Assembly: GCA_003697085.1 (NCBI GenBank)
Contig: RFFU01000040.1
Location: forward strand, 67,133 to 112,270
Length of the DNA: 45,138 bases
From: Candidatus Hydrogenedentota bacterium
Lineage (GTDB): Bacteria > UBA8481 > J006
Reading direction: 5' to 3'
Shown here: piece by piece, positions 1 through 45,138 of the stretch
Numbering within the stretch: position 1 is the first letter of the stretch
How the letters are laid out: each line of letters opens with the position of its first letter
Position numbers and translations under genes: made by a program
Notes under the pieces: generated by a model
What the model saw: the letters and a program-made list of their open reading frames with translations, nothing else
Databases searched by the model: none
Told to the model about the DNA's origin: nothing

Positions 1-65
1 GCTCAGCTGGATAGAGCGTCTGACTACGAATCAGAAGGACGGAGGTTCGAATCCTCCAGGGCGCG
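1..65 (+). tRNA. tRNA-Arg(ACG), 5' end cut by window edge
   Basis: The anticodon stem-loop (TCTGA, loop CTACGAA, TCAGA) gives anticodon ACG. The T arm GGAGG-TTCGAAT-CCTCC follows at 41-57 and the 3' acceptor strand AGGGCGC at 58-64, with discriminator G65 and no encoded CCA. About eight 5' bases lie before the window. The last 18 bases recur downstream in a duplicated block. Confidence 0.95.
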
Positions 66-115
66 AAAGGAAGAGGGAAAGAATAGAGGGAGGATTCGAA
101 GCCGGGCGAGCGTGC
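48..115 (+). repeat. Direct repeat copy 1: tRNA-Arg 3' end plus downstream spacer
   Basis: Starting inside the T loop of tRNA-Arg, about 65-68 bases recur at 206-273 (offset 158) with only a few substitutions. The shared block contains the tRNA 3' end CGAATCCTCCAGGGCGCG and the adjoining purine-rich spacer through GATTCGAAGCCGGGCG. The 90 bases between copies are GC-rich and hold no convincing gene. Confidence 0.85.
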
Positions 116-205
116 AGCCCGACGGCTGCCGAGCGCCAAGGAGGGCGCGAGAGCGAGACCGGCGGGGCCGGAACGGAGGACGCAGGAAGCGACCGGAGTG
201 AAGGC

Positions 206-273
206 CGAATCCTCCAGGGCGCGAAAGGAAAAGGGAAAGAATAGAGGGAGGATTCGAAGCCGGGCGGGCGTGC
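206..273 (+). repeat. Direct repeat copy 2: tRNA-Arg 3' end plus downstream spacer
   Basis: Near-identical second copy of the block at 48-115. It carries the last 18 bases of the tRNA without the rest of the molecule, so it is not a functional tRNA. Such a partial copy can arise by tandem duplication, or be an attachment-site remnant of an element that used the tRNA 3' end. Confidence 0.85.
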
Positions 274-332
274 GGCCGCGTGGCTGGGGGAAGCGAAACG
301 GCACGTTGAAGGGAGAAGAAGGAAGGGACGAA

Positions 333-977
333 ATGAGTGACGAAGAGAAAGAAATAACGAACCGGATGCCGGTTGCCGCTGAGGAGAGGCTTCAGGCGGC
401 GGATGAGGGGGAGTGTCCGTTTTGTTTTGATCGCCGTGTGTCTCAGGTTACGGACTGTTTCGACGCCAATCATCAAAAGATCTGTGAGTTGTGGTACTGT
501 CAAGTATGCGGAGGATTTTTTCCGCGGAGTGTGGCGATTACGCCGGCCGAGAAGGCGCGGCGACTCCAGGCGGAACAGAAGGAACGAGAGGAGAAGAAGG
601 AAGCGGAGGAAGATCGCCGACGGGCTCCGCGCTTTCCGGTTCAGTTTGTCGTCCAGGTCGATTTTGGAGACGACATCGAAAAGGGGGCGGGGCATGGATT
701 CGGCGCTCGGCGCGGAGGGATGTCCGAGCCGATCGTGGCCATGGTGATGAACGCCGGAATGGGAGGACTCTGTTTCCGATATCCGAAACACATCGAGGAG
801 GGGAAGGAAGCGCTGATGAAGATTTCCCTCCCCAGCGCTCAAAGGTCCTTTTCGGCGAAAGGGCGTGTCGTTCGTTCCACGCTTCTTCCGGACGGTTCCT
901 ACGGGTTGGGGGTTCAGTTTGTGGATGTCGAGCCGGAATATCGCGTTGCTCTGAAAAGGTACGTGTCCCTGGATTGA
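333..977 (+). CDS. PilZ-domain protein with N-terminal cysteine-rich segment
   Basis: This 214-aa protein is a probable cyclic-di-GMP effector. The N-terminal 60 residues contain a zinc-ribbon-like set of cysteines (CPFC near residue 27 and CQVC about 30 residues later, with two single Cys between). A charged coiled stretch (about 75-95) follows. The C-terminal PilZ domain begins with the basic RRRAPRF motif that normally binds c-di-GMP, and carries NAGMGGLCF at the place of the family (D/N)xSxxG motif. The family Ser is replaced by Met, so binding is not certain. The ATG at 333 was chosen because a purine-rich ribosome-binding stretch precedes it and upstream codons fall in the duplicated spacer. 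It is followed 41 bp later by a HEAT-repeat membrane protein, possibly co-transcribed. The output target is unknown. Confidence 0.8.
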   Translation: MSDEEKEITNRMPVAAEERLQAADEGECPFCFDRRVSQVTDCFDANHQKICELWYCQVCGGFFPRSVAITPAEKARRLQAEQKEREEKKEAEEDRRRAPRFPVQFVVQVDFGDDIEKGAGHGFGARRGGMSEPIVAMVMNAGMGGLCFRYPKHIEEGKEALMKISLPSAQRSFSAKGRVVRSTLLPDGSYGLGVQFVDVEPEYRVALKRYVSLD

Positions 978-1018
978 TGACTTTCGCCGGGGATCGCTGA
1001 AGGAAACGGGAGAGGCGT

Positions 1019-1882
1019 ATGGAACCGGGAAAAGGATTACCGAAGGCGAAGCAGCTTGACAAGGGAACCAAGACCTTCGTCACGGTTTTTTGGTTGATGG
1101 CGGGCGCGGCGCTGTTGATCCTTCTCTTCGTGGCGGTTATGTACCAGATGGAGTTGACGGCGGCGGAGCCGGAGGAGTTGAGGACGGAATCGGCGATGAA
1201 GGAGATCAAGGAAGAGGCCGAGCGCCCCGACGATCGATTGCGTCGCGATCCCTTCCCGATTGGAATGAAGAAACTTCAGTCCAAGGCGATCGCCGAGAAG
1301 ATCAAGGGAATGAATATCATTATGGCCGCGGATCAGAAACGGGCGGCGCCGATTATCCGAAAAATGCTTTTCGATCGGAACGCGGAGATACGCATCGAAG
1401 CGGTTCGTCTCTTGGGAAATTACCAGGTCAAGAATGCCGGAAACTATATTGCACGTTTGCTTGTGGATCGCGAACCACGGGTGCGGTCAATAGCGGCCGC
1501 GACCTTGCCGAAGTTCCGCGGCGAGCCCGGGGTGATGAATCTCGTCGGTTCCGCCTTGCGCGACCGCGATCCGGCCGTGGTGAAGAACGCTTTGAGTTGC
1601 TGGGCGGTGATTCTTCCGACGGAACGAAGTGAAGGGGTGCGTGTGCTACGCTTCCCGCTGGCCTCGACCGATCCTGAGATCGCCACGGCGGCCGTCAGCG
1701 CCTCTTCTCCCGTTTTGAAGAAAGACGAGGTGGAACGTCTCAAGAACCTTTTCGATAAAATTGCGGCGCGGTGGAAGGATCGAGCGGTTGCCTTTATGGT
1801 CTATGATCTCTATTTTCGAAATGGAATGATCAGTGTTGAAGAGTATCGAAAACTCACTCGCAATAGAAACAAGAGTCCGTAA
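1019..1882 (+). CDS. Membrane-anchored HEAT-repeat protein
   Basis: A 287-aa protein with one N-terminal transmembrane helix (about residues 22-43, WLMAGAALLILLFVAVMY). An extracytoplasmic or cytoplasmic domain of degenerate HEAT-type helical repeats follows (about 95-260). Two are clear: IRIEAVRLLGNYQVKNAGNY and VRSIAAATLPKFRGEPG, with alternating charged and small residues in paired helices. Such solenoids usually act as protein-binding scaffolds. The start has an AGGAAACGGGAGAGG-type leader. It lies 41 bp after the PilZ gene in the same orientation, so the two may form an operon, but nothing in the sequence identifies the partner. It ends next to a dispersed hairpin repeat and a convergent operon. 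Confidence 0.7.
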   Translation: MEPGKGLPKAKQLDKGTKTFVTVFWLMAGAALLILLFVAVMYQMELTAAEPEELRTESAMKEIKEEAERPDDRLRRDPFPIGMKKLQSKAIAEKIKGMNIIMAADQKRAAPIIRKMLFDRNAEIRIEAVRLLGNYQVKNAGNYIARLLVDREPRVRSIAAATLPKFRGEPGVMNLVGSALRDRDPAVVKNALSCWAVILPTERSEGVRVLRFPLASTDPEIATAAVSASSPVLKKDEVERLKNLFDKIAARWKDRAVAFMVYDLYFRNGMISVEEYRKLTRNRNKSP

Positions 1883-1952
1883 AGAGGGGGAACGTAAAAA
1901 CTGGAAATCGCGCTCGACGGCGGGAAAGAAGTGCAGCAATGGTTTTCGAACC

Positions 1953-2006
1953 TGGGAGCGCAGGCATCCTGCCTGCAGAAAGGAAACGCAGGTTCTCCAA
2001 CCTGCG
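1953..2006. repeat. Dispersed REP-like double hairpin
   Basis: Two adjacent perfect hairpins: GCAGGCA-tcc-TGCCTGC at 1960-1976 and CGCAGGTT-ctcc-AACCTGCG at 1987-2006, preceded by GGGAGC. Relatives occur near 19707-19810, 29624-29672 and 37499-37655. It sits in a 214-bp gap between convergent genes, where it could act as a bidirectional transcription end signal, although there is no T run. The rest of the gap shows no gene. Confidence 0.8.
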
Positions 2007-2096
2007 GGGCGGATTCGCGTTTCGCAGACGGGAGAATCCGCAATCCATGCTTGATTGGATGGCTCGCCGGTGTCGTGCCCTCTTGCTTTTCGGCGG

Positions 2097-3632
2097 CTAT
2101 TCAAGCAGCGCGACTCGGGGAAGAGAGGGACGCAAGGGTGATTGGGAATTCTCGGCGTCAGGCCCCTTGATCAACCCCTCGTCGTACCAGACCTTGAAGT
2201 TGGTGCCGTTGACATCGAGCCCATGGGCGTAGAGGGCGCCTTTGACAAAGCCGTTCCCGTCGGCATCGTAACCGCCGCTGCTTCCGGGATCGCTTGAAGA
2301 TTCGTTGCTCATAGTTCCATTCCATTCGGCGATTCCCTTCGTGTAAAGGAGACCGTAAACGTTTAGGGCTTTACCGTTATCGGTGAACGTGACATCGTTT
2401 TCCGACAAGGCGGAACCGGAATGGATAGCCAGACCCGGATTGTCCTTGCCATCAACGGCGAGGTCTTCGCGGACGGCACGAATTTCGGAGTTGTTGGTCA
2501 GATTCGTGAATTTGCCGGATACCACGAAGGAACCATACCAATACTTCTGGGTGGCGGGTCCGCCACCTCCCTGAGGGCCTTCGAGGTCCAGATCGCCGAC
2601 GACATTGATGTCCAGTCCGTTTCCGATGTTGACACCCCCGACATCGGTCCCGGTGATGTTCATATTATTGGGGTGAGTTGTAATTTTCCAGTCAGGATTC
2701 CCGGCCGGAAAATATTCGACATCGACATTGGGATGGGTGATATCGTCCGCGGTGCCGTAAAGCCCATCCGGGCCATTATCGAGGACGAGCGGCGCACGGC
2801 CGGTATAGTAGGCCGTGACGGCCGGGTCGTTCTTGTCGAGCGTGACGTCGGCGACGAATTGGCCCGGATCGACGATGGGAGGTTCGATATAATTCGTCGG
2901 AACCTCCGTGGCGCCGTCCACGCCGCCGTTGTCAAAACATTGAGCCTCGAAAGTTCCCGAATCAATGTCGGGGTATTGCGCCGGGGGAGGGGATACGTCG
3001 GCGCAGGCATTGAGATGAGCGGATCCGATCGTCCACATTCCGTTTCCGTCGAAATGCGACGAGAGGGTCGTATCTCCGAGAAAGAGGGCGTAATCGCCGA
3101 AGTTTCCGTCCTTGTAGGGACCGGCCGTCGTCTCGCTCTCCCAGGTCATCTTCATCACGGCGATCGCGTACCGGCTGATGGCGTAGGTGGAATCGGTGTT
3201 TCCGAGCCAGCGCGGCATGAATTGCGCCGTCCACATTCCCTTCACGAGAACGCCGACGGTTCCGGAGGAGTTGTCGGGTGCGACGGCGATCTGGATGTCG
3301 TTGACTGTATCGGGTTGGTACCAATTGCCGGCGACCTGCTGAATATATCGTTCGACGACGGTGCGGGATTTCGGAACGTCCGGCAGGGCTAAGGCTCCGG
3401 CTACAGCCGCTGCATCGGCGACATCCTGGGCCAGTTGTTCGAGACGGTATTTCCGGGCGATATCGACGCCGAGCAGGGCGGCCAGCAGAAGCATCACGAG
3501 TACGAAGGCGGCAAGGACAAGATAGGAACCTTCTTGACGGCGCCGGTGAATCGTTCGAGTGCGGTGTCTGTGGAACGGTTCCCTTTCCGAATCCGACTCT
3601 TCTCCGTGATTCCTTTTCGACCAAACGACCAT
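2097..3632 (-). CDS. TadG-like pilus-assembly protein
   Basis: A 511-aa protein. Near residue 40 comes the hallmark of the Flp/Tad TadE/G-like family: a Gly followed by a hydrophobic segment (GSYLVLAAFVLVMLLLAALL) and then GVDIARKYRLEQLAQDVADA, with many Ala. The N-terminus before it is basic. The rest is a Gly/Asn/Asp-rich, beta-structured extracellular region with short repeats such as GPDGLYGTADD and YDADGNGF, and a stretch resembling stacked polymer-forming segments (GNGLDINVVGDLDLEG). The ATG at 3632 has AAAGGTGAGG about 8 bases upstream. A GTG three codons earlier (3641) is possible but has no well-spaced site. It is the third gene of a minus-strand Tad-like set and is separated from the second by 200 bp. 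No Tad secretion ATPase or prepilin peptidase is in the window. Confidence 0.75.
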   Translation of the reverse strand: MVVWSKRNHGEESDSEREPFHRHRTRTIHRRRQEGSYLVLAAFVLVMLLLAALLGVDIARKYRLEQLAQDVADAAAVAGALALPDVPKSRTVVERYIQQVAGNWYQPDTVNDIQIAVAPDNSSGTVGVLVKGMWTAQFMPRWLGNTDSTYAISRYAIAVMKMTWESETTAGPYKDGNFGDYALFLGDTTLSSHFDGNGMWTIGSAHLNACADVSPPPAQYPDIDSGTFEAQCFDNGGVDGATEVPTNYIEPPIVDPGQFVADVTLDKNDPAVTAYYTGRAPLVLDNGPDGLYGTADDITHPNVDVEYFPAGNPDWKITTHPNNMNITGTDVGGVNIGNGLDINVVGDLDLEGPQGGGGPATQKYWYGSFVVSGKFTNLTNNSEIRAVREDLAVDGKDNPGLAIHSGSALSENDVTFTDNGKALNVYGLLYTKGIAEWNGTMSNESSSDPGSSGGYDADGNGFVKGALYAHGLDVNGTNFKVWYDEGLIKGPDAENSQSPLRPSLPRVALLE

Positions 3633-3832
3633 CGTCCTCACCTCACCTTTCTTTTACCGCGGTTCGACCGCCCGTGTAACAGACAAGACCAGCGTCCTCA
3701 TTTTTAATTGTACGGATGCGACATTTCGAATGCCAAGAGGAAAAAAGTCATAAAGAGAGTGAAAAAAGATGCGCATTGGAGGAAGTGGTCGGGTCCCGGC
3801 CGAGCGGTCTTCGGCGCGGGAGAAACGAGGGA

Positions 3833-4651
3833 TCAAAGCGTAATTTTCTGACCTCCGATGACGGGGTGTTTGAGGAGATTGTCGTTGGGGTCGTTCCGGT
3901 CGATCCAGCCGTCGTTGTCGTAATCGTAGAGCGCAAATCCCTGCTCCACGGCGTCGGCGTAGGTATCGCCGTCGATGTTGGCACTCGCCTTGTCCGAAAC
4001 CCCGCTGTCCATATGATCGATCGGCATCCATTGAGTGTCCGGCCAATCCGCCATTCCGATGAAAAGTTCCGGTTCGTAGAGATCGACTAGGCCGTCGCGA
4101 TCGTCGTCGTTCTCGGCGATGATGGCCTGGCTGGCGACCAAAGGCACGTCGATCTTAAAGACGGGTTCGGCGCCGAAGAAGGGGGAGACGAACCCGGCGG
4201 TATAATCGACCCCAAGTCGGATATTGTTTCCCTGGGCGCGGTAAACGTAGGCGGCGCGATCAGGCCTCCCCGGCGAAAGACCTCCGTCATGCGTGATGGC
4301 CTGGGGGGCGATCTGAACCTCACCGGTGGGTGTCATTGTCCAGACCGTGATTGCGAAATTCGTGACATAGTGATCGAAGAAGCTGGAGTGGATCACCTGG
4401 GTATCGGCGTCCGAGATCGCCGCGGCGATGTCCTCGTCCGTTCCGCCCATCGAGGCGACCCAGGCGCCCTGTTTCAGTGCGTTGTTGACGGTATTGACGT
4501 TGTGGTAAACCACGGCGATCTCGAACAGCGCGATCGAGACGAAGAAGAAGAGGATGATGGCGAAATAGAGTTCGATCAGCGCCTGGCCGGATTCCGAGAG
4601 GGACCGAGTTTCAATGCCTCGCCGGGGTAAAGAGCGTCTAGTACGGAACAT
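3833..4651 (-). CDS. TadE-like pseudopilin with calcium-binding-type repeats
   Basis: A 272-aa protein. After a short basic leader (about 20 residues) it has GQALIELYFAIILFFFVSIA, the TadE pattern of Gly, then hydrophobic helix with Glu at position 5. The helix continues as FEIAVVYHNVNTVNNALKQGAW. The middle is a beta-rich extracellular domain. The C-terminal third carries Asp-rich loops (ENDDDRDGLVDLYEPE, ANIDGDTYADAVE, YDYDNDGWIDRNDPNDN) of the EF-hand or thrombospondin type 3 kind, which would bind calcium. The ATG at 4651 overlaps the end of the upstream tadE-like gene by 14 bp (stop at 4638-4640), implying translational coupling. An in-frame ATG at 4669 is an alternative. A processing site GQ|ALIEL by prepilin peptidase is an inference. 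Confidence 0.8.
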   Translation of the reverse strand: MFRTRRSLPRRGIETRSLSESGQALIELYFAIILFFFVSIALFEIAVVYHNVNTVNNALKQGAWVASMGGTDEDIAAAISDADTQVIHSSFFDHYVTNFAITVWTMTPTGEVQIAPQAITHDGGLSPGRPDRAAYVYRAQGNNIRLGVDYTAGFVSPFFGAEPVFKIDVPLVASQAIIAENDDDRDGLVDLYEPELFIGMADWPDTQWMPIDHMDSGVSDKASANIDGDTYADAVEQGFALYDYDNDGWIDRNDPNDNLLKHPVIGGQKITL

Positions 4652-5504
4652 AGCGATCCGACCATCCATCGTTGTCGGCGTCATACGAGAGATCGACCGT
4701 GATGTAGAGATTCGTGTTTTCGACCCCGGAAAGGTCCCGCGGAATGGCCCGCGGCAGGTAGGGCCAATTCTCCACGAAGGTGCTGCCGTCGGAAAGCGGC
4801 CAGAGAATCCGCGTCGCGAACCGCCCGTTCGCCAGCGAGGGATTCGGGACTTCCCCGCTTCCGGTGTTGATGACGTAAGCCGCTCCGTTCCAGCGTATGG
4901 TTCCCTTGTCCAGACTGTCGATGATTCCGTCGTTATCGACGTCGGAGTCTGAGGAATCAACGATTCCGTCGTTGTCGTGATCGTTCGGGAAGGCCTCTAC
5001 GGCATCGTTGAGACCGTCTTGGTCTTCGTCGTTATGGGTAATAACGCGGAGTTTCGAGGAGACGGGAAAGGTCAGTTCAAGGTTTCCCAGCGGTCCGAGT
5101 GACATTCCGGTGGTATAACCGAGATTGATCTGAACCGGAAATCCCTCGACGCGGTAGAGCAGATCGTTGGGAACGACGAAACTGGTCGGATCGAAATTCG
5201 GCTTCGAGATGAGAATGAAGGACGAGAACATTTTTGTGGCGAATTGATCGTAGATGACGTCGGCGATCTGGGAGTTCGAGGCGCCGACCGCGGCTTTCCG
5301 AGCCGCCTCCCACGCGGCTCGCTGCGCCGTGTCGAGATTGTACCCGATCAGAATGAGGTTGACGCAGGCCAGGACGATGAAGACGAAGACGGTGATCGTC
5401 AGGCCGAATTCGACCATATATTGACCGATTGTACCGCGAAGCCGTCTACAGCCGCGGCGATTTCCCCAGCAGGAACGAAGAGATGAAATCTCCGATGGCA
5501 TCAT
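4638..5504 (-). CDS. TadE-like pseudopilin with thrombospondin-3-like repeats
   Basis: A 288-aa protein and first gene of the Tad-like set. A 25-residue basic leader is followed by GQYMVEFGLTITVFVFIVLA, the TadE-type helix with Glu at position 5. Further on comes AQRAAWEAARKAAVGA, typical for the family. The C-terminal half contains a tandem array of aspartate-rich loops (HNDEDQDGLNDAVEAF, NDHDNDGIVDSSDSDVDNDG) like thrombospondin type 3 repeats, ending in YDADNDGWSDRYVPY. The ATG pair at 5504/5501 was chosen since the family leader is short. No Shine-Dalgarno precedes it, but a TAAAAT -10-like hexamer at 5510-5515 would start transcription at the ATG. Gene 2 begins inside its last codons. 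The combination suggests calcium-stabilised minor pilins or adhesive tips. Confidence 0.8.
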   Translation of the reverse strand: MMPSEISSLRSCWGNRRGCRRLRGTIGQYMVEFGLTITVFVFIVLACVNLILIGYNLDTAQRAAWEAARKAAVGASNSQIADVIYDQFATKMFSSFILISKPNFDPTSFVVPNDLLYRVEGFPVQINLGYTTGMSLGPLGNLELTFPVSSKLRVITHNDEDQDGLNDAVEAFPNDHDNDGIVDSSDSDVDNDGIIDSLDKGTIRWNGAAYVINTGSGEVPNPSLANGRFATRILWPLSDGSTFVENWPYLPRAIPRDLSGVENTNLYITVDLSYDADNDGWSDRYVPY

Positions 5505-5539
5505 TTCTAATTTTAGGTCTCGGCGGATCAAGAAAGCAA

Positions 5540-5690
5540 TAGGAAAAAAGTCACACAAGAGGGAAAAGGAAAAAGGCAAAAGGAAAAGGGCAAAAGGAAA
5601 AAGGGAGAAGGGAGGAGGGAGGAGGGAGAAGGGAAAAGAGAGAAGAGAGAAGAGAGAAGAGAGAAAAGGAAAGGAGGAAGGAGGGGGCGG
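5540..5690. repeat. Polypurine low-complexity tract (GGCAAAAG-type satellite)
   Basis: About 150 bases almost purely of purines on the plus strand, made of degenerate AAAAGGCAAAAGG-like units that pass into GGGAGGAGGGAG and GAGAAGA repeats. A similar tract in the opposite orientation lies at 32332-32420. No gene is supported here; open frames through it are simple-sequence artefacts. Confidence 0.8.
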
Positions 5691-5724
5691 AGTGAGCCGA
5701 TGAAATAGCGCGGATCGGGAGCGG

Positions 5725-5753
5725 CGCGTTCCCGTGCGGAGCACGGGAACGCG
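5725..5753. repeat. Perfect 13-bp hairpin between divergent genes
   Basis: The arms CGCGTTCCCGTGC and GCACGGGAACGCG are perfect inverted copies with a GGA loop. The flank GGGAACGCGGG resembles the start of the dispersed hairpin repeats elsewhere in the window, so it may belong to the same REP-like family. There is no T run. It lies between the tadE operon and the HD-GYP gene. Confidence 0.75.
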
Positions 5754-5825
5754 GGAAGACCACCATAAACGGCGTCCCAATTGTGGACCAACAAGACATT
5801 TCAGCTTTGCGTTGACAGCGACGAA

Positions 5826-7403
5826 ATGCGCTCTGGACCGAAGGAAGGAAACCTGCGAAAATTCCGCGTTATGGAGAGAGAAAAAGAACGGATCGAAGAC
5901 GAACTGGAACGGTATCGGGGTCGGGAACAGCGCTTGGTCGAGATGATGGGGCTTTTGTCCCACAAGATTTCGCTTAATGACCTCCTCGATCGTCTGGTAC
6001 GGACGTTGCGGGAGGCGACGGTTTCGGATGCGGGAAGCATCTATCTGGTGGAGGAATACGAGACGTTGCGCTTCGCCGTCGCACAGACGGACTCGTGCGA
6101 GATTCCGTTCACGAGTTTCACGATTCCGATCTCGGATTCAACGATCGCGGGCTATGTGGCGAAGACGGGCGAGACTCTCCGCTTCGCCGACGTTTACGCG
6201 ATCGACGCCTCTTATCCGTTCCACTTCAACGCGGACTTCGACAAGAAATTCGGGTATCGAACGCGCTCGATGATCGCGGCGCCGTTGAAGAATCAGAAGA
6301 ACGAGATCATCGGTGTTGTTCAATTGATCAATCGAAAGACGGCATGGGAGGAGCGCGTACGATCGCCAGAGGATGCGGACCGCTGCGTGCTGCCGTACAC
6401 GAACTACGACGAGGATTTTCTCAACATCCTCGCGGCGGCGGCCGCGATCGCGATTGAACGCGCCTCGTTATACGAGGGAATTGAGCGATTATTACGGGGG
6501 ATCGTCGAATCCTCGGCGGCCTCGATCGAATCCCGCGACAAAACCACCGCGGGCCATTCCCAGAGGATCGCCGCCTATATGGTTGTGTTGGCGAAGCGGA
6601 TCGATAAATGTCAGGAGGGATTTTGGAAGGACGTTCATTTTGACCGGGATCAGATCCGGGAGGTCTTCTACGCTGCGATGCTTCACGATATCGGTAAGAT
6701 CGGGGTGCGCGAGCACGTTCTGACGAAGGCGAACAAACTTTCGGACGACCGCCTCGAGACGATCCGCCTCCGTATCGAACTTCAGAAGATGCGCGAGCCG
6801 GAGCGAGCGGAGGAGTGGGACGAGATATTCCGCTTTATCAGCGAGGTGAACATTCCCGGTTTCCTTGAAGACGAGCGATACGAGCGGTTGAAGGAGATCG
6901 CGGGAATTCCCATTGTCGTCGCGGGGCAAACGAGACCTCTTCTGGATGACTTCGAGTTCGAGAATCTCTCTGTTCGGAAGGGGAATCTGACCGAGGCGGA
7001 GAGGAAGGAGATCGAGAGTCACGTCGCGCATTCTTTGGAGATACTGAAACGAATTCCGTGGACCGATGATTTGAAGAATGTACCGATCATCGCCGGAACG
7101 CACCATGAGAAACTCAACGGCAAGGGGTATCCGTCCGGTTTGCGCAAGGAGGAAATTCCTCTTGAAGGGAGGATGCTGGCGGTCGTGGATATCTTCGAGG
7201 CTCTGACCGCGATGGATCGGCCGTACAAGCGCGCGATGCCGGTCGAAAAGGCTCTGGAGATACTCAGGACCGAGGCGAAATTCGGGGGGCTTCAATCGGA
7301 GATCGTTGAGTTTTTCATCGAGAAGAAGGTCTATGAGGTGATTTCCGACGAGTTGCGGAAGAATTTCACGCTGACTTCGGAAGAGATCCTCGCTTTGGAA
7401 TAG
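5826..7403 (+). CDS. GAF-HD-GYP protein (probable c-di-GMP phosphodiesterase)
   Basis: A 525-aa cytoplasmic signalling protein. Residues 15-50 form a charged coiled coil, about 45-215 a GAF sensor domain, and about 225-500 an HD-GYP domain that hydrolyses cyclic-di-GMP. Visible catalytic elements are H287-D288 in MLHDIGKIG, HHE at 426-428 and the GYP at 434-436 in LNGKGYP, then DIFEALTAMDRPYK. A segment of about 75-80 residues is inserted between the HDIGK helix region (TKANKLSDDRLETIR) and NLTEAERKEIESHV, which is longer than usual. The start is uncertain: ATG 5826, ATG 5871 (at MEREKERI) and TTG 5781 are all in frame and none has a good ribosome-binding site. A TTGACA lies at 5812. The asparagine synthase gene follows after 15 bp. 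Confidence 0.85.
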   Translation: MRSGPKEGNLRKFRVMEREKERIEDELERYRGREQRLVEMMGLLSHKISLNDLLDRLVRTLREATVSDAGSIYLVEEYETLRFAVAQTDSCEIPFTSFTIPISDSTIAGYVAKTGETLRFADVYAIDASYPFHFNADFDKKFGYRTRSMIAAPLKNQKNEIIGVVQLINRKTAWEERVRSPEDADRCVLPYTNYDEDFLNILAAAAAIAIERASLYEGIERLLRGIVESSAASIESRDKTTAGHSQRIAAYMVVLAKRIDKCQEGFWKDVHFDRDQIREVFYAAMLHDIGKIGVREHVLTKANKLSDDRLETIRLRIELQKMREPERAEEWDEIFRFISEVNIPGFLEDERYERLKEIAGIPIVVAGQTRPLLDDFEFENLSVRKGNLTEAERKEIESHVAHSLEILKRIPWTDDLKNVPIIAGTHHEKLNGKGYPSGLRKEEIPLEGRMLAVVDIFEALTAMDRPYKRAMPVEKALEILRTEAKFGGLQSEIVEFFIEKKVYEVISDELRKNFTLTSEEILALE

Positions 7404-7418
7404 CGGGTTCGCGGTACC

Positions 7419-9362
7419 GTGTGCGGAATCGCGGGCATTGTCGAGTGGAAGAACGGCTCCGGTGATCGACGGAGGCGGCGGGTCTGGGAGATGGTTCGAG
7501 GGTTGGCGCATCGAGGAGGCGACGGCGCGGCGATTCACGAAGAGCAACACTGCACGCTCGGCGCGAACCGGCTGGCTCTGATGGATCCCGAGCGAGGACA
7601 TCAGCCGTACCGTTTCGAATCACTCCCCCTCGTTGCCGTTTTCAACGGAGAAATCTATAACCACAACGAATTGCGGAACGCGTTGGAGAAGAAGGGGCAC
7701 GTCTTTCGTAACACGTGCGACGGCGAAGTCATTCTGCCGCTCTACGCGGAATACGGCCTGGATTGCGCCGCCCGTCTCTCGGGAATGTTTGCCGTCGCAA
7801 TCTGGAACGCGGCGGAAAGGGCGCTCGTGCTCTTTCGGGATTTCCTGGGAATGAAGCCGCTTTACTTCAGACTTCACGATCACGGCGTGGCTTTCGCCTC
7901 CGAGGCACGCTTCCTTCGTGAGGCTTTTCCGGGGCAAGTCCGGTTGCGGCACGAGGCCTTTCAAGAGACGGCCGTCTTCGGGCATCCGCTTCCTCCCGGA
8001 ACCTTCTTCGAAGAGATCGAGGAGGTGCCGCCGGGATGTGGCATTGTCTTCAGGAGGGACGGAAAGCGGGAGTTTTGTTTCAGAAAGTTTCCGGAATTCC
8101 GGGATAAATTCGAAAGATCGGAAGAGATTCTCGGCCACTTGGATGCGGCCTTACGCGAATCCGTCGCGCGGCATTCTGCCGCGGACCGTCCGGTCGGAGC
8201 GTACCTGTCGAGCGGCATCGACTCGACTCTGGCGACCTTCCTTCATCTCAGAAACCCCGGAACGAAGAAGGGCGCCGTCTATTCTCTGGCCTTTCCGGGG
8301 GAGGAGGAGGACGAGTCGGAAAGGATCGCGCCGGAGATTAAACCCTTCATCGAATCTCATGAAGTCGTTTCCTTTGCGGCCGCGGATTTGGAGCATCTTC
8401 GGACCGCCGTGCGGTATTGCGAACAGCCGTTTCTTTCCGGAATCGCCGCCGCGTTGATTCATCTCGCTGGACGCGTTCGGTCACGTGGAGAGAAATGCGT
8501 GGTTTCCGGTGAAGGGGCGGATGAACTCTTTTGGGGGTATCGTCATTTTCGCTTGAGCGCCGTTCGCGAGGTGTGGAAGCGCCGCCCCCGCCTTCTCCAG
8601 GCGTTGGGAAGAGTCTTCCTCAAGATGGGCAGCGGAATTCCCGGTTACGAGGGGAGAGAACTGCTGCGGATTCTGGACTGCCCCAGCGCCGAGGTGGAAG
8701 CCGATTTCGGGTTTTTCAGCCTTCGTTCTCGAAACTGGTACAGAGCCGGTGATACATGGCGGTGCATGCGAAACGAGCAGCGGGATTGGAGGGGACTGGA
8801 GCGAATCTATGCAGGGTACGGTGAGGCTGTGCGGAGGAGGTGCGGGGAGATTCCGCAAAATCCTCTCGAAGCCGCGGCAGCGGCGGATCTTCTCGTCCGT
8901 TTGCCCTCCTGGGTCTTGCGGCTGGGGGACCGGTGTGCAATGGCGCGCGGGGTTGAAGTGAGGATGCCGTACCTCGATGACGCCGTCGTCGATCGAGCGT
9001 TGCGGGTACCGGATCGGTGGAAAATATCGCCTTTGGAAGAGAAGATATGCCTGCGCCGTGTGGCGCGGACCTATCTCGCCGAAGAGACGGCGCAAAGGCC
9101 GAAACGACCGCTGCTGCTTCCGCCGGCATTTCTGGCGGTTCCGGGAAGGCCGGAATGGATCGAAGAGTATCTCTCCGATGAGATGACCCGGAAGGCCGGA
9201 ATATTCCGCCCGGAAGCGGTGAGGCGACTGCGTGAGGTTCTGCGCTCCGAGAACGCCGAGCGAATCGGTGTTCGAGACACGGATGCTCAACAATGCGCCT
9301 TCTTCGTCTTGACGGCGCATCTCTTCTTCCAGGAATTCTCCGACCGGGTGGCAGGCTGGTGA
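7419..9362 (+). CDS. asnB: Asparagine synthase (glutamine-hydrolysing)
   Basis: A 647-aa class II amidotransferase that makes asparagine, or amidates a related carboxylate, using glutamine and ATP. A GTG start gives MCGIAGIV, putting the nucleophile Cys at position 2. The N-terminal glutaminase domain has NGEIYNHNELR and CDGEVILPLY. The synthetase domain has the ATP-pyrophosphatase loop YLSSGIDST (family SGGxDS, here Ser for the first Gly) and SGEGADELFWGY. The length is typical for AsnB homologues. The gene begins 15 bp after the HD-GYP stop and overlaps the next gene by 4 bp (GTGA), so it is in an operon. Because its neighbour is a glycosyltransferase, a role in modifying a surface polysaccharide or peptide is possible, as for many AsnB paralogues. 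The basic asparagine-forming role is equally likely. Confidence 0.92.
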   Translation: MCGIAGIVEWKNGSGDRRRRRVWEMVRGLAHRGGDGAAIHEEQHCTLGANRLALMDPERGHQPYRFESLPLVAVFNGEIYNHNELRNALEKKGHVFRNTCDGEVILPLYAEYGLDCAARLSGMFAVAIWNAAERALVLFRDFLGMKPLYFRLHDHGVAFASEARFLREAFPGQVRLRHEAFQETAVFGHPLPPGTFFEEIEEVPPGCGIVFRRDGKREFCFRKFPEFRDKFERSEEILGHLDAALRESVARHSAADRPVGAYLSSGIDSTLATFLHLRNPGTKKGAVYSLAFPGEEEDESERIAPEIKPFIESHEVVSFAAADLEHLRTAVRYCEQPFLSGIAAALIHLAGRVRSRGEKCVVSGEGADELFWGYRHFRLSAVREVWKRRPRLLQALGRVFLKMGSGIPGYEGRELLRILDCPSAEVEADFGFFSLRSRNWYRAGDTWRCMRNEQRDWRGLERIYAGYGEAVRRRCGEIPQNPLEAAAAADLLVRLPSWVLRLGDRCAMARGVEVRMPYLDDAVVDRALRVPDRWKISPLEEKICLRRVARTYLAEETAQRPKRPLLLPPAFLAVPGRPEWIEEYLSDEMTRKAGIFRPEAVRRLREVLRSENAERIGVRDTDAQQCAFFVLTAHLFFQEFSDRVAGW

Positions 9363-11005
9363 AGAGAACGATCTTTTCGGCGCAAACCGGTCCGGTGTTC
9401 GTTCGATTGCTCCTTCTGCTTTGTCTAGCCTTCGAGATGACGGCGCAAGCCGTCACGACGTCGCATACCTTCGACGAGATCGCCTATCCCGCCGCCGGCT
9501 ACTCGTACTGGCGTACCGGCGATATTCGGCTCGATATCCTACATCATCCGCCGCTGGCCCTCTATATCATGAGTGTGCCTTATTTCGTGTTGCGACCCGA
9601 TCTGCCCCTCGATTCGATGGCTTGGAAGAAGAAGGATCATTACCTCTTCGGCGAGATATTTCTCTATGGAGACTCCCGCTACTCGGCGCGCTTCCTGACC
9701 ATCGCCGCGCGGCTGGGAGTGATTCTCTTTACTCTTGCCGGTATCGGTTTCGCGTCTCTTTGGATCGATCGGCTCTTCGGCGTCCCCACAGGCCTCCTTT
9801 TTCTCTTCTTGGCGGTCTTCGAGCCGAACATTGTGGCGAACGGTGCTCTGGCAACGAATGATATCGTCGTTGCGGTCTTCTGGTTCGCGACGGTTTTGGC
9901 GGGAATGGAATATCTGAGGCGGCCGCGTCTTTCGCGCGCCGTGGCCCTTGGGGGATTTCTGGGAGCGGCCCTCTTGAGCAAACACACCGCGCTCGTGCTG
10001 GTCCCGACCGCCGTGCTGCCAATCTTTTTTGGCCCGAAACGATCGGCGAAGGAACGATTCTTCTCTCTTCTCATTGTCCTCGGAATTCCGTCGGCCATGA
10101 TTGCCCTTCTCTACGGACGCTATCTTCCGTTCTACTTCGCTTCGTTGCTCGGTCGGACCCGGGATCTGGCTGGGATCAGCGAGGGAAAACCCTTTTATCT
10201 TCTGGGAGAATTGAGCGACACGGGTTGGTGGTATTATTATCCCGTTGCGCTGCTGGTGAAGGTTCCCTTGGCGACGTTGATTTTCGCCGCAGCGGGGGCT
10301 GTCGTGATGGCGAAAAAACGTTTTGCGGACTTCGTTCTTCTTGCGCTCCCCGTTGTTCTGCTCATTTCAGTCTGTATGGTCTCGCACAAGGATCTCGGAT
10401 ACCGCTATCTTCTTCCGTGCTCGTTGACTGCAGCTCTTTTGGGAACCGTCTTCGTTGTGGGGTTCATTCGGAATTTTCCGCGGAAGTCCGCGCGGGCGGC
10501 CCTCGGTCTTCTCCTTCTTTTGCCCGTCCTCGAGTCCGCTGTCGTCTTCCCTCATTTTCTCTCCTATTTCAACGTTGTGGCGGGAGGACCGCGGAACGGA
10601 AGCCGATGGCTTCTCGATTCCAACCTCGATTGGGGGCAGGACCTTCCTGCGCTCGCCGATGCTTGGAATCGCGCATCCCGCCCGCCGCTTCTGCTTTCGT
10701 ACTTCGGAAGCGCCCGCCCCGAGGCCTGGGGCGTGAAGGGATTGAGGTTCTATCCGCAAAATCCTGCGCCGGAAGAATGGAGGCGGTTCCCGTGGAAGAG
10801 CAACACGGTCTGGTGGGCGGTCAGCGCGACGTATCGGCCGAGGATCGCGCGGGACATTCCTGGTATGAAGGAGTGGTTTTCGAAACACAAACCGATCTTC
10901 ACCGCGGGTTATTCGATCTTTGTTTATGACGGTTCTTCCCTGAGATATACTTTGTTTTCGAGCAAAAAGACCGGTGCGGTGAATGTCGCTCCGAAGGAAA
11001 TTTGA
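9359..11005 (+). CDS. GT-C glycosyltransferase (PMT/ArnT-like, GT39-type)
   Basis: A 548-aa integral membrane protein with about ten hydrophobic helices. The first extracytoplasmic loop has the acidic motif of polyprenol-phosphate-sugar-dependent glycosyltransferases (HTFDEIAYPAAGYSYW), followed by LDILHHPPLALY. Later segments include SKHTALVLVPTAVLP and YFNVVAGGPRNGSRWLLDSN with LDWGQDL, typical of uncharacterised bacterial members. Such enzymes transfer a sugar from a lipid carrier to protein or lipid on the outer face of the cytoplasmic membrane. The GTG at 9359 overlaps the asnB stop (GTGA). An ORF extension to 9293 inside asnB is not needed. Acceptor and sugar are not predictable. Confidence 0.8.
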   Translation: MKRTIFSAQTGPVFVRLLLLLCLAFEMTAQAVTTSHTFDEIAYPAAGYSYWRTGDIRLDILHHPPLALYIMSVPYFVLRPDLPLDSMAWKKKDHYLFGEIFLYGDSRYSARFLTIAARLGVILFTLAGIGFASLWIDRLFGVPTGLLFLFLAVFEPNIVANGALATNDIVVAVFWFATVLAGMEYLRRPRLSRAVALGGFLGAALLSKHTALVLVPTAVLPIFFGPKRSAKERFFSLLIVLGIPSAMIALLYGRYLPFYFASLLGRTRDLAGISEGKPFYLLGELSDTGWWYYYPVALLVKVPLATLIFAAAGAVVMAKKRFADFVLLALPVVLLISVCMVSHKDLGYRYLLPCSLTAALLGTVFVVGFIRNFPRKSARAALGLLLLLPVLESAVVFPHFLSYFNVVAGGPRNGSRWLLDSNLDWGQDLPALADAWNRASRPPLLLSYFGSARPEAWGVKGLRFYPQNPAPEEWRRFPWKSNTVWWAVSATYRPRIARDIPGMKEWFSKHKPIFTAGYSIFVYDGSSLRYTLFSSKKTGAVNVAPKEI

Positions 11006-11102
11006 TCCGGAGTTCTTCTGTCCGCGGCGAACGTTTGTTTCATCTTGTTGCTGTTGATACGGCGCGGAAAGCCGCGGGAAATCGGAAGAGAGAGAAGTGG
11101 GA

Positions 11103-13844
11103 ATGAAGAAAAGGAAAAAGGGTGTCTCTTTCTTGTCCTCGTTCGCGAAGATTACCCCCCATCTGCTTCTTCTCGGGCTTCTAGCCTGTGGCGCGGGGGG
11201 AGGGGCGCCCGGTGCGCCGCGCCGCGGCGGTGAGGAAATCAAGGGATCGGCGGCGGGAACGACAAGACCGGCGGCCTTGGAGGTTGAAGAGAGGGAGGAA
11301 GGAAAAGCGGGAACGGAGAGGAGAGCGGAAATGAGTGGAACGGAAGGCGAGAAGGGGAGAGAAACGAAGAGGGGAGAGGGAGGGGAAGGAGCGGGAGGGC
11401 TGCCGAGCCGTGAGGAGATTGCGAAACTGCCGCCGGACGGCGGCCCGGAGTTCAATCGTCTGATCTTCGAGAAGAGCCCGTATCTCCTTCAACACGCGCG
11501 GAACCCGGTGGACTGGTATCCGTGGGGAGAAGAAGCCTTTGCGAAGGCGCGCCGGGAGGGGAAACCGATCTTCCTTTCGGTCGGGTACTCGAGCTGTCAT
11601 TGGTGCCATGTGATGGAACGGGAGTCCTTCTCGAACGAAGAGATCGCGGCGATCCTGAACGAGTATTTCGTCGCGATCAAGGTTGATCGCGAGGAGAGGC
11701 CGGACATCGACGAGATCTATATGACGGCGACGCAGGTCTTTACGGGTTCGGGAGGATGGCCGAACTCCGTCTTTCTCCTTCCCGACGGACGGCCGTTTTA
11801 CGCGGGCACGTACTTTCCTCCGGAGGATCGTTACGGGAGGATCGGTTTCAAGAGTCTGCTTTTGAGGCTTGCGGAGATTTATCGCACGCGGCGAGAGGAT
11901 GTCGAGGAACAGGCGCGGCAACTTTCGGAGGCGATGAAGAGGGTGGCGGAGCACGGGGCGGCGGCGTCCTCCGCATCCTTTCGGCTCGAGGACGTGGACC
12001 GCCTCGTGAGCGAGGCGATGGCGCGTTATTCCGCCGATTTCGACGCGGCGAACGGCGGATTCGGCTCCGCGCCGAAATTCCCCCCGCACACGAGGCTGCG
12101 TCTTCTGTTTGATCTGGCCGCTTCCCGAGCGCCCGAACGGGATACGGCGGCGCGCTTCGCCTTGGAGACCTTGGATGCGATGGCGGCGGGCGGGATCCAG
12201 GATCACGTCGGGGGAGGGTTCCACCGTTATTCCACGGACGCCGTCTGGCTCGTTCCTCATTTCGAAAAGATGCTTTACGACAATGCGCTCCTTCTCTGGT
12301 CATACGCGGAAGGCTATGCCCGAAGCCGAGAGCCGTATTATCGGATCGTCGCGGCCCACCTCGTGGAATGGTTGAACCGGGAGATGACGGTCGGCGGCGC
12401 CGGCTTCGCATCGGCGCTGGATGCGGACGCCGGCGGCGAGGAAGGAGCCACGTATCTTTGGCGGGTCTCGGAGTTGGAGGAGGTGTTGTCCGGGCCGGAC
12501 GCCTCCTTCGCCCGTGGGATATTCGGTGTGGAGGAGAAAGGGAATTTTGTCGATCCTACGATCGGGCGGCCGGACGGCCGAAATATCCTTCATTTTCCCG
12601 ATCGGTCGCGCCGAGTCGCGATGAGGTTCGGAATGGCCTATAAGGATTTTTTGAGGCGCTATCGGGAGGTTACGGAGGAATTGCTGACGGCACGGAACGG
12701 ACGGATTCAGCCGTTCCGCGATGACAAGGTCATTGCCGCGTGGAACGGGTTGGCGATCGCGGGGTTGGCGCACGCGGGAAGAATCTTCGGTGAGGAGGAA
12801 TGGATCGCGCGGGCCGAGGAGGCGGCGGGATTTCTCGAGAAGAATCTCTCGAAGAAGGGGCGCTTGGCGCGTGCGTGGAGGATGGGCGAGGCAATGGGAG
12901 ACGGCGTGCTCAACGACTATGCCTTTTTCATCGACGGTCTCCTCGAACTTCACGAGGCGACGGGAAAGAGACGATATTTGGGAGAAGCGCGGCGCCTCGC
13001 CGACGAGATGCTCGAACATTTCGAGGACGAGTCGAGCGGCGGGTTCTTTGCAACGGCCGACGACGGAGAGAAACTTCTCTTCCGATCGAAGGAGGCGACC
13101 GATCGGGCGGTTCCCTCCGGCAACGGTGTCGCCGCGCGGGTGCTCTTTCGGTTGGGAAGACTCACGGGAAAGAAGGCCTATTCCGAAGCCGCACTGCGGA
13201 CGGTGAGGGCCTTCGGAATTCTTTTGGAACGCGCTCCGACGGCGGTGGAGACGCTTTTGGACGCGGTCTGGACCGAACGGCACGGACGCGGGGCGGGGGC
13301 GCCGGCGAAGGGAGTCTCTCGCCGGAAGAGTGAAGAAACAGCCGGCGGGAAGAAGAGCGATGACTTTCCTGAGATCGGATACGGCGGAAAACGCATCGCC
13401 GTCTCTGATGCGGCGCATGTGCGGGGAGCGCTGTACGTCGCGGAAGCGGCGAGGGGGGAGAAGAACCGCGGGGAATCGAAAGGGATCGCGGGCGGAATTC
13501 CCTTTCGCATCGTCTTGCGGATCGAGCCGGGGTGGCACATCAACAGTCACAGGCCGCGGCAGGAATATCTGCGTCCGACGACGGTGACCGTGGCCGAGAA
13601 AAGGGGGTATCGTTTGAAGGAGGTTTCGTATCCTCAGGGAAAGGAGAAGCGCCTGGGGTTTTCCAAGGAAGCGCTTTCCGTTTACGAGGGGGAAATCGTC
13701 ATTCACGGTGTTCTGGAGCACGTGGGAGGTGAGGAAAGAGAAGGAGCGGAAGAGCAGGGGAGGCGGTTGGCGGGGATTCTTTCCGTGGCGGTTCAGACTT
13801 GCAATGACGAGCGGTGTGATCGTCCGGAGAGGATCCAGTTTTGA
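11103..13844 (+). CDS. Lipoprotein: DUF255/YyaL-type thioredoxin-like protein fused to DsbD-type domain
   Basis: A 913-aa protein. The N-terminus MKKRKK plus hydrophobic core ends in a lipobox LLAC with Cys29, so it is probably a lipoprotein. A Gly/Glu/Arg-rich low-complexity linker (about 30-115) follows. Residues about 120-290 are the DUF255 thioredoxin-like domain with the C165-HW-C168 redox motif in [14 protein letters not shown] and [13 protein letters not shown]. About 300-740 is the alpha/alpha-barrel part found in YyaL/SSP411 proteins ([35 protein letters not shown]). Residues about 795-913 match the N-terminal domain of DsbD ([28 protein letters not shown]), closing with [14 protein letters not shown]. 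Family members are usually 650-700 aa without this tail. A GTG two codons upstream (11097) is an alternative start. A role in periplasmic thiol-disulfide exchange is inferred. Confidence 0.85.
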
Positions 13845-13941
13845 GGGGAAGGGAAGGATTGGCGATCCCGGATGGATTTCGTTTCCTTCAGGGTGCTTTC
13901 GAAGCCTTCCGAAGTTGGTTGAAAAAATTGAGCGCGATTGG

Positions 13942-13970
13942 TTGATTTTGGTTTCCGGATAGGTTAACAT
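13942..13970 (+). promoter_or_regulatory. Possible sigma-70-like promoter
   Basis: TTGATT at 13942-13947 and TAACAT at 13965-13970 are 17 bp apart, each four of six to consensus, in an AT-richer stretch of the 227-bp gap after the DUF255 gene. Transcription would start near 13977, about 95 bases before the small ORF. Nothing else is recognised in this gap. Confidence 0.35.
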
Positions 13971-14071
13971 TTCAATAGTTCGAGAGAGGGAGCGCCGAGG
14001 CCGAAGAGGAGTGGGCCAAGGAGAATCGGGCTCCGGGAAAGAAAGAAGGAGAGAGGCATGGAGGCGCAAGG

Positions 14072-14281
14072 ATGGCAGTGAGTCCCGTCGATGTGAGGAT
14101 ACAAGGCGCGCCGCTGGTGGAATCCATTCAATCCCAAGCGAAGGCGACTCCCGTCGGAGGAGATGGGATCTTTTTCATCGGCCGTCAGAGATCGATCCCG
14201 CGCCAGGCGACCGTCAAGCCGGCGGAGATGGATCGTATACAGATGACGGGATTAGGAGCGATCTTCGACGCCCGCGCGTGA
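14072..14281 (+). CDS. Small protein of unknown function
   Basis: A 69-aa protein I do not recognise. It is supported mainly by an ideal ribosome-binding site, GGAGG at 14060-14064 with a 7-base spacer to the ATG, and by ordinary protein-like composition. It has no signal peptide, membrane segment or Cys. It is slightly basic with an extended, Gln/Pro/Ile-rich sequence (VRIQGAPLVESIQSQ, RQATVKPAEMDRI) and ends LGAIFDARA. It stands alone, preceded by a possible promoter near 13942 and followed by 219 bp before the pteridine reductase-like gene. It could be a small cytoplasmic adaptor or a false ORF. Confidence 0.5.
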   Translation: MAVSPVDVRIQGAPLVESIQSQAKATPVGGDGIFFIGRQRSIPRQATVKPAEMDRIQMTGLGAIFDARA

Positions 14282-14500
14282 AAAACGTCATCCGCATTTA
14301 GTAGGTTTTCCTTTAAAATCAAATCCGATATCACCGTTTCACGGTTTCGGGGGGCGACCGGTGGATGATGTCGTGGAAAGACAGGATGTGGGCGTAACAA
14401 GGAAAACGTCATGGCTGTGCTTTGGTTGGGATCGCCGGACGGAATCCTGAGGGGACGTCTGGATTTCGGGCGGAAGAGAAAAATTTGAAGGAGAAATCGA
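14282..14500 (+). other. Intergenic leader region before the pteridine genes
   Basis: This 219-bp stretch holds an AT-rich segment (14305-14330) and a small dyad ACCGT-ttc-ACGGT at 14333-14345, then a GC-rich leader running to the AAGGAG ribosome-binding site. It could be a structured 5' leader of the pteridine reductase-like gene, but I could not match it to any riboswitch consensus I know. No gene is supported. Confidence 0.4.
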
Positions 14501-15259
14501 ATGGGACGATTCAGTGTGGCGGGAAAGACGGTTTTGGTCACGGGAGCCGCGAAGCGTCTTGGGCGCGCGTTCGCGCTCGACTTCGCCTCCCGGGGGGCTC
14601 ATCTCGCCGTGCACTATCGCTCGTCGCGTAAGGAAGCAGAGATTGTCGTTCACGAGATAGTCGGGAAGGGGGGAGTCGCGAAGGCGTTTCGGGCCGATCT
14701 TAGAGTTCGTGAGGAAGTGGAGAAGATGGCGGAGGAGGTGATTTCGTGGAGCGCTCCGCGAGGTTTGGCCGCGGTTGTCGCCAGCGCTTCTCGTTTCCAC
14801 AAGACGCCTTGGGAGACGCTGAGCGAACAGGATTGGGAGGAGATGATCGAGACGAACCTGACAGCGGTCTTTCGTCTCGCCCGTCTCTTCGCACCGGCGC
14901 TTGTCACCAACGGCTCTTTTATCACGATCGGGGACTGGGCGGCGGAGCGGCCTTATCGCGGCTTTCTCCCGTATTGTGTCTCGAAGGCGGGAGTTGCGGC
15001 CCTGACGAAGGCGCTGGCCGTTGAACTGGCGCCCGGGATTCGTGCCAATGCGGTCTGTCCCGGAACGGTTCTTCCTCCCGATTCCGCGAAACCGGAGGTG
15101 ATCGAGAGGATTCGCGGGCGAACGCCCTTGGGCCGGATCGGCTCGCCGGAGGACGTCGCCGCCGCCGTTCGTTTTCTCGTGGAAGAGACGGATTTCGCTA
15201 CGGGAACGTGTCTCGTGATTGACGGCGGAAGGCTGGTATCCGATCCCGGTTACGGATAA
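14501..15259 (+). CDS. Pteridine reductase-like short-chain dehydrogenase
   Basis: A 252-aa Rossmann oxidoreductase. TGAAKRLGRA (about residues 15-24) is the nucleotide-binding motif and HYRSSRKEAE the segment expected to bind the NADPH phosphate. In the active site the usual SDR Ser is replaced by Asp in IGDWAAERPYRGFLPY. The Asp lies 13 residues before the Tyr of YCVSK, the spacing of the Asp-Tyr-Lys triad of PTR1/FolM pteridine reductases. The canonical NNAG is VASAS. These enzymes reduce dihydro- to tetrahydropterins or dihydrofolate with NADPH. The start has AAGGAG with an 8-base spacer. The next gene, 42 bp on, is a pterin carbinolamine dehydratase, which supports a pterin substrate. 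Other SDR roles cannot be excluded. Confidence 0.85.
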   Translation: MGRFSVAGKTVLVTGAAKRLGRAFALDFASRGAHLAVHYRSSRKEAEIVVHEIVGKGGVAKAFRADLRVREEVEKMAEEVISWSAPRGLAAVVASASRFHKTPWETLSEQDWEEMIETNLTAVFRLARLFAPALVTNGSFITIGDWAAERPYRGFLPYCVSKAGVAALTKALAVELAPGIRANAVCPGTVLPPDSAKPEVIERIRGRTPLGRIGSPEDVAAAVRFLVEETDFATGTCLVIDGGRLVSDPGYG

Positions 15260-15301
15260 AATAGGACTCTGAAAATCCCAATTTTACAGGAGGGCAAGCC
15301 G

Positions 15302-15601
15302 ATGGAGGACAAGACACCGTTGAACGAAGAGGAAGTGGCGCAGGCCTTGAGGACGTTACCGGGGTGGCGTGTGGAAGGAAAGGAACTGTGCAAGGATTAC
15401 CGGTTCGAGAATTTTCAGCAGATCAATCGGTTTCTTCCGCGGCTGGCGGCGACGATCGTGGAACAGAATCACCATCCGGATTTCGTTTTTGCCCCCGGCG
15501 AGAAGCGGTTGTCGATCCGGACGACGACGCATTCGACGGGAGGTCTGACGCAGGCGGATCTGGATCTGGCGCGCGCCCTCGAACGAGAAGCGAGGTCTTA
15601 G
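15302..15601 (+). CDS. phhB: Pterin-4a-carbinolamine dehydratase
   Basis: A 99-aa protein of full family length. PCD enzymes dehydrate 4a-hydroxytetrahydropterin so that the cofactor of aromatic amino acid hydroxylases can be recycled; some members act in molybdopterin metabolism. Visible motifs are LPGWRVEGKELCKDYRF, the catalytic His pair in EQNHHPDFVF, and TTHSTGGLTQADLDLA with the third conserved His. The ATG is preceded by AGGAGG at 15290-15295. It lies directly downstream of the pteridine reductase-like gene, probably co-transcribed. No aromatic hydroxylase gene is in the window, so the pathway is inferred. Confidence 0.92.
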   Translation: MEDKTPLNEEEVAQALRTLPGWRVEGKELCKDYRFENFQQINRFLPRLAATIVEQNHHPDFVFAPGEKRLSIRTTTHSTGGLTQADLDLARALEREARS

Positions 15602-15694
15602 AAACGAAGTCTTAGAAGAGGAGTCCCGTACCTTGCCGCGGGAGAGGAACCTGCCACGGAGAAGAGAGGGAAAGGGAGAAGAAATGTCTTGTCC

Positions 15695-15842
15695 GTTCCT
15701 TCCGTGTATTCCGTGTCTTCCATGGTTTCCCTTCCGCGTATTCGGTGTCTTCGGTGGTTTCCCTTCCGCGTATTCGGTGGTTCCTATTCTTCCGCGCGTT
15801 CCGTGTATTCGGTGGTTTCATTCCTTCCGCGTATTCCGAGGT
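15695..15842. repeat. Degenerate tandem repeat, unit about 32 bp
   Basis: Four to five imperfect copies of a unit like CTTCCGCGTATTCGGTG followed by TCTTCGGTGGTTTCC, starting near 15695, 15731, 15763, 15789 and 15824. It fills the gap between the pterin dehydratase gene and a convergent small gene. The reverse complement reads as GAAGACACCGAATAC, a kind of simple repeat often seen between genes in environmental bacterial genomes. No protein is supported across it. Confidence 0.75.
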
Positions 15843-16108
15843 TATGGTTTGCCGATTTCCCGATTCAGCAGCGTCTCGAAACTCTCGCCGGTCTCCTTGA
15901 ATTCTTCCGTGAATCGCGGGGTCTCCGCCGGACTTTTCTTTTCTGCTGGAATCTTCACCGCGGCGGCATGTTTTGAGGGGCTGTTCGCCAGCGCTTCTTC
16001 GACAGGAATCCCTTCCTCGCGCGCGTCGATCGCCCGCTTCAATCGGTTGATCTGCACGGGCGTGAGCGTGTCGAACAATACCCAATGGTCCAGTTCGTAG
16101 GTCTTCAT
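15842..16108 (-). CDS. Small hypothetical protein
   Basis: An 88-aa protein with an excellent translation signal, AGGGAGGTAATGT directly before the ATG at 16108. The first half looks folded and helical (HWVLFDTLTPVQINRLKRAIDAREEGI). The second half is Lys/Glu/Pro-rich and likely flexible (VKIPAEKKSPAETPRFTEEF). There is no membrane segment or Cys. I do not recognise a family. It is divergent from the CoA-transferase gene and its terminal codons abut a tandem repeat array. A TATAAA-like hexamer lies upstream near 16190-16196 but no matching -35 is clear. Confidence 0.65.
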   Translation of the reverse strand: MKTYELDHWVLFDTLTPVQINRLKRAIDAREEGIPVEEALANSPSKHAAAVKIPAEKKSPAETPRFTEEFKETGESFETLLNREIGKP

Positions 16109-16340
16109 ACATTACCTCCCTGTAAACAAAGACATTTGTGAGCCGTTCCCTGGCTTCCAATTTCACCTATCGGCTGCTCAGTCGAAAACTTTATACCGTT
16201 TCGAAGAAAAACAAAGATCATCGAAATTTCGCAATCTTTTCCAAACGAACGGCATCTTCTCGCGTCTTTTTTTGTTCCGTAGAGACGTCTTCCGGCGGGA
16301 GGGTTCCGCTTTGCCCTTTTCGTTTTTATTCTTCCCAACG

Positions 16341-16369
16341 ATGACAAAGGCGACATTATCTCCTATTCT
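16341..16369 (+). promoter_or_regulatory. Probable sigma-70-like promoter of the CoA-transferase gene
   Basis: ATGACA at 16341-16346 and TATTCT at 16364-16369 are separated by exactly 17 bp. Transcription would begin near 16376 and give a short leader containing the AAAGGAG site before the ATG at 16403. The remainder of the 294-bp divergent gap (16109-16340) is AT-rich with no gene. Confidence 0.45.
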
Positions 16370-16402
16370 GGTCCCGATTCTAATATCGAAAAGGAGTTCT
16401 CG

Positions 16403-17590
16403 ATGGGCGTTCTCGACGGCATCAAGGTATTGGACCTCTCGCGCATTCTCGCCGGTCCCTACGGCACCCAGATACTGGCCGACCACGGCGCGGACGTTTG
16501 GAAGATCGAGATACCGAAAAAAGGAGACGACACTCGGCATTTCGGCCCCCCCTTTCTCAACGGCGAATCGGCCTACTTTCTTTCGGTCAATCGGAACAAG
16601 CGAAGTATTACCGTGAACCTCAAGACGGAGCGCGGGGTTGAGATCGTCCGCCGCTTGGCGGCCAAGGCCGACGTGGTCATCGAGAATTTCCGTCCCGGCG
16701 CGCTTGTAAAATACGGCCTCGACGGTCCTACGCTCCTCCGCGATCATCCGCGCTTAATCTATTGTTCGATCTCCGGTTTCGGTCAAACCGGTCCCTGGGC
16801 CGAACGGCCGGGATACGACTTGGCCATTCAAGGTATGGGAGGTTTGATGTCCCTGACCGGTGAACCCGACGGGCCGCCGATGAAAGTCGGAACCTCGATC
16901 GCCGATATTCTCAGCGGCATCTATGCCGCTCAGGGGATTCTTCTGGCTCTCTACCACCGCGAGAGAACCGGACGCGGTCAACTCGTGGACGTCTCGATGC
17001 TCGACGGCCAGGTCTCGCTTCTCACCTACCAGGCCGGAATATACTTCGCGGAAGGCGTCTCCCCGACCCGGAAGGGCAACCAGCACCCGACGATCTGTCC
17101 CTACGAGACCTTTCGCGCCGCCGACGGTTACTTCAATCTCGCCGTCGGTAACGATAAACTCTGGTCGATCTTCTGCGGCGTCATTCACCGGCGGGATTTG
17201 GAAGAGGACGAACGGTTTCGAACGAATCCCGACCGAGTGCGAAACCGCGACCTCCTCTTTCCGATTCTTCAAGAGATTTTCTCACGTGAACCCGTGGCCT
17301 TCTGGTTGGAAGAACTGGAAAAGGTGGGGATTCCAGCCGGACCGATCTTCAGCGTCGGCGAGGTTCTGGAGTTGGAGCAGACGCGGGCGCGCGAGATGGT
17401 TGTTGAGGCGGAGCATCCGCGCGCCGGGCGCATCCGTATGACGGGAATTCCGATCAAGTTGAGCGAGGAGCCGGGGGAGGTCAAGTCGGCGCCGCCGCTT
17501 CTGGGAGAGCATACGGAGGAGATCCTGCGCGAAGTTCTTGAGATGGACGACGACACGATTCGGAGACTGAAAAACGACGGCGTCATCTGA
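16403..17590 (+). CDS. Family III (CaiB/BaiF) CoA transferase
   Basis: A 395-aa enzyme that moves CoA between carboxylic acids. The N-terminal Rossmann part reads LDGIKVLDLSRILAGPYGTQ and ADVWKIEIPKKGDDTR. The catalytic Asp is D139 in RPGYDLAIQGMGG, matching the Asp169 position of formyl-CoA transferase. SISGFGQTGPWAERPGYD and VDVSMLDGQVSLL are typical family blocks. The length (about 400 aa) is standard. AAAGGAG precedes the ATG by 7 bases and a 17-bp-spaced promoter lies just upstream. The substrate is unpredictable from sequence; succinyl-CoA-dependent and bile-acid, carnitine or formyl members all share these motifs. The helicase gene follows at once, perhaps translationally coupled. Confidence 0.92.
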   Translation: MGVLDGIKVLDLSRILAGPYGTQILADHGADVWKIEIPKKGDDTRHFGPPFLNGESAYFLSVNRNKRSITVNLKTERGVEIVRRLAAKADVVIENFRPGALVKYGLDGPTLLRDHPRLIYCSISGFGQTGPWAERPGYDLAIQGMGGLMSLTGEPDGPPMKVGTSIADILSGIYAAQGILLALYHRERTGRGQLVDVSMLDGQVSLLTYQAGIYFAEGVSPTRKGNQHPTICPYETFRAADGYFNLAVGNDKLWSIFCGVIHRRDLEEDERFRTNPDRVRNRDLLFPILQEIFSREPVAFWLEELEKVGIPAGPIFSVGEVLELEQTRAREMVVEAEHPRAGRIRMTGIPIKLSEEPGEVKSAPPLLGEHTEEILREVLEMDDDTIRRLKNDGVI

Positions 17591-17600
17591 ATTAGAGAAG

Positions 17601-19646
17601 ATTCTCGGCCCCGTCGGCCTTCTCTCTCGGAAACTTGCTGATTTCACCTTTCGGCCTGAACAACTCCGGTACGCCGAAGCGGTCGCCGCGCTGATCGAGC
17701 GCAACTCGGTCGGCCTCATCGAAGGCGGGACCGGAGTCGGAAAGACACTTGCCTACCTTGTTCCCCATATTCTCGCCGCCAAGAGGGAGGAGGAAAAGGT
17801 CCTGGTGGTGACGAAGACGCGCAATCTTCAGGACCAGATTTTCTCCCGTGATCTTCCGCGGATCGCCGAGTTCTTTCAGATCAGATTTGTTCTGCTGAAG
17901 GGACGCGAGAATATGATCTGCAGCCGAAGACTGGAGGAGGCTGCCTTGGAGGATACTCTTCTCTCCCGCGAACCGTATTTCCGGGCTCTGAAGTATCTCA
18001 AACATTTCAATGAGAAACATCAAACGGGTGACATCGAGGAGGCGCTGCGCTTTCTGCGGCGTTACGGCAACGACGGCCGCCGCGCTCTCGAGGATGTCCG
18101 CGCCACGGACGATACCTGCACGCCGGACCATCGTTACCAGTGCCGTCATTACCAGACGATTGCCGCGGCGAGGCGGGCCGATGTCATCGTCGCGAATCAC
18201 CATCTGGCTTTGTTGTGGCCCGACTATTATCCCGAGGTCTCCCGGATTGTGATCGACGAGGCGCATTCCTTCGAGGATGCGGCGACGGATGTGCTCGGTC
18301 TGAGTTTCTCCCCCTTTTTCGTCACGAAGCGCCTGCGCCGTCTCTGGAATCCACGGAGAAGAAGGCTCTCTCTTCTGGGAAGGGTACCGGACGGGATGTT
18401 CCGAAACGACGAGGGGGTTGCGGAGATTCTCGATGCGGTTGAATCGGTCCGGCGGGCGGTCGATGAATGGCGCGCGCAAGCGGAATCTTTCGCGGGAGCC
18501 TTCGGGGGAGGCCGGGTGTGGATTCGAGAAGAAATCCTTTCTTCCCAAAATTACGACGCCCTTCGAGAAGAAAGCCTATCGCTTGCCGACCGCCTCGGGA
18601 CACTCACGCGCCTTCTTCGCCGAACCGCTCGCGAATGGAGGACGCTTCCCCGATTGGAGGACATCGCCGAGCGGATGGGACGAACCGCGGACGGCTTCGA
18701 GGCTTTGGAAACGGAGATCGAGGCGCTTTTCAAAACGGATCCCTCGGAGGAAACGGTGTTCTGGTACGAAAGCGGTTCGCGATCCCCTACCTTCCACCGC
18801 TCGCCCTTGCATCCCGGACGCCTGCTCCGCGATAACTTTTATCCGCGGTTCAAGAGCGTTCTCTTCACCTCGGCAACGCTTCAGACGGGCGGGAATTTTG
18901 ATTATCTCCTCAAGCGCTTGGGGCTTGCCGGCGAAGAACCTTATTTGTCCGAGGGGGAAGCGGCCCCGTTTCCGAGAGTTGCTCTGGCCGTGAGTGAACC
19001 CGTGGCGGTCGGCCATCCCTTCCGTTACGAAGAAGCGGCGTTGATCGGTATCTATTCCGACAACGAGGGAGCACGCGATCCCGTCAATCTCGCCGAACGA
19101 ATCGATCGACTCGCAACGATAAGAAAGGGACGGCTTTTGGCTCTTTTTACGAACAAGGAGCGGATGTTAGAGACCGCTGAAATTCTCGATGAACTCTCCG
19201 GTGGGCGCTACCGCGTTCTTTCGCAATACCGGGACGGAGGGCGCCATTTTCTCGCGAGGAAACTCCGTCACGATCCAGGCATCGTTCTTCTCGGAAGCCG
19301 ATCCTTTTGGGAGGGAATCGATATCCCGGGGGAAGCGCTCGAGATCGTGGTGTTGGAGAAGATCCCGTTCCGGGCTCCCGGCGATCCGCTCTACGACGCG
19401 CGATGTGAAGCGTTGGGAGACCGCTGGTTTCGAGAGTACGCGCTGCCCGAGGCGCTTTTGACTCTCCGGCAGGGATTCGGGCGGTTGATTCGGACGGAAC
19501 GAGATCGCGGTGCGGTGGCCCTGCTCGATCCCGGAAAGCGCTCCTACCTGGCCGCGATCCGAGCCTCGCTGCCTCCTTGCCGAACAATCATCGGCTCGGA
19601 AGAAGAGATCCTCGAAGCGATGAGGCTGTTCTTCCACGGCGTGTGA
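17601..19646 (+). CDS. dinG: DinG/XPD-type ATP-dependent DNA helicase, non-standard start
   Basis: About 681 aa from 17601, a superfamily 2 helicase of the DinG type acting in DNA repair or removing R-loops. FRPEQLRYAEAVAAL is the Q-like motif. Walker A GGTGVGKT lies at about 42-49, VLVVTKTRNLQDQ is motif Ia, DEAH is at 219-222, then LFTSATL, SRSFWEGIDIPGE and QGFGRLIRTERDRG. An iron-sulfur region is suggested by Cys in ENMICSRRL and DDTC...YQC, but only three of the usual four Cys are seen. The frame is open from 17571 (stop at 17568), and no ATG, GTG or TTG lies upstream of Walker A. ATT at 17601, just after AGAGAAG, is my best guess. The first GTG (17805) would lose the ATP site. The CoA-transferase stop is at 17588-17590. 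Confidence 0.85.
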   Translation: MLGPVGLLSRKLADFTFRPEQLRYAEAVAALIERNSVGLIEGGTGVGKTLAYLVPHILAAKREEEKVLVVTKTRNLQDQIFSRDLPRIAEFFQIRFVLLKGRENMICSRRLEEAALEDTLLSREPYFRALKYLKHFNEKHQTGDIEEALRFLRRYGNDGRRALEDVRATDDTCTPDHRYQCRHYQTIAAARRADVIVANHHLALLWPDYYPEVSRIVIDEAHSFEDAATDVLGLSFSPFFVTKRLRRLWNPRRRRLSLLGRVPDGMFRNDEGVAEILDAVESVRRAVDEWRAQAESFAGAFGGGRVWIREEILSSQNYDALREESLSLADRLGTLTRLLRRTAREWRTLPRLEDIAERMGRTADGFEALETEIEALFKTDPSEETVFWYESGSRSPTFHRSPLHPGRLLRDNFYPRFKSVLFTSATLQTGGNFDYLLKRLGLAGEEPYLSEGEAAPFPRVALAVSEPVAVGHPFRYEEAALIGIYSDNEGARDPVNLAERIDRLATIRKGRLLALFTNKERMLETAEILDELSGGRYRVLSQYRDGGRHFLARKLRHDPGIVLLGSRSFWEGIDIPGEALEIVVLEKIPFRAPGDPLYDARCEALGDRWFREYALPEALLTLRQGFGRLIRTERDRGAVALLDPGKRSYLAAIRASLPPCRTIIGSEEEILEAMRLFFHGV

Positions 19647-19706
19647 CGAGAAATTGAAGAAATGCCCGTAAAGAGAAGGCAAAAGGGAACTCCGCCCACA
19701 TTGAAG

Positions 19707-19810
19707 CGCGGGTATCTTTGTCCGCGGAACGCCCCCCCTCACTTTTCGATTCTTCTGACGGAGAGGCAGGTGTTGGAGGCAGGGCGGGAGCGCAGGTTCT
19801 CCAACCTGCG
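19707..19810. repeat. REP-like hairpin pair downstream of dinG
   Basis: The first hairpin is CGCGG...CCGCG at 19707-19726, within GAAGCGCGGGTATCTTTG. The second, CGCAGGTT-ctcc-AACCTGCG at 19791-19810, is identical to the hairpin at 1987-2006. The 237-bp gap separates convergent genes and contains no credible ORF. Confidence 0.75.
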
Positions 19811-19883
19811 AATGCACGGGCGGGCGGGGATGCCCATCCCTTCCTCGCTTCGTTTGTCGTCCTGGCCGTCCGGCTCGAAGGAA

Positions 19884-22016
19884 TCAGAGGTTTGAAAGGA
19901 AGTAGTAAAACCGCGTGGCAATCCTGCCAAACCAAGAATCGAGCAAAAGATCGCGGAAGAGCCGGAGATTCTCCAGAACCTCGGAATTCGCCGTCGCTCT
20001 TCGAGCAAGGCAGACTTTGTCGCCGGTGGTCGTATCGCCGGAGGAAGAGGCCTGGGAGGCGGAAGCGGTGGAAGAGGAAGTAATCGTAGCGGAATCGATG
20101 TCGAGATTATTTTGGGCCGCTACGGCTGTTTTCCCGTTGACGCTGACTATCGTCGGTACACTGTTCTTGAGATTGATTCCCGACGGAGAACCGGCGGTTT
20201 TATTTGCGTTCTGAAAGGTTCCGGGAATCGTAAGGATGGGAGAAGCGCCCAGCGTAATGATCATTCTGTTCCCACCGGGAAAGGAGATCGAAGCACCGTT
20301 CCCTACGTTGTCTCCCACGACGGGAAAGACCAAATCATCTACAGTAGCAGAGGAATTGGACGCAAGATTGGTATCGAAAAGAACGAGAATCGTATCCCCC
20401 TGTGAGACGTAGCCGTTGGTGTCATTGTCGTACCACACCGCCGAATCCGGAAAGGGCCCGTCGCCGGTGCCCCCCGCCACCGCCGGGGAATCGACGATCG
20501 CGAGCACGTTTCCGTAGAGAATGGGCATCACGATGCTTGCGGGATTCGTCGTTACCTGTTCGTGAGCGGAGATTTCAGTCCCGGAGGGGATGTAGGCCTG
20601 GAAGGTCAACGGAGGGTTGATAATGGGAACATCGTTCTCGAAGGTATAAGTCAGCAAGAGATGTACGGCGGCGGGGTCGGTCGCCAAACCGGTCGGGGTC
20701 TGAACGGAAATATTGAGGTTCGAGAAAGTGACCTTGTCTCCGGAAAACGTGGCCGAAGCGAACGAGGAACCGTCCACGGCCGTGAGCACGCCGTTCTTGT
20801 CGATGTCCACGTAAAGTTGCGCTTTCTTGATGTGAGTGAAGGCCGTTCCGGTCCCGGAATCGAAAATATTGATTTCGTCTAAAATGATGGTATGCCCCGA
20901 ATCGCTGTAAAAGATCATCTCGAGAGCCGTCGTTTCGCTTTCCGTCAGGGCATTCTGGGAATCCGACAAGAACCCGTTGTTCGTCACGAAGAGCGTGGGC
21001 TGCAGTGGCACGGTTCCCGCAACGGTCAGAACCGGGCCGCGGTACGGCGGTTTGAATCCGACGGTCTCTGCGATGAAATTCGTGACAACACTTTGGTTGA
21101 GACTGAATTGATCGCCGCCTCCCAGCCCATCTTTGTATCCGAGCCCACTTGTCAAACCATCCCAGTCAATATCGTCAATCGACTCGAATGCCACTCGAAA
21201 CGTGCGTGCCGGCTCAACCGTCGCCTTGAAATCGTATCCGATGAGAAAATCGGCGATGCCGTTCGTATCCGGAGTATTGGAATCCCAAGTGATCTTGTAA
21301 CCAATATTCGAGAATGTGATTGTGGGATTGAAGCCTTCCGAAACGACGTAGTTTCCCGAAGCCAGAAGAGGATCGCCCCCATCGATCCTCCCGTTCGCAT
21401 TCGAATCCCGGTAAAGTTTGACAAGGGAGATATCGAAGGTATCCGAACCGGAACCCAGACCGTGAAACTTCAATGTTTTGATTTCAATATCCTCGCCATG
21501 TGCGACCATTCGAAATTGCGCCGCTTCGACATCCGTTGCTCCCGGTTCGACGGAAGTATCCACGCCCATTAAAGGGCCGGAATCAAAGTCGAGCAGTCCT
21601 ACAATCGTGATGGAATAGACGGCTCCATCACTCTGTCCACCGCCCGGTGTATCCGCAGTTATACCGAAGAGCAAGCCTTTTACCGCGCGTGTCGGTGTAC
21701 CCGAAAGAACTCCGGTTGCGGCATCGAGGGTAAGACCGTAAGACGCTAATGTTGCGGCCGAACCTCCCAGGCTCCAGTTTTCTCCACCATCCACTCCCCC
21801 GAGTGCAATCGATCCGTTTGCCCGGAACGTGAAGGCATAGGGAACGCCTACTTGCGCGTTGTCGACATCGGTGGTTTCTATGGTAAAGGGCTGGGCCGCA
21901 TGAACAGCTGTCATTATTGAAACGGAGAAGTGCGCCGCACCGAGAACCAACAATATGACGGTGGCAATAACGTTTTCAGTAAGACGGCGCTGTGGGTTTG
22001 GTTTTTGTTCCTTCAT
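19884..22016 (-). CDS. Secreted protein with Ig-like domain and CFI-box-like C-terminal tag
   Basis: A 710-aa exported protein. The signal peptide is long: basic start, hydrophobic ENVIATVILLVLGAAHFSVS, then a likely cleavage after AVHA. Near residues 45-125 is a putative Ig (He_PIG-type) domain ending YGLTLDAATGVLSGTPT. Several beta-rich modules follow with calcium-loop-like turns (YRDSNANGRIDGGD, DIDKNGVLTAVDGS). A Ser/Thr-rich linker leads to C669 in CLARRATANS, then LENLRLFRD, FGR and RFYYFLSNL, resembling a diverged CFI-box C-terminal domain. The ATG at 22016 was chosen for AAGGAG 5 bases upstream and because it begins the signal peptide; the frame extends to 22112. It stands alone, with a possible promoter (TTGCCC-17-TAGATT) near 22155-22185. 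A surface or matrix role is inferred. Confidence 0.75.
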   Translation of the reverse strand: MKEQKPNPQRRLTENVIATVILLVLGAAHFSVSIMTAVHAAQPFTIETTDVDNAQVGVPYAFTFRANGSIALGGVDGGENWSLGGSAATLASYGLTLDAATGVLSGTPTRAVKGLLFGITADTPGGGQSDGAVYSITIVGLLDFDSGPLMGVDTSVEPGATDVEAAQFRMVAHGEDIEIKTLKFHGLGSGSDTFDISLVKLYRDSNANGRIDGGDPLLASGNYVVSEGFNPTITFSNIGYKITWDSNTPDTNGIADFLIGYDFKATVEPARTFRVAFESIDDIDWDGLTSGLGYKDGLGGGDQFSLNQSVVTNFIAETVGFKPPYRGPVLTVAGTVPLQPTLFVTNNGFLSDSQNALTESETTALEMIFYSDSGHTIILDEINIFDSGTGTAFTHIKKAQLYVDIDKNGVLTAVDGSSFASATFSGDKVTFSNLNISVQTPTGLATDPAAVHLLLTYTFENDVPIINPPLTFQAYIPSGTEISAHEQVTTNPASIVMPILYGNVLAIVDSPAVAGGTGDGPFPDSAVWYDNDTNGYVSQGDTILVLFDTNLASNSSATVDDLVFPVVGDNVGNGASISFPGGNRMIITLGASPILTIPGTFQNANKTAGSPSGINLKNSVPTIVSVNGKTAVAAQNNLDIDSATITSSSTASASQASSSGDTTTGDKVCLARRATANSEVLENLRLFRDLLLDSWFGRIATRFYYFLSNL

Positions 22017-22427
22017 CTGCTCTCCTTGGGCACTCATCCCGCATTGCTCCAACCACTCGTCGGTTGAAATCTTGTGGAAAAGCCGGCGGATACCGACACC
22101 TCGCCGTTTCATTTATCGACTCCCTCACCCTATTTTATGACCAACTTTCACCGGAAATCTAGTCTGTTTCGTTGGATTGGGCAAGTTTGAACTGTTTTGT
22201 ACAAAAAATTAATCTAAACGCCGGGAGCGATGATCGGAGCCTCCGAGTCGCCTTTTCCGTCCCCCATCCTTACTGCTTCCGGGGCCCCGCCTGGGAGCGG
22301 TGTTCTGCGCTGTATGCGGTGGCGCCGGGAAATCGGCTCTTCGGGCCGGGGGCGCCGGAAGGAAAGGTCAGAGTTGACTTTCAACGGAGGATTTCTCTTT
22401 TGGCCTTGTTCCCCGAAGGTTTTCTCG

Positions 22428-22629
22428 CCACAAGAGTTCACAGAGAGCGACAGGCAAGGAAGGAGGAGGGAGGCCACTGTTTCTCAAACAAGGTTTTTCA
22501 CCCATCAAGTGAAAACAAGGGTGAACTTCCGATCTGCTCCGTGTTCGAGTCAAATCCCGTCTAATTTCTGCTTTTTCTTTATTCCTTCTCTGTTTTTCTT
22601 CTCTATTAATCTCTCGTGTACTCTCGTGG
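22428..22629. repeat. Imperfect 20-bp inverted repeat flanking a 160-bp spacer
   Basis: CCACAAGAGTTCACAGAGAG at 22428-22447 is matched, with about four differences, by the reverse complement of 22611-22629 (CTCTCGTGTACTCTCGTGG). The spacer is AT-rich and has no gene. It may be a MITE-like remnant or intergenic simple repeat. The rest of the 713-bp region 22017-22729 holds the promoter of the secreted-protein gene and the tRNA promoter, with no supported CDS. Confidence 0.45.
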
Positions 22630-22667
22630 TGAAATCTTCTTCCGGGATTCAGATTTAGGATAAGAGA

Positions 22668-22697
22668 TTGACAAATCTCGGGAGAAGGGAACATAAT
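22668..22697 (+). promoter_or_regulatory. Promoter of tRNA-Gly
   Basis: A perfect TTGACA at 22668-22673, an 18-bp spacer, and CATAAT at 22692-22697, placing the start near 22704, about 26 bases before the mature tRNA 5' end. Confidence 0.75.
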
Positions 22698-22729
22698 TGC
22701 GTAGAGAATTTGAGACTTGCGAACGAGAT

Positions 22730-22802
22730 GCGGGCGTAGCTCAGTCGGTAGAGCATCAGCTTCCCAAGCTGAGGGTCGCGAGTTCGAGCCTCGTCGCCCG
22801 CT
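22730..22802 (+). tRNA. tRNA-Gly(CCC)
   Basis: A 73-base cloverleaf: acceptor GCGGGCG/CGCCCGC, D arm AGCTCAGTCGGTAGAGC, anticodon arm CAGCT-TCCCAA-GCTG with loop TTCCCAA and anticodon CCC, T arm containing GTTCGAGCC, discriminator T. CCA is not encoded. A hairpin CCGCGCC...GGCGCGG at 22889-22908 downstream lacks a T run, so no clear terminator is present. Confidence 0.95.
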
Positions 22803-23019
22803 CGTTTCTGGCCGGAGCCGGCACGAGAGTCGCGCAAAGGCTGGGAATCCCCAAGAGCGCCGCACCACAACCAAGGGTAATCCGCAATCCGCGCCGCACG
22901 AGGCGCGGCAATGACCGAGGTTTTCCTAACGGGTTCTAAGTAAGTTTTTTTACACGGTCCCCGTGGTGACAAAAACAACAGTTTCCTTTAAACTTGCCCC
23001 GGGAGGAAGATTCGATATT

Positions 23020-23373
23020 GTGGCGCGTATTATGAGATGTCGGAGGCGCTTTCCGCGCATCGAAAGGTCCGTGGTTACCTATTATCGAAAGTTGGGGAAC
23101 CCGGCTCTCGAATTGGCCGGATTGTCCCGCAATCTTTCTCGTGGTGGAATTTTGTTGTCGTTGGAGGATTCCTTCGATATTGGAGATGTCTTATCGCTGG
23201 AGATGGTTCTTTTCGAGGGGCGGACGCCCGTGAACGCGATCGGGCGCGTCGTGCGCAAGGAAGACGGCAGCGTGGCACTGGAATTCCTCGAAGTGGACGG
23301 GGATGGAGATGCCCAATTGAAGGAATATATCGAAGCCAGGAGAAAAAAGGAACCGGAGGAAGGCGCGCGATGA
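23020..23373 (+). CDS. PilZ-domain protein
   Basis: A 117-aa single-domain PilZ protein, probably binding cyclic-di-GMP. The RxxxR-type N-terminal motif lies in CRRRFPRIERSVV and the (D/N)xSxxG motif is intact in LSRNLSRGGILL. The remaining beta-barrel strands include VNAIGRVVRKEDGSVALEFL. GGGAGGAAGA at 23001-23010 supports the GTG at 23020; an ATG at 23032 or a GTG at 22963 are alternatives. It overlaps the HDOD gene by 4 bp (ATGA), so the two are translated as a pair and may act in one pathway. Confidence 0.85.
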   Translation: MARIMRCRRRFPRIERSVVTYYRKLGNPALELAGLSRNLSRGGILLSLEDSFDIGDVLSLEMVLFEGRTPVNAIGRVVRKEDGSVALEFLEVDGDGDAQLKEYIEARRKKEPEEGAR

Positions 23374-24248
23374 TGGAGCGCTTTGAGGTTCGGGATTTTC
23401 TCAAAAATGTTGAGAAACTTCCGACGCTTCCGGGGATCGCGATGCGGATCATCGAGATGGCGAACAATCCCAAGTCCGCTGCGGATGATCTCTCGCGAAT
23501 CATCGTCAGCGATCAGTCTCTCTCCGCCAAGGTTTTGCGTCTTGTTAATTCGGCGTATTATGGGATTCGGAACCGCGTCAGTTCCGTCAAACAGGCCACT
23601 GTGATACTCGGCTTCAATACGATCAAGTCGCTGGCGCTTTCGACGGCCATTATGGATAAATTCGCGACAACGGGTGTTGTGGAGGGCTTTTCGCGCGGGG
23701 AATTCTGGAAACATAGTCTAGGCGTAGCAATCACCAACCGGATTCTGGCTCGGAAAACAGGTATGAGGAAGGACGAGGAAGAGACCTTTTTTATGGCGGG
23801 ATTACTGCACGACATCGGAAAGGTCATTTTGGATCAGTATTTTCACGAAGAGTTCGTCCGGGTCTTACAGCATTTGAACACATACGGAGGGTCGTTTCAT
23901 TCGGCGGAGAAGGAAGTCAACGGGCTCACGCATGCGGAGATTGGAGGGTTGCTCGCCAGCCAGTGGCAGTTACCGGAGGAGTTGATTGCAGCGATCCGCT
24001 TCCACCACGCGCCGCAGAACCGGACTGAGCACGTTAAGTACATCGCGGCGACCCATTTCGCCGATATCCTCGTCAAAACGAAGGGATTCGGCAGCGGCGG
24101 CGATCAGGATTTGTCGGGGCTGGACGAGTCGGTGGTCGGGACGCTGGGAATCAGCGAAGCGGATGTCGCCGTGATCGTGGGGGTCGAGATGGATCGCGAA
24201 TATCAGAACGCGTCCGAATTCCTTCGCCTTATGGAAATCGAATCCTAG
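23370..24248 (+). CDS. HDOD-domain signalling protein
   Basis: A 292-aa protein almost entirely made of an HDOD domain, an HD-superfamily fold used in signalling. The N-terminal part reads LPTLPGIAMRIIEM and LSAKVLRLVNSAYYGIRNRVSSVKQA. The metal-type motif is retained in LLHDIGKVILDQYF, and LTHAEIGGLLASQWQLPEEL follows with a His-rich AIRFHHAPQN. Biochemical activity of the family is poorly known; many members link to c-di-GMP, motility or stress. The ATG overlaps the PilZ stop (ATGA) and the transglutaminase gene begins 4 bp after its stop, defining an operon. Confidence 0.9.
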   Translation: MMERFEVRDFLKNVEKLPTLPGIAMRIIEMANNPKSAADDLSRIIVSDQSLSAKVLRLVNSAYYGIRNRVSSVKQATVILGFNTIKSLALSTAIMDKFATTGVVEGFSRGEFWKHSLGVAITNRILARKTGMRKDEEETFFMAGLLHDIGKVILDQYFHEEFVRVLQHLNTYGGSFHSAEKEVNGLTHAEIGGLLASQWQLPEELIAAIRFHHAPQNRTEHVKYIAATHFADILVKTKGFGSGGDQDLSGLDESVVGTLGISEADVAVIVGVEMDREYQNASEFLRLMEIES

Positions 24249-24252
24249 GGGA

Positions 24253-25794
24253 ATGCCTTCCCGACGGCTGGCTGTCATCGTCGGTTCCACCGGCGTTCTT
24301 CTTTTGGCGGGAACCGTGCGGCTTGCCGTCAGCAGTATCTCCCGTGGGGAAAGAGTGGAGGCTCATTTTCCGATGTCGGCGCCGGTCCGATCCGCGACGA
24401 AGAATGATCCTCCGAATCCCCTCCCTCTCAATGCTCTGGAACCGAGAACGTCATGGATGGGGCTTTATATCCAGAAAAAGAAGGTCGGTTGGGGACGTTT
24501 CGCCTTGAAGCGTCTCACCGCCTCCGGCGGTTCGGAGCGGTATCGGATGGAGCAGTTTACCTATATGAATGTTGCGACGATGGGAGTAAGTCAGGAATCA
24601 CGGATCAATTTTACACTCGACTTTACCTCCGATCTTCAGCCGCTCTCCTACACCTTCAGTCTCGAAGCGCCCGGGTTCTGGACGAAGTCGAAGGGTGAGG
24701 TCCACGAGGGAGTTCTCAAGACGAGAATTTCGGCTCCCGGAGGAGACCGGGAATACGAGTTTTCCATCGACAGCGGCGTGGACCTCTTCGGGCTTTCCGA
24801 GTTGCGAGAGGCGATCGACGGGTACGAAGTCGGAAAGAAAGTCTCGGGAGAGATTTTCGAGCCGAATGTGTTCGGGGTCGTTCCCTACTCCTTCAAGGTC
24901 TTGGCGGAGGAATCGGTTCGCGTGGGCGACGCAGTCGAGACGGCCTATCGAATTCACTCCGTGATTCGCGACGTTGTGACGGAGTCGCTGGTTCTTCCCA
25001 ACGGCGATATTCTCCGCTCGGAGGGGCCGATGGGGATCGTGATGGTTCGCGAACCTGAGGCGGTGGCGAAGAAGATGGATGCCGGTACGGATCTCACCGA
25101 TCTCGTCTTCAAATTCTCCATACCCGCCGAAACTTCGATCCCCGACTTCGAGGATGTGCGGCGAGTGAGAATGAGCGTTACGATGGAGGGAGGGATCTTG
25201 GCGGATTCCGGGGCGAGCCAGAGGGTTTTTCTCCGGGGGGATACGCGGGCCGAGGTCGAGATGGATGTCATTCATCCGTATCGCGTGTCATTGACGGAAG
25301 AAGAAAGAGAGAAATGGACCGCCCCGACGCCGTTCCTTCAGGCGGACGATCCGCGTGTCCGGGAAAAGGCCCGTGAGATAACGAAAGGGGCCGGGTCGGA
25401 TTGGGAAAAAGTAACGCGGGTGGTTCATTGGGTGTATCAGAATGTAGAGAAGGTTCCCGCGTTTACTCTGCCCTCCACCGTGGATGTTCTTGAAAGTATG
25501 CGTGGAGATTGCAACGAACATGCGGCGTTGGTGGGTGGTTTGGTTCGTTCCCTGGGAATTCCGTGCCGGACGGCGGCGGGAGTTGTCTTTTTGCAAGGCG
25601 CCTTCTTCTATCACGCCTGGAACGAGGTCTACCTCGGTGGAACGTGGAAGCCTGTGGATGCGACGTTCGATCAGATCCCCGCGAATGCCCTCCGCTTGCG
25701 GATGATTACCGGCAGTCTCGATCGCCAGGTCGGCATCGCCGCGGCCGTCGGGAGGACGAAGATCGAGGTTGAGAGCATTTCGAGAGAACCGTAG
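24253..25794 (+). CDS. Membrane-anchored transglutaminase-like protein
   Basis: A 513-aa protein with an N-terminal hydrophobic anchor (VIVGSTGVLLLAGTVRLAVS), hence probably periplasmic. Residues about 45-300 are a beta-rich domain of unknown function. Residues about 380-490 are a transglutaminase-like domain with the full Cys-His-Asp triad: C420 in MRGDCNEHAAL, H454 in FYHAWNEV and D469 in PVDATFD. Bacterial members are usually proteases or amidases rather than cross-linkers. It starts 4 bp after the HDOD gene with AGGGG just before ATG. Substrate unknown. Confidence 0.85.
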   Translation: MPSRRLAVIVGSTGVLLLAGTVRLAVSSISRGERVEAHFPMSAPVRSATKNDPPNPLPLNALEPRTSWMGLYIQKKKVGWGRFALKRLTASGGSERYRMEQFTYMNVATMGVSQESRINFTLDFTSDLQPLSYTFSLEAPGFWTKSKGEVHEGVLKTRISAPGGDREYEFSIDSGVDLFGLSELREAIDGYEVGKKVSGEIFEPNVFGVVPYSFKVLAEESVRVGDAVETAYRIHSVIRDVVTESLVLPNGDILRSEGPMGIVMVREPEAVAKKMDAGTDLTDLVFKFSIPAETSIPDFEDVRRVRMSVTMEGGILADSGASQRVFLRGDTRAEVEMDVIHPYRVSLTEEEREKWTAPTPFLQADDPRVREKAREITKGAGSDWEKVTRVVHWVYQNVEKVPAFTLPSTVDVLESMRGDCNEHAALVGGLVRSLGIPCRTAAGVVFLQGAFFYHAWNEVYLGGTWKPVDATFDQIPANALRLRMITGSLDRQVGIAAAVGRTKIEVESISREP

Positions 25795-25827
25795 GATAGG
25801 GGGGAGTGGAAGGGAGCCGAGAGAGGA

Positions 25828-26943
25828 ATGAAGACATTCGAGGAACTGGGCGAGACGCTGGTCGAGATTCGTGATCAACTGAAAGGCATCCACGAGATCC
25901 TTCGAAAATTGGAGGGACGGTTCGCAGTTTCCGGGATACCGAACGAGGGTTTGTCAGGCATCTCTTCTTCGGCCTCTACTCGTGACGAGGACCGGGAACG
26001 GGATCCTTTTCCGGAAAGGATCTCCTCGGAAGGAGAAGGTCCTCTGCGCGAACCATCCTTCGATAGCGAAGTTTCGGAAGAGGCTGGGGCGTCGATTCCG
26101 CGAGAGCAGGCACCGGTCGGGAGGCCTGCATCCGATGAGGAGACCGAGATTTCGGCCGTTGAGGAAAAAGGAACGGAGGAGGAGCGCGACGAAGTCCCCC
26201 CGCCCGAGGCGTCGTCCGAGTCCGAGGGAGAAATGGCCGGAGTCGAAGGGGAATTCTCGTCTATTTCTTCCGAACCCGCCCTCTCTGGGGCTGAAACCGC
26301 TTCCGAACCCTCAGAGGACCTCTTCGAACTGGCGGAACTTCCGGACCTCGATGATCTCCTCGGCGGAACTTTTCCCGAGGAGAAAGCGGAATCGAAAGAG
26401 AAAGAGCCGATGGCGGGAGGTTCTTCCGATGAGGTCTCGAAGGACGGCGGGCTATCGGAAGAGGAGCCGATGGATATTCCCGAGATCGACGAATTGTTGG
26501 GACCGGTGGAATCCGCCCAGAAGGGGGAGGCGAGAGGGGAGGAGAATGTGACGACCGCGGTCGATGAAGGCGACCCGATATCCGTCGTCGAGGCGGAGTC
26601 GGAAGGGAGAGAAGCGGATGTCAAGGGGAAGGACACGGAAACAGAGGCGGCGGGTTTGATCCAGGAGACGGTGACTTCCCCCGTTCTCGCCGGTGATGGG
26701 CGGGCAGCGGGGGAGATGGAGGAACGATTCGAGGCGGGAGGGTCGGGGGAGCCCGCCCCCGAGGAAGAGAAGCCGGTGGACGACGACGCGCTTGCGGGAA
26801 TGTTGGAGGAATTTCAGAAGAGTCTCGAATCGGCTCCGGAAGAGAAGAGGGAGGAGGCGGAGAAGGGTTCGGCGGAGGAGAAGGAGAAGTTTGATCTTTC
26901 CGTGGACGATTTCGAGAAGATTCTCGAGAAGGATTCCGGATAG
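25828..26943 (+). CDS. Acidic low-complexity protein with helical ends
   Basis: A 371-aa, strongly acidic protein I do not recognise. Residues 1-36 form a predicted coiled coil (ELGETLVEIRDQLKGIHEIL). The body is rich in Glu, Ser, Pro and Gly and is likely disordered. Short hydrophobic-acidic motifs recur in it: LPDLDDLLGG, IPEIDELLGP and ALAGMLEEF. It ends with LSVDDFEKILEKD. The spaced DLDDLLG-like motifs suggest linear docking sites, as in scaffold proteins. It is 33 bp after the transglutaminase gene and 88 bp before the histidine kinase gene. A scaffold linking these signalling proteins is only a guess. Confidence 0.7.
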   Translation: MKTFEELGETLVEIRDQLKGIHEILRKLEGRFAVSGIPNEGLSGISSSASTRDEDRERDPFPERISSEGEGPLREPSFDSEVSEEAGASIPREQAPVGRPASDEETEISAVEEKGTEEERDEVPPPEASSESEGEMAGVEGEFSSISSEPALSGAETASEPSEDLFELAELPDLDDLLGGTFPEEKAESKEKEPMAGGSSDEVSKDGGLSEEEPMDIPEIDELLGPVESAQKGEARGEENVTTAVDEGDPISVVEAESEGREADVKGKDTETEAAGLIQETVTSPVLAGDGRAAGEMEERFEAGGSGEPAPEEEKPVDDDALAGMLEEFQKSLESAPEEKREEAEKGSAEEKEKFDLSVDDFEKILEKDSG

Positions 26944-27031
26944 CGAGGGACGGAGAAGCGGTGCGCGAAAAGCACGTTATACCGAAGCCAAACGTGGGGA
27001 CATACCTTGGCGAGGGGGCTGTCTGGGTCTG

Positions 27032-29581
27032 GTGACGTCCGAGCCCACGCCGGAAAGTGCAAAAAGAATTCTCGAAAATTCAACCGGGTTTTCCGAACAG
27101 GCCGTGTTGGAGGGGGCGCGAACGGGAAGGGGAATTGGTCCCTCCCGAAATCTTTCGACAACGGAATTTCCACGCCATCTTTCCCGGATTCTCTTCGAAC
27201 CGCTTCTGAAGGAGGAATTCAGTCTTTCGGACGAGGAAGCGTTCTTGAACGGGGTTGTCGAGGAGATTCGGAAGGTTACGGGTGCGGGGGCTGTTTCGAT
27301 TTTGTTGAAAGAGGCGCGGAGCGAACGTGAGACGTTTCTTCTCAGGGCCACGGCCGGTCTGAATCCGGATTGTGTGGGACGCACGAGGATTGTTGCGGGG
27401 GAAGGGATCTCGGGGGAAGCGATTCGGCTCCGGCGAACGCTTGTTTCTCGGAATGTCCACGAGGACGGGAGGTACCTTTTGAGAAGGGAGACGGGGGAAG
27501 AGCGATTTCAGGGGTTGATCGCTGCACCGCTTGTGCGGGGAGAAAAGAGTATCGGCATACTCGTTTTTCACTATGAAGACGGAACGCGGATCGACGAAAA
27601 CCAGGAGCGGATGATCAGTGTCGCAGTGGAGCAGTTGGTTTTTGCGTTGGAAGGGGCTGCTTTGGCGCGGTTGGCGGCGCGGCGTCACAGGGTGCTCGCT
27701 GCCCTCAACGAAGTGGCGAGCCTCGTGGGTAGTTCTCTCAGCGTTCGAGACGTGATCGAGCAGCTGGCGCGCCGCGCCCTGACGATCATCGGTGTCGAGG
27801 CGCTCTTGATTCGGCTTCTGGAACCGCTCACGGGAAGACTCGTTCCCGCCGCCTCCCGAGGACGCTTTCCATCGGGCTCCGCTTTGCCGACGGCGTGTGA
27901 CGTGGATACCTCACTTCCCGGCCAAAGCGTTATTCGACGGCAGGGGGTTGTCTTCGAAAATCCGTCCCGTGCTTCTGAAGATCCTTTTTATGCCCAATTT
28001 CGCAATGTGCTACTTGTTCCGATCCTGGGCCGAACGCGGGTCATCGGAACTCTCGAACTTTTCAATCGTATTCACAGAGAGACGAGAACGCCCGATCGGT
28101 TCGACGAGTATGATCTCCGTGTCATGAGCACGTTGGGGACGGCCGCGGGGCAAGCCTATGCCAAGGCGGACCTTTATGCCGAAATCGAGGCGGTTGCGCT
28201 CAATTATCGCCGGCGGAACAAGGAACTCTCCTTCCTCAATAAACTCTCCCGCCAGGTCCTGGGCTCCCTCTCCGAAGAGGAAATTCTTCATGTCATCTTG
28301 ACCGGAATCACCTCGGGGCATGGTTTGGGCTTCAATCGTGCCCTCATCTTGCTTGTGGATGACGAGGGCCGAAATCTCTGCGGGCGTTTCGGTATCGGCC
28401 CGACGACGGAGGAAGTGGAAGGAATCTGGAAGGAAGTTCCGAAACGGTATCGGACCTTGGAGGATTTTTTCGAGTCGGTCGAATACTCCGATTTGGAAAA
28501 AAGCCCTTTCAACCGCCTGGTTGTTTCCCTCTCTTTTCCTCTTTCCGATTCACGTTCTCTTTTGGCGCGGGTGATTTCCGAGCGCCGGGCGTTTAATCTT
28601 CGCAACGTCTCGACGCTGATGGGAATCGACGGGCAACTGGCGCGGGCGGTCGGGTTGGAGAGCTTTACCGCTGTGCCGATCTTGACTCGCGAATTGGCCA
28701 TCGGAGTCATTCTCGTGGACAACTGTTTCACACGGCGTCCCATCCCCGATTCCGACTTGACGATTCTTCAGACCGTGGCCAACCACTGCGGAATGGCGTT
28801 GGAGGGCGCGAGAATGATGGAGCAGATTCAGTCCGCCGCGCGGAAACTCGAGACCACGACAGCAAAACTGGTGGAATCCGAAAGATTGGCCGCGATAGGA
28901 GAGATCGCTGCTGGCGTTGCTCACGACATCCGCAATCCGCTTACGGCCATCGGAGGCTTTACCAACCGCCTCGCCCGGCGCCTCCCAGAAGGAGATCCGG
29001 GATTCCGCTATGTCGAGATCATCCGGAAGGAAGTGCGGCGCCTGGAAAAACTCGCCCGCGATGTCCTTGACCTTGCATCCGCTCAAAAGACCCCCTCCCG
29101 CCGCGTCGTGATCAATAAACTTCTCGTCCAGTGGTACGAGACGAATGCGGAAATCCTGAAGGAAAAACGAATTCGCATGGAGATTCCCGAAGAGCAATTC
29201 ACCGTTCCGGGAGATCCGATCCTTTTGGGACAAGCCGTTACCAACATCCTAACGAATGCGCTCGAGGCGATCGGCGAGGACGGTATCATCAAATGCCGGA
29301 TCACCGAGCAGGATTCCGCAAAGGAGGGGCGAGCAACGGGCGTGTGCCTCGAAATTACGGATACGGGCGGCGGAATGCCGGAGGCTCTCAGGAATCGCAT
29401 CTTCGAACCGTTCTTCACAACCAAGACGGAGGGGACGGGGTTGGGGCTTTCCTTGGCCTTGAAAGCGGTCAGAGCACACGGAGGAGAGATCGACGTGGCG
29501 GCGCGGGAGAACGAGGGGACGACCTTTCGGATATTTCTTCCCCACGGAGAGATTGAGGAGAGCGCCCCGGACGAGGTATGA
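27032..29581 (+). CDS. Triple-GAF sensor histidine kinase
   Basis: An 849-aa cytoplasmic sensor kinase with no clear membrane segment. Three GAF-type sensor regions lie at about 60-210, 215-385 and 400-600. The dimerisation/phosphoacceptor box AAGVAHDIRNPL has H631. The ATPase domain shows the N box NILTNALEAI, G1 ITDTGGGMP, F box FEPFFTTK and G2 GTGLGLSLALKA. It would autophosphorylate and pass phosphate to a response regulator, none of which is in the window. The GTG at 27032 is the first plausible start, with GAGGGGG about 14 bases upstream. The frame stays open back to 26693 across the acidic-protein gene but that part is a shadow. It is the last gene of the signalling cluster. Confidence 0.88.
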   Translation: MTSEPTPESAKRILENSTGFSEQAVLEGARTGRGIGPSRNLSTTEFPRHLSRILFEPLLKEEFSLSDEEAFLNGVVEEIRKVTGAGAVSILLKEARSERETFLLRATAGLNPDCVGRTRIVAGEGISGEAIRLRRTLVSRNVHEDGRYLLRRETGEERFQGLIAAPLVRGEKSIGILVFHYEDGTRIDENQERMISVAVEQLVFALEGAALARLAARRHRVLAALNEVASLVGSSLSVRDVIEQLARRALTIIGVEALLIRLLEPLTGRLVPAASRGRFPSGSALPTACDVDTSLPGQSVIRRQGVVFENPSRASEDPFYAQFRNVLLVPILGRTRVIGTLELFNRIHRETRTPDRFDEYDLRVMSTLGTAAGQAYAKADLYAEIEAVALNYRRRNKELSFLNKLSRQVLGSLSEEEILHVILTGITSGHGLGFNRALILLVDDEGRNLCGRFGIGPTTEEVEGIWKEVPKRYRTLEDFFESVEYSDLEKSPFNRLVVSLSFPLSDSRSLLARVISERRAFNLRNVSTLMGIDGQLARAVGLESFTAVPILTRELAIGVILVDNCFTRRPIPDSDLTILQTVANHCGMALEGARMMEQIQSAARKLETTTAKLVESERLAAIGEIAAGVAHDIRNPLTAIGGFTNRLARRLPEGDPGFRYVEIIRKEVRRLEKLARDVLDLASAQKTPSRRVVINKLLVQWYETNAEILKEKRIRMEIPEEQFTVPGDPILLGQAVTNILTNALEAIGEDGIIKCRITEQDSAKEGRATGVCLEITDTGGGMPEALRNRIFEPFFTTKTEGTGLGLSLALKAVRAHGGEIDVAARENEGTTFRIFLPHGEIEESAPDEV

Positions 29582-29623
29582 GCCTCGGGAAAGTGGAACG
29601 CTTTCCGATGCGATCTTCCGGTG

Positions 29624-29672
29624 GAGCGCGGACACTCTTGTCCACGGAGGCCGCACTCGCCTTGCGAGGCCT
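29624..29672. repeat. REP-like hairpins between convergent genes
   Basis: GGACA-ctct-TGTCC at 29630-29643 in the context GGAGCGCGGACACTCTTG, followed by CTCGC-ctt-GCGAG within 29650-29672. The layout matches the repeats at 1953 and 19707. It lies in the 112-bp gap between the kinase gene and the convergent glycosyltransferase gene. Confidence 0.65.
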
Positions 29673-29693
29673 GAAAACCTGCGCCGCCGTTCT

Positions 29694-30791
29694 CTATCTC
29701 TCCAAGTAAGGCCGGTATAGATTCCAGTACGCTTCGACCATTCGGCTCGCGGGGAAGTTTTTTCGAATGTAGTCCGTTCCGTTTTCTCGCGCGCGTTTCC
29801 GTTTTGTTTCATTTTCCCACAGTGCCGAGATCGCGCGAGTCAGGTCGGCGACATCCTCCGGCTCGAAAAATTCTCCGTATTCCTCGGTTAAAATCTCGAG
29901 ATTCCCCCCGATTCTCGACGCAACGCAGGGCAAACCCATACCGAGAGCTTCGAGAAGAACGCCGGGAAATCCTTCCTCGCGAGATGGGAGAACGAAGAGA
30001 TCGAGCGACGGAAGGACGCTTCGGACGTCCTCGACGAATCCGAGAAAGCGGATGTGGTCTTCGAGGCGGAGATCCTGAACCAGCGAACGGATTGCCGGCA
30101 TCTCCGGCCCATCGCCTCCCAAAACGAGTCCCGCCGTGGGACAGACATCCAGAAATCTCCGAAAGGCCTGAACGAGAACGGGCAGCGACTTTTCTCTTCG
30201 AAACCCGCAGATCGTGCCGATCAACGGCGAGGTCCCGGGAAGAAGGTCGTCTCGTGATCGTGCTGGAGGAGGATTTTCAAAGAAGGAGTTCGGAAGTCCG
30301 TTGGGGATGACGTGAATCTTTTCCTCGGGGATTCGTTCGCGGTGAATCAATATGGTCTGGACGGCTTGCGACACTGCGGTGACGGCAACGGCACGTCGCG
30401 CGGCATGACGGGTCAGGAGAACCTGTGCGTACCGCCTGTTCAGGTCGAGGCATCGTTCGGAGAGGAAAAGGCTGGTGGATGGGAAAAGTGGGTGAAGAAG
30501 GCCTGCCCAAGCATTGGCGCGAAACAAAAAGGTCTGGAGAACGGTCGGGCGCAGTCTTCTGAGTTCTCGTTCGAGCCGGTGTGCTCCGAAGGGATCGAGG
30601 AAGAACCGGAAATTCAGAGCCCGGGCCTCGATGTCCGCCTTCCGTGCCTGCTCTAACAACGGCCCCTCTCCTTTGATGACCAGGATTGATTTCTTTTCGG
30701 GGTCTATAGGAAGAGCCTCGAGCAGACGCAGGGCCATATGTTCCGTACCGTTCCATTCGGCCGAGGTGAGAAGGAAACAGAGCGACTTCAT
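29694..30791 (-). CDS. Glycosyltransferase family 4 protein
   Basis: A 365-aa GT-B glycosyltransferase with a nucleotide-sugar donor. The N-terminal half begins MKSLCFLLTSAEWNGTEHMA, a variant of the Gly-rich acceptor loop. The C-terminal half has LIGTICGFRREKSLPVLVQAF and GGDGPEMPAIRSLV, and the E-x7-E signature in SREEGFPGVLLEALGMGLP. Its ATG overlaps the stop of the upstream membrane-protein gene (ATGA), so the pair is translationally coupled. With the GT-C-like neighbour it probably makes a surface glycan; donor and acceptor are unknown. Confidence 0.9.
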   Translation of the reverse strand: MKSLCFLLTSAEWNGTEHMALRLLEALPIDPEKKSILVIKGEGPLLEQARKADIEARALNFRFFLDPFGAHRLERELRRLRPTVLQTFLFRANAWAGLLHPLFPSTSLFLSERCLDLNRRYAQVLLTRHAARRAVAVTAVSQAVQTILIHRERIPEEKIHVIPNGLPNSFFENPPPARSRDDLLPGTSPLIGTICGFRREKSLPVLVQAFRRFLDVCPTAGLVLGGDGPEMPAIRSLVQDLRLEDHIRFLGFVEDVRSVLPSLDLFVLPSREEGFPGVLLEALGMGLPCVASRIGGNLEILTEEYGEFFEPEDVADLTRAISALWENETKRKRARENGTDYIRKNFPASRMVEAYWNLYRPYLER

Positions 30792-32329
30792 CGCCCTGCG
30801 CTCAGGGAAAGAAGGGGCTTGCGGAAGAAGACGGTTGCATTCGGACCGGAGAATCTGGCGGTCCAGTGGGGATCGCTCGCCAATAAGTGTTCAAGAGGAC
30901 CGTGGCGGGGAGCAAGGACGATTTCCGCGCCGTACCGGTCGAGCAGGGGAAGGGCGTCCGCCGTGCCGCGGAAGATTTGAAATTGCCACTCACGGATGGT
31001 TTCGAGCGGATAGACGGTGTCGTAGCGAAGATCGAGTGAGACGCGGTACCGAGGCCAGAGATGCCAGGAAAGGTAGGTTCCCCAGTTGAGTGGTGTTCCG
31101 AGATTTCGATAGGGAGTTGCAATCGTACGGAGAAAAAGCATTTCCCGGCGCGGCATCCGATCGGGGATGCGAACGAGAAAGAGTGTCGCGGGAGAGGGGA
31201 GGCGAAGGAGGACGGCGAAGAGAGCGACGGCCAGCGCGAGGTTCGAGACGATCCTGATCGAAGCGGAACGGGACGAATTTCGCTCATGGCGTTCTTTAAC
31301 CTTTACCTCGGACCGGAAGGCCGCGGCCAACGGAACGGGTACAAGAAGAGCGAAGAGCGGGAGATTACGGACGGCGAGCAGTGCTCCCGCCAACCCCGCG
31401 CTCAAGAGAAACGCACTGCGGCATCGGTGCCGAAGGATTTCGCGGCAGATCGCCGCGAGGGTCGCGGCGCCAAGAACGAAGAAGGCCCACGTCGTCGGCG
31501 AACGCAGTTTCGGGTTCCAAGCGCGCCACTCCGAGAGGTGCGTTCCTGTCAGGGGATTCGTCAATCCGCGGACGAGCCATTGCCAAAGCGAAAAACCGTA
31601 GGGATTGATCAGTGTTGCGGGAAAGGAGAGGAGAAGGAGGAAAAGGAGGGGACGAAGGGGGCCGCGATAGGTGTGGTTTGCCGGGAAGTGTTTTTCGAAA
31701 AACCCGCCGAGCAACCAAACGGAGAGATACCCGAGCCCGATGATAAATCCGCCGTGGCAATTCGCCCAGAGTGTGATCAGAGGAACAAAAAGGAAAGAAT
31801 GAAAATGGAAACGGTCCGTATCGGGGGGCAGAAGAAGCGGAAGCAAGGCGATCGAGAAATAGGTGATGAGATGCGGTCGGAAGGAGAAGCCGGGTTGGCA
31901 AAGCAGCGCGACGGGCAGAAGAAGGAAATACGCGAGCGGTCTCGTGGCGGGAGGAAGCCGAGAGCGGACCTGAAGGAAGAGAAGAAGAAAGGTGGAAAAG
32001 ACGAGGAGAAGTCGGACGAGGTGAAGTCCGAACGCCCCGAGAAGGTCCGCGACCGCCGAGAGCGTGACGGCGTAAAGCCACTCGTGGTTGTGCCACGGTC
32101 GTCCGACGGCGGTGAAGGAGAAAACGTCGGCCTTGGGAATCCTTCCGGCTTTCAAGATGAGGTTCCCGGAGAGGAGATGAATAAAGAGATCGGGCGTCGC
32201 CGGCGTCGAGAGAACGAGGTAGAGGAGAAAGAGGAGAGCCAAGAGAGGAAGGAAGAGAGAGCGAAACCGTTCGGCCGGGGGGCCTTCAGATTCGAAGAGA
32301 GCGTACGGTTTCCACGAAACTCCTAACAC
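30788..32329 (-). CDS. Polytopic membrane protein, GT-C-like
   Basis: A 513-aa protein with about ten hydrophobic helices and a soluble C-terminus. The first loop after helix 1 carries TPDLFIHLLSGNLILKAGR and PKADVFSFTAVGRPWHNHEW, a pattern of uncharacterised membrane proteins related to GT-C glycosyltransferases (acidic residue and His in loop 1). A later block LINPYGFSLWQW is also typical. The C-terminal part (TPLNWGTYLSWHLWPRYRVS) resembles the soluble domain of such proteins. The GTG at 32329 follows GGGAGAGGGG; an in-frame ATG at 32485 would add a Lys/Arg-rich segment encoded by a simple-sequence tract and overlap the HAD gene. It is coupled to the GT4 gene. Confidence 0.75.
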   Translation of the reverse strand: MLGVSWKPYALFESEGPPAERFRSLFLPLLALLFLLYLVLSTPATPDLFIHLLSGNLILKAGRIPKADVFSFTAVGRPWHNHEWLYAVTLSAVADLLGAFGLHLVRLLLVFSTFLLLFLQVRSRLPPATRPLAYFLLLPVALLCQPGFSFRPHLITYFSIALLPLLLPPDTDRFHFHSFLFVPLITLWANCHGGFIIGLGYLSVWLLGGFFEKHFPANHTYRGPLRPLLFLLLLSFPATLINPYGFSLWQWLVRGLTNPLTGTHLSEWRAWNPKLRSPTTWAFFVLGAATLAAICREILRHRCRSAFLLSAGLAGALLAVRNLPLFALLVPVPLAAAFRSEVKVKERHERNSSRSASIRIVSNLALAVALFAVLLRLPSPATLFLVRIPDRMPRREMLFLRTIATPYRNLGTPLNWGTYLSWHLWPRYRVSLDLRYDTVYPLETIREWQFQIFRGTADALPLLDRYGAEIVLAPRHGPLEHLLASDPHWTARFSGPNATVFFRKPLLSLSAGR

Positions 32330-32331
32330 GC

Positions 32332-32420
32332 TTTTCCCCTCTCCCTTTTTCCTTTTTTTCCTTTCTCGTTTTGCCTTTTCCCTTTTGCCGTTGTCCCTTT
32401 GCCCTTTGCCTTTCCATGCT
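32332..32420. repeat. Polypyrimidine tract (minus-strand GGCAAAAG satellite)
   Basis: About 90 bases of nearly pure C/T on the plus strand, with units such as TTTTGCCTTTTCCC and CCCTTTGCC. On the coding (minus) strand it reads AAAGGGCAAAGGG-like, matching the tract at 5540-5690. It fills the gap between the HAD gene and the GT-C-like gene and supplies a purine-rich leader to the latter. Confidence 0.75.
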
Positions 32421-32450
32421 TTCGTTTCCTCTCGGTCTTTTCCGGGGGTT

Positions 32451-33164
32451 TCAGCCGAGGGGCTTTTTTTTCGAGCGGCTTGCCTCATTGGGGGCGGAAA
32501 AACGCCGGGAGAAGAAGTCGGGCAATTCCCGGATATTATCCAGAACGAAGGGGGTTTCACTTTCGAGGCGGGAACGGGGATAGGTATGGGTGACGGCAAC
32601 GACATCCAGGCCGGCCGCCTTTGCCGCACGGATACCGCCAAGGGAATCTTCAACCGCGATAAATTCGGACGGTGACGCGGAAAGACGTTCCAGAGCAAGG
32701 AGATAGGATTCGGGATCGGGCTTGGAATGTTTCACGTCATCGGAGGCGACGATTGTTTGGAAAATCCCGGTGAGGTTTTCGTACTGAAGGATCTTTTCGA
32801 TCTCGATCCGCCGTGCTCCCGAGACGAGCGCGAGCCGAAAATTTTTGGAGAGCGTTCGAACGACCTCGACGGCTCCGGGGAAGTAAGGAGGAGCATCACC
32901 GAGCAATTCGAGATAGAGGACGAGTTTCTCGTGGAGGAGGCGTTCGAGCGGCGGAACGGCTCCTTCACCAGGTCGAAGTCCGTGATTCGCGAACGCGATT
33001 CGGAAGGATTCGCGATCATCATAAGCGAGGTAGCGGTCCCAGTATTCCTCCTCGGTCAATTCTAGTCCGTGGCGGCGCAAGACGCCTTGAAGGGCGCGGC
33101 AATGTAACGGCTCGTCGTCGACGAGGACGCCGTTGAAGTCGAGGAGAATGCCGGAAGGGGTCAT
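32451..33164 (-). CDS. HAD-superfamily hydrolase (subfamily IA)
   Basis: A 237-aa protein resembling beta-phosphoglucomutase and phosphatase members with a helical cap. Motif I is LLDFNGVLVDDEPLH: the nucleophile Asp is present but the usual second Asp (D-x-D) is Asn. Motif II is LVSGARR, motif III KHSKPDPESYLLAL and motif IV AVEDSLGGIRAAKAAGLD. The enzyme probably acts on a phosphorylated sugar or metabolite. The Asn may alter acid-base catalysis. The ATG overlaps the stop of the upstream membrane gene (ATGA). It is part of the minus-strand glycosyltransferase operon. Confidence 0.9.
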   Translation of the reverse strand: MTPSGILLDFNGVLVDDEPLHCRALQGVLRRHGLELTEEEYWDRYLAYDDRESFRIAFANHGLRPGEGAVPPLERLLHEKLVLYLELLGDAPPYFPGAVEVVRTLSKNFRLALVSGARRIEIEKILQYENLTGIFQTIVASDDVKHSKPDPESYLLALERLSASPSEFIAVEDSLGGIRAAKAAGLDVVAVTHTYPRSRLESETPFVLDNIRELPDFFSRRFSAPNEASRSKKKPLG

Positions 33165-33796
33165 GAAGACGCCAGTCTTGCGGCGAAGGCAAGGAGAAGA
33201 TGTTCCAGGGGAACGAAGAGCGCCGAAAGAAAAAGGGCCAGCGGAAGAAAGGGAATCCTACTCGCCCAGGTTCCGAGGTTGAGGAGGAAGAGAAAAGACC
33301 AGAAACCGGCGGCCGCGCTGAGAAAGAGAAAGGTTCCGACGAGCGGGCGGTGGTTTTGAGTCAGAAGAGGCATAAGGAGCGCGGGTACGAGGATAAGAAG
33401 TCCCGCGCCGGCCTTTTTTCGTGGAACGGGTGGAGGGAGAAGAGCAGGAAGCACGGAGCCAGTCATTACGGCGGCGAGCCCTGAACCGGCGACGAGTGCG
33501 AACGCGAGAATAACAGGAAGCGAGATGCGATAAGAGGTAAAACGAAGGAGGAAGGCGTGAAGGAGAGTGAAGGCGGTGGCGTACACGACGAGGAGCCGGT
33601 AGGGGCGGGCGGGACCTTCCCGGCCGGCGAAGGAATTCGCGAAACTCGTCCAGAAGAAGGCGGAGAAGAGTGCCAACAGGATCGGTGAGACGGTGAGGAA
33701 GCCGCTCGGGAGGAGGGCGAGTGCTATGTTTTCATCCCGCGTCGTGGCCAGAAACGAGAGGAACGAAAAGGAGGAGAGAGCCAGCGGAGTGCGCAA
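33161..33796 (-). CDS. Small polytopic membrane protein of unknown function
   Basis: A 211-aa very hydrophobic protein with about six helices, for example IALALLPSGFLTVSPILLAL, LPVILAFALVAGSGLAAVMT and LLILVPALLMPLL. No family is recognised. The start is uncertain. The frame enters from the subtilase gene; TTG at 33796 has GAGGG just upstream, and CTG at 33817 overlaps the subtilase stop (CTGA). Its TGA overlaps the HAD ATG, so it is coupled to that gene. It could be a transport or glycolipid-assembly subunit, but nothing in the sequence shows this. Confidence 0.65.
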   Translation of the reverse strand: MRTPLALSSFSFLSFLATTRDENIALALLPSGFLTVSPILLALFSAFFWTSFANSFAGREGPARPYRLLVVYATAFTLLHAFLLRFTSYRISLPVILAFALVAGSGLAAVMTGSVLPALLPPPVPRKKAGAGLLILVPALLMPLLTQNHRPLVGTFLFLSAAAGFWSFLFLLNLGTWASRIPFLPLALFLSALFVPLEHLLLAFAARLASS

Positions 33797-33813
33797 GAAA
33801 CCCTCGGGAGGTC

Positions 33814-36129
33814 TCAGCCGATACCGCGCGCCGCGGCGTAATAGGCGGAGATAACGAAGCGGCCGGAATGGTTCGAAAGGAATCGATCGCGAAGACGGCG
33901 AAGCCTTGAAAGAAGGCGGGAAAAGAGAGAATTGGGTGGGAGACGGTTGAAGAGACACCCCCCGCTGGGACTTCCGGCGCTTCCGCCCACGTTGACGATC
34001 GAGGGTGCCGAAACGGTGAAGGGCGCCGCGGAATAGGCGAACGCCTGTTCCGGTCCCGTTGCGAAGGCGGTGGTCGTGGCGTCGGTCGCTACTGCGAAAA
34101 TGTAATACGTCTGGCCGACGGTGAGCGGGGAGAGGTCGAGCGTTTCGTGCTCGTCGTTCTCGAGATTCTGGGCGAGGAGAACTCCATTTCGACCGGTACG
34201 GTCCGTGTCCGCGTAAATGTCGATCGTGATGGCATTCGTTTCGCTCTGATAAGCCTTCCAGCCGACGTCGATGCTGGAAACGACGACGCTGGCGCTTGCC
34301 TGGGATTCCACCTTCAGGAAGAGCGCCGAAGGAAAGTGAACGACCTGTGTCCCCGCGAAAGCCAGTTTGGAGTAGACCCCGCGTGCGCTTTCGGCTCCCC
34401 CCAAGGAGACCGGAGCACCTACGTATAGAGTTTCGGAGGCCGGCGGACCTCCGGTGATGCCGTTGGACGCTTCCGATTCCCCGTTGATATAGAGGATCAT
34501 CCCGCTGTCGCCGTAAGTGACGGCGATATGGTACCATTGGCTGTCGTTGAGAGTGGTGGTGGAGACAAGGGTACCGGAATCCGTCAGGCGGTATTCGACC
34601 TTGCTGTCGGAGCGAAGGATCAGGTCGAGGTTGCCGGAGGAATGCCCGAGGTTGCCGCGTTGCGTCAGCAGAAAAGCCGTGTCCGAGGGCTGAGTTCCGG
34701 CGAAAGGCTTGAAATAAAACTGAATCGTTCCCTTGTTCTTCGTCAGATCTCCGGCGAAGCCGACATTGGAATCCGTTCCGGTCAGAAAAAGTCCCTTTTC
34801 GGATTGACGTCCGCCGGAGGAAAGATCAGCCGTGCCGGTATCTTTTCCGAAGACGGGCGAGAAGGAGTCGGGATAGGCCGTGCCTGCTCCGCCGACGGAG
34901 AGGAGCCGGCGCAGGTTGACCCGGCCCGCTCCCGTCTTCTCATCGAATCCCGCTTCTCCGATGTCGTCCGCCGTCGATCGAAGGAAATGGAGAAATTGAT
35001 CGGGGCTGAGGTTGGGGCGGAGCGAGCGGAGAAGGGTTGCGGCGGCCGAAACGACCGGCGCGGAAAAGGAGGTTCCACTTTGATAACCGGTTTTATTCTC
35101 CAGTTTGAGAACTTTCACGTTTTGCCCTGGAGCGACTACATCCACCCCGTTGAGACTCGACGTAGGCTGACCGTATTTGGAGAACGAAGCGAGAGCGTCC
35201 GAGGAAGTCGAGGTGCCGACCGCGATGGTGTTTGTTGAACTAGCGGGATAATCGATCGGTGTGGGGTTATTCCCAAAGGTTTGGTCATTTCCCGCGGCCG
35301 CAACGACGATCACTCCGGCGTCGACGGCATCGACGATGGCTTGTTCCACAACGTTATCAACGAGTCCGCCGGTTCCCTCGAAACCCAAGGAGAGATTGAT
35401 CACCCGGGCTCCCAACGCCACGGCCTTTCGGATACCCGTCTCGATATCGAGACTCGTGCCGATTGCGTCCTCCCCGCTCAAGACACGCACGGGCAACAGC
35501 GGCGCGTTCCAATCCGTTCCCGCCAGCAACACCCCGTTGTTCGTGATGGCTCCCGCCACGCCGGCGACTTCCGTGCCGTGGCCGCTTCCACCGCCTTCAC
35601 TCTTCGTATCGTTCGGGTCGTTGTCGTTGTCGATGATATCGACCTTCTCGCCGTAAACGAGACGTCCCGCGAGATCAATGTGGTCGGTGTCGGCGCCGGA
35701 ATCGACGATCGCGATCGTTTCCGAGGTGGAACCTCTTGTGATCTCCCACGCATCGAAGGCATCGATCAGCCGGAGAGTGAATTGATCCCCGAGTTCGGGA
35801 TCGTTCGGGACGACCGAGGCCGCGTGGTAGAGATAATTCGGCTGGGCAAATTCGACGTCGGGATCCGCAGAAAGCTCCGCAACGGCTGCGGGCACGGACT
35901 GTCCTGTTCGCGGAGAGAGGACGGCCAACTTTCCTTTCCGGGTCAGGATCGAAAAGCCTTTCGCGGCGGCGGTTTGAGCCTTCTTTCCCGCCCCGGGACG
36001 ATACTTGACGATCACTTGTCCGGGAACGTACGGCGGCGAGGTTGCCGCAACGGCCAAGGCTGGAGCCAGTATCCGGGCGGCTACGAACGAGAAGAGAAGC
36101 AATGACAGCAGCGGAAGAAACCTTTTCAT
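33814..36129 (-). CDS. Secreted subtilisin-like serine protease with LamG and CFI-box-like tag
   Basis: A 771-aa exported S8 protease. The signal peptide (about 1-29) is LPLLSLLLFSFVAARILAPA followed by LAVAA. A propeptide-like region (33-105) contains PGQVIVKY and VEFAQPNYLYH. The catalytic domain has D143 in IVDSGAD, H184 in GHGTEVAG, N281 and S354 in SGTSFSAP. Next come a LamG-type lectin fold (about 430-590) and a beta domain near 600-710. The C-terminal tag has a Gly/Ser linker, then C725 in CLFNRLPPNS, LRRLRDRFL, GRFV and YY. There is no Shine-Dalgarno before the ATG; a TTGATT-16-TTAAAT promoter ends just upstream. It is first in a minus-strand gene group with membrane and glycosyltransferase genes. 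Confidence 0.93.
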   Translation of the reverse strand: MKRFLPLLSLLLFSFVAARILAPALAVAATSPPYVPGQVIVKYRPGAGKKAQTAAAKGFSILTRKGKLAVLSPRTGQSVPAAVAELSADPDVEFAQPNYLYHAASVVPNDPELGDQFTLRLIDAFDAWEITRGSTSETIAIVDSGADTDHIDLAGRLVYGEKVDIIDNDNDPNDTKSEGGGSGHGTEVAGVAGAITNNGVLLAGTDWNAPLLPVRVLSGEDAIGTSLDIETGIRKAVALGARVINLSLGFEGTGGLVDNVVEQAIVDAVDAGVIVVAAAGNDQTFGNNPTPIDYPASSTNTIAVGTSTSSDALASFSKYGQPTSSLNGVDVVAPGQNVKVLKLENKTGYQSGTSFSAPVVSAAATLLRSLRPNLSPDQFLHFLRSTADDIGEAGFDEKTGAGRVNLRRLLSVGGAGTAYPDSFSPVFGKDTGTADLSSGGRQSEKGLFLTGTDSNVGFAGDLTKNKGTIQFYFKPFAGTQPSDTAFLLTQRGNLGHSSGNLDLILRSDSKVEYRLTDSGTLVSTTTLNDSQWYHIAVTYGDSGMILYINGESEASNGITGGPPASETLYVGAPVSLGGAESARGVYSKLAFAGTQVVHFPSALFLKVESQASASVVVSSIDVGWKAYQSETNAITIDIYADTDRTGRNGVLLAQNLENDEHETLDLSPLTVGQTYYIFAVATDATTTAFATGPEQAFAYSAAPFTVSAPSIVNVGGSAGSPSGGCLFNRLPPNSLFSRLLSRLRRLRDRFLSNHSGRFVISAYYAAARGIG

Positions 36130-36137
36130 AACACGCG

Positions 36138-36165
36138 ATTTAATAAGAAATTATGCGAAAATCAA
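36138..36165 (-). promoter_or_regulatory. Promoter of the subtilase gene, probably leaderless
   Basis: On the minus strand TTGATT (36165-36160), a 16-bp spacer and TTAAAT (36143-36138). The predicted start lies about 36131-36129, at the ATG itself, and there is no ribosome-binding site. The rest of the 124-bp gap 36130-36253 holds no gene. Confidence 0.5.
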
Positions 36166-36253
36166 GACCCATCGCTTCTGCCGCCTTTCCTGCTTCTCCT
36201 GCTTCGTTCCTTGGTTGGACCCGGAAAAGGCGATTCCACGAGGAGTAAAGTCA

Positions 36254-37381
36254 TCAGGGATTTTCGAACACGAACCGCTTTCCTTTCGGACGGAGTATCT
36301 TCGCCTTCCCGTTCGGCCAGCGGAATTCGAGGAATCCGACCTTTCGGCCGGCGGAGGGACGAAGGTCCTTGATCATATCCCAGTGCAGCGCGGAGTCGTT
36401 CTTTCCCCGGCACTCGCGATAGGCGGAACCGAGCGCGAGATGAACCGTGCCTCCGATCTTTTCGTCGAAGAGAATCTCGCAGGTCGCGCGCTGGATTCCG
36501 AAATTCGTTCCGATTCCCAATTCTCCCAGACGTGAGGCCCCAGGATCCGTCGCGAGCATCTTTCGAAGGTATTCCTCTCCCCGCTCCGCCGTCGCCTCCA
36601 CGACGCGCCCCTTGCGGAATGTCAGTCGGATATTCTCCACGCGCACGCCGTCTCGCGCCGTGGGAAGATCGAAGTAAATCGTTCCTTCCGTCGAGGTTTC
36701 CACCGGTGCCGTGAAGATCTCGCCGCTGGGAAGATTGTTCGTGGCGATCGAATTCACGAAGATGCGGTTTCGGATCGAAAAGGAGAGATCCGTCTCCTCG
36801 CCCACGATTCGCACACTCGTCGCTCCCTTCAATTTCCGTATCAGATCGGCTTGCATCCGTTCGATCTTTTTCCACTCGGCAATCGGATTCTTCTTGTCGC
36901 AAAAGAGGCCGGCGTAAACGAAATCCTGATAGTCTTCCAAAGGCATCTCCGCTTCCTGCGCCAAAGCCTCAGTCGGATGCAACGTCAGACACCATCGCGT
37001 CTTGTTGATGACGTAGTCCTTGATGGGCTTTCGGGCCCGGGCCGCCTTGGCGAGCCGCTTCGGATCGACACCGGAGAGAGCCCGCGTATTCGCGTCGGAG
37101 AGAATCACGACGCGGGCTTGCTGCTCCCGTGCTTCCGCCCAGTCGAGCTTGCTCAAATGGGTGAGTTGTTTTTCGTTGGCGTTTCGATAAAAGAAGGGGG
37201 CCAATGAGGGGATGGAAAGGCGTACGAAGGGATACGCCCCGGCGCGAAGCGCCTCGCGGTAAACGGCTTCCACAAGAGGCTCCGCAAGGGTCGTCCCGTA
37301 AATTCCTACCGTTTCGCCGGGGCGCAACCGGGTCGAATATTTGACGATGATTTCTGCGTGGGCTTTCACTCGCGGATCCAT
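36254..37381 (-). CDS. M29-family aminopeptidase (AmpS/AmpII type)
   Basis: A 375-aa metallo-aminopeptidase using two divalent metal ions to remove N-terminal residues. Metal-ligand blocks typical of M29 are present in order: NNLPSGEIFTAPVE (Glu ligand), GELGIGTNFGI (Glu), GGTVHLALGSAY (His), and SALHWDMIKDL (His and Asp). The N-terminal part, LRPGETVGIYGTTLAEPLVE, is also usual. Family length is 370-410. The ATG has a near-perfect AGGAGGTGAAC. It is probably monocistronic, flanked by the subtilase gene and a repeat-rich region. Confidence 0.92.
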   Translation of the reverse strand: MDPRVKAHAEIIVKYSTRLRPGETVGIYGTTLAEPLVEAVYREALRAGAYPFVRLSIPSLAPFFYRNANEKQLTHLSKLDWAEAREQQARVVILSDANTRALSGVDPKRLAKAARARKPIKDYVINKTRWCLTLHPTEALAQEAEMPLEDYQDFVYAGLFCDKKNPIAEWKKIERMQADLIRKLKGATSVRIVGEETDLSFSIRNRIFVNSIATNNLPSGEIFTAPVETSTEGTIYFDLPTARDGVRVENIRLTFRKGRVVEATAERGEEYLRKMLATDPGASRLGELGIGTNFGIQRATCEILFDEKIGGTVHLALGSAYRECRGKNDSALHWDMIKDLRPSAGRKVGFLEFRWPNGKAKILRPKGKRFVFENP

Positions 37382-37494
37382 AACTTGTTCACCTCCTGAA
37401 GCCGCGATGTTAGCGGAAAAAGAGAAAAAGGATAGAAGAAATGTAAGGGAAAAGGGAACGCGGAGATGAACGAACCAAGCGCAAGTTTCTCAAG

Positions 37495-37660
37495 CCGGGA
37501 ACGCAGGCATCTTGCTTGCAGGAAAATTGCTTGCAGGAAAACTCGCGAAGGGCGCAATCCCCTGGGAGCGCAGGCATCTTGCTTGCAGGAAAACCCGCGA
37601 AGGGCGCAGCCGCGGGACCTCGGGCACCGTGCCTGCGGGAAGACAGCGCAGGTTTTGCAA
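37495..37660. repeat. Cluster of REP-like hairpins, several copies
   Basis: GGGAACGCAGGCATCTTGC at about 37497 and GGGAGCGCAGGCATCTTGC at about 37565 are near-identical units that also share AAAAC(T/C)CGCGAAGGGCGCA. Further degenerate ones are GGGCACCGTGCCTGCGGG (about 37621) and CGCAGGTTTTGCAACATG (about 37648). They relate to the copy at 1953-2006. The 289-bp gap between the M29 gene and the MazF remnant holds this cluster and a purine-rich stretch (37410-37465), with no gene. Confidence 0.8.
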
Positions 37661-37670
37661 CATGACCATA

Positions 37671-38008
37671 TTAAAGGCTGATGATGTCGTTAAGCCCCTC
37701 GATAACGCGCGCTAAATCTTCTGGCGTGACTCGCGTGAGACGCTTCCCAATTCTCTCAACGGAAAGCGTACGAATCTGACTGATTTTCACCCACGACGTT
37801 CGTGGGAGACCGGCCGTGGAAAGTTTGAGTGTCAAAGGAAATCCGGCCCTTTGCGGTTGGCTGGTCAGCGCCATGGTGATCACGGTGCCTGAACGATCGT
37901 TGAAGACATCATGGCTTATGATCAACACGGGGCGCTCCCGTCCTGTTCGCGTCCGCGCTCCGGATTCAAATCCGCCCCTCGAATGTCGTCCCTCAATATG
38001 CGGGCCAT
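37671..38008 (-). pseudogene. mazF: MazF/PemK-type toxin gene, frameshifted
   Basis: The reading begins MARILRDDIRGADLNPERGR from ATG 38008, then EQDG, and continues in another frame as ERPVLIISHDVFNDRSG, MALTSQPQRAGFPLTL, SWVKISQIRTLSVERIGK and TPEDLARVIEGLNDII. Together this is a full-length (about 112-aa) MazF-like mRNA endoribonuclease. The frame changes at 37937-37940 in a run of G (minus strand): one base seems deleted, so the intact N-terminus ends early at SAPC. The usual RGDIW/RGDIRW motif is also degraded to RDDIRG. The ATG overlaps the antitoxin stop. Either it is a decayed gene or one base is a sequencing error; a broken antitoxin favours decay. Confidence 0.85.
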
Positions 38009-38237
38009 GTCGGCGCGTCTTCAGCGAGCCCTTCTTCAGCCAACGCCTTTTCGAAATCTGGATCGAGATTTGCGCCTTCAACCGCCAACCGCCTCCGGTT
38101 CAACCGCGCTAGTTTTTCCTGGACGGCCTCTTGAATGGCCTGGCTGCGGCTCGGAAACAGGGCCTCCGCCACTAGCTGATCGATATCTGTCGGAGCGTCT
38201 GCTCATCGAGTGAAATTGCTATTTTGGCCCGCGCCAT
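37993..38237 (-). pseudogene. Ribbon-helix-helix antitoxin gene, frameshifted
   Basis: ATG 38237, with GGAGGTT upstream, gives MARAKIAISLDEQTLRQISIS and stops at TAG. In the next frame (minus-strand codons from GATCAGCTAGTG) the antitoxin continues as DIDQLVAEALFPSRSQAIQ, EAVQEKLARLNRRRL and ends EKALAEEGLAEDAPTWPAY, overlapping the toxin start by 16 bp. The N-terminal strand KIAISLDE and the PSRSQAIQEAV helix are typical of an RHH antitoxin. The shift lies about 38174-38190 and equals a 2-base insertion or 1-base deletion. A dyad ATACC...GGTAT at 38281-38297 upstream may be its old operator. Confidence 0.8.
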
Positions 38238-38280
38238 AACCTCCCTCGCGTCTAGGAAAAATCGAGTATGACATTACATC

Positions 38281-38297
38281 ATACCGTTCAGAGGTAT
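38281..38297. promoter_or_regulatory. Dyad upstream of the antitoxin remnant (possible operator)
   Basis: ATACC at 38281-38285 and GGTAT at 38293-38297 form a short inverted repeat 44 bp before the antitoxin ATG, where RHH antitoxins usually bind to repress their operon. A TTGATA (minus strand) overlaps it. The rest of the 270-bp gap to the HTH gene shows no gene. Confidence 0.35.
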
Positions 38298-38493
38298 CAA
38301 CTCTGCTCTATTATCTATCGCCGTCGGAATCTATCGGCTTCGGAGGCTTCGTCGCCGGCCGGGGGTTCGGGGCTGGGCTTGAGGGCAGGGGGTTGACACG
38401 GTGACACTTTTTACGTCCCAGAGCAGAGCAGAGCAGCCCCGTGCGTTATCCGGAAGAGGCGAGATTCCTTGTGGCAAAATCCAAATTCTTATG

Positions 38494-38507
38494 ATACATT
38501 TATGTAT
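38494..38507. promoter_or_regulatory. Palindromic operator overlapping the HTH gene start
   Basis: ATACAT-TT-ATGTAT is a perfect inverted repeat two bases before the ATG at 38509 and overlaps a possible -10 (TGATAC at 38492-38497, 17 bp after TTGTGG at 38469-38474). This position fits autorepression by the encoded HTH protein. There is no ribosome-binding site, so the mRNA may be leaderless. Confidence 0.55.
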
Positions 38508-38508
38508 T

Positions 38509-38850
38509 ATGATGCGGTCTGTTCAAAAGAAGGTTCGTTCTCTTCTCGAAGAACGGGGAATGTCCGTTGCCGACCTCGCGGCCCGAACGGGGCGATCCTA
38601 TTCGGATGTGCGGCGGAGCCTGACCGAACCGCATTGCTGGCGACTCGATCGCCTCTTCGATTACGCCGAAGCCCTGGAAACGGCACCTGCTTTTCTTTTG
38701 CCCGCTGGCGGTGAAGCGGTGAAGGGGTTATCCGGTATGCCTGATCGAATGACGGGGTTTCCGATCGAGGAGCGGCTCCGATCCGCCGCGCTTTCTGGAC
38801 GACTGGTGGCGGCTTTGAACCGGATCGGCCGGCGGAACCGGCGGCGATGA
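38509..38850 (+). CDS. Small Xre-like HTH protein
   Basis: A 113-aa protein with an N-terminal helix-turn-helix (about residues 6-65): VQKKVRSLLEERGMSVADLA, ARTGRSYSDVRRSLTEP, and a helix LDRLFDYAEALE. The rest is basic with FPIEERLRSAALSGRLVAAL. It resembles Xre-type regulators or antitoxins. Its stop overlaps the ATG of the nucleotidyltransferase gene by 4 bp, so the two form one module. The ATG pair at 38509/38512 was chosen because the upstream frame from 38401 has no coding character and a palindrome lies immediately before. It could be an antitoxin or a repressor of the pair. Confidence 0.75.
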   Translation: MMRSVQKKVRSLLEERGMSVADLAARTGRSYSDVRRSLTEPHCWRLDRLFDYAEALETAPAFLLPAGGEAVKGLSGMPDRMTGFPIEERLRSAALSGRLVAALNRIGRRNRRR

Positions 38851-39371
38851 CAGGCGAGGGGCTCTTTTCTTTCGAGTTTCTGCGCGCGATGGCTGAAAAA
38901 GAGGTGGAGGCTCTTTTGATCGGGCGGCAGGCGATGGCGGTTTACGGCGCTCCCACGGCGACGAACGATCTGGATGTACTGGTTGTTTCCAAAAAGGCGG
39001 AGAGGATTCTTGGAGAACTCGCCGAGAGTTTCGGATTGGTCAAGGTACTCGAGGAAGAAAGAGGGATGGTGTGGAAGAGGAGGCAGGTTCGTTATACCGA
39101 CGATCCCGAGATACCTTCAGCCGCCGGTGTTTGGCCTCGGGTCGTGGACATTCTGACCATTCCGCGTATGCGCGGCTTCGCCTTTGAGACGGCCTGGCGG
39201 CGTCGCGTGCCGATCAAATTGGAAACCGGCGGCGCATTCTTCGTGCCCCATATCGATGATCTGATCGTGCTCAAGCGCCGTCGCAACAGCGACCGGGACA
39301 AGGAGGATATAGCGTGGTTGAAACGCCACCGCCGTGAGATCGTGGAAGAATTCCCCGGCGTCGGCGGGTAG
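38847..39371 (+). CDS. Nucleotidyltransferase-fold protein
   Basis: A 174-aa protein of the polymerase-beta-like nucleotidyltransferase superfamily. LIGRQAMAVYGAPTATNDLD is the family block, with the DLDVLV catalytic acidic pair and a Gly-Arg in place of the more usual Gly-Gly. The downstream acidic VDILTIPRM and the C-terminal block PHIDDLIVLKR and RDKEDIAWLK match proteins often annotated as nucleotidyltransferases near toxin-antitoxin or abortive-infection loci. It is coupled to the HTH gene by ATGA. The 3' end (EIVEEFPGVGG) and its terminator are duplicated 749 bp downstream. Action on nucleotides or tRNA is an inference from the fold. Confidence 0.8.
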   Translation: MTGEGLFSFEFLRAMAEKEVEALLIGRQAMAVYGAPTATNDLDVLVVSKKAERILGELAESFGLVKVLEEERGMVWKRRQVRYTDDPEIPSAAGVWPRVVDILTIPRMRGFAFETAWRRRVPIKLETGGAFFVPHIDDLIVLKRRRNSDRDKEDIAWLKRHRREIVEEFPGVGG

Positions 39372-39405
39372 CGATTCCTGTTGCGGGAATCGGTCGCCTT
39401 TTTTT
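39336..39405. repeat. 70-bp direct repeat, left copy (target duplication)
   Basis: The block starts GAGATCGTGGAAGAATTCCC and covers the last 12 codons of the nucleotidyltransferase gene, its stop, and the terminator with T run. It is repeated at 40085-40154 with 69 of 70 bases the same (the first 64 are identical). It ends exactly where the left terminal inverted repeat begins (39406). Confidence 0.92.
39372..39405 (+). terminator. Intrinsic terminator of the nucleotidyltransferase gene
   Basis: Stem CGATTCC (39372-39378) with GGAATCG (39386-39392), then GTCGCC and seven T. It directly follows the stop at 39369-39371. A copy without the full T run lies at 40121-40154. Confidence 0.75.
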
Positions 39406-39417
39406 CCGAGTTTCCAC
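39406..39417 (+). repeat. Left 12-bp terminal inverted repeat
   Basis: CCGAGTTTCCAC, directly after the left 70-bp direct repeat. It is an exact inverted copy of 40073-40084. Confidence 0.85.
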
Positions 39418-39458
39418 ATTTAGTGCGTTCGGATAGCCGGAGGAAAAGGATACGAGGA

Positions 39459-39526
39459 GAGGGCAAGGGCAGGGGCAGGGGCAAGGGCATGATCAATCAA
39501 GGGCAGGGGCAGGGGCAAGGGCAAGG
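39459..39526 (+). repeat. G-rich hexamer satellite (GGGCAA / GGGGCA)
   Basis: Two blocks (39459-39489 and 39499-39526) of GGGCAAGGGCAGGGGCAGG-like units, joined by ATGATCAATCAA. The purine-rich plus strand can form G-rich structures. It is inverted relative to the array at 39933-39980, so a transcript could pair the two around the IVP gene. Confidence 0.85.
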
Positions 39527-39537
39527 AAAAGAACGGT

Positions 39538-39565
39538 TTGTCGGCTTATAGAACGTTGGTATCAT
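39538..39565 (+). promoter_or_regulatory. Possible promoter of the IVP gene
   Basis: TTGTCG at 39538-39543, a 16-bp spacer and TATCAT at 39560-39565. The start would fall near 39572, which is the ATG, so the mRNA would be leaderless; no ribosome-binding site is present. Confidence 0.45.
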
Positions 39566-39571
39566 CCCGAT

Positions 39572-39928
39572 ATGGTGAAATCCTCGGATGAATTCGACCA
39601 TGAACGCCTTCAGGTATATCAAAAGGCGGCACTGTTTGCCGGAAATGCGGATCGTATAGCCAAGAAACTCAGGAGAAGACGGCGAGATCTTGCCGATCAG
39701 CTGGAAAGGGCTTCATCGTCCATATTGTTGAACATTGCGGAAGGTGCTGGCGAATATTCAAGGCCGGAAAAGAAGCGATTTTTCCGGATGGCAAAACGTT
39801 CTGGAGCCGAGTGTGCCGGGATTCTCGATCTTTCTCATCGAATCGGCTGTATTACTCCCAAAGTCTACTCAGTGAATCGAGAATTGTTGTTGGAAATTAT
39901 TCGAATGCTCGTTGCACTATGCAGATAG
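39572..39928 (+). CDS. Four-helix-bundle protein (23S rRNA intervening-sequence protein, S23/IVP family)
   Basis: A 118-aa protein with the pattern of the family: FDHERLQVYQKAALF, RRDLADQLERASSSILLNIA, EGAGEYSRPEKKRFFRMAKR and SGAECAGILDLSHRI. Four amphipathic helices are predicted and there is no enzymatic motif. Family members were first noticed in 23S rRNA intervening sequences and also include the Avd accessory protein of diversity-generating retroelements; they oligomerise and bind nucleic acid. It lies inside a unit with inverted terminal repeats, bounded by direct repeats, and is the only gene of that unit. It ends just before the inverted CCCTTGC array. Its function here is unknown. 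Confidence 0.9.
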   Translation: MVKSSDEFDHERLQVYQKAALFAGNADRIAKKLRRRRRDLADQLERASSSILLNIAEGAGEYSRPEKKRFFRMAKRSGAECAGILDLSHRIGCITPKVYSVNRELLLEIIRMLVALCR

Positions 39929-39932
39929 CACG

Positions 39933-39980
39933 GCCCTTGCCCATGTCCTTGCCCTTGCCCTTGCCCTTGCCCTTGCCCTT
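39933..39980 (-). repeat. Inverted GGGCAA satellite, right side
   Basis: About eight CCCTTG hexamers on the plus strand (reverse complement of GGGCAA, one variant ATGTCC). This is the inverse of the array at 39459-39526 and starts 5 bases after the IVP stop. No other gene fits between it and 40084. Confidence 0.85.
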
Positions 39981-40072
39981 AATGGGTTAGTGCTGTCTCG
40001 AAAAACACAGAATCTCGCTAATCACTCATTAGCGCCTCACAACGAGACTTTAGAAAATCAAAGTTTTCCACA

Positions 40073-40084
40073 GTGGAAACTCGG
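40073..40084 (-). repeat. Right 12-bp terminal inverted repeat
   Basis: GTGGAAACTCGG, the exact reverse complement of 39406-39417, followed immediately by the right copy of the 70-bp repeat. Just before it lies TTTCCAC, giving a local palindrome TTTCCACAGTGGAAA. Confidence 0.85.
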
Positions 40085-40154
40085 GAGATCGTGGAAGAAT
40101 TCCCCGGCGTCGGCGGGTAGCGATTCCTGTTGCGGGAATCGGTCGCCTATTTTT
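40085..40154. repeat. 70-bp direct repeat, right copy (target duplication)
   Basis: Second copy of 39336-39405. It carries the last codons of the nucleotidyltransferase gene and the terminator hairpin out of context, then runs into the 3' end of the aas gene. The single difference (A at 40149 for T) creates the TAG stop of aas. Confidence 0.92.
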
Positions 40155-43100
40155 CTTCCGCGAGTCGCTTGACCGCCGCCAGGTCGATCTTGCCCGTGCC
40201 CAGAAGCGGGATTTCATCGACACGGCGGAAGGCGGTCGGTTTCGGGATCCAGAGGTTCGGCAACTTGTACTCCTCCCGCAGAGCATTCACGACCTCCCGG
40301 GGATCCAGTTCCAGTGTATGGAGAACGACCAGTTCCTCCCGTCCGGAGGCGTCGCGGCGTCCGGTCACGACCGCCGGCGGACCGCTTCTGCTCGGTTCGT
40401 CATCCGCCTTCCGTGCGCGGGCGATGTGATCGAGTACGGCTTCCTCGACTCGTCCGTGCGGCACCATCTCGCCGCCGATCTTGGAGAAGCGTTCGAGCCG
40501 CCCGACGATGCGGAGAAATCCGTCTTTTTCCAGGACGGCGACGTCACCGGTCCGGTACCAACCGTCCCGGAGCACCTCGGCCGTTCGGTCGGGATCCCGC
40601 AGGTATCCCTTCATCACGTTTGCGCCTTTCACCCAGAGGATCCCCTCTTCGCCGGTCGAGCATTCTTCTTGCGTCTCCGGGTTCCGGATTCGGACGGCGA
40701 CCCCGGGCAAGGGATGGCCGATGCTTCCGGGCTTTCTCTTGGCGGGCACGTTGATGGCGATGACCGGAGCGCACTCTGTCGCGCCGTAGCCCTCGAGAAG
40801 CGGACAAGAGAATCTTTCCTCCCACGCCTTCGCCACTTCCGGGGGCAAGGTCTCGGCTCCCGCGAAAGCCAACCGCAGGCTCTGGAAGTTCTCGGGGGGA
40901 ATCCGGCGCAGGTAGGCTCGCGCGAAGGTGGGGGTGGTGAGGAGAATCGTGGCGTTGGCGTCCCGGCAGGCCTTCCCGATAGTGTGCGTGTCGAGCGGAT
41001 TGGCGTGGTAAATCGCGGAGAACGAACCTAGAAGAGGAAACCAGAGGGTGCCGGTGTAGCCGAAGGAATGGAAGAAGGGAAGGATGCCGAGGATGCAGTC
41101 GGATTTCCGCGTATCGAAGACGTCGGAAAGACCCAAGACGTTGGCGAGGATGTTGGCGTGGGTGAGGACGACGCCCTTGGGGGTTCCAGTCGAGCCGGAG
41201 GAGAAGATGACCGTGGCGGCATCGTCCGGTTGCCGCCGGCTTCCGGGCAGGAGACGTTCGATGACGGGAAGGGGAAGGAAGGAGAAGAGAAGATACCAAA
41301 GGACGATCTTGAGGCGTGGCAGGGAAGAGGTCAGGTCCTCGAGATAAAGAACGCGCGCGGGGGGAAGCGGCGCCGCGATCTTCTGGAGAAACTTTCGGGA
41401 AGTGAAGATTCGGGAGATGCGCGCACTCCGGACGGCGAAACCCAACGCTTCCGCGGAAGCCGTGAAGTTGAGGTTGACGGAAATCTTGCCGCAAAGCGTG
41501 CAAGCGATGTTCACCATCGCGGCGGCGGTGCCCGCGGGGAGGAGAATCCCGATGGATTCGGGATCTTCGGGATCCTCGGCTCGACGGTTTTCTTTCGGTT
41601 CCGTTTTCGTCGATTCCGAACCGTTCTGGCGGCCGCAAAGGTAGGTTTGCGCGAAGACGTGAGAGACGGCGACGAGCCGACCGAAGGGGAGGGACGAGCC
41701 GAGCGTATCCTGGACGGCGGTCCGGAACCAGGAAAGGCGTGCGGCGCGCAGGAGGGCGCGGGTGAGATTCCGGTGACGGGCGGCGCGGAGCCGCATCGCC
41801 TCGGCGCCCAATTCGAGAACACTTTGGCGGACGGTATCGGCCTTCGTTCGGCTTGGAAGGGGTTGTCCGAGCGAGACGGTGACCGGATAGGGGATCCTCC
41901 GCGGAATCTTCCAGAGGAGACGTCCCTCGGAGAAGGAGAAGATGGAGCCCCAGACGCCGTCGAGGTGGACCGGGATTACGGGAACGCTCGCGGTGTCCGC
42001 CACTGTTTCGAATCCCCTCCGAAACGTCGTCGGCAGTCCGGTCCGCGTGATCTGTCCTTCGGCGAAGATGCAGACGAGTTCTCCTTCCATTGCGGCGTTC
42101 GCCGCCTCCCGTAGAGCGGCTCGTACGCTCTCGCGCCTTCCCGGGGCGATGGGAATGGCGCGCATCAGGCGGCAGAACGGGTGGAAGAGGCGGTGGTTGT
42201 AGTAGTCTTCGAGCATCAGGAAGCGGATCGGGCGTTCGATGGCGCTTCCGATAAGGAGGGCGTCGATGAAGGAGACGTGGTTCGAGACGAGGACGGCTCC
42301 GCCCGTTGCGGGAATATGTTCCCGTCCGAGAATGCGCAAGCGGTAGATGGTCGTTGTGAGGAGCCACCCGGAGAAACGAACGACGAACTCGGCCAGCCAG
42401 AGGCAGAGGAGGATGCCGATGACCAGCGTGGCGAATCCGAGGAGAAGGAAGAGAGTTCGGGGAGAGATGCCTGCTTTCTCGACGGCGGCGAATATCGCGG
42501 ATGCGGCGAGGACGGCGGAGAAGACGAGGAAGTTGGAGGCTGCCAGAACACCGCCTCGATCCGCGCGGGGTGCTCGTTCCTGGACAGCGGCCTGGAGCGG
42601 TACGATGAAGAGACCCGAGGCGAAACCGAGAAAGAGGTAGGTCACCACTCCGCTGGAAAGGCCGTGCGCCGCCGTGGCGATCAGGACGAGCCCGACGGCG
42701 GTTCCGAGTTCGCCCAGCGGCACCAGCCCGATCTCGACCATATTCCGCGACCACCGGCCGGCGACGAGCGAGCCGACGCCGATACCGATGGAGAGCGTCG
42801 TCATAAGGATGCTCGTCTGCGTTTCGAAATCGGCTCCCGTCGCGGTGTTGAAGAGGTCGGAGCGCGCGAAGAGGAGGGTTGCGAAATAGACCATCTGCCC
42901 GAGGAACCAGAAGAAGGCCAGTCCGATCATCGGTGCTCCAAGGGACCTTTTCGGGAGGGATTCGGAAAGGCGGCGGAAGATGTCGCCGAACGGGTTCCGC
43001 CACTCGATCTTCTTTTCCGGCGCGACGGCCGGCGCCGGCGGGACGGCGAGGGAGACGAGCCAGGCGAGCGCGGCGAGGACGGCGCAAGCGAGCGAGGCGG

Positions 43101-43665
43101 ACGTCGGGTCGCCGTGGAGGTAATGGAGCGCCGCTCCGCCGAACGCGGTGCCCAGGACGATCGCCCCGAACGTGGCGGCTTCCAGGACGCCGTTGGCCCG
43201 GGAAAGATGCTCGACGGGGAGGGTCTCCGGGAGGATGCCGTACTTGGCCGGCGAATAGAAGGCGGATTGCGCTCCCGCCCAGAACAACGCGGCCAACACG
43301 AGATGGAAGGCGCCGAAGTGGAACGCGACCGCCGCCAGAAGCATTCCGAAGACCCCGTACAACTGCATCACGATGAAGACGGTTCGTTTCGAGTACTTGT
43401 CGGCAAGCGCTCCGGCCCAGGAGGAGAAGAGAAGGAACGGGATGATGAAGAGCGCTCCGATAACCGACAGGATCACTCCGCCCTCGCTGGTGCTCGAAGG
43501 AATGGAACGGAGGAGAACGAGGCTGACGATCAGCTTGAAGGCGTTGTCGTTAAAGGCGTTGAGGAAGACGGCGACGTAGTAGGCGACGAATCCCTTCCGC
43601 CTGAGGGGGGAAGCCTCGGACGGTGTCGTAGTGGTGCGGTCGGGGGAGGGAACGGGCTTGACCAT
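40147..43665 (-). CDS. aas: MFS / PlsC acyltransferase / AMP-ligase fusion (Aas type)
   Basis: An 1172-aa inner-membrane protein for lysophospholipid repair and fatty acid recycling. Residues about 25-400 are an MFS transporter (LplT-like) with AYYVAVFLNAFNDNAFKLIV. Residues about 430-620 are a PlsC acyltransferase with NHVSFIDALLIG (HxxxxD), FAEGQITRTG and PVIPVHLDGVWG. Residues about 660-1165 are an acyl-AMP/ACP ligase with IFSSGSTGTPKGVVLTHANI, EGYGATECAPVIAIN and WYRTGDVAVLEKDGF. All three activities are complete. The ATG at 43665 starts 1 bp after the CPBP stop, so it is coupled. Two TetR-type palindromes suggest regulation by the neighbouring TetR protein. Its stop was fixed or created at the edge of the 70-bp duplication. 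Confidence 0.93.
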   Translation of the reverse strand: MVKPVPSPDRTTTTPSEASPLRRKGFVAYYVAVFLNAFNDNAFKLIVSLVLLRSIPSSTSEGGVILSVIGALFIIPFLLFSSWAGALADKYSKRTVFIVMQLYGVFGMLLAAVAFHFGAFHLVLAALFWAGAQSAFYSPAKYGILPETLPVEHLSRANGVLEAATFGAIVLGTAFGGAALHYLHGDPTSASLACAVLAALAWLVSLAVPPAPAVAPEKKIEWRNPFGDIFRRLSESLPKRSLGAPMIGLAFFWFLGQMVYFATLLFARSDLFNTATGADFETQTSILMTTLSIGIGVGSLVAGRWSRNMVEIGLVPLGELGTAVGLVLIATAAHGLSSGVVTYLFLGFASGLFIVPLQAAVQERAPRADRGGVLAASNFLVFSAVLAASAIFAAVEKAGISPRTLFLLLGFATLVIGILLCLWLAEFVVRFSGWLLTTTIYRLRILGREHIPATGGAVLVSNHVSFIDALLIGSAIERPIRFLMLEDYYNHRLFHPFCRLMRAIPIAPGRRESVRAALREAANAAMEGELVCIFAEGQITRTGLPTTFRRGFETVADTASVPVIPVHLDGVWGSIFSFSEGRLLWKIPRRIPYPVTVSLGQPLPSRTKADTVRQSVLELGAEAMRLRAARHRNLTRALLRAARLSWFRTAVQDTLGSSLPFGRLVAVSHVFAQTYLCGRQNGSESTKTEPKENRRAEDPEDPESIGILLPAGTAAAMVNIACTLCGKISVNLNFTASAEALGFAVRSARISRIFTSRKFLQKIAAPLPPARVLYLEDLTSSLPRLKIVLWYLLFSFLPLPVIERLLPGSRRQPDDAATVIFSSGSTGTPKGVVLTHANILANVLGLSDVFDTRKSDCILGILPFFHSFGYTGTLWFPLLGSFSAIYHANPLDTHTIGKACRDANATILLTTPTFARAYLRRIPPENFQSLRLAFAGAETLPPEVAKAWEERFSCPLLEGYGATECAPVIAINVPAKRKPGSIGHPLPGVAVRIRNPETQEECSTGEEGILWVKGANVMKGYLRDPDRTAEVLRDGWYRTGDVAVLEKDGFLRIVGRLERFSKIGGEMVPHGRVEEAVLDHIARARKADDEPSRSGPPAVVTGRRDASGREELVVLHTLELDPREVVNALREEYKLPNLWIPKPTAFRRVDEIPLLGTGKIDLAAVKRLAEEK

Positions 43666-43666
43666 T

Positions 43667-44281
43667 TCAGAAGTACCCCAGGAAGAAGAGGCCGCCGCCC
43701 AGCAGGACGAGGTCCGCGGCGACATGGCTCAAGAAAGGTTCCTGGATTCGTCCGCCGCGGGAGAGGAATGACCAGACGAGCCCGGCGGGATAGACGGCCG
43801 CTCCGGTGCAAAGCGCGGCGGAAACGGAACCGAGCCCCGCCAGGACGATGACGTGCTGGAGCGCGAAGCAGAACGCGGAGGCCGGAGGACCGATCTGTTC
43901 GTCGAGGAATCCCCGGTAGAACCACTCTTCCAGAAGCGCGTTGGCCGTGGCGATGAGAAGGGCGGCGGCGGCGGCCGTGGCGGGGGAATATCCGTAGCGG
44001 ACATCGAAAGCGTGCCGGAGTTCACCGGGCGCGATGAAGAGAGGAAGAAAGAGCCAGACGAGGCCGAATGCGACGCCCCCCAACACAAGTCCACTGAGGA
44101 TTGCCGGAAGTGTTTCCGGCCGTTTCGGCGGGCGGGGCGGACGGAGTTTCTTCCCGTAGAGAAACGGAAGGAGCAGAAGCGCGATCTTGTAGAGGCCGAA
44201 ACCGAGCCAACCGTGTCCGAGGAACGGGCCGGCGGCGGCCAAGAGAAGCGGCACGGCCGCGATGAAATATCCGCCGTTCAC
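43667..44281 (-). CDS. CPBP-family intramembrane metalloprotease
   Basis: A 204-aa membrane protein with about six helices. The family motifs are present: ANALLEEWFYRGFL (EExxxR), a His in FALQHVIVLAG and a final HVAADLVLL (HxxxD/N type). It is a probable Rce1/CAAX-like protease, but bacterial members often have unknown substrates. The GTG start at 44281 has no clear ribosome-binding site. A TetR-type palindrome lies at 44318-44335, about 37 bp upstream. It is co-transcribed with aas, so a link to membrane lipid or lipoprotein handling is plausible. Confidence 0.85.
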   Translation of the reverse strand: MNGGYFIAAVPLLLAAAGPFLGHGWLGFGLYKIALLLLPFLYGKKLRPPRPPKRPETLPAILSGLVLGGVAFGLVWLFLPLFIAPGELRHAFDVRYGYSPATAAAAALLIATANALLEEWFYRGFLDEQIGPPASAFCFALQHVIVLAGLGSVSAALCTGAAVYPAGLVWSFLSRGGRIQEPFLSHVAADLVLLGGGLFFLGYF

Positions 44282-44317
44282 CGAAGGGCGCTTTCCGGCT
44301 CGGCCGGAGCCACTGAA

Positions 44318-44335
44318 AGTGAGTATGTGCTCACT
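44318..44335. promoter_or_regulatory. TetR-type operator copy before the CPBP-aas operon
   Basis: AGTGAGTATGTGCTCACT: arms AGTGAG and CTCACT around TATGTG. It is nearly the same as the palindrome at the tetR promoter (44940-44955). On the minus strand a CATACT lies within it, so repressor binding would block the polymerase, though the -35 is weak. Confidence 0.75.
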
Positions 44336-44360
44336 TGCATCGTCCGCGCCGGTTCGTCCG

Positions 44361-44933
44361 TCACCGGGCCAACCGTTCCAACCGCCGCGCGGTCTCGACT
44401 ACGAGCGTTCGCAGATCAGGCAATTCGTTGTAGATACGGAAGACGATACAGCGCATTACGCCGCCGAAGACGAGGGCCGTGGTCAAGGCCAGGCCTTCTT
44501 CGCTCCAACCGCGCTTGGCCGCGGTGGGGGCCAGCGCGGTTCGGAAGGCATCGCTGGGAAAGCGGTAATCGCGTGGAAGGCGCCGCAGTTGCTGGAATTG
44601 GGAGAAGAGCACGAAGCGGGAGAGCATCGGTTCTTCCTCGTAGGAAGTGAAAATCACGCGGATGAGCGCTTCCAGATTGGCACGGAGCGGCCGGTCGGGT
44701 TGAAGCGCGGCGAAGAGGCGGTCGGTCAGTTCGTCGAGATTCTCGCGGTAGAGTGTGAAGGCGAGTTCGTCTTTCGAGCGGAAGTGGCGGTAGAGCGTGC
44801 CCTCGGCGACGCCGGCCGCTTCGGCGATCGCGCGCGTCGTGGTCCCCTCCACCCCCTTCTCGACGAAGAGGCGCGTGGCGGCCGCCAGAATCCGCGGCAG
44901 AAGGGTACGGGCTTTCCGAGCATCGATCCGCAT
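44361..44933 (-). CDS. TetR-family transcriptional regulator
   Basis: A 190-aa repressor. The N-terminal HTH is typical: RILAAATRLFVEKGVEGTTT, RAIAEAAGVAEGTLYRHFRS and KDELAFTLYRE. The C-terminal ligand-binding helices are not assignable to a known subfamily, but the regulon (CPBP protease and Aas-type lipid enzyme) suggests a fatty-acid or membrane-related ligand. The ATG lies about 3 bases after the predicted transcription start and has no Shine-Dalgarno, so the mRNA is probably leaderless. The promoter overlaps the operator, implying autorepression. The gene ends about 80 bp before the CPBP gene, with one operator in that gap. Confidence 0.92.
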   Translation of the reverse strand: MRIDARKARTLLPRILAAATRLFVEKGVEGTTTRAIAEAAGVAEGTLYRHFRSKDELAFTLYRENLDELTDRLFAALQPDRPLRANLEALIRVIFTSYEEEPMLSRFVLFSQFQQLRRLPRDYRFPSDAFRTALAPTAAKRGWSEEGLALTTALVFGGVMRCIVFRIYNELPDLRTLVVETARRLERLAR

Positions 44934-44939
44934 CGTAAT

Positions 44940-44955
44940 GTGAGTATATGCTCAC
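44940..44955. promoter_or_regulatory. TetR-type operator at the tetR promoter
   Basis: GTGAGTATATGCTCAC, an imperfect palindrome (arms GTGAG and CTCAC), covers the -10 box of the tetR promoter. It differs by one central base from the core of 44318-44335. Confidence 0.8.
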
Positions 44956-44971
44956 TCTATGGAGATGTCAA
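44943..44971 (-). promoter_or_regulatory. tetR promoter
   Basis: On the minus strand TTGACA (44971-44966), a 17-bp spacer and TATACT (44948-44943). This is close to the sigma-70 consensus. The start would be near 44936, three bases before the ATG. The remaining sequence to 45138 is AT/GC-mixed with an AAGAACCG...CGGTTCTT inverted repeat at about 45018-45060 and shows no gene. Confidence 0.8.
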
Positions 44972-45138
44972 GAGAAAAAAGGGAAAAACCGCCGGGGCCG
45001 CAGGCTTCTTTCCTCCAAGAACCGGTTCGGGGGAGCGCACCTTTCGCCCTCGGTTCTTCTTTCGGCGTCCGAGGTTGTGTGTGGATTTCCCGTCCAAGGA
45101 AGTTTCGCGCTCGTTGTGGCATGAACGCTCATTTTTCG

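Follow-up and report, generated by a model that had tools for sequence, protein, structure and literature searches.

Two exported proteins encoded in the 45,138-nucleotide stretch of DNA analyzed here (the window) have unrelated bodies but end in the same short tail, and the question raised by this locus is what the tail is and what it might do for the proteins that carry it. The two genes and their tails are arranged as follows.

19884..22112, minus strand: 742-aa ORF for a tagged exported protein with an Ig-like body (He_PIG, sub-threshold)
19884..20012, minus strand: short, apparently CFI-derived tail of the 742-aa ORF, CLARR...LRLFRD...FGR...FYYFLSNL-stop (NF041770, 12 bits against a cut-off of 40)
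33814..36129, minus strand: tagged subtilase (S8) of 771 aa, with prodomain and LamG domain
33814..33957, minus strand: short, apparently CFI-derived tail of the subtilase, CLFNR...LRRLRD...SGR...YYAAARGIG-stop (NF041770, 13.6 bits against a cut-off of 40)
33958..33993, minus strand: small-residue linker ahead of the subtilase tail Cys, read from the translation

Within the 742-aa ORF, the internal Met33 is the likelier start; it gives a cleaner signal peptide and a protein of 710 aa, the length assigned to it in the preliminary description of the window. The tail of this protein is CLARRATANSEVLENLRLFRDLLLDSWFGRIATRFYYFLSNL*, with the Cys codon at 20012-20010 and the stop at 19884. The subtilase tail is CLFNRLPPNSLFSRLLSRLRRLRDRFLSNHSGRFVISAYYAAARGIG*, with the Cys codon at 33957-33955 and the stop at 33814, and its Cys is the single Cys of the whole protein. 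The tail coordinates first given were correct within 3 bases. Aligned locally, the two tails scored 53, compared with a mean of 20.8 (standard deviation, 4.1) for shuffled sequences, and 1 of 5,000 shuffles was as good. A profile made from the tails of another phylum recovered both at an E value of about 2.5e-11, with a clean gap to the remaining C termini. These results bear out the original observation that the two proteins share a tail. The equal Cys-to-Ser spacing that had also been read from them (C-x8-(N/G)S, with a shared N) proved to be a coincidence of these two tails, as the distance from the Cys to RD varies from 16 to 23 residues across the family.

To place the tails in a wider context, we compared the source genome (G000, 3.2 Mb) with one other genome of its phylum (G001; same order, other family) and with three genomes that make up a second small phylum in our set (G030, G098, and G099). 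The CFI-box-CTERM model (NF041770) gave five sub-threshold matches in the source genome, each ending a long ORF, and a profile of those five tails, run against the same genome, yielded nine credible tailed ORFs in total. The genome-wide collection of tailed proteins proposed at the outset has therefore produced further members. The profile search also found four tailed ORFs in G001 and 18, 7, and 15 matches in G030, G098, and G099, respectively; a few of the G030 matches are dispersed tail pieces, and each genome of the second phylum has 7 to about 14 tails. Because circularity had to be excluded, we built an HMM only from 26 second-phylum tails and ran it over 873 C termini from the G000 and G001 DNA around tailed genes. 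All 13 G000/G001 tails ranked first, with E values from 2.8e-13 to 6e-7, and the next match had an E value of 0.6. A plain DNA pattern search for the tail was uninformative. Among 386 genomes, 22 matched the tail profile at an E value of ≤1e-6, and the short tail type was found in five of these, the genomes of the two phyla. The other matching loci that were inspected carry canonical or canonical-length CFI-box tails extending beyond YY, and the tails of L181, L182, and L189 look intermediate between the short and the canonical-length forms.

Several genomic details accompany this distribution. Four of the nine tagged genes of the source genome share one 112-kb contig (G000:C70), of which the window covers positions 67133-112270. 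At L067 (G030:C4:221263-226000), a tagged gene is followed by several extra DNA copies encoding the tail but no gene body, some of them with a similar terminator-like sequence after them, so that the tail end resembles a dispersed or recombining cassette. At L057 (G000:C99:3647-4343), the tail lies within a short ORF adjoining a frame with 11 Asp codons followed by Gly codons; this gene appears to have been broken by a slipped repeat or an assembly error, and the site is possibly phase variable.

The consensus of the tails is C-[LVI]-hydrophobic-x-[R], followed by LRxxRD, GR, YY, and the stop. The C, R, and D are invariant across 39 tails from the two phyla, and the spacing from RD to YY, with GR in between, is 16 in 37 of the 39. 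The stop lies 1 to 8 residues past YY except in four longer tails, which were trimmed for the spacing count: one longer tail from G030 and three of the 13 G000/G001 tails, which run on into a membrane span ending in Arg or Lys. No span follows YY in the other 10 G000/G001 tails or in the second-phylum tails that were read. Ahead of the Cys, most G000/G001 members have a linker of S, G, T, N, and D residues, frequently with SD or GD directly preceding the Cys, and P-[AS]-A is often found at this place in the second phylum. The tails have a mean net charge of +4, and both of their helices are amphipathic. The AlphaFold2 model of the subtilase tail, of low confidence (62.7), is a hairpin of two helices. 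In five of the eight intact members of the source genome, the tail Cys is the sole Cys of the mature part, and an internal disulfide is therefore impossible in those five.

A comparison of the tail profile with the CFI-box profile by hhalign gave a probability of 96.8 and an E value of 3e-10 over 31 columns. Together with the sub-threshold NF041770 matches at the tails, this agrees with the first impression of a diverged CFI-box-like tag. Judged by these profiles, the short tail and the second half of CFI-box-CTERM are homologous. Short tails, scored as whole proteins or as tails, reach 12 to 22 bits against the NF041770 cut-off of 40, while canonical examples reach 55 to 107. With 30 bits as the best match in the five genomes, a canonical CFI-box above the cut-off is absent from all of them, and the short form thus stands in the place of the canonical one. 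The AlphaFold2 model of the canonical domain consists of four helices (mean pLDDT, 77; pTM, 0.61), the middle two of which are matched by the window tail. For this model, no structural relative was found in the PDB and only weak matches were found in BFVD; a sequence search returned no relative of solved structure, and a literature search found no mention of CFI-box-CTERM or CFIATAAYG.

On plasmids and viral contigs, canonical CFI-boxes are found at the C termini of cold-shock, TPR, HNH, Mrr-like restriction endonuclease, and kinase-like proteins. Most of these show no export signal by eye and are of cytoplasmic type, and the Cys is invariant in them too. The presence of canonical boxes on cytoplasmic-type proteins indicates that the ancestral domain was not a secretion signal, and the conservation of the Cys on cytoplasmic-type and exported proteins alike speaks against its serving an extracellular enzyme only, although the short form may since have acquired a new function. 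The preliminary description held that a tail on cytoplasmic proteins would speak against its proposal; the short tails are on exported proteins, and it is the canonical family that also ends cytoplasmic-type ones. Individual canonical examples include an HNH-endonuclease-like protein on a viral contig (L081:2698-3252) and related TPR proteins on a 5-kb Acinetobacter plasmid (L071) and on viral contigs L079, L080, L084, and L085.

We then considered the proteins to which the short tail is attached. A crude rule detected an export signal in seven of the nine members of the source genome; of the remaining two, L057 is the frame-broken fragment, and in L056 a hydrophobic stretch could be seen by eye at the N terminus. 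Most full-length tailed members of the family carry export signals, and the tail is always C-terminal. The bodies are unrelated, comprising subtilases with LamG, NHL beta-propellers, LamG alone, Ig-like proteins, and bodies without assignment. Orthologs in G000 and G001, which belong to different genera and are 40 to 50% identical, both retain the tail: the G001 ortholog of the 742-aa ORF (L062) has 40% identity over 690 aa, and that of the subtilase (L064) has 50% identity. In the neighbor comparison, no gene recurred beside tailed genes in both phyla, the exception being an operon conserved between G000 and G001 only. This sugar-use operon encodes a binding protein, two outer-membrane-like proteins (one with CBM48), a CBM48-like lipoprotein, the tagged subtilase, and an alpha-amylase. 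Immediately downstream of the tagged subtilase, positions 33161-33796 of the window hold a hydrophobic ORF of about 210 aa without a match in a Pfam search. Farther along, a single ORF at 40147-43725 seems by eye to fuse an MFS transporter, an acyltransferase, and an AMP-binding (acyl-ligase) part.

On balance, we favor the view that the tails are all homologous and descend by shortening from the CFI-box, serving as a C-terminal tag, specifically a lineage-specific envelope sorting tag, in two small phyla. A sorting function is likely. The sorting or anchoring signal first suggested is plausible in that the tail is multi-copy, strictly C-terminal, and carried by unrelated exported proteins in every genome examined of the two phyla; the associated idea of cleavage or lipidation at the Cys found no support, since most tails have no membrane span, a feature that Cys-based (sortase-type) sorting signals require, no linked enzyme was found, and the Cys is invariant in cytoplasmic-type CFI-boxes. 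By our proposal, an ancestral CFI-box would have been shortened; the Cys and two helices with RD, GR, and YY persist in the tail, and the fourth helix and the helix signature CFIATAAYG are gone. A tailed protein would cross the inner membrane via Sec export. Its helical hairpin would then be recognized within the periplasm or on the periplasmic side of the outer membrane, and this recognition would deliver the protein to the cell surface or retain it there. The flexible linker would hold the working protein apart from the tag. Because most members have no membrane span, the tag most likely acts without cleavage inside the membrane. The tail Cys might be an attachment or cross-linking point, which is a guess, and for exit through the outer membrane a divergent SprA-like channel is currently the strongest candidate.

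Alternatively, the tail could be a structural or docking domain, acting by pairing or as an amphipathic hairpin on a membrane surface, that stays on the protein and has a role inherited from the cytoplasmic-type CFI-box. The occurrence of canonical CFI-boxes at the ends of cold-shock, TPR, restriction-endonuclease-like, HNH, and kinase-like proteins implies that a compartment-independent role exists, and both the predicted four-helix canonical domain (mean pLDDT, 77) and the positive charge (mean net, +4) and two amphipathic helices of the tails would suit docking. However, the short tail lacks the parts of the fold formed by h1 and h4, and intact short forms sit on unrelated exported proteins, always a few residues from the C terminus. 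We regard docking as a possible explanation, clearly less probable than sorting.

Returning to the envelope sorting tag, we searched for partner proteins. A SprA_N match led to a 2,100-aa SprA/Sov-like protein in the source genome (L211:6455-12754; G000:C50), which matched the T9SS translocon model TIGR04189 with an E value of 5.5e-42 and 143 bits against a cut-off of 200. Divergent SprA-like ORFs of 1,815 to 2,117 aa are present in G000, G001, G030, and G099, and none was detected in G098, a genome that is 81% complete. The SprA-like protein of G001 (L220) is encoded near LptF/G-like genes. A SprA-like ORF was also found in 12 of 45 other genomes and, weakly, in 1 of 10 canonical-CFI genomes. 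The co-occurrence of SprA-like ORFs and tails gave Fisher P values of 0.03 (against the 45 other genomes) and 0.02 (against the canonical-CFI genomes), uncorrected for phylogeny; as co-occurrence is confounded by kinship, the link is a lead only. It is rather doubtful that the short tail constitutes a third, helical signal class for divergent type IX-like (SprA) secretion, arising by the trimming of a CFI-box first used on cytoplasmic proteins, but such a link, if true, would mean that a class of secretion signals has so far gone unrecognized.

A further reading, less probable again, likens the tail to MYXO-CTERM, as a signal for lipidation at the Cys and for cleavage by a CPBP-family protease. 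In Myxococcus xanthus, the invariant Cys of MYXO-CTERM is required for cleavage (PMC11980579), and the tails described here likewise have an invariant Cys, behind a small-residue linker, and in 3 of 13 G000/G001 cases a membrane-spanning segment with Arg or Lys. Each of the five tailed genomes encodes CPBP proteases, and the window itself contains a borderline ORF.

43667..44398, minus strand: possible CPBP (Rce1-like) intramembrane protease ORF with an EEWFYR motif (21.1 bits; 22.8 with neighboring matches; cut-off, 22.4)

The entire ORF had no Pfam match at an E value of ≤1e-3, and it is a weak, unlinked candidate for a tail-processing enzyme. Against a lipidation signal, CPBP proteins are also present in 11 of 14 control genomes, the second-phylum tails read and 10 of 13 G000/G001 tails have no span past YY, about 40 residues separate the Cys from any span where MYXO-CTERM enters its helix directly, and the same Cys is invariant in cytoplasmic-type CFI-boxes. 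Exosortase was found in G030 and G099 but not in G000, G001, or G098 at an E value of ≤1e-3, and its absence from the latter three led us to reject it as a common partner of the tails. Finally, it is very improbable that the tails are what erosion has left of the CFI-box and are without function today, as the loss of the most conserved canonical motif and the scattered tail-like DNA pieces beside one G030 gene would suggest, given the constant RD-to-YY spacing (37 of 39), the invariant C, R, and D in 39 tails of two phyla, and the retention of the tail in 40 to 50% identical orthologs across genera.

The tail is thus a truncated, previously undescribed variant of a known C-terminal domain, on exported proteins of two small phyla. 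It marks exported, probably surface-displayed proteins of phyla that are nearly unstudied, and its profile can be used for their annotation. Although its name is that of a sorting domain, the CFI-box is found on proteins of cytoplasmic type and can have a role other than sorting.

Compared with CFI-box-CTERM, the short tail has the same C-terminal place, a Cys followed by hydrophobic residues, and LRxFRD, GR, and YY in the same order and at nearly equal spacing. It differs in lacking the FIATAAYG run, so that the Cys and the next hydrophobic residue alone remain of the CFIATAAYG-like motif, and in lacking SPP and the fourth helix after YY; it has about 45 residues compared with 69 or more, and it was found here on exported proteins only. 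The MYXO-CTERM/myxosortase system (PMC11980579) is similar in its invariant Cys near the C terminus and in its lineage-wide occurrence on exported proteins in many copies per genome. Unlike MYXO-CTERM, however, most short tails have no membrane span and Arg cluster, the order of Cys motif, helix, and Arg is not followed (a helix is present in 3 of 13 G000/G001 tails), a long conserved hairpin extends past the Cys, and no protease is linked. The known T9SS C-terminal domains (CTDs) are seven-stranded beta-sandwiches (PMC10994853; PMC12618676 for type A), and the published signals are recognized by PorV or PorP-type shuttles (PMC10994853, PMC12618676). The type A and type B CTD models (TIGR04183 and TIGR04131) did not match the tailed proteins or tails scanned, and the short tail is small and predicted to be helical, so that a helical T9SS signal would be a departure. 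What the tailed proteins have in common with both types of type IX cargo is the combination of a signal peptide and a C-terminal tag on diverse large exoproteins, and four of the five tailed genomes encode a divergent SprA-like protein.

What the first reader, a model, noticed from the sequence alone, without database searches (positions are those of the whole stretch)
39336..40154. Mobile-looking IVS-like element with a four-helix-bundle gene, 12-bp terminal inverted repeats and 70-bp flanking duplication
Seen directly: a 679-bp unit (39406-40084) begins and ends with the exact inverted 12-mer CCGAGTTTCCAC/GTGGAAACTCGG. A 70-bp block (69/70 identical) abuts both ends with no gap. The left block is the natural end and terminator of the nucleotidyltransferase gene; the right one is out of context next to aas. 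This is the geometry of an insertion with target duplication. Known: S23/IVP four-helix-bundle proteins occur in 23S rRNA intervening sequences, and Avd of diversity-generating retroelements shares the fold. Inference: this is a stand-alone mobile relative inserted at a terminator. A 70-bp duplication is far longer than ordinary IS duplications and could reflect widely staggered nicks or target-primed copying. No transposase is present.
Basis: partly seen in the sequence, partly recalled or inferred. Interest (0 to 1): 0.82.

Follow-up and report, generated by a model that had tools for sequence, protein, structure and literature searches.

The report
Mobile hairpin element carrying IVP gene
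A 679-base DNA unit that carries one small gene, and would fold into a long hairpin as RNA, appears to have inserted itself between two genes and copied 70 bases of the target on the way in; similar units sit between genes in many unrelated bacteria.

Summary
A 679-bp unit (39406-40084) has exact 12-bp terminal inverted repeats and is flanked by a 70-bp direct repeat (69/70). Its left end recurs at two other loci of this genome with unrelated flanks. In 130 distinct IVP loci from many genomes, locus-specific inverted short arrays bracket the gene in 41% (controls 0.2%). Between co-directional genes IVP is in sense in 80 of 85. Long direct repeats abutting the unit recur independently (G041, 112 bp; hisC of G159/G167, 65/27 bp), and relatives show hisC-hppD and cysD-cysN junctions without it. 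So this is a stand-alone relative of 23S rRNA intervening sequences that inserts at gene junctions and can leave 50-110-bp duplications. Reverse-transcriptase copying is disfavoured (no RVT_1 in this genome or in 9 of 11 others tested). RNA-hairpin processing and IVP as an integration factor are inferred. No complete second copy of this exact element was found; most IVP loci show no surviving long duplication.

The parts
38847..39371 (+). nucleotidyltransferase-like gene (DUF6036), upstream neighbour whose 3' end is duplicated
   Evidence: PF19502 E 4.9e-5, exactly at cut-off
39336..39405 (.). left copy of the 70-bp direct repeat: last 36 bp of the gene, hairpin and T7 tract
   Evidence: 69/70 identical to 40085-40154
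39366..39405 (+). terminator-like hairpin followed by U7; the element starts right after it
   Evidence: -16.7 kcal/mol
39406..39417 (+). left 12-bp terminal inverted repeat CCGAGTTTCCAC
   Evidence: exact inverse at 40073-40084
39403..39485 (+). left end shared with two other loci of the genome (C50:19730, 80%; C124:21604, 82%)
39460..39527 (+). upstream hexamer arrays GGGCAA/GGGCAG
   Evidence: inverted-repeat score 50 against the downstream array
39538..39565 (+). sigma-70-like promoter match just before the IVP gene (weak)
   Evidence: 9 of 12; 0.5 expected by chance
39572..39928 (+). IVP gene, 118-aa four-helix-bundle protein
   Evidence: PF05635 E 1.4e-22, TIGR02436, model pLDDT 93.9, 2gsc/2rld/Avd folds
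39933..39983 (+). downstream hexamer array TTGCCC, complementary to the upstream arrays
   Evidence: pairs in the RNA fold of the unit
40073..40084 (+). right 12-bp terminal inverted repeat GTGGAAACTCGG
40085..40154 (.). right copy of the 70-bp direct repeat; contains the aas stop codon
40147..43725 (-). aas-like gene (MFS, acyltransferase, AMP-binding), convergent neighbour
   Evidence: PF07690, PF01553, PF00501

Best explanation
The 679-bp unit is a small stand-alone mobile element of the IVS/IVP kind. It inserted at the junction between a nucleotidyltransferase gene and aas and duplicated about 70 bp of the target, so each gene kept an intact 3' end. Shown: the anatomy; dispersal of its left end; a conserved general architecture (IVP gene inside locus-specific inverted short-tandem arrays, sense orientation, gene junctions); other insertions with about 50-110-bp direct repeats; empty sites in relatives. 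Inferred: when transcribed, the terminal repeats and arrays pair into one long stem with the IVP reading frame in the loop; that stem can be cut out of host mRNA by RNase III-type processing, as in rRNA IVSs, which makes insertions tolerable. IVP, an Avd-like oligomeric four-helix bundle, probably binds the hairpin (as RNA or as cruciform DNA) and helps integration into nicks spaced 50-110 nt apart, with gap filling giving the long duplication.
For: Exact inverted ends abutting a 70-bp duplication, each copy native to its neighbouring gene. Left end at three loci with unrelated flanks. Whole unit folds as one hairpin, z -7.4. 130 IVP loci: inverted arrays 41% against 0.2% in controls; arrays complementary only within a locus (41% against 0.6% for other loci of the same genome). 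Sense orientation in 80 of 85 co-directional junctions. Long direct repeats abutting the arrays in G041 and G159/G167. Empty hisC-hppD and cysD-cysN junctions in relatives. Fold like 2gsc, 2rld and Avd. Coxiella IVS: 28-bp terminal stem, RNase III excision (PMC4990558).
Against: No complete second copy of this exact element and no empty site for this very locus (only one relative in the order is held). Long duplications are visible in few loci: 5 of 70 score high and two of those have other causes. About half of the IVP loci show no clear inverted arrays. Here aas is convergent and a terminator precedes the element, so read-through transcription is doubtful for this copy. The same junctions are occupied in related species, so many copies are old and may be domesticated. 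No experiment on RNA processing or on IVP function.
Confidence: 0.6

Rival explanations
1. Integration by site-specific recombination: the direct repeats are attL/attR cores, as for islands that enter gene 3' ends and restore them, with an integrase acting in trans.
For: Direct repeats copy gene 3' ends in the window, G041 and G159/G167; identical 58-nt and 26-27-nt cores with diverged surroundings.
Against: No integrase in the unit; different targets in different loci would each need a matching attachment site; repeat lengths vary from 27 to 112 bp; sense bias is not expected.
Confidence: 0.15
2. Retro-copying: an RNA element copied by target-primed reverse transcription, or a degenerate diversity-generating retroelement (gene 3' end - avd-like gene - second copy of the 3' end).
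For: Avd homology; sense orientation; variable long duplications; layout like variable repeat - avd - template repeat.
Against: No RVT_1 in 10 of 12 IVP genomes including this one and two single-contig genomes; differences between repeat copies are not adenine-specific.
Confidence: 0.1
3. A stable operon module: IVP and its hairpin regulate or process the mRNA of the neighbouring genes and are inherited vertically; mobility is rare or past.
For: Same junctions in related species with the locus-specific array kept; IVP and hisC equally diverged between G159 and G167; strong sense bias.
Against: Empty junctions in close relatives, different IVP elements at one junction, left end at three loci in this genome, several different IVP loci per genome.
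Confidence: 0.12
4. One-off local duplication or an assembly artefact, with no mobility.
For: Only one complete copy in the genome; draft assembly with contig ends inside these arrays.
Against: The 12-bp inverted ends lie exactly at the repeat edges; the repeat carries a mismatch, unlike a k-mer join; the left end recurs elsewhere; the same geometry occurs in G041 and G159.
Confidence: 0.03

Closest known systems
Intervening sequences (IVS) of 23S rRNA with S23/IVP genes (e.g. Coxiella burnetii, PMC4990558)
   Same: PF05635 gene inside terminal complementary sequences that fold into one long stem; similar size (428 nt there, 679 here); suspected mobile origin
   Different: Not in rRNA; lies between protein genes; carries short-tandem arrays and a 70-bp duplication; excision of RNA not shown
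Avd of diversity-generating retroelements (4dwl, 8ub7)
   Same: Same fold (TM about 0.74) and weak profile match (E 1.4e-4); gene between two copies of a gene 3' end
   Different: No reverse transcriptase in the genome, no adenine-directed variation
MITEs and foldback elements
   Same: Short element with inverted ends; foldback elements have inverted ends built of short tandem repeats (own knowledge)
   Different: Carries a gene; arrays differ at every locus; duplication of 50-110 bp instead of about 2-10 bp. The ordinary MITE of this genome has 8-9 bp
Heptanucleotide STRR / TAACTGA arrays between genes (cyanobacteria, Beggiatoaceae; PMC4679880)
   Same: 6-8-nt tandem arrays between genes
   Different: Described as direct arrays without an IVP gene; no mention of S23/IVP in that paper

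Membership tests
PF05635 / TIGR02436 IVP protein family | profile match above the curated cut-off and four-helix-bundle fold | tested here: met
   80.3 bits vs 33.8 and 72.7 vs 24; model pLDDT 93.9, best matches 2gsc and 2rld
23S rRNA intervening sequence (IVS) | lies inside a 23S rRNA gene | tested here: not met
   no Rfam match in 38800-40700; flanks are protein genes
23S rRNA intervening sequence (IVS) | complementary termini that fold into a stem around the reading frame | tested here: met
   all 12 terminal pairs plus array stem, z -7.4
23S rRNA intervening sequence (IVS) | excised from the transcript by RNase III | not testable with these tools
   needs RNA data
Diversity-generating retroelement | reverse transcriptase gene | tested here: not met
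   no RVT_1 in the genome (94.6% complete)
Diversity-generating retroelement | repeat pair differing at adenine positions | tested here: not met
   window pair differs at one of 70 bp; G041 and G159 pairs differ at mixed bases
MITE / DNA transposon | terminal inverted repeats with a short fixed-length target duplication | tested here: not met
   12-bp inverted ends present, but the duplication is 70 bp here and varies among IVP elements
Mobile element (general) | related copies at different sites | tested here: met
   left end at C50 and C124 with unrelated flanks, though no complete copy
Mobile element (general) | target duplication with an empty site | tested here: inconclusive
   window: duplication present, no close relative held for the empty site; met for the hisC insertion of G159/G167

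The most novel reading that the evidence does not exclude
IVP elements are a widespread class of small bacterial mobile elements of which the rRNA IVSs are one special case. They insert in the sense orientation at gene junctions, build inverted short-tandem arrays anew at each site, hide from selection as removable RNA hairpins, and integrate without transposase or reverse transcriptase, leaving 50-110-bp duplications.
Probability: 0.4. Interest if true: 0.87.

Novelty: new variant of a known kind. Interest (0 to 1): 0.72.

Why it matters
IVP/S23 genes have long been annotated as rRNA intervening-sequence proteins without a function. The data here place them in a conserved DNA context at protein-gene junctions of many genomes and make both their mobility and the RNA-processing idea directly testable. 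A gene-carrying element with no transposase and such long duplications would need an unusual integration route. It would also explain part of the short tandem repeats seen between bacterial genes.

Tried and rejected
Plasmids: no relative. Rfam on the element: none. PADLOC: none. The genome-contig scan gave only 3 relatives. L208 direct repeat rejected as a duplication: internal repeats of a repeat-rich gene. L207 repeat is a second copy of an element end. L039 repeat is two tRNA genes. GGGCAA arrays alone do not mark IVP elements: many belong to an unrelated 340-385-bp MITE. The idea that array units are copied from the target (cysN 5' end, PNLQ) fits one junction but not the G154 insertion at the same junction; left open. 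No paper found that describes stand-alone IVP elements; only open-licence papers could be searched.

Full report
CHECK OF THE OBSERVATION. The left block holds the end of a DUF6036 nucleotidyltransferase gene plus a hairpin followed by U7. The right block holds the stop codon of the convergent aas-like gene (40147-40149). Both blocks are therefore native to their neighbour, which is what a target duplication at a short convergent junction predicts. The RNA of the 679-bp unit folds with all 12 terminal pairs and the array stem formed, -273 kcal/mol, z -7.4.

PROTEIN. The 118-aa product is PF05635 / TIGR02436. Its AlphaFold model is a four-helix bundle (pLDDT 93.9), closest to 2gsc and 2rld and then to Avd 4dwl. 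The PHROG family of Avd matches at E 1.4e-4.

COPIES IN THE SAME GENOME. The genome (G000, 3.2 Mb, 145 contigs) has one full copy. Its left ~80 bp recur at C50:19730 (80%; the contig ends inside the array) and C124:21604 (82%; no IVP gene follows) with unrelated flanks. The right end was not found again. A second, different IVP gene is split over contigs C99 and C46.

GENERAL ARCHITECTURE. IVP loci were collected from many unrelated genomes, and 250 bp upstream was compared with the reverse complement of 250 bp downstream. In 130 distinct loci the inverted-repeat score is >=34 in 53 (41%), against 1 of 664 control gaps from the same loci; >=28 in 55% against 1.1%. Units are short (mostly 7-8 nt or twice 7 where a period could be assigned; no clear period in 31 of 53) and differ from locus to locus even within one genome, yet match across the same gene: flanks taken from different loci score >=34 in 0.3%, or 0.6% within one genome. 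Midpoints of the arrays lie about 30-120 bp upstream and 20-95 bp downstream. Controls are random gaps, not matched genes, and about half of the loci come from one phylum-level draw.

ORIENTATION AND POSITION. With neighbouring ORFs of at least 120 aa, 85 of 106 loci lie between co-directional genes, and in 80 of those 85 the IVP gene is in sense (binomial p 1.8e-18). The upstream gene ends a median 100 bp before the IVP domain. The same junctions are used in related species: cysD/cysN, hypF/hypC, macA/macB-like, dinB/dnaE (gene names are my reading of the protein sequences). None of 40 loci searched with Rfam lies in rRNA; in two, IVP lies between tRNA genes.

LONG DUPLICATIONS AND EMPTY SITES. 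L193 (G041) has a 112-bp direct repeat (86%, with a 58-nt identical core) outside the arrays that copies a gene's 3' end. L229 (G159) has a 65-bp repeat (83%) of the hisC 3' end, 2 and 6 bp from the arrays; its congener L227 (G167) keeps 27 identical bp. In G135, of the same family, hisC runs straight into hppD in single copy without the element. Across 70 array-bearing loci, matched direct repeats outside the arrays score >=34 in 5 (7%) against 2 of 831 mismatched pairs; L208 and L039 among the five have other causes. Long duplications are therefore real but mostly not visible, either decayed or not always made.

MECHANISM. Shown: anatomy, dispersal of the left end, sense bias, long duplications in three independent cases (window, G041, G159/G167), empty sites in two junctions. 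Inferred: hairpin processing of mRNA, by analogy with RNase III excision of the Coxiella IVS (PMC4990558); IVP as the binding factor; integration into widely spaced nicks. A reverse-transcription route is disfavoured since RVT_1 is absent from 10 of 12 IVP genomes, including this one. The 26-27-bp hisC core that is identical in all four copies of two species whose hisC DNA is 71% identical is unexplained; coding constraint on the left copy makes it suggestive only.

KNOWN OR NEW. The protein family, the rRNA IVSs and the Avd relation are known (PMC4990558, PMC10053308). I found no report of stand-alone IVP elements with inverted arrays, sense bias and long duplications, but only open-licence papers could be searched. 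It works like an IVS but fails the defining location test, so I class it as a new variant of a known kind.

Noticed in passing
L056, L059, L069, L070, L073 (G000 contigs C10, C44, C112, C116, C133): An ordinary MITE of 340-385 bp (ends GGTGCGATTTTATTTTGTAGGTAG / CTACCTACAAATCAAAACTGCGCC, apparent 8-9-bp target duplications) that carries the same GGGCAA/GGGCAG array just inside its left end but no IVP gene.
   Followed up: partly
L158-L165 (G009): About eight head-to-head pairs of IVP-like ORFs forming near-palindromes of about 700 bp, repeated in one genome.
   Followed up: partly
L229:1367-1431 and 1918-1968; L227 likewise: A 26-27-bp core GAAAATGAATACCTTATTGAGCAACT is identical in both repeat copies of two species although hisC has diverged to 71% DNA identity.
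   Followed up: partly
L166-L169 (G055): IVP elements with shared ends (GTTAAGCGCAAAGGCTCAATG ... CTTCGTGAATACAAGACG) plus about 190-bp derivatives without IVP, some in tandem.
   Followed up: partly
L178-L185 (G060): Several copies of an IVP gene with a shared 5' flank of about 170 bp and different outer flanks, next to long (GGTTCC)n arrays.
   Followed up: partly
L003 and L074 (G000 contigs C99 end, C46 start): The second IVP gene of the genome is split by a contig break; the two contigs share about 90 bp and probably join.
   Followed up: no
window 37500-37640: Repeats of the type GCGCAGGCATCTTGCTTGCAGGAAAA, also seen beside other GGGCAA arrays of the genome.
   Followed up: no
L292, L297 (G154), cysD-cysN spacer: A spacer about 200 bp longer than in the empty junctions, without IVP, similar in two cysD-cysN loci of one genome; possibly a structured RNA.
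   Followed up: no
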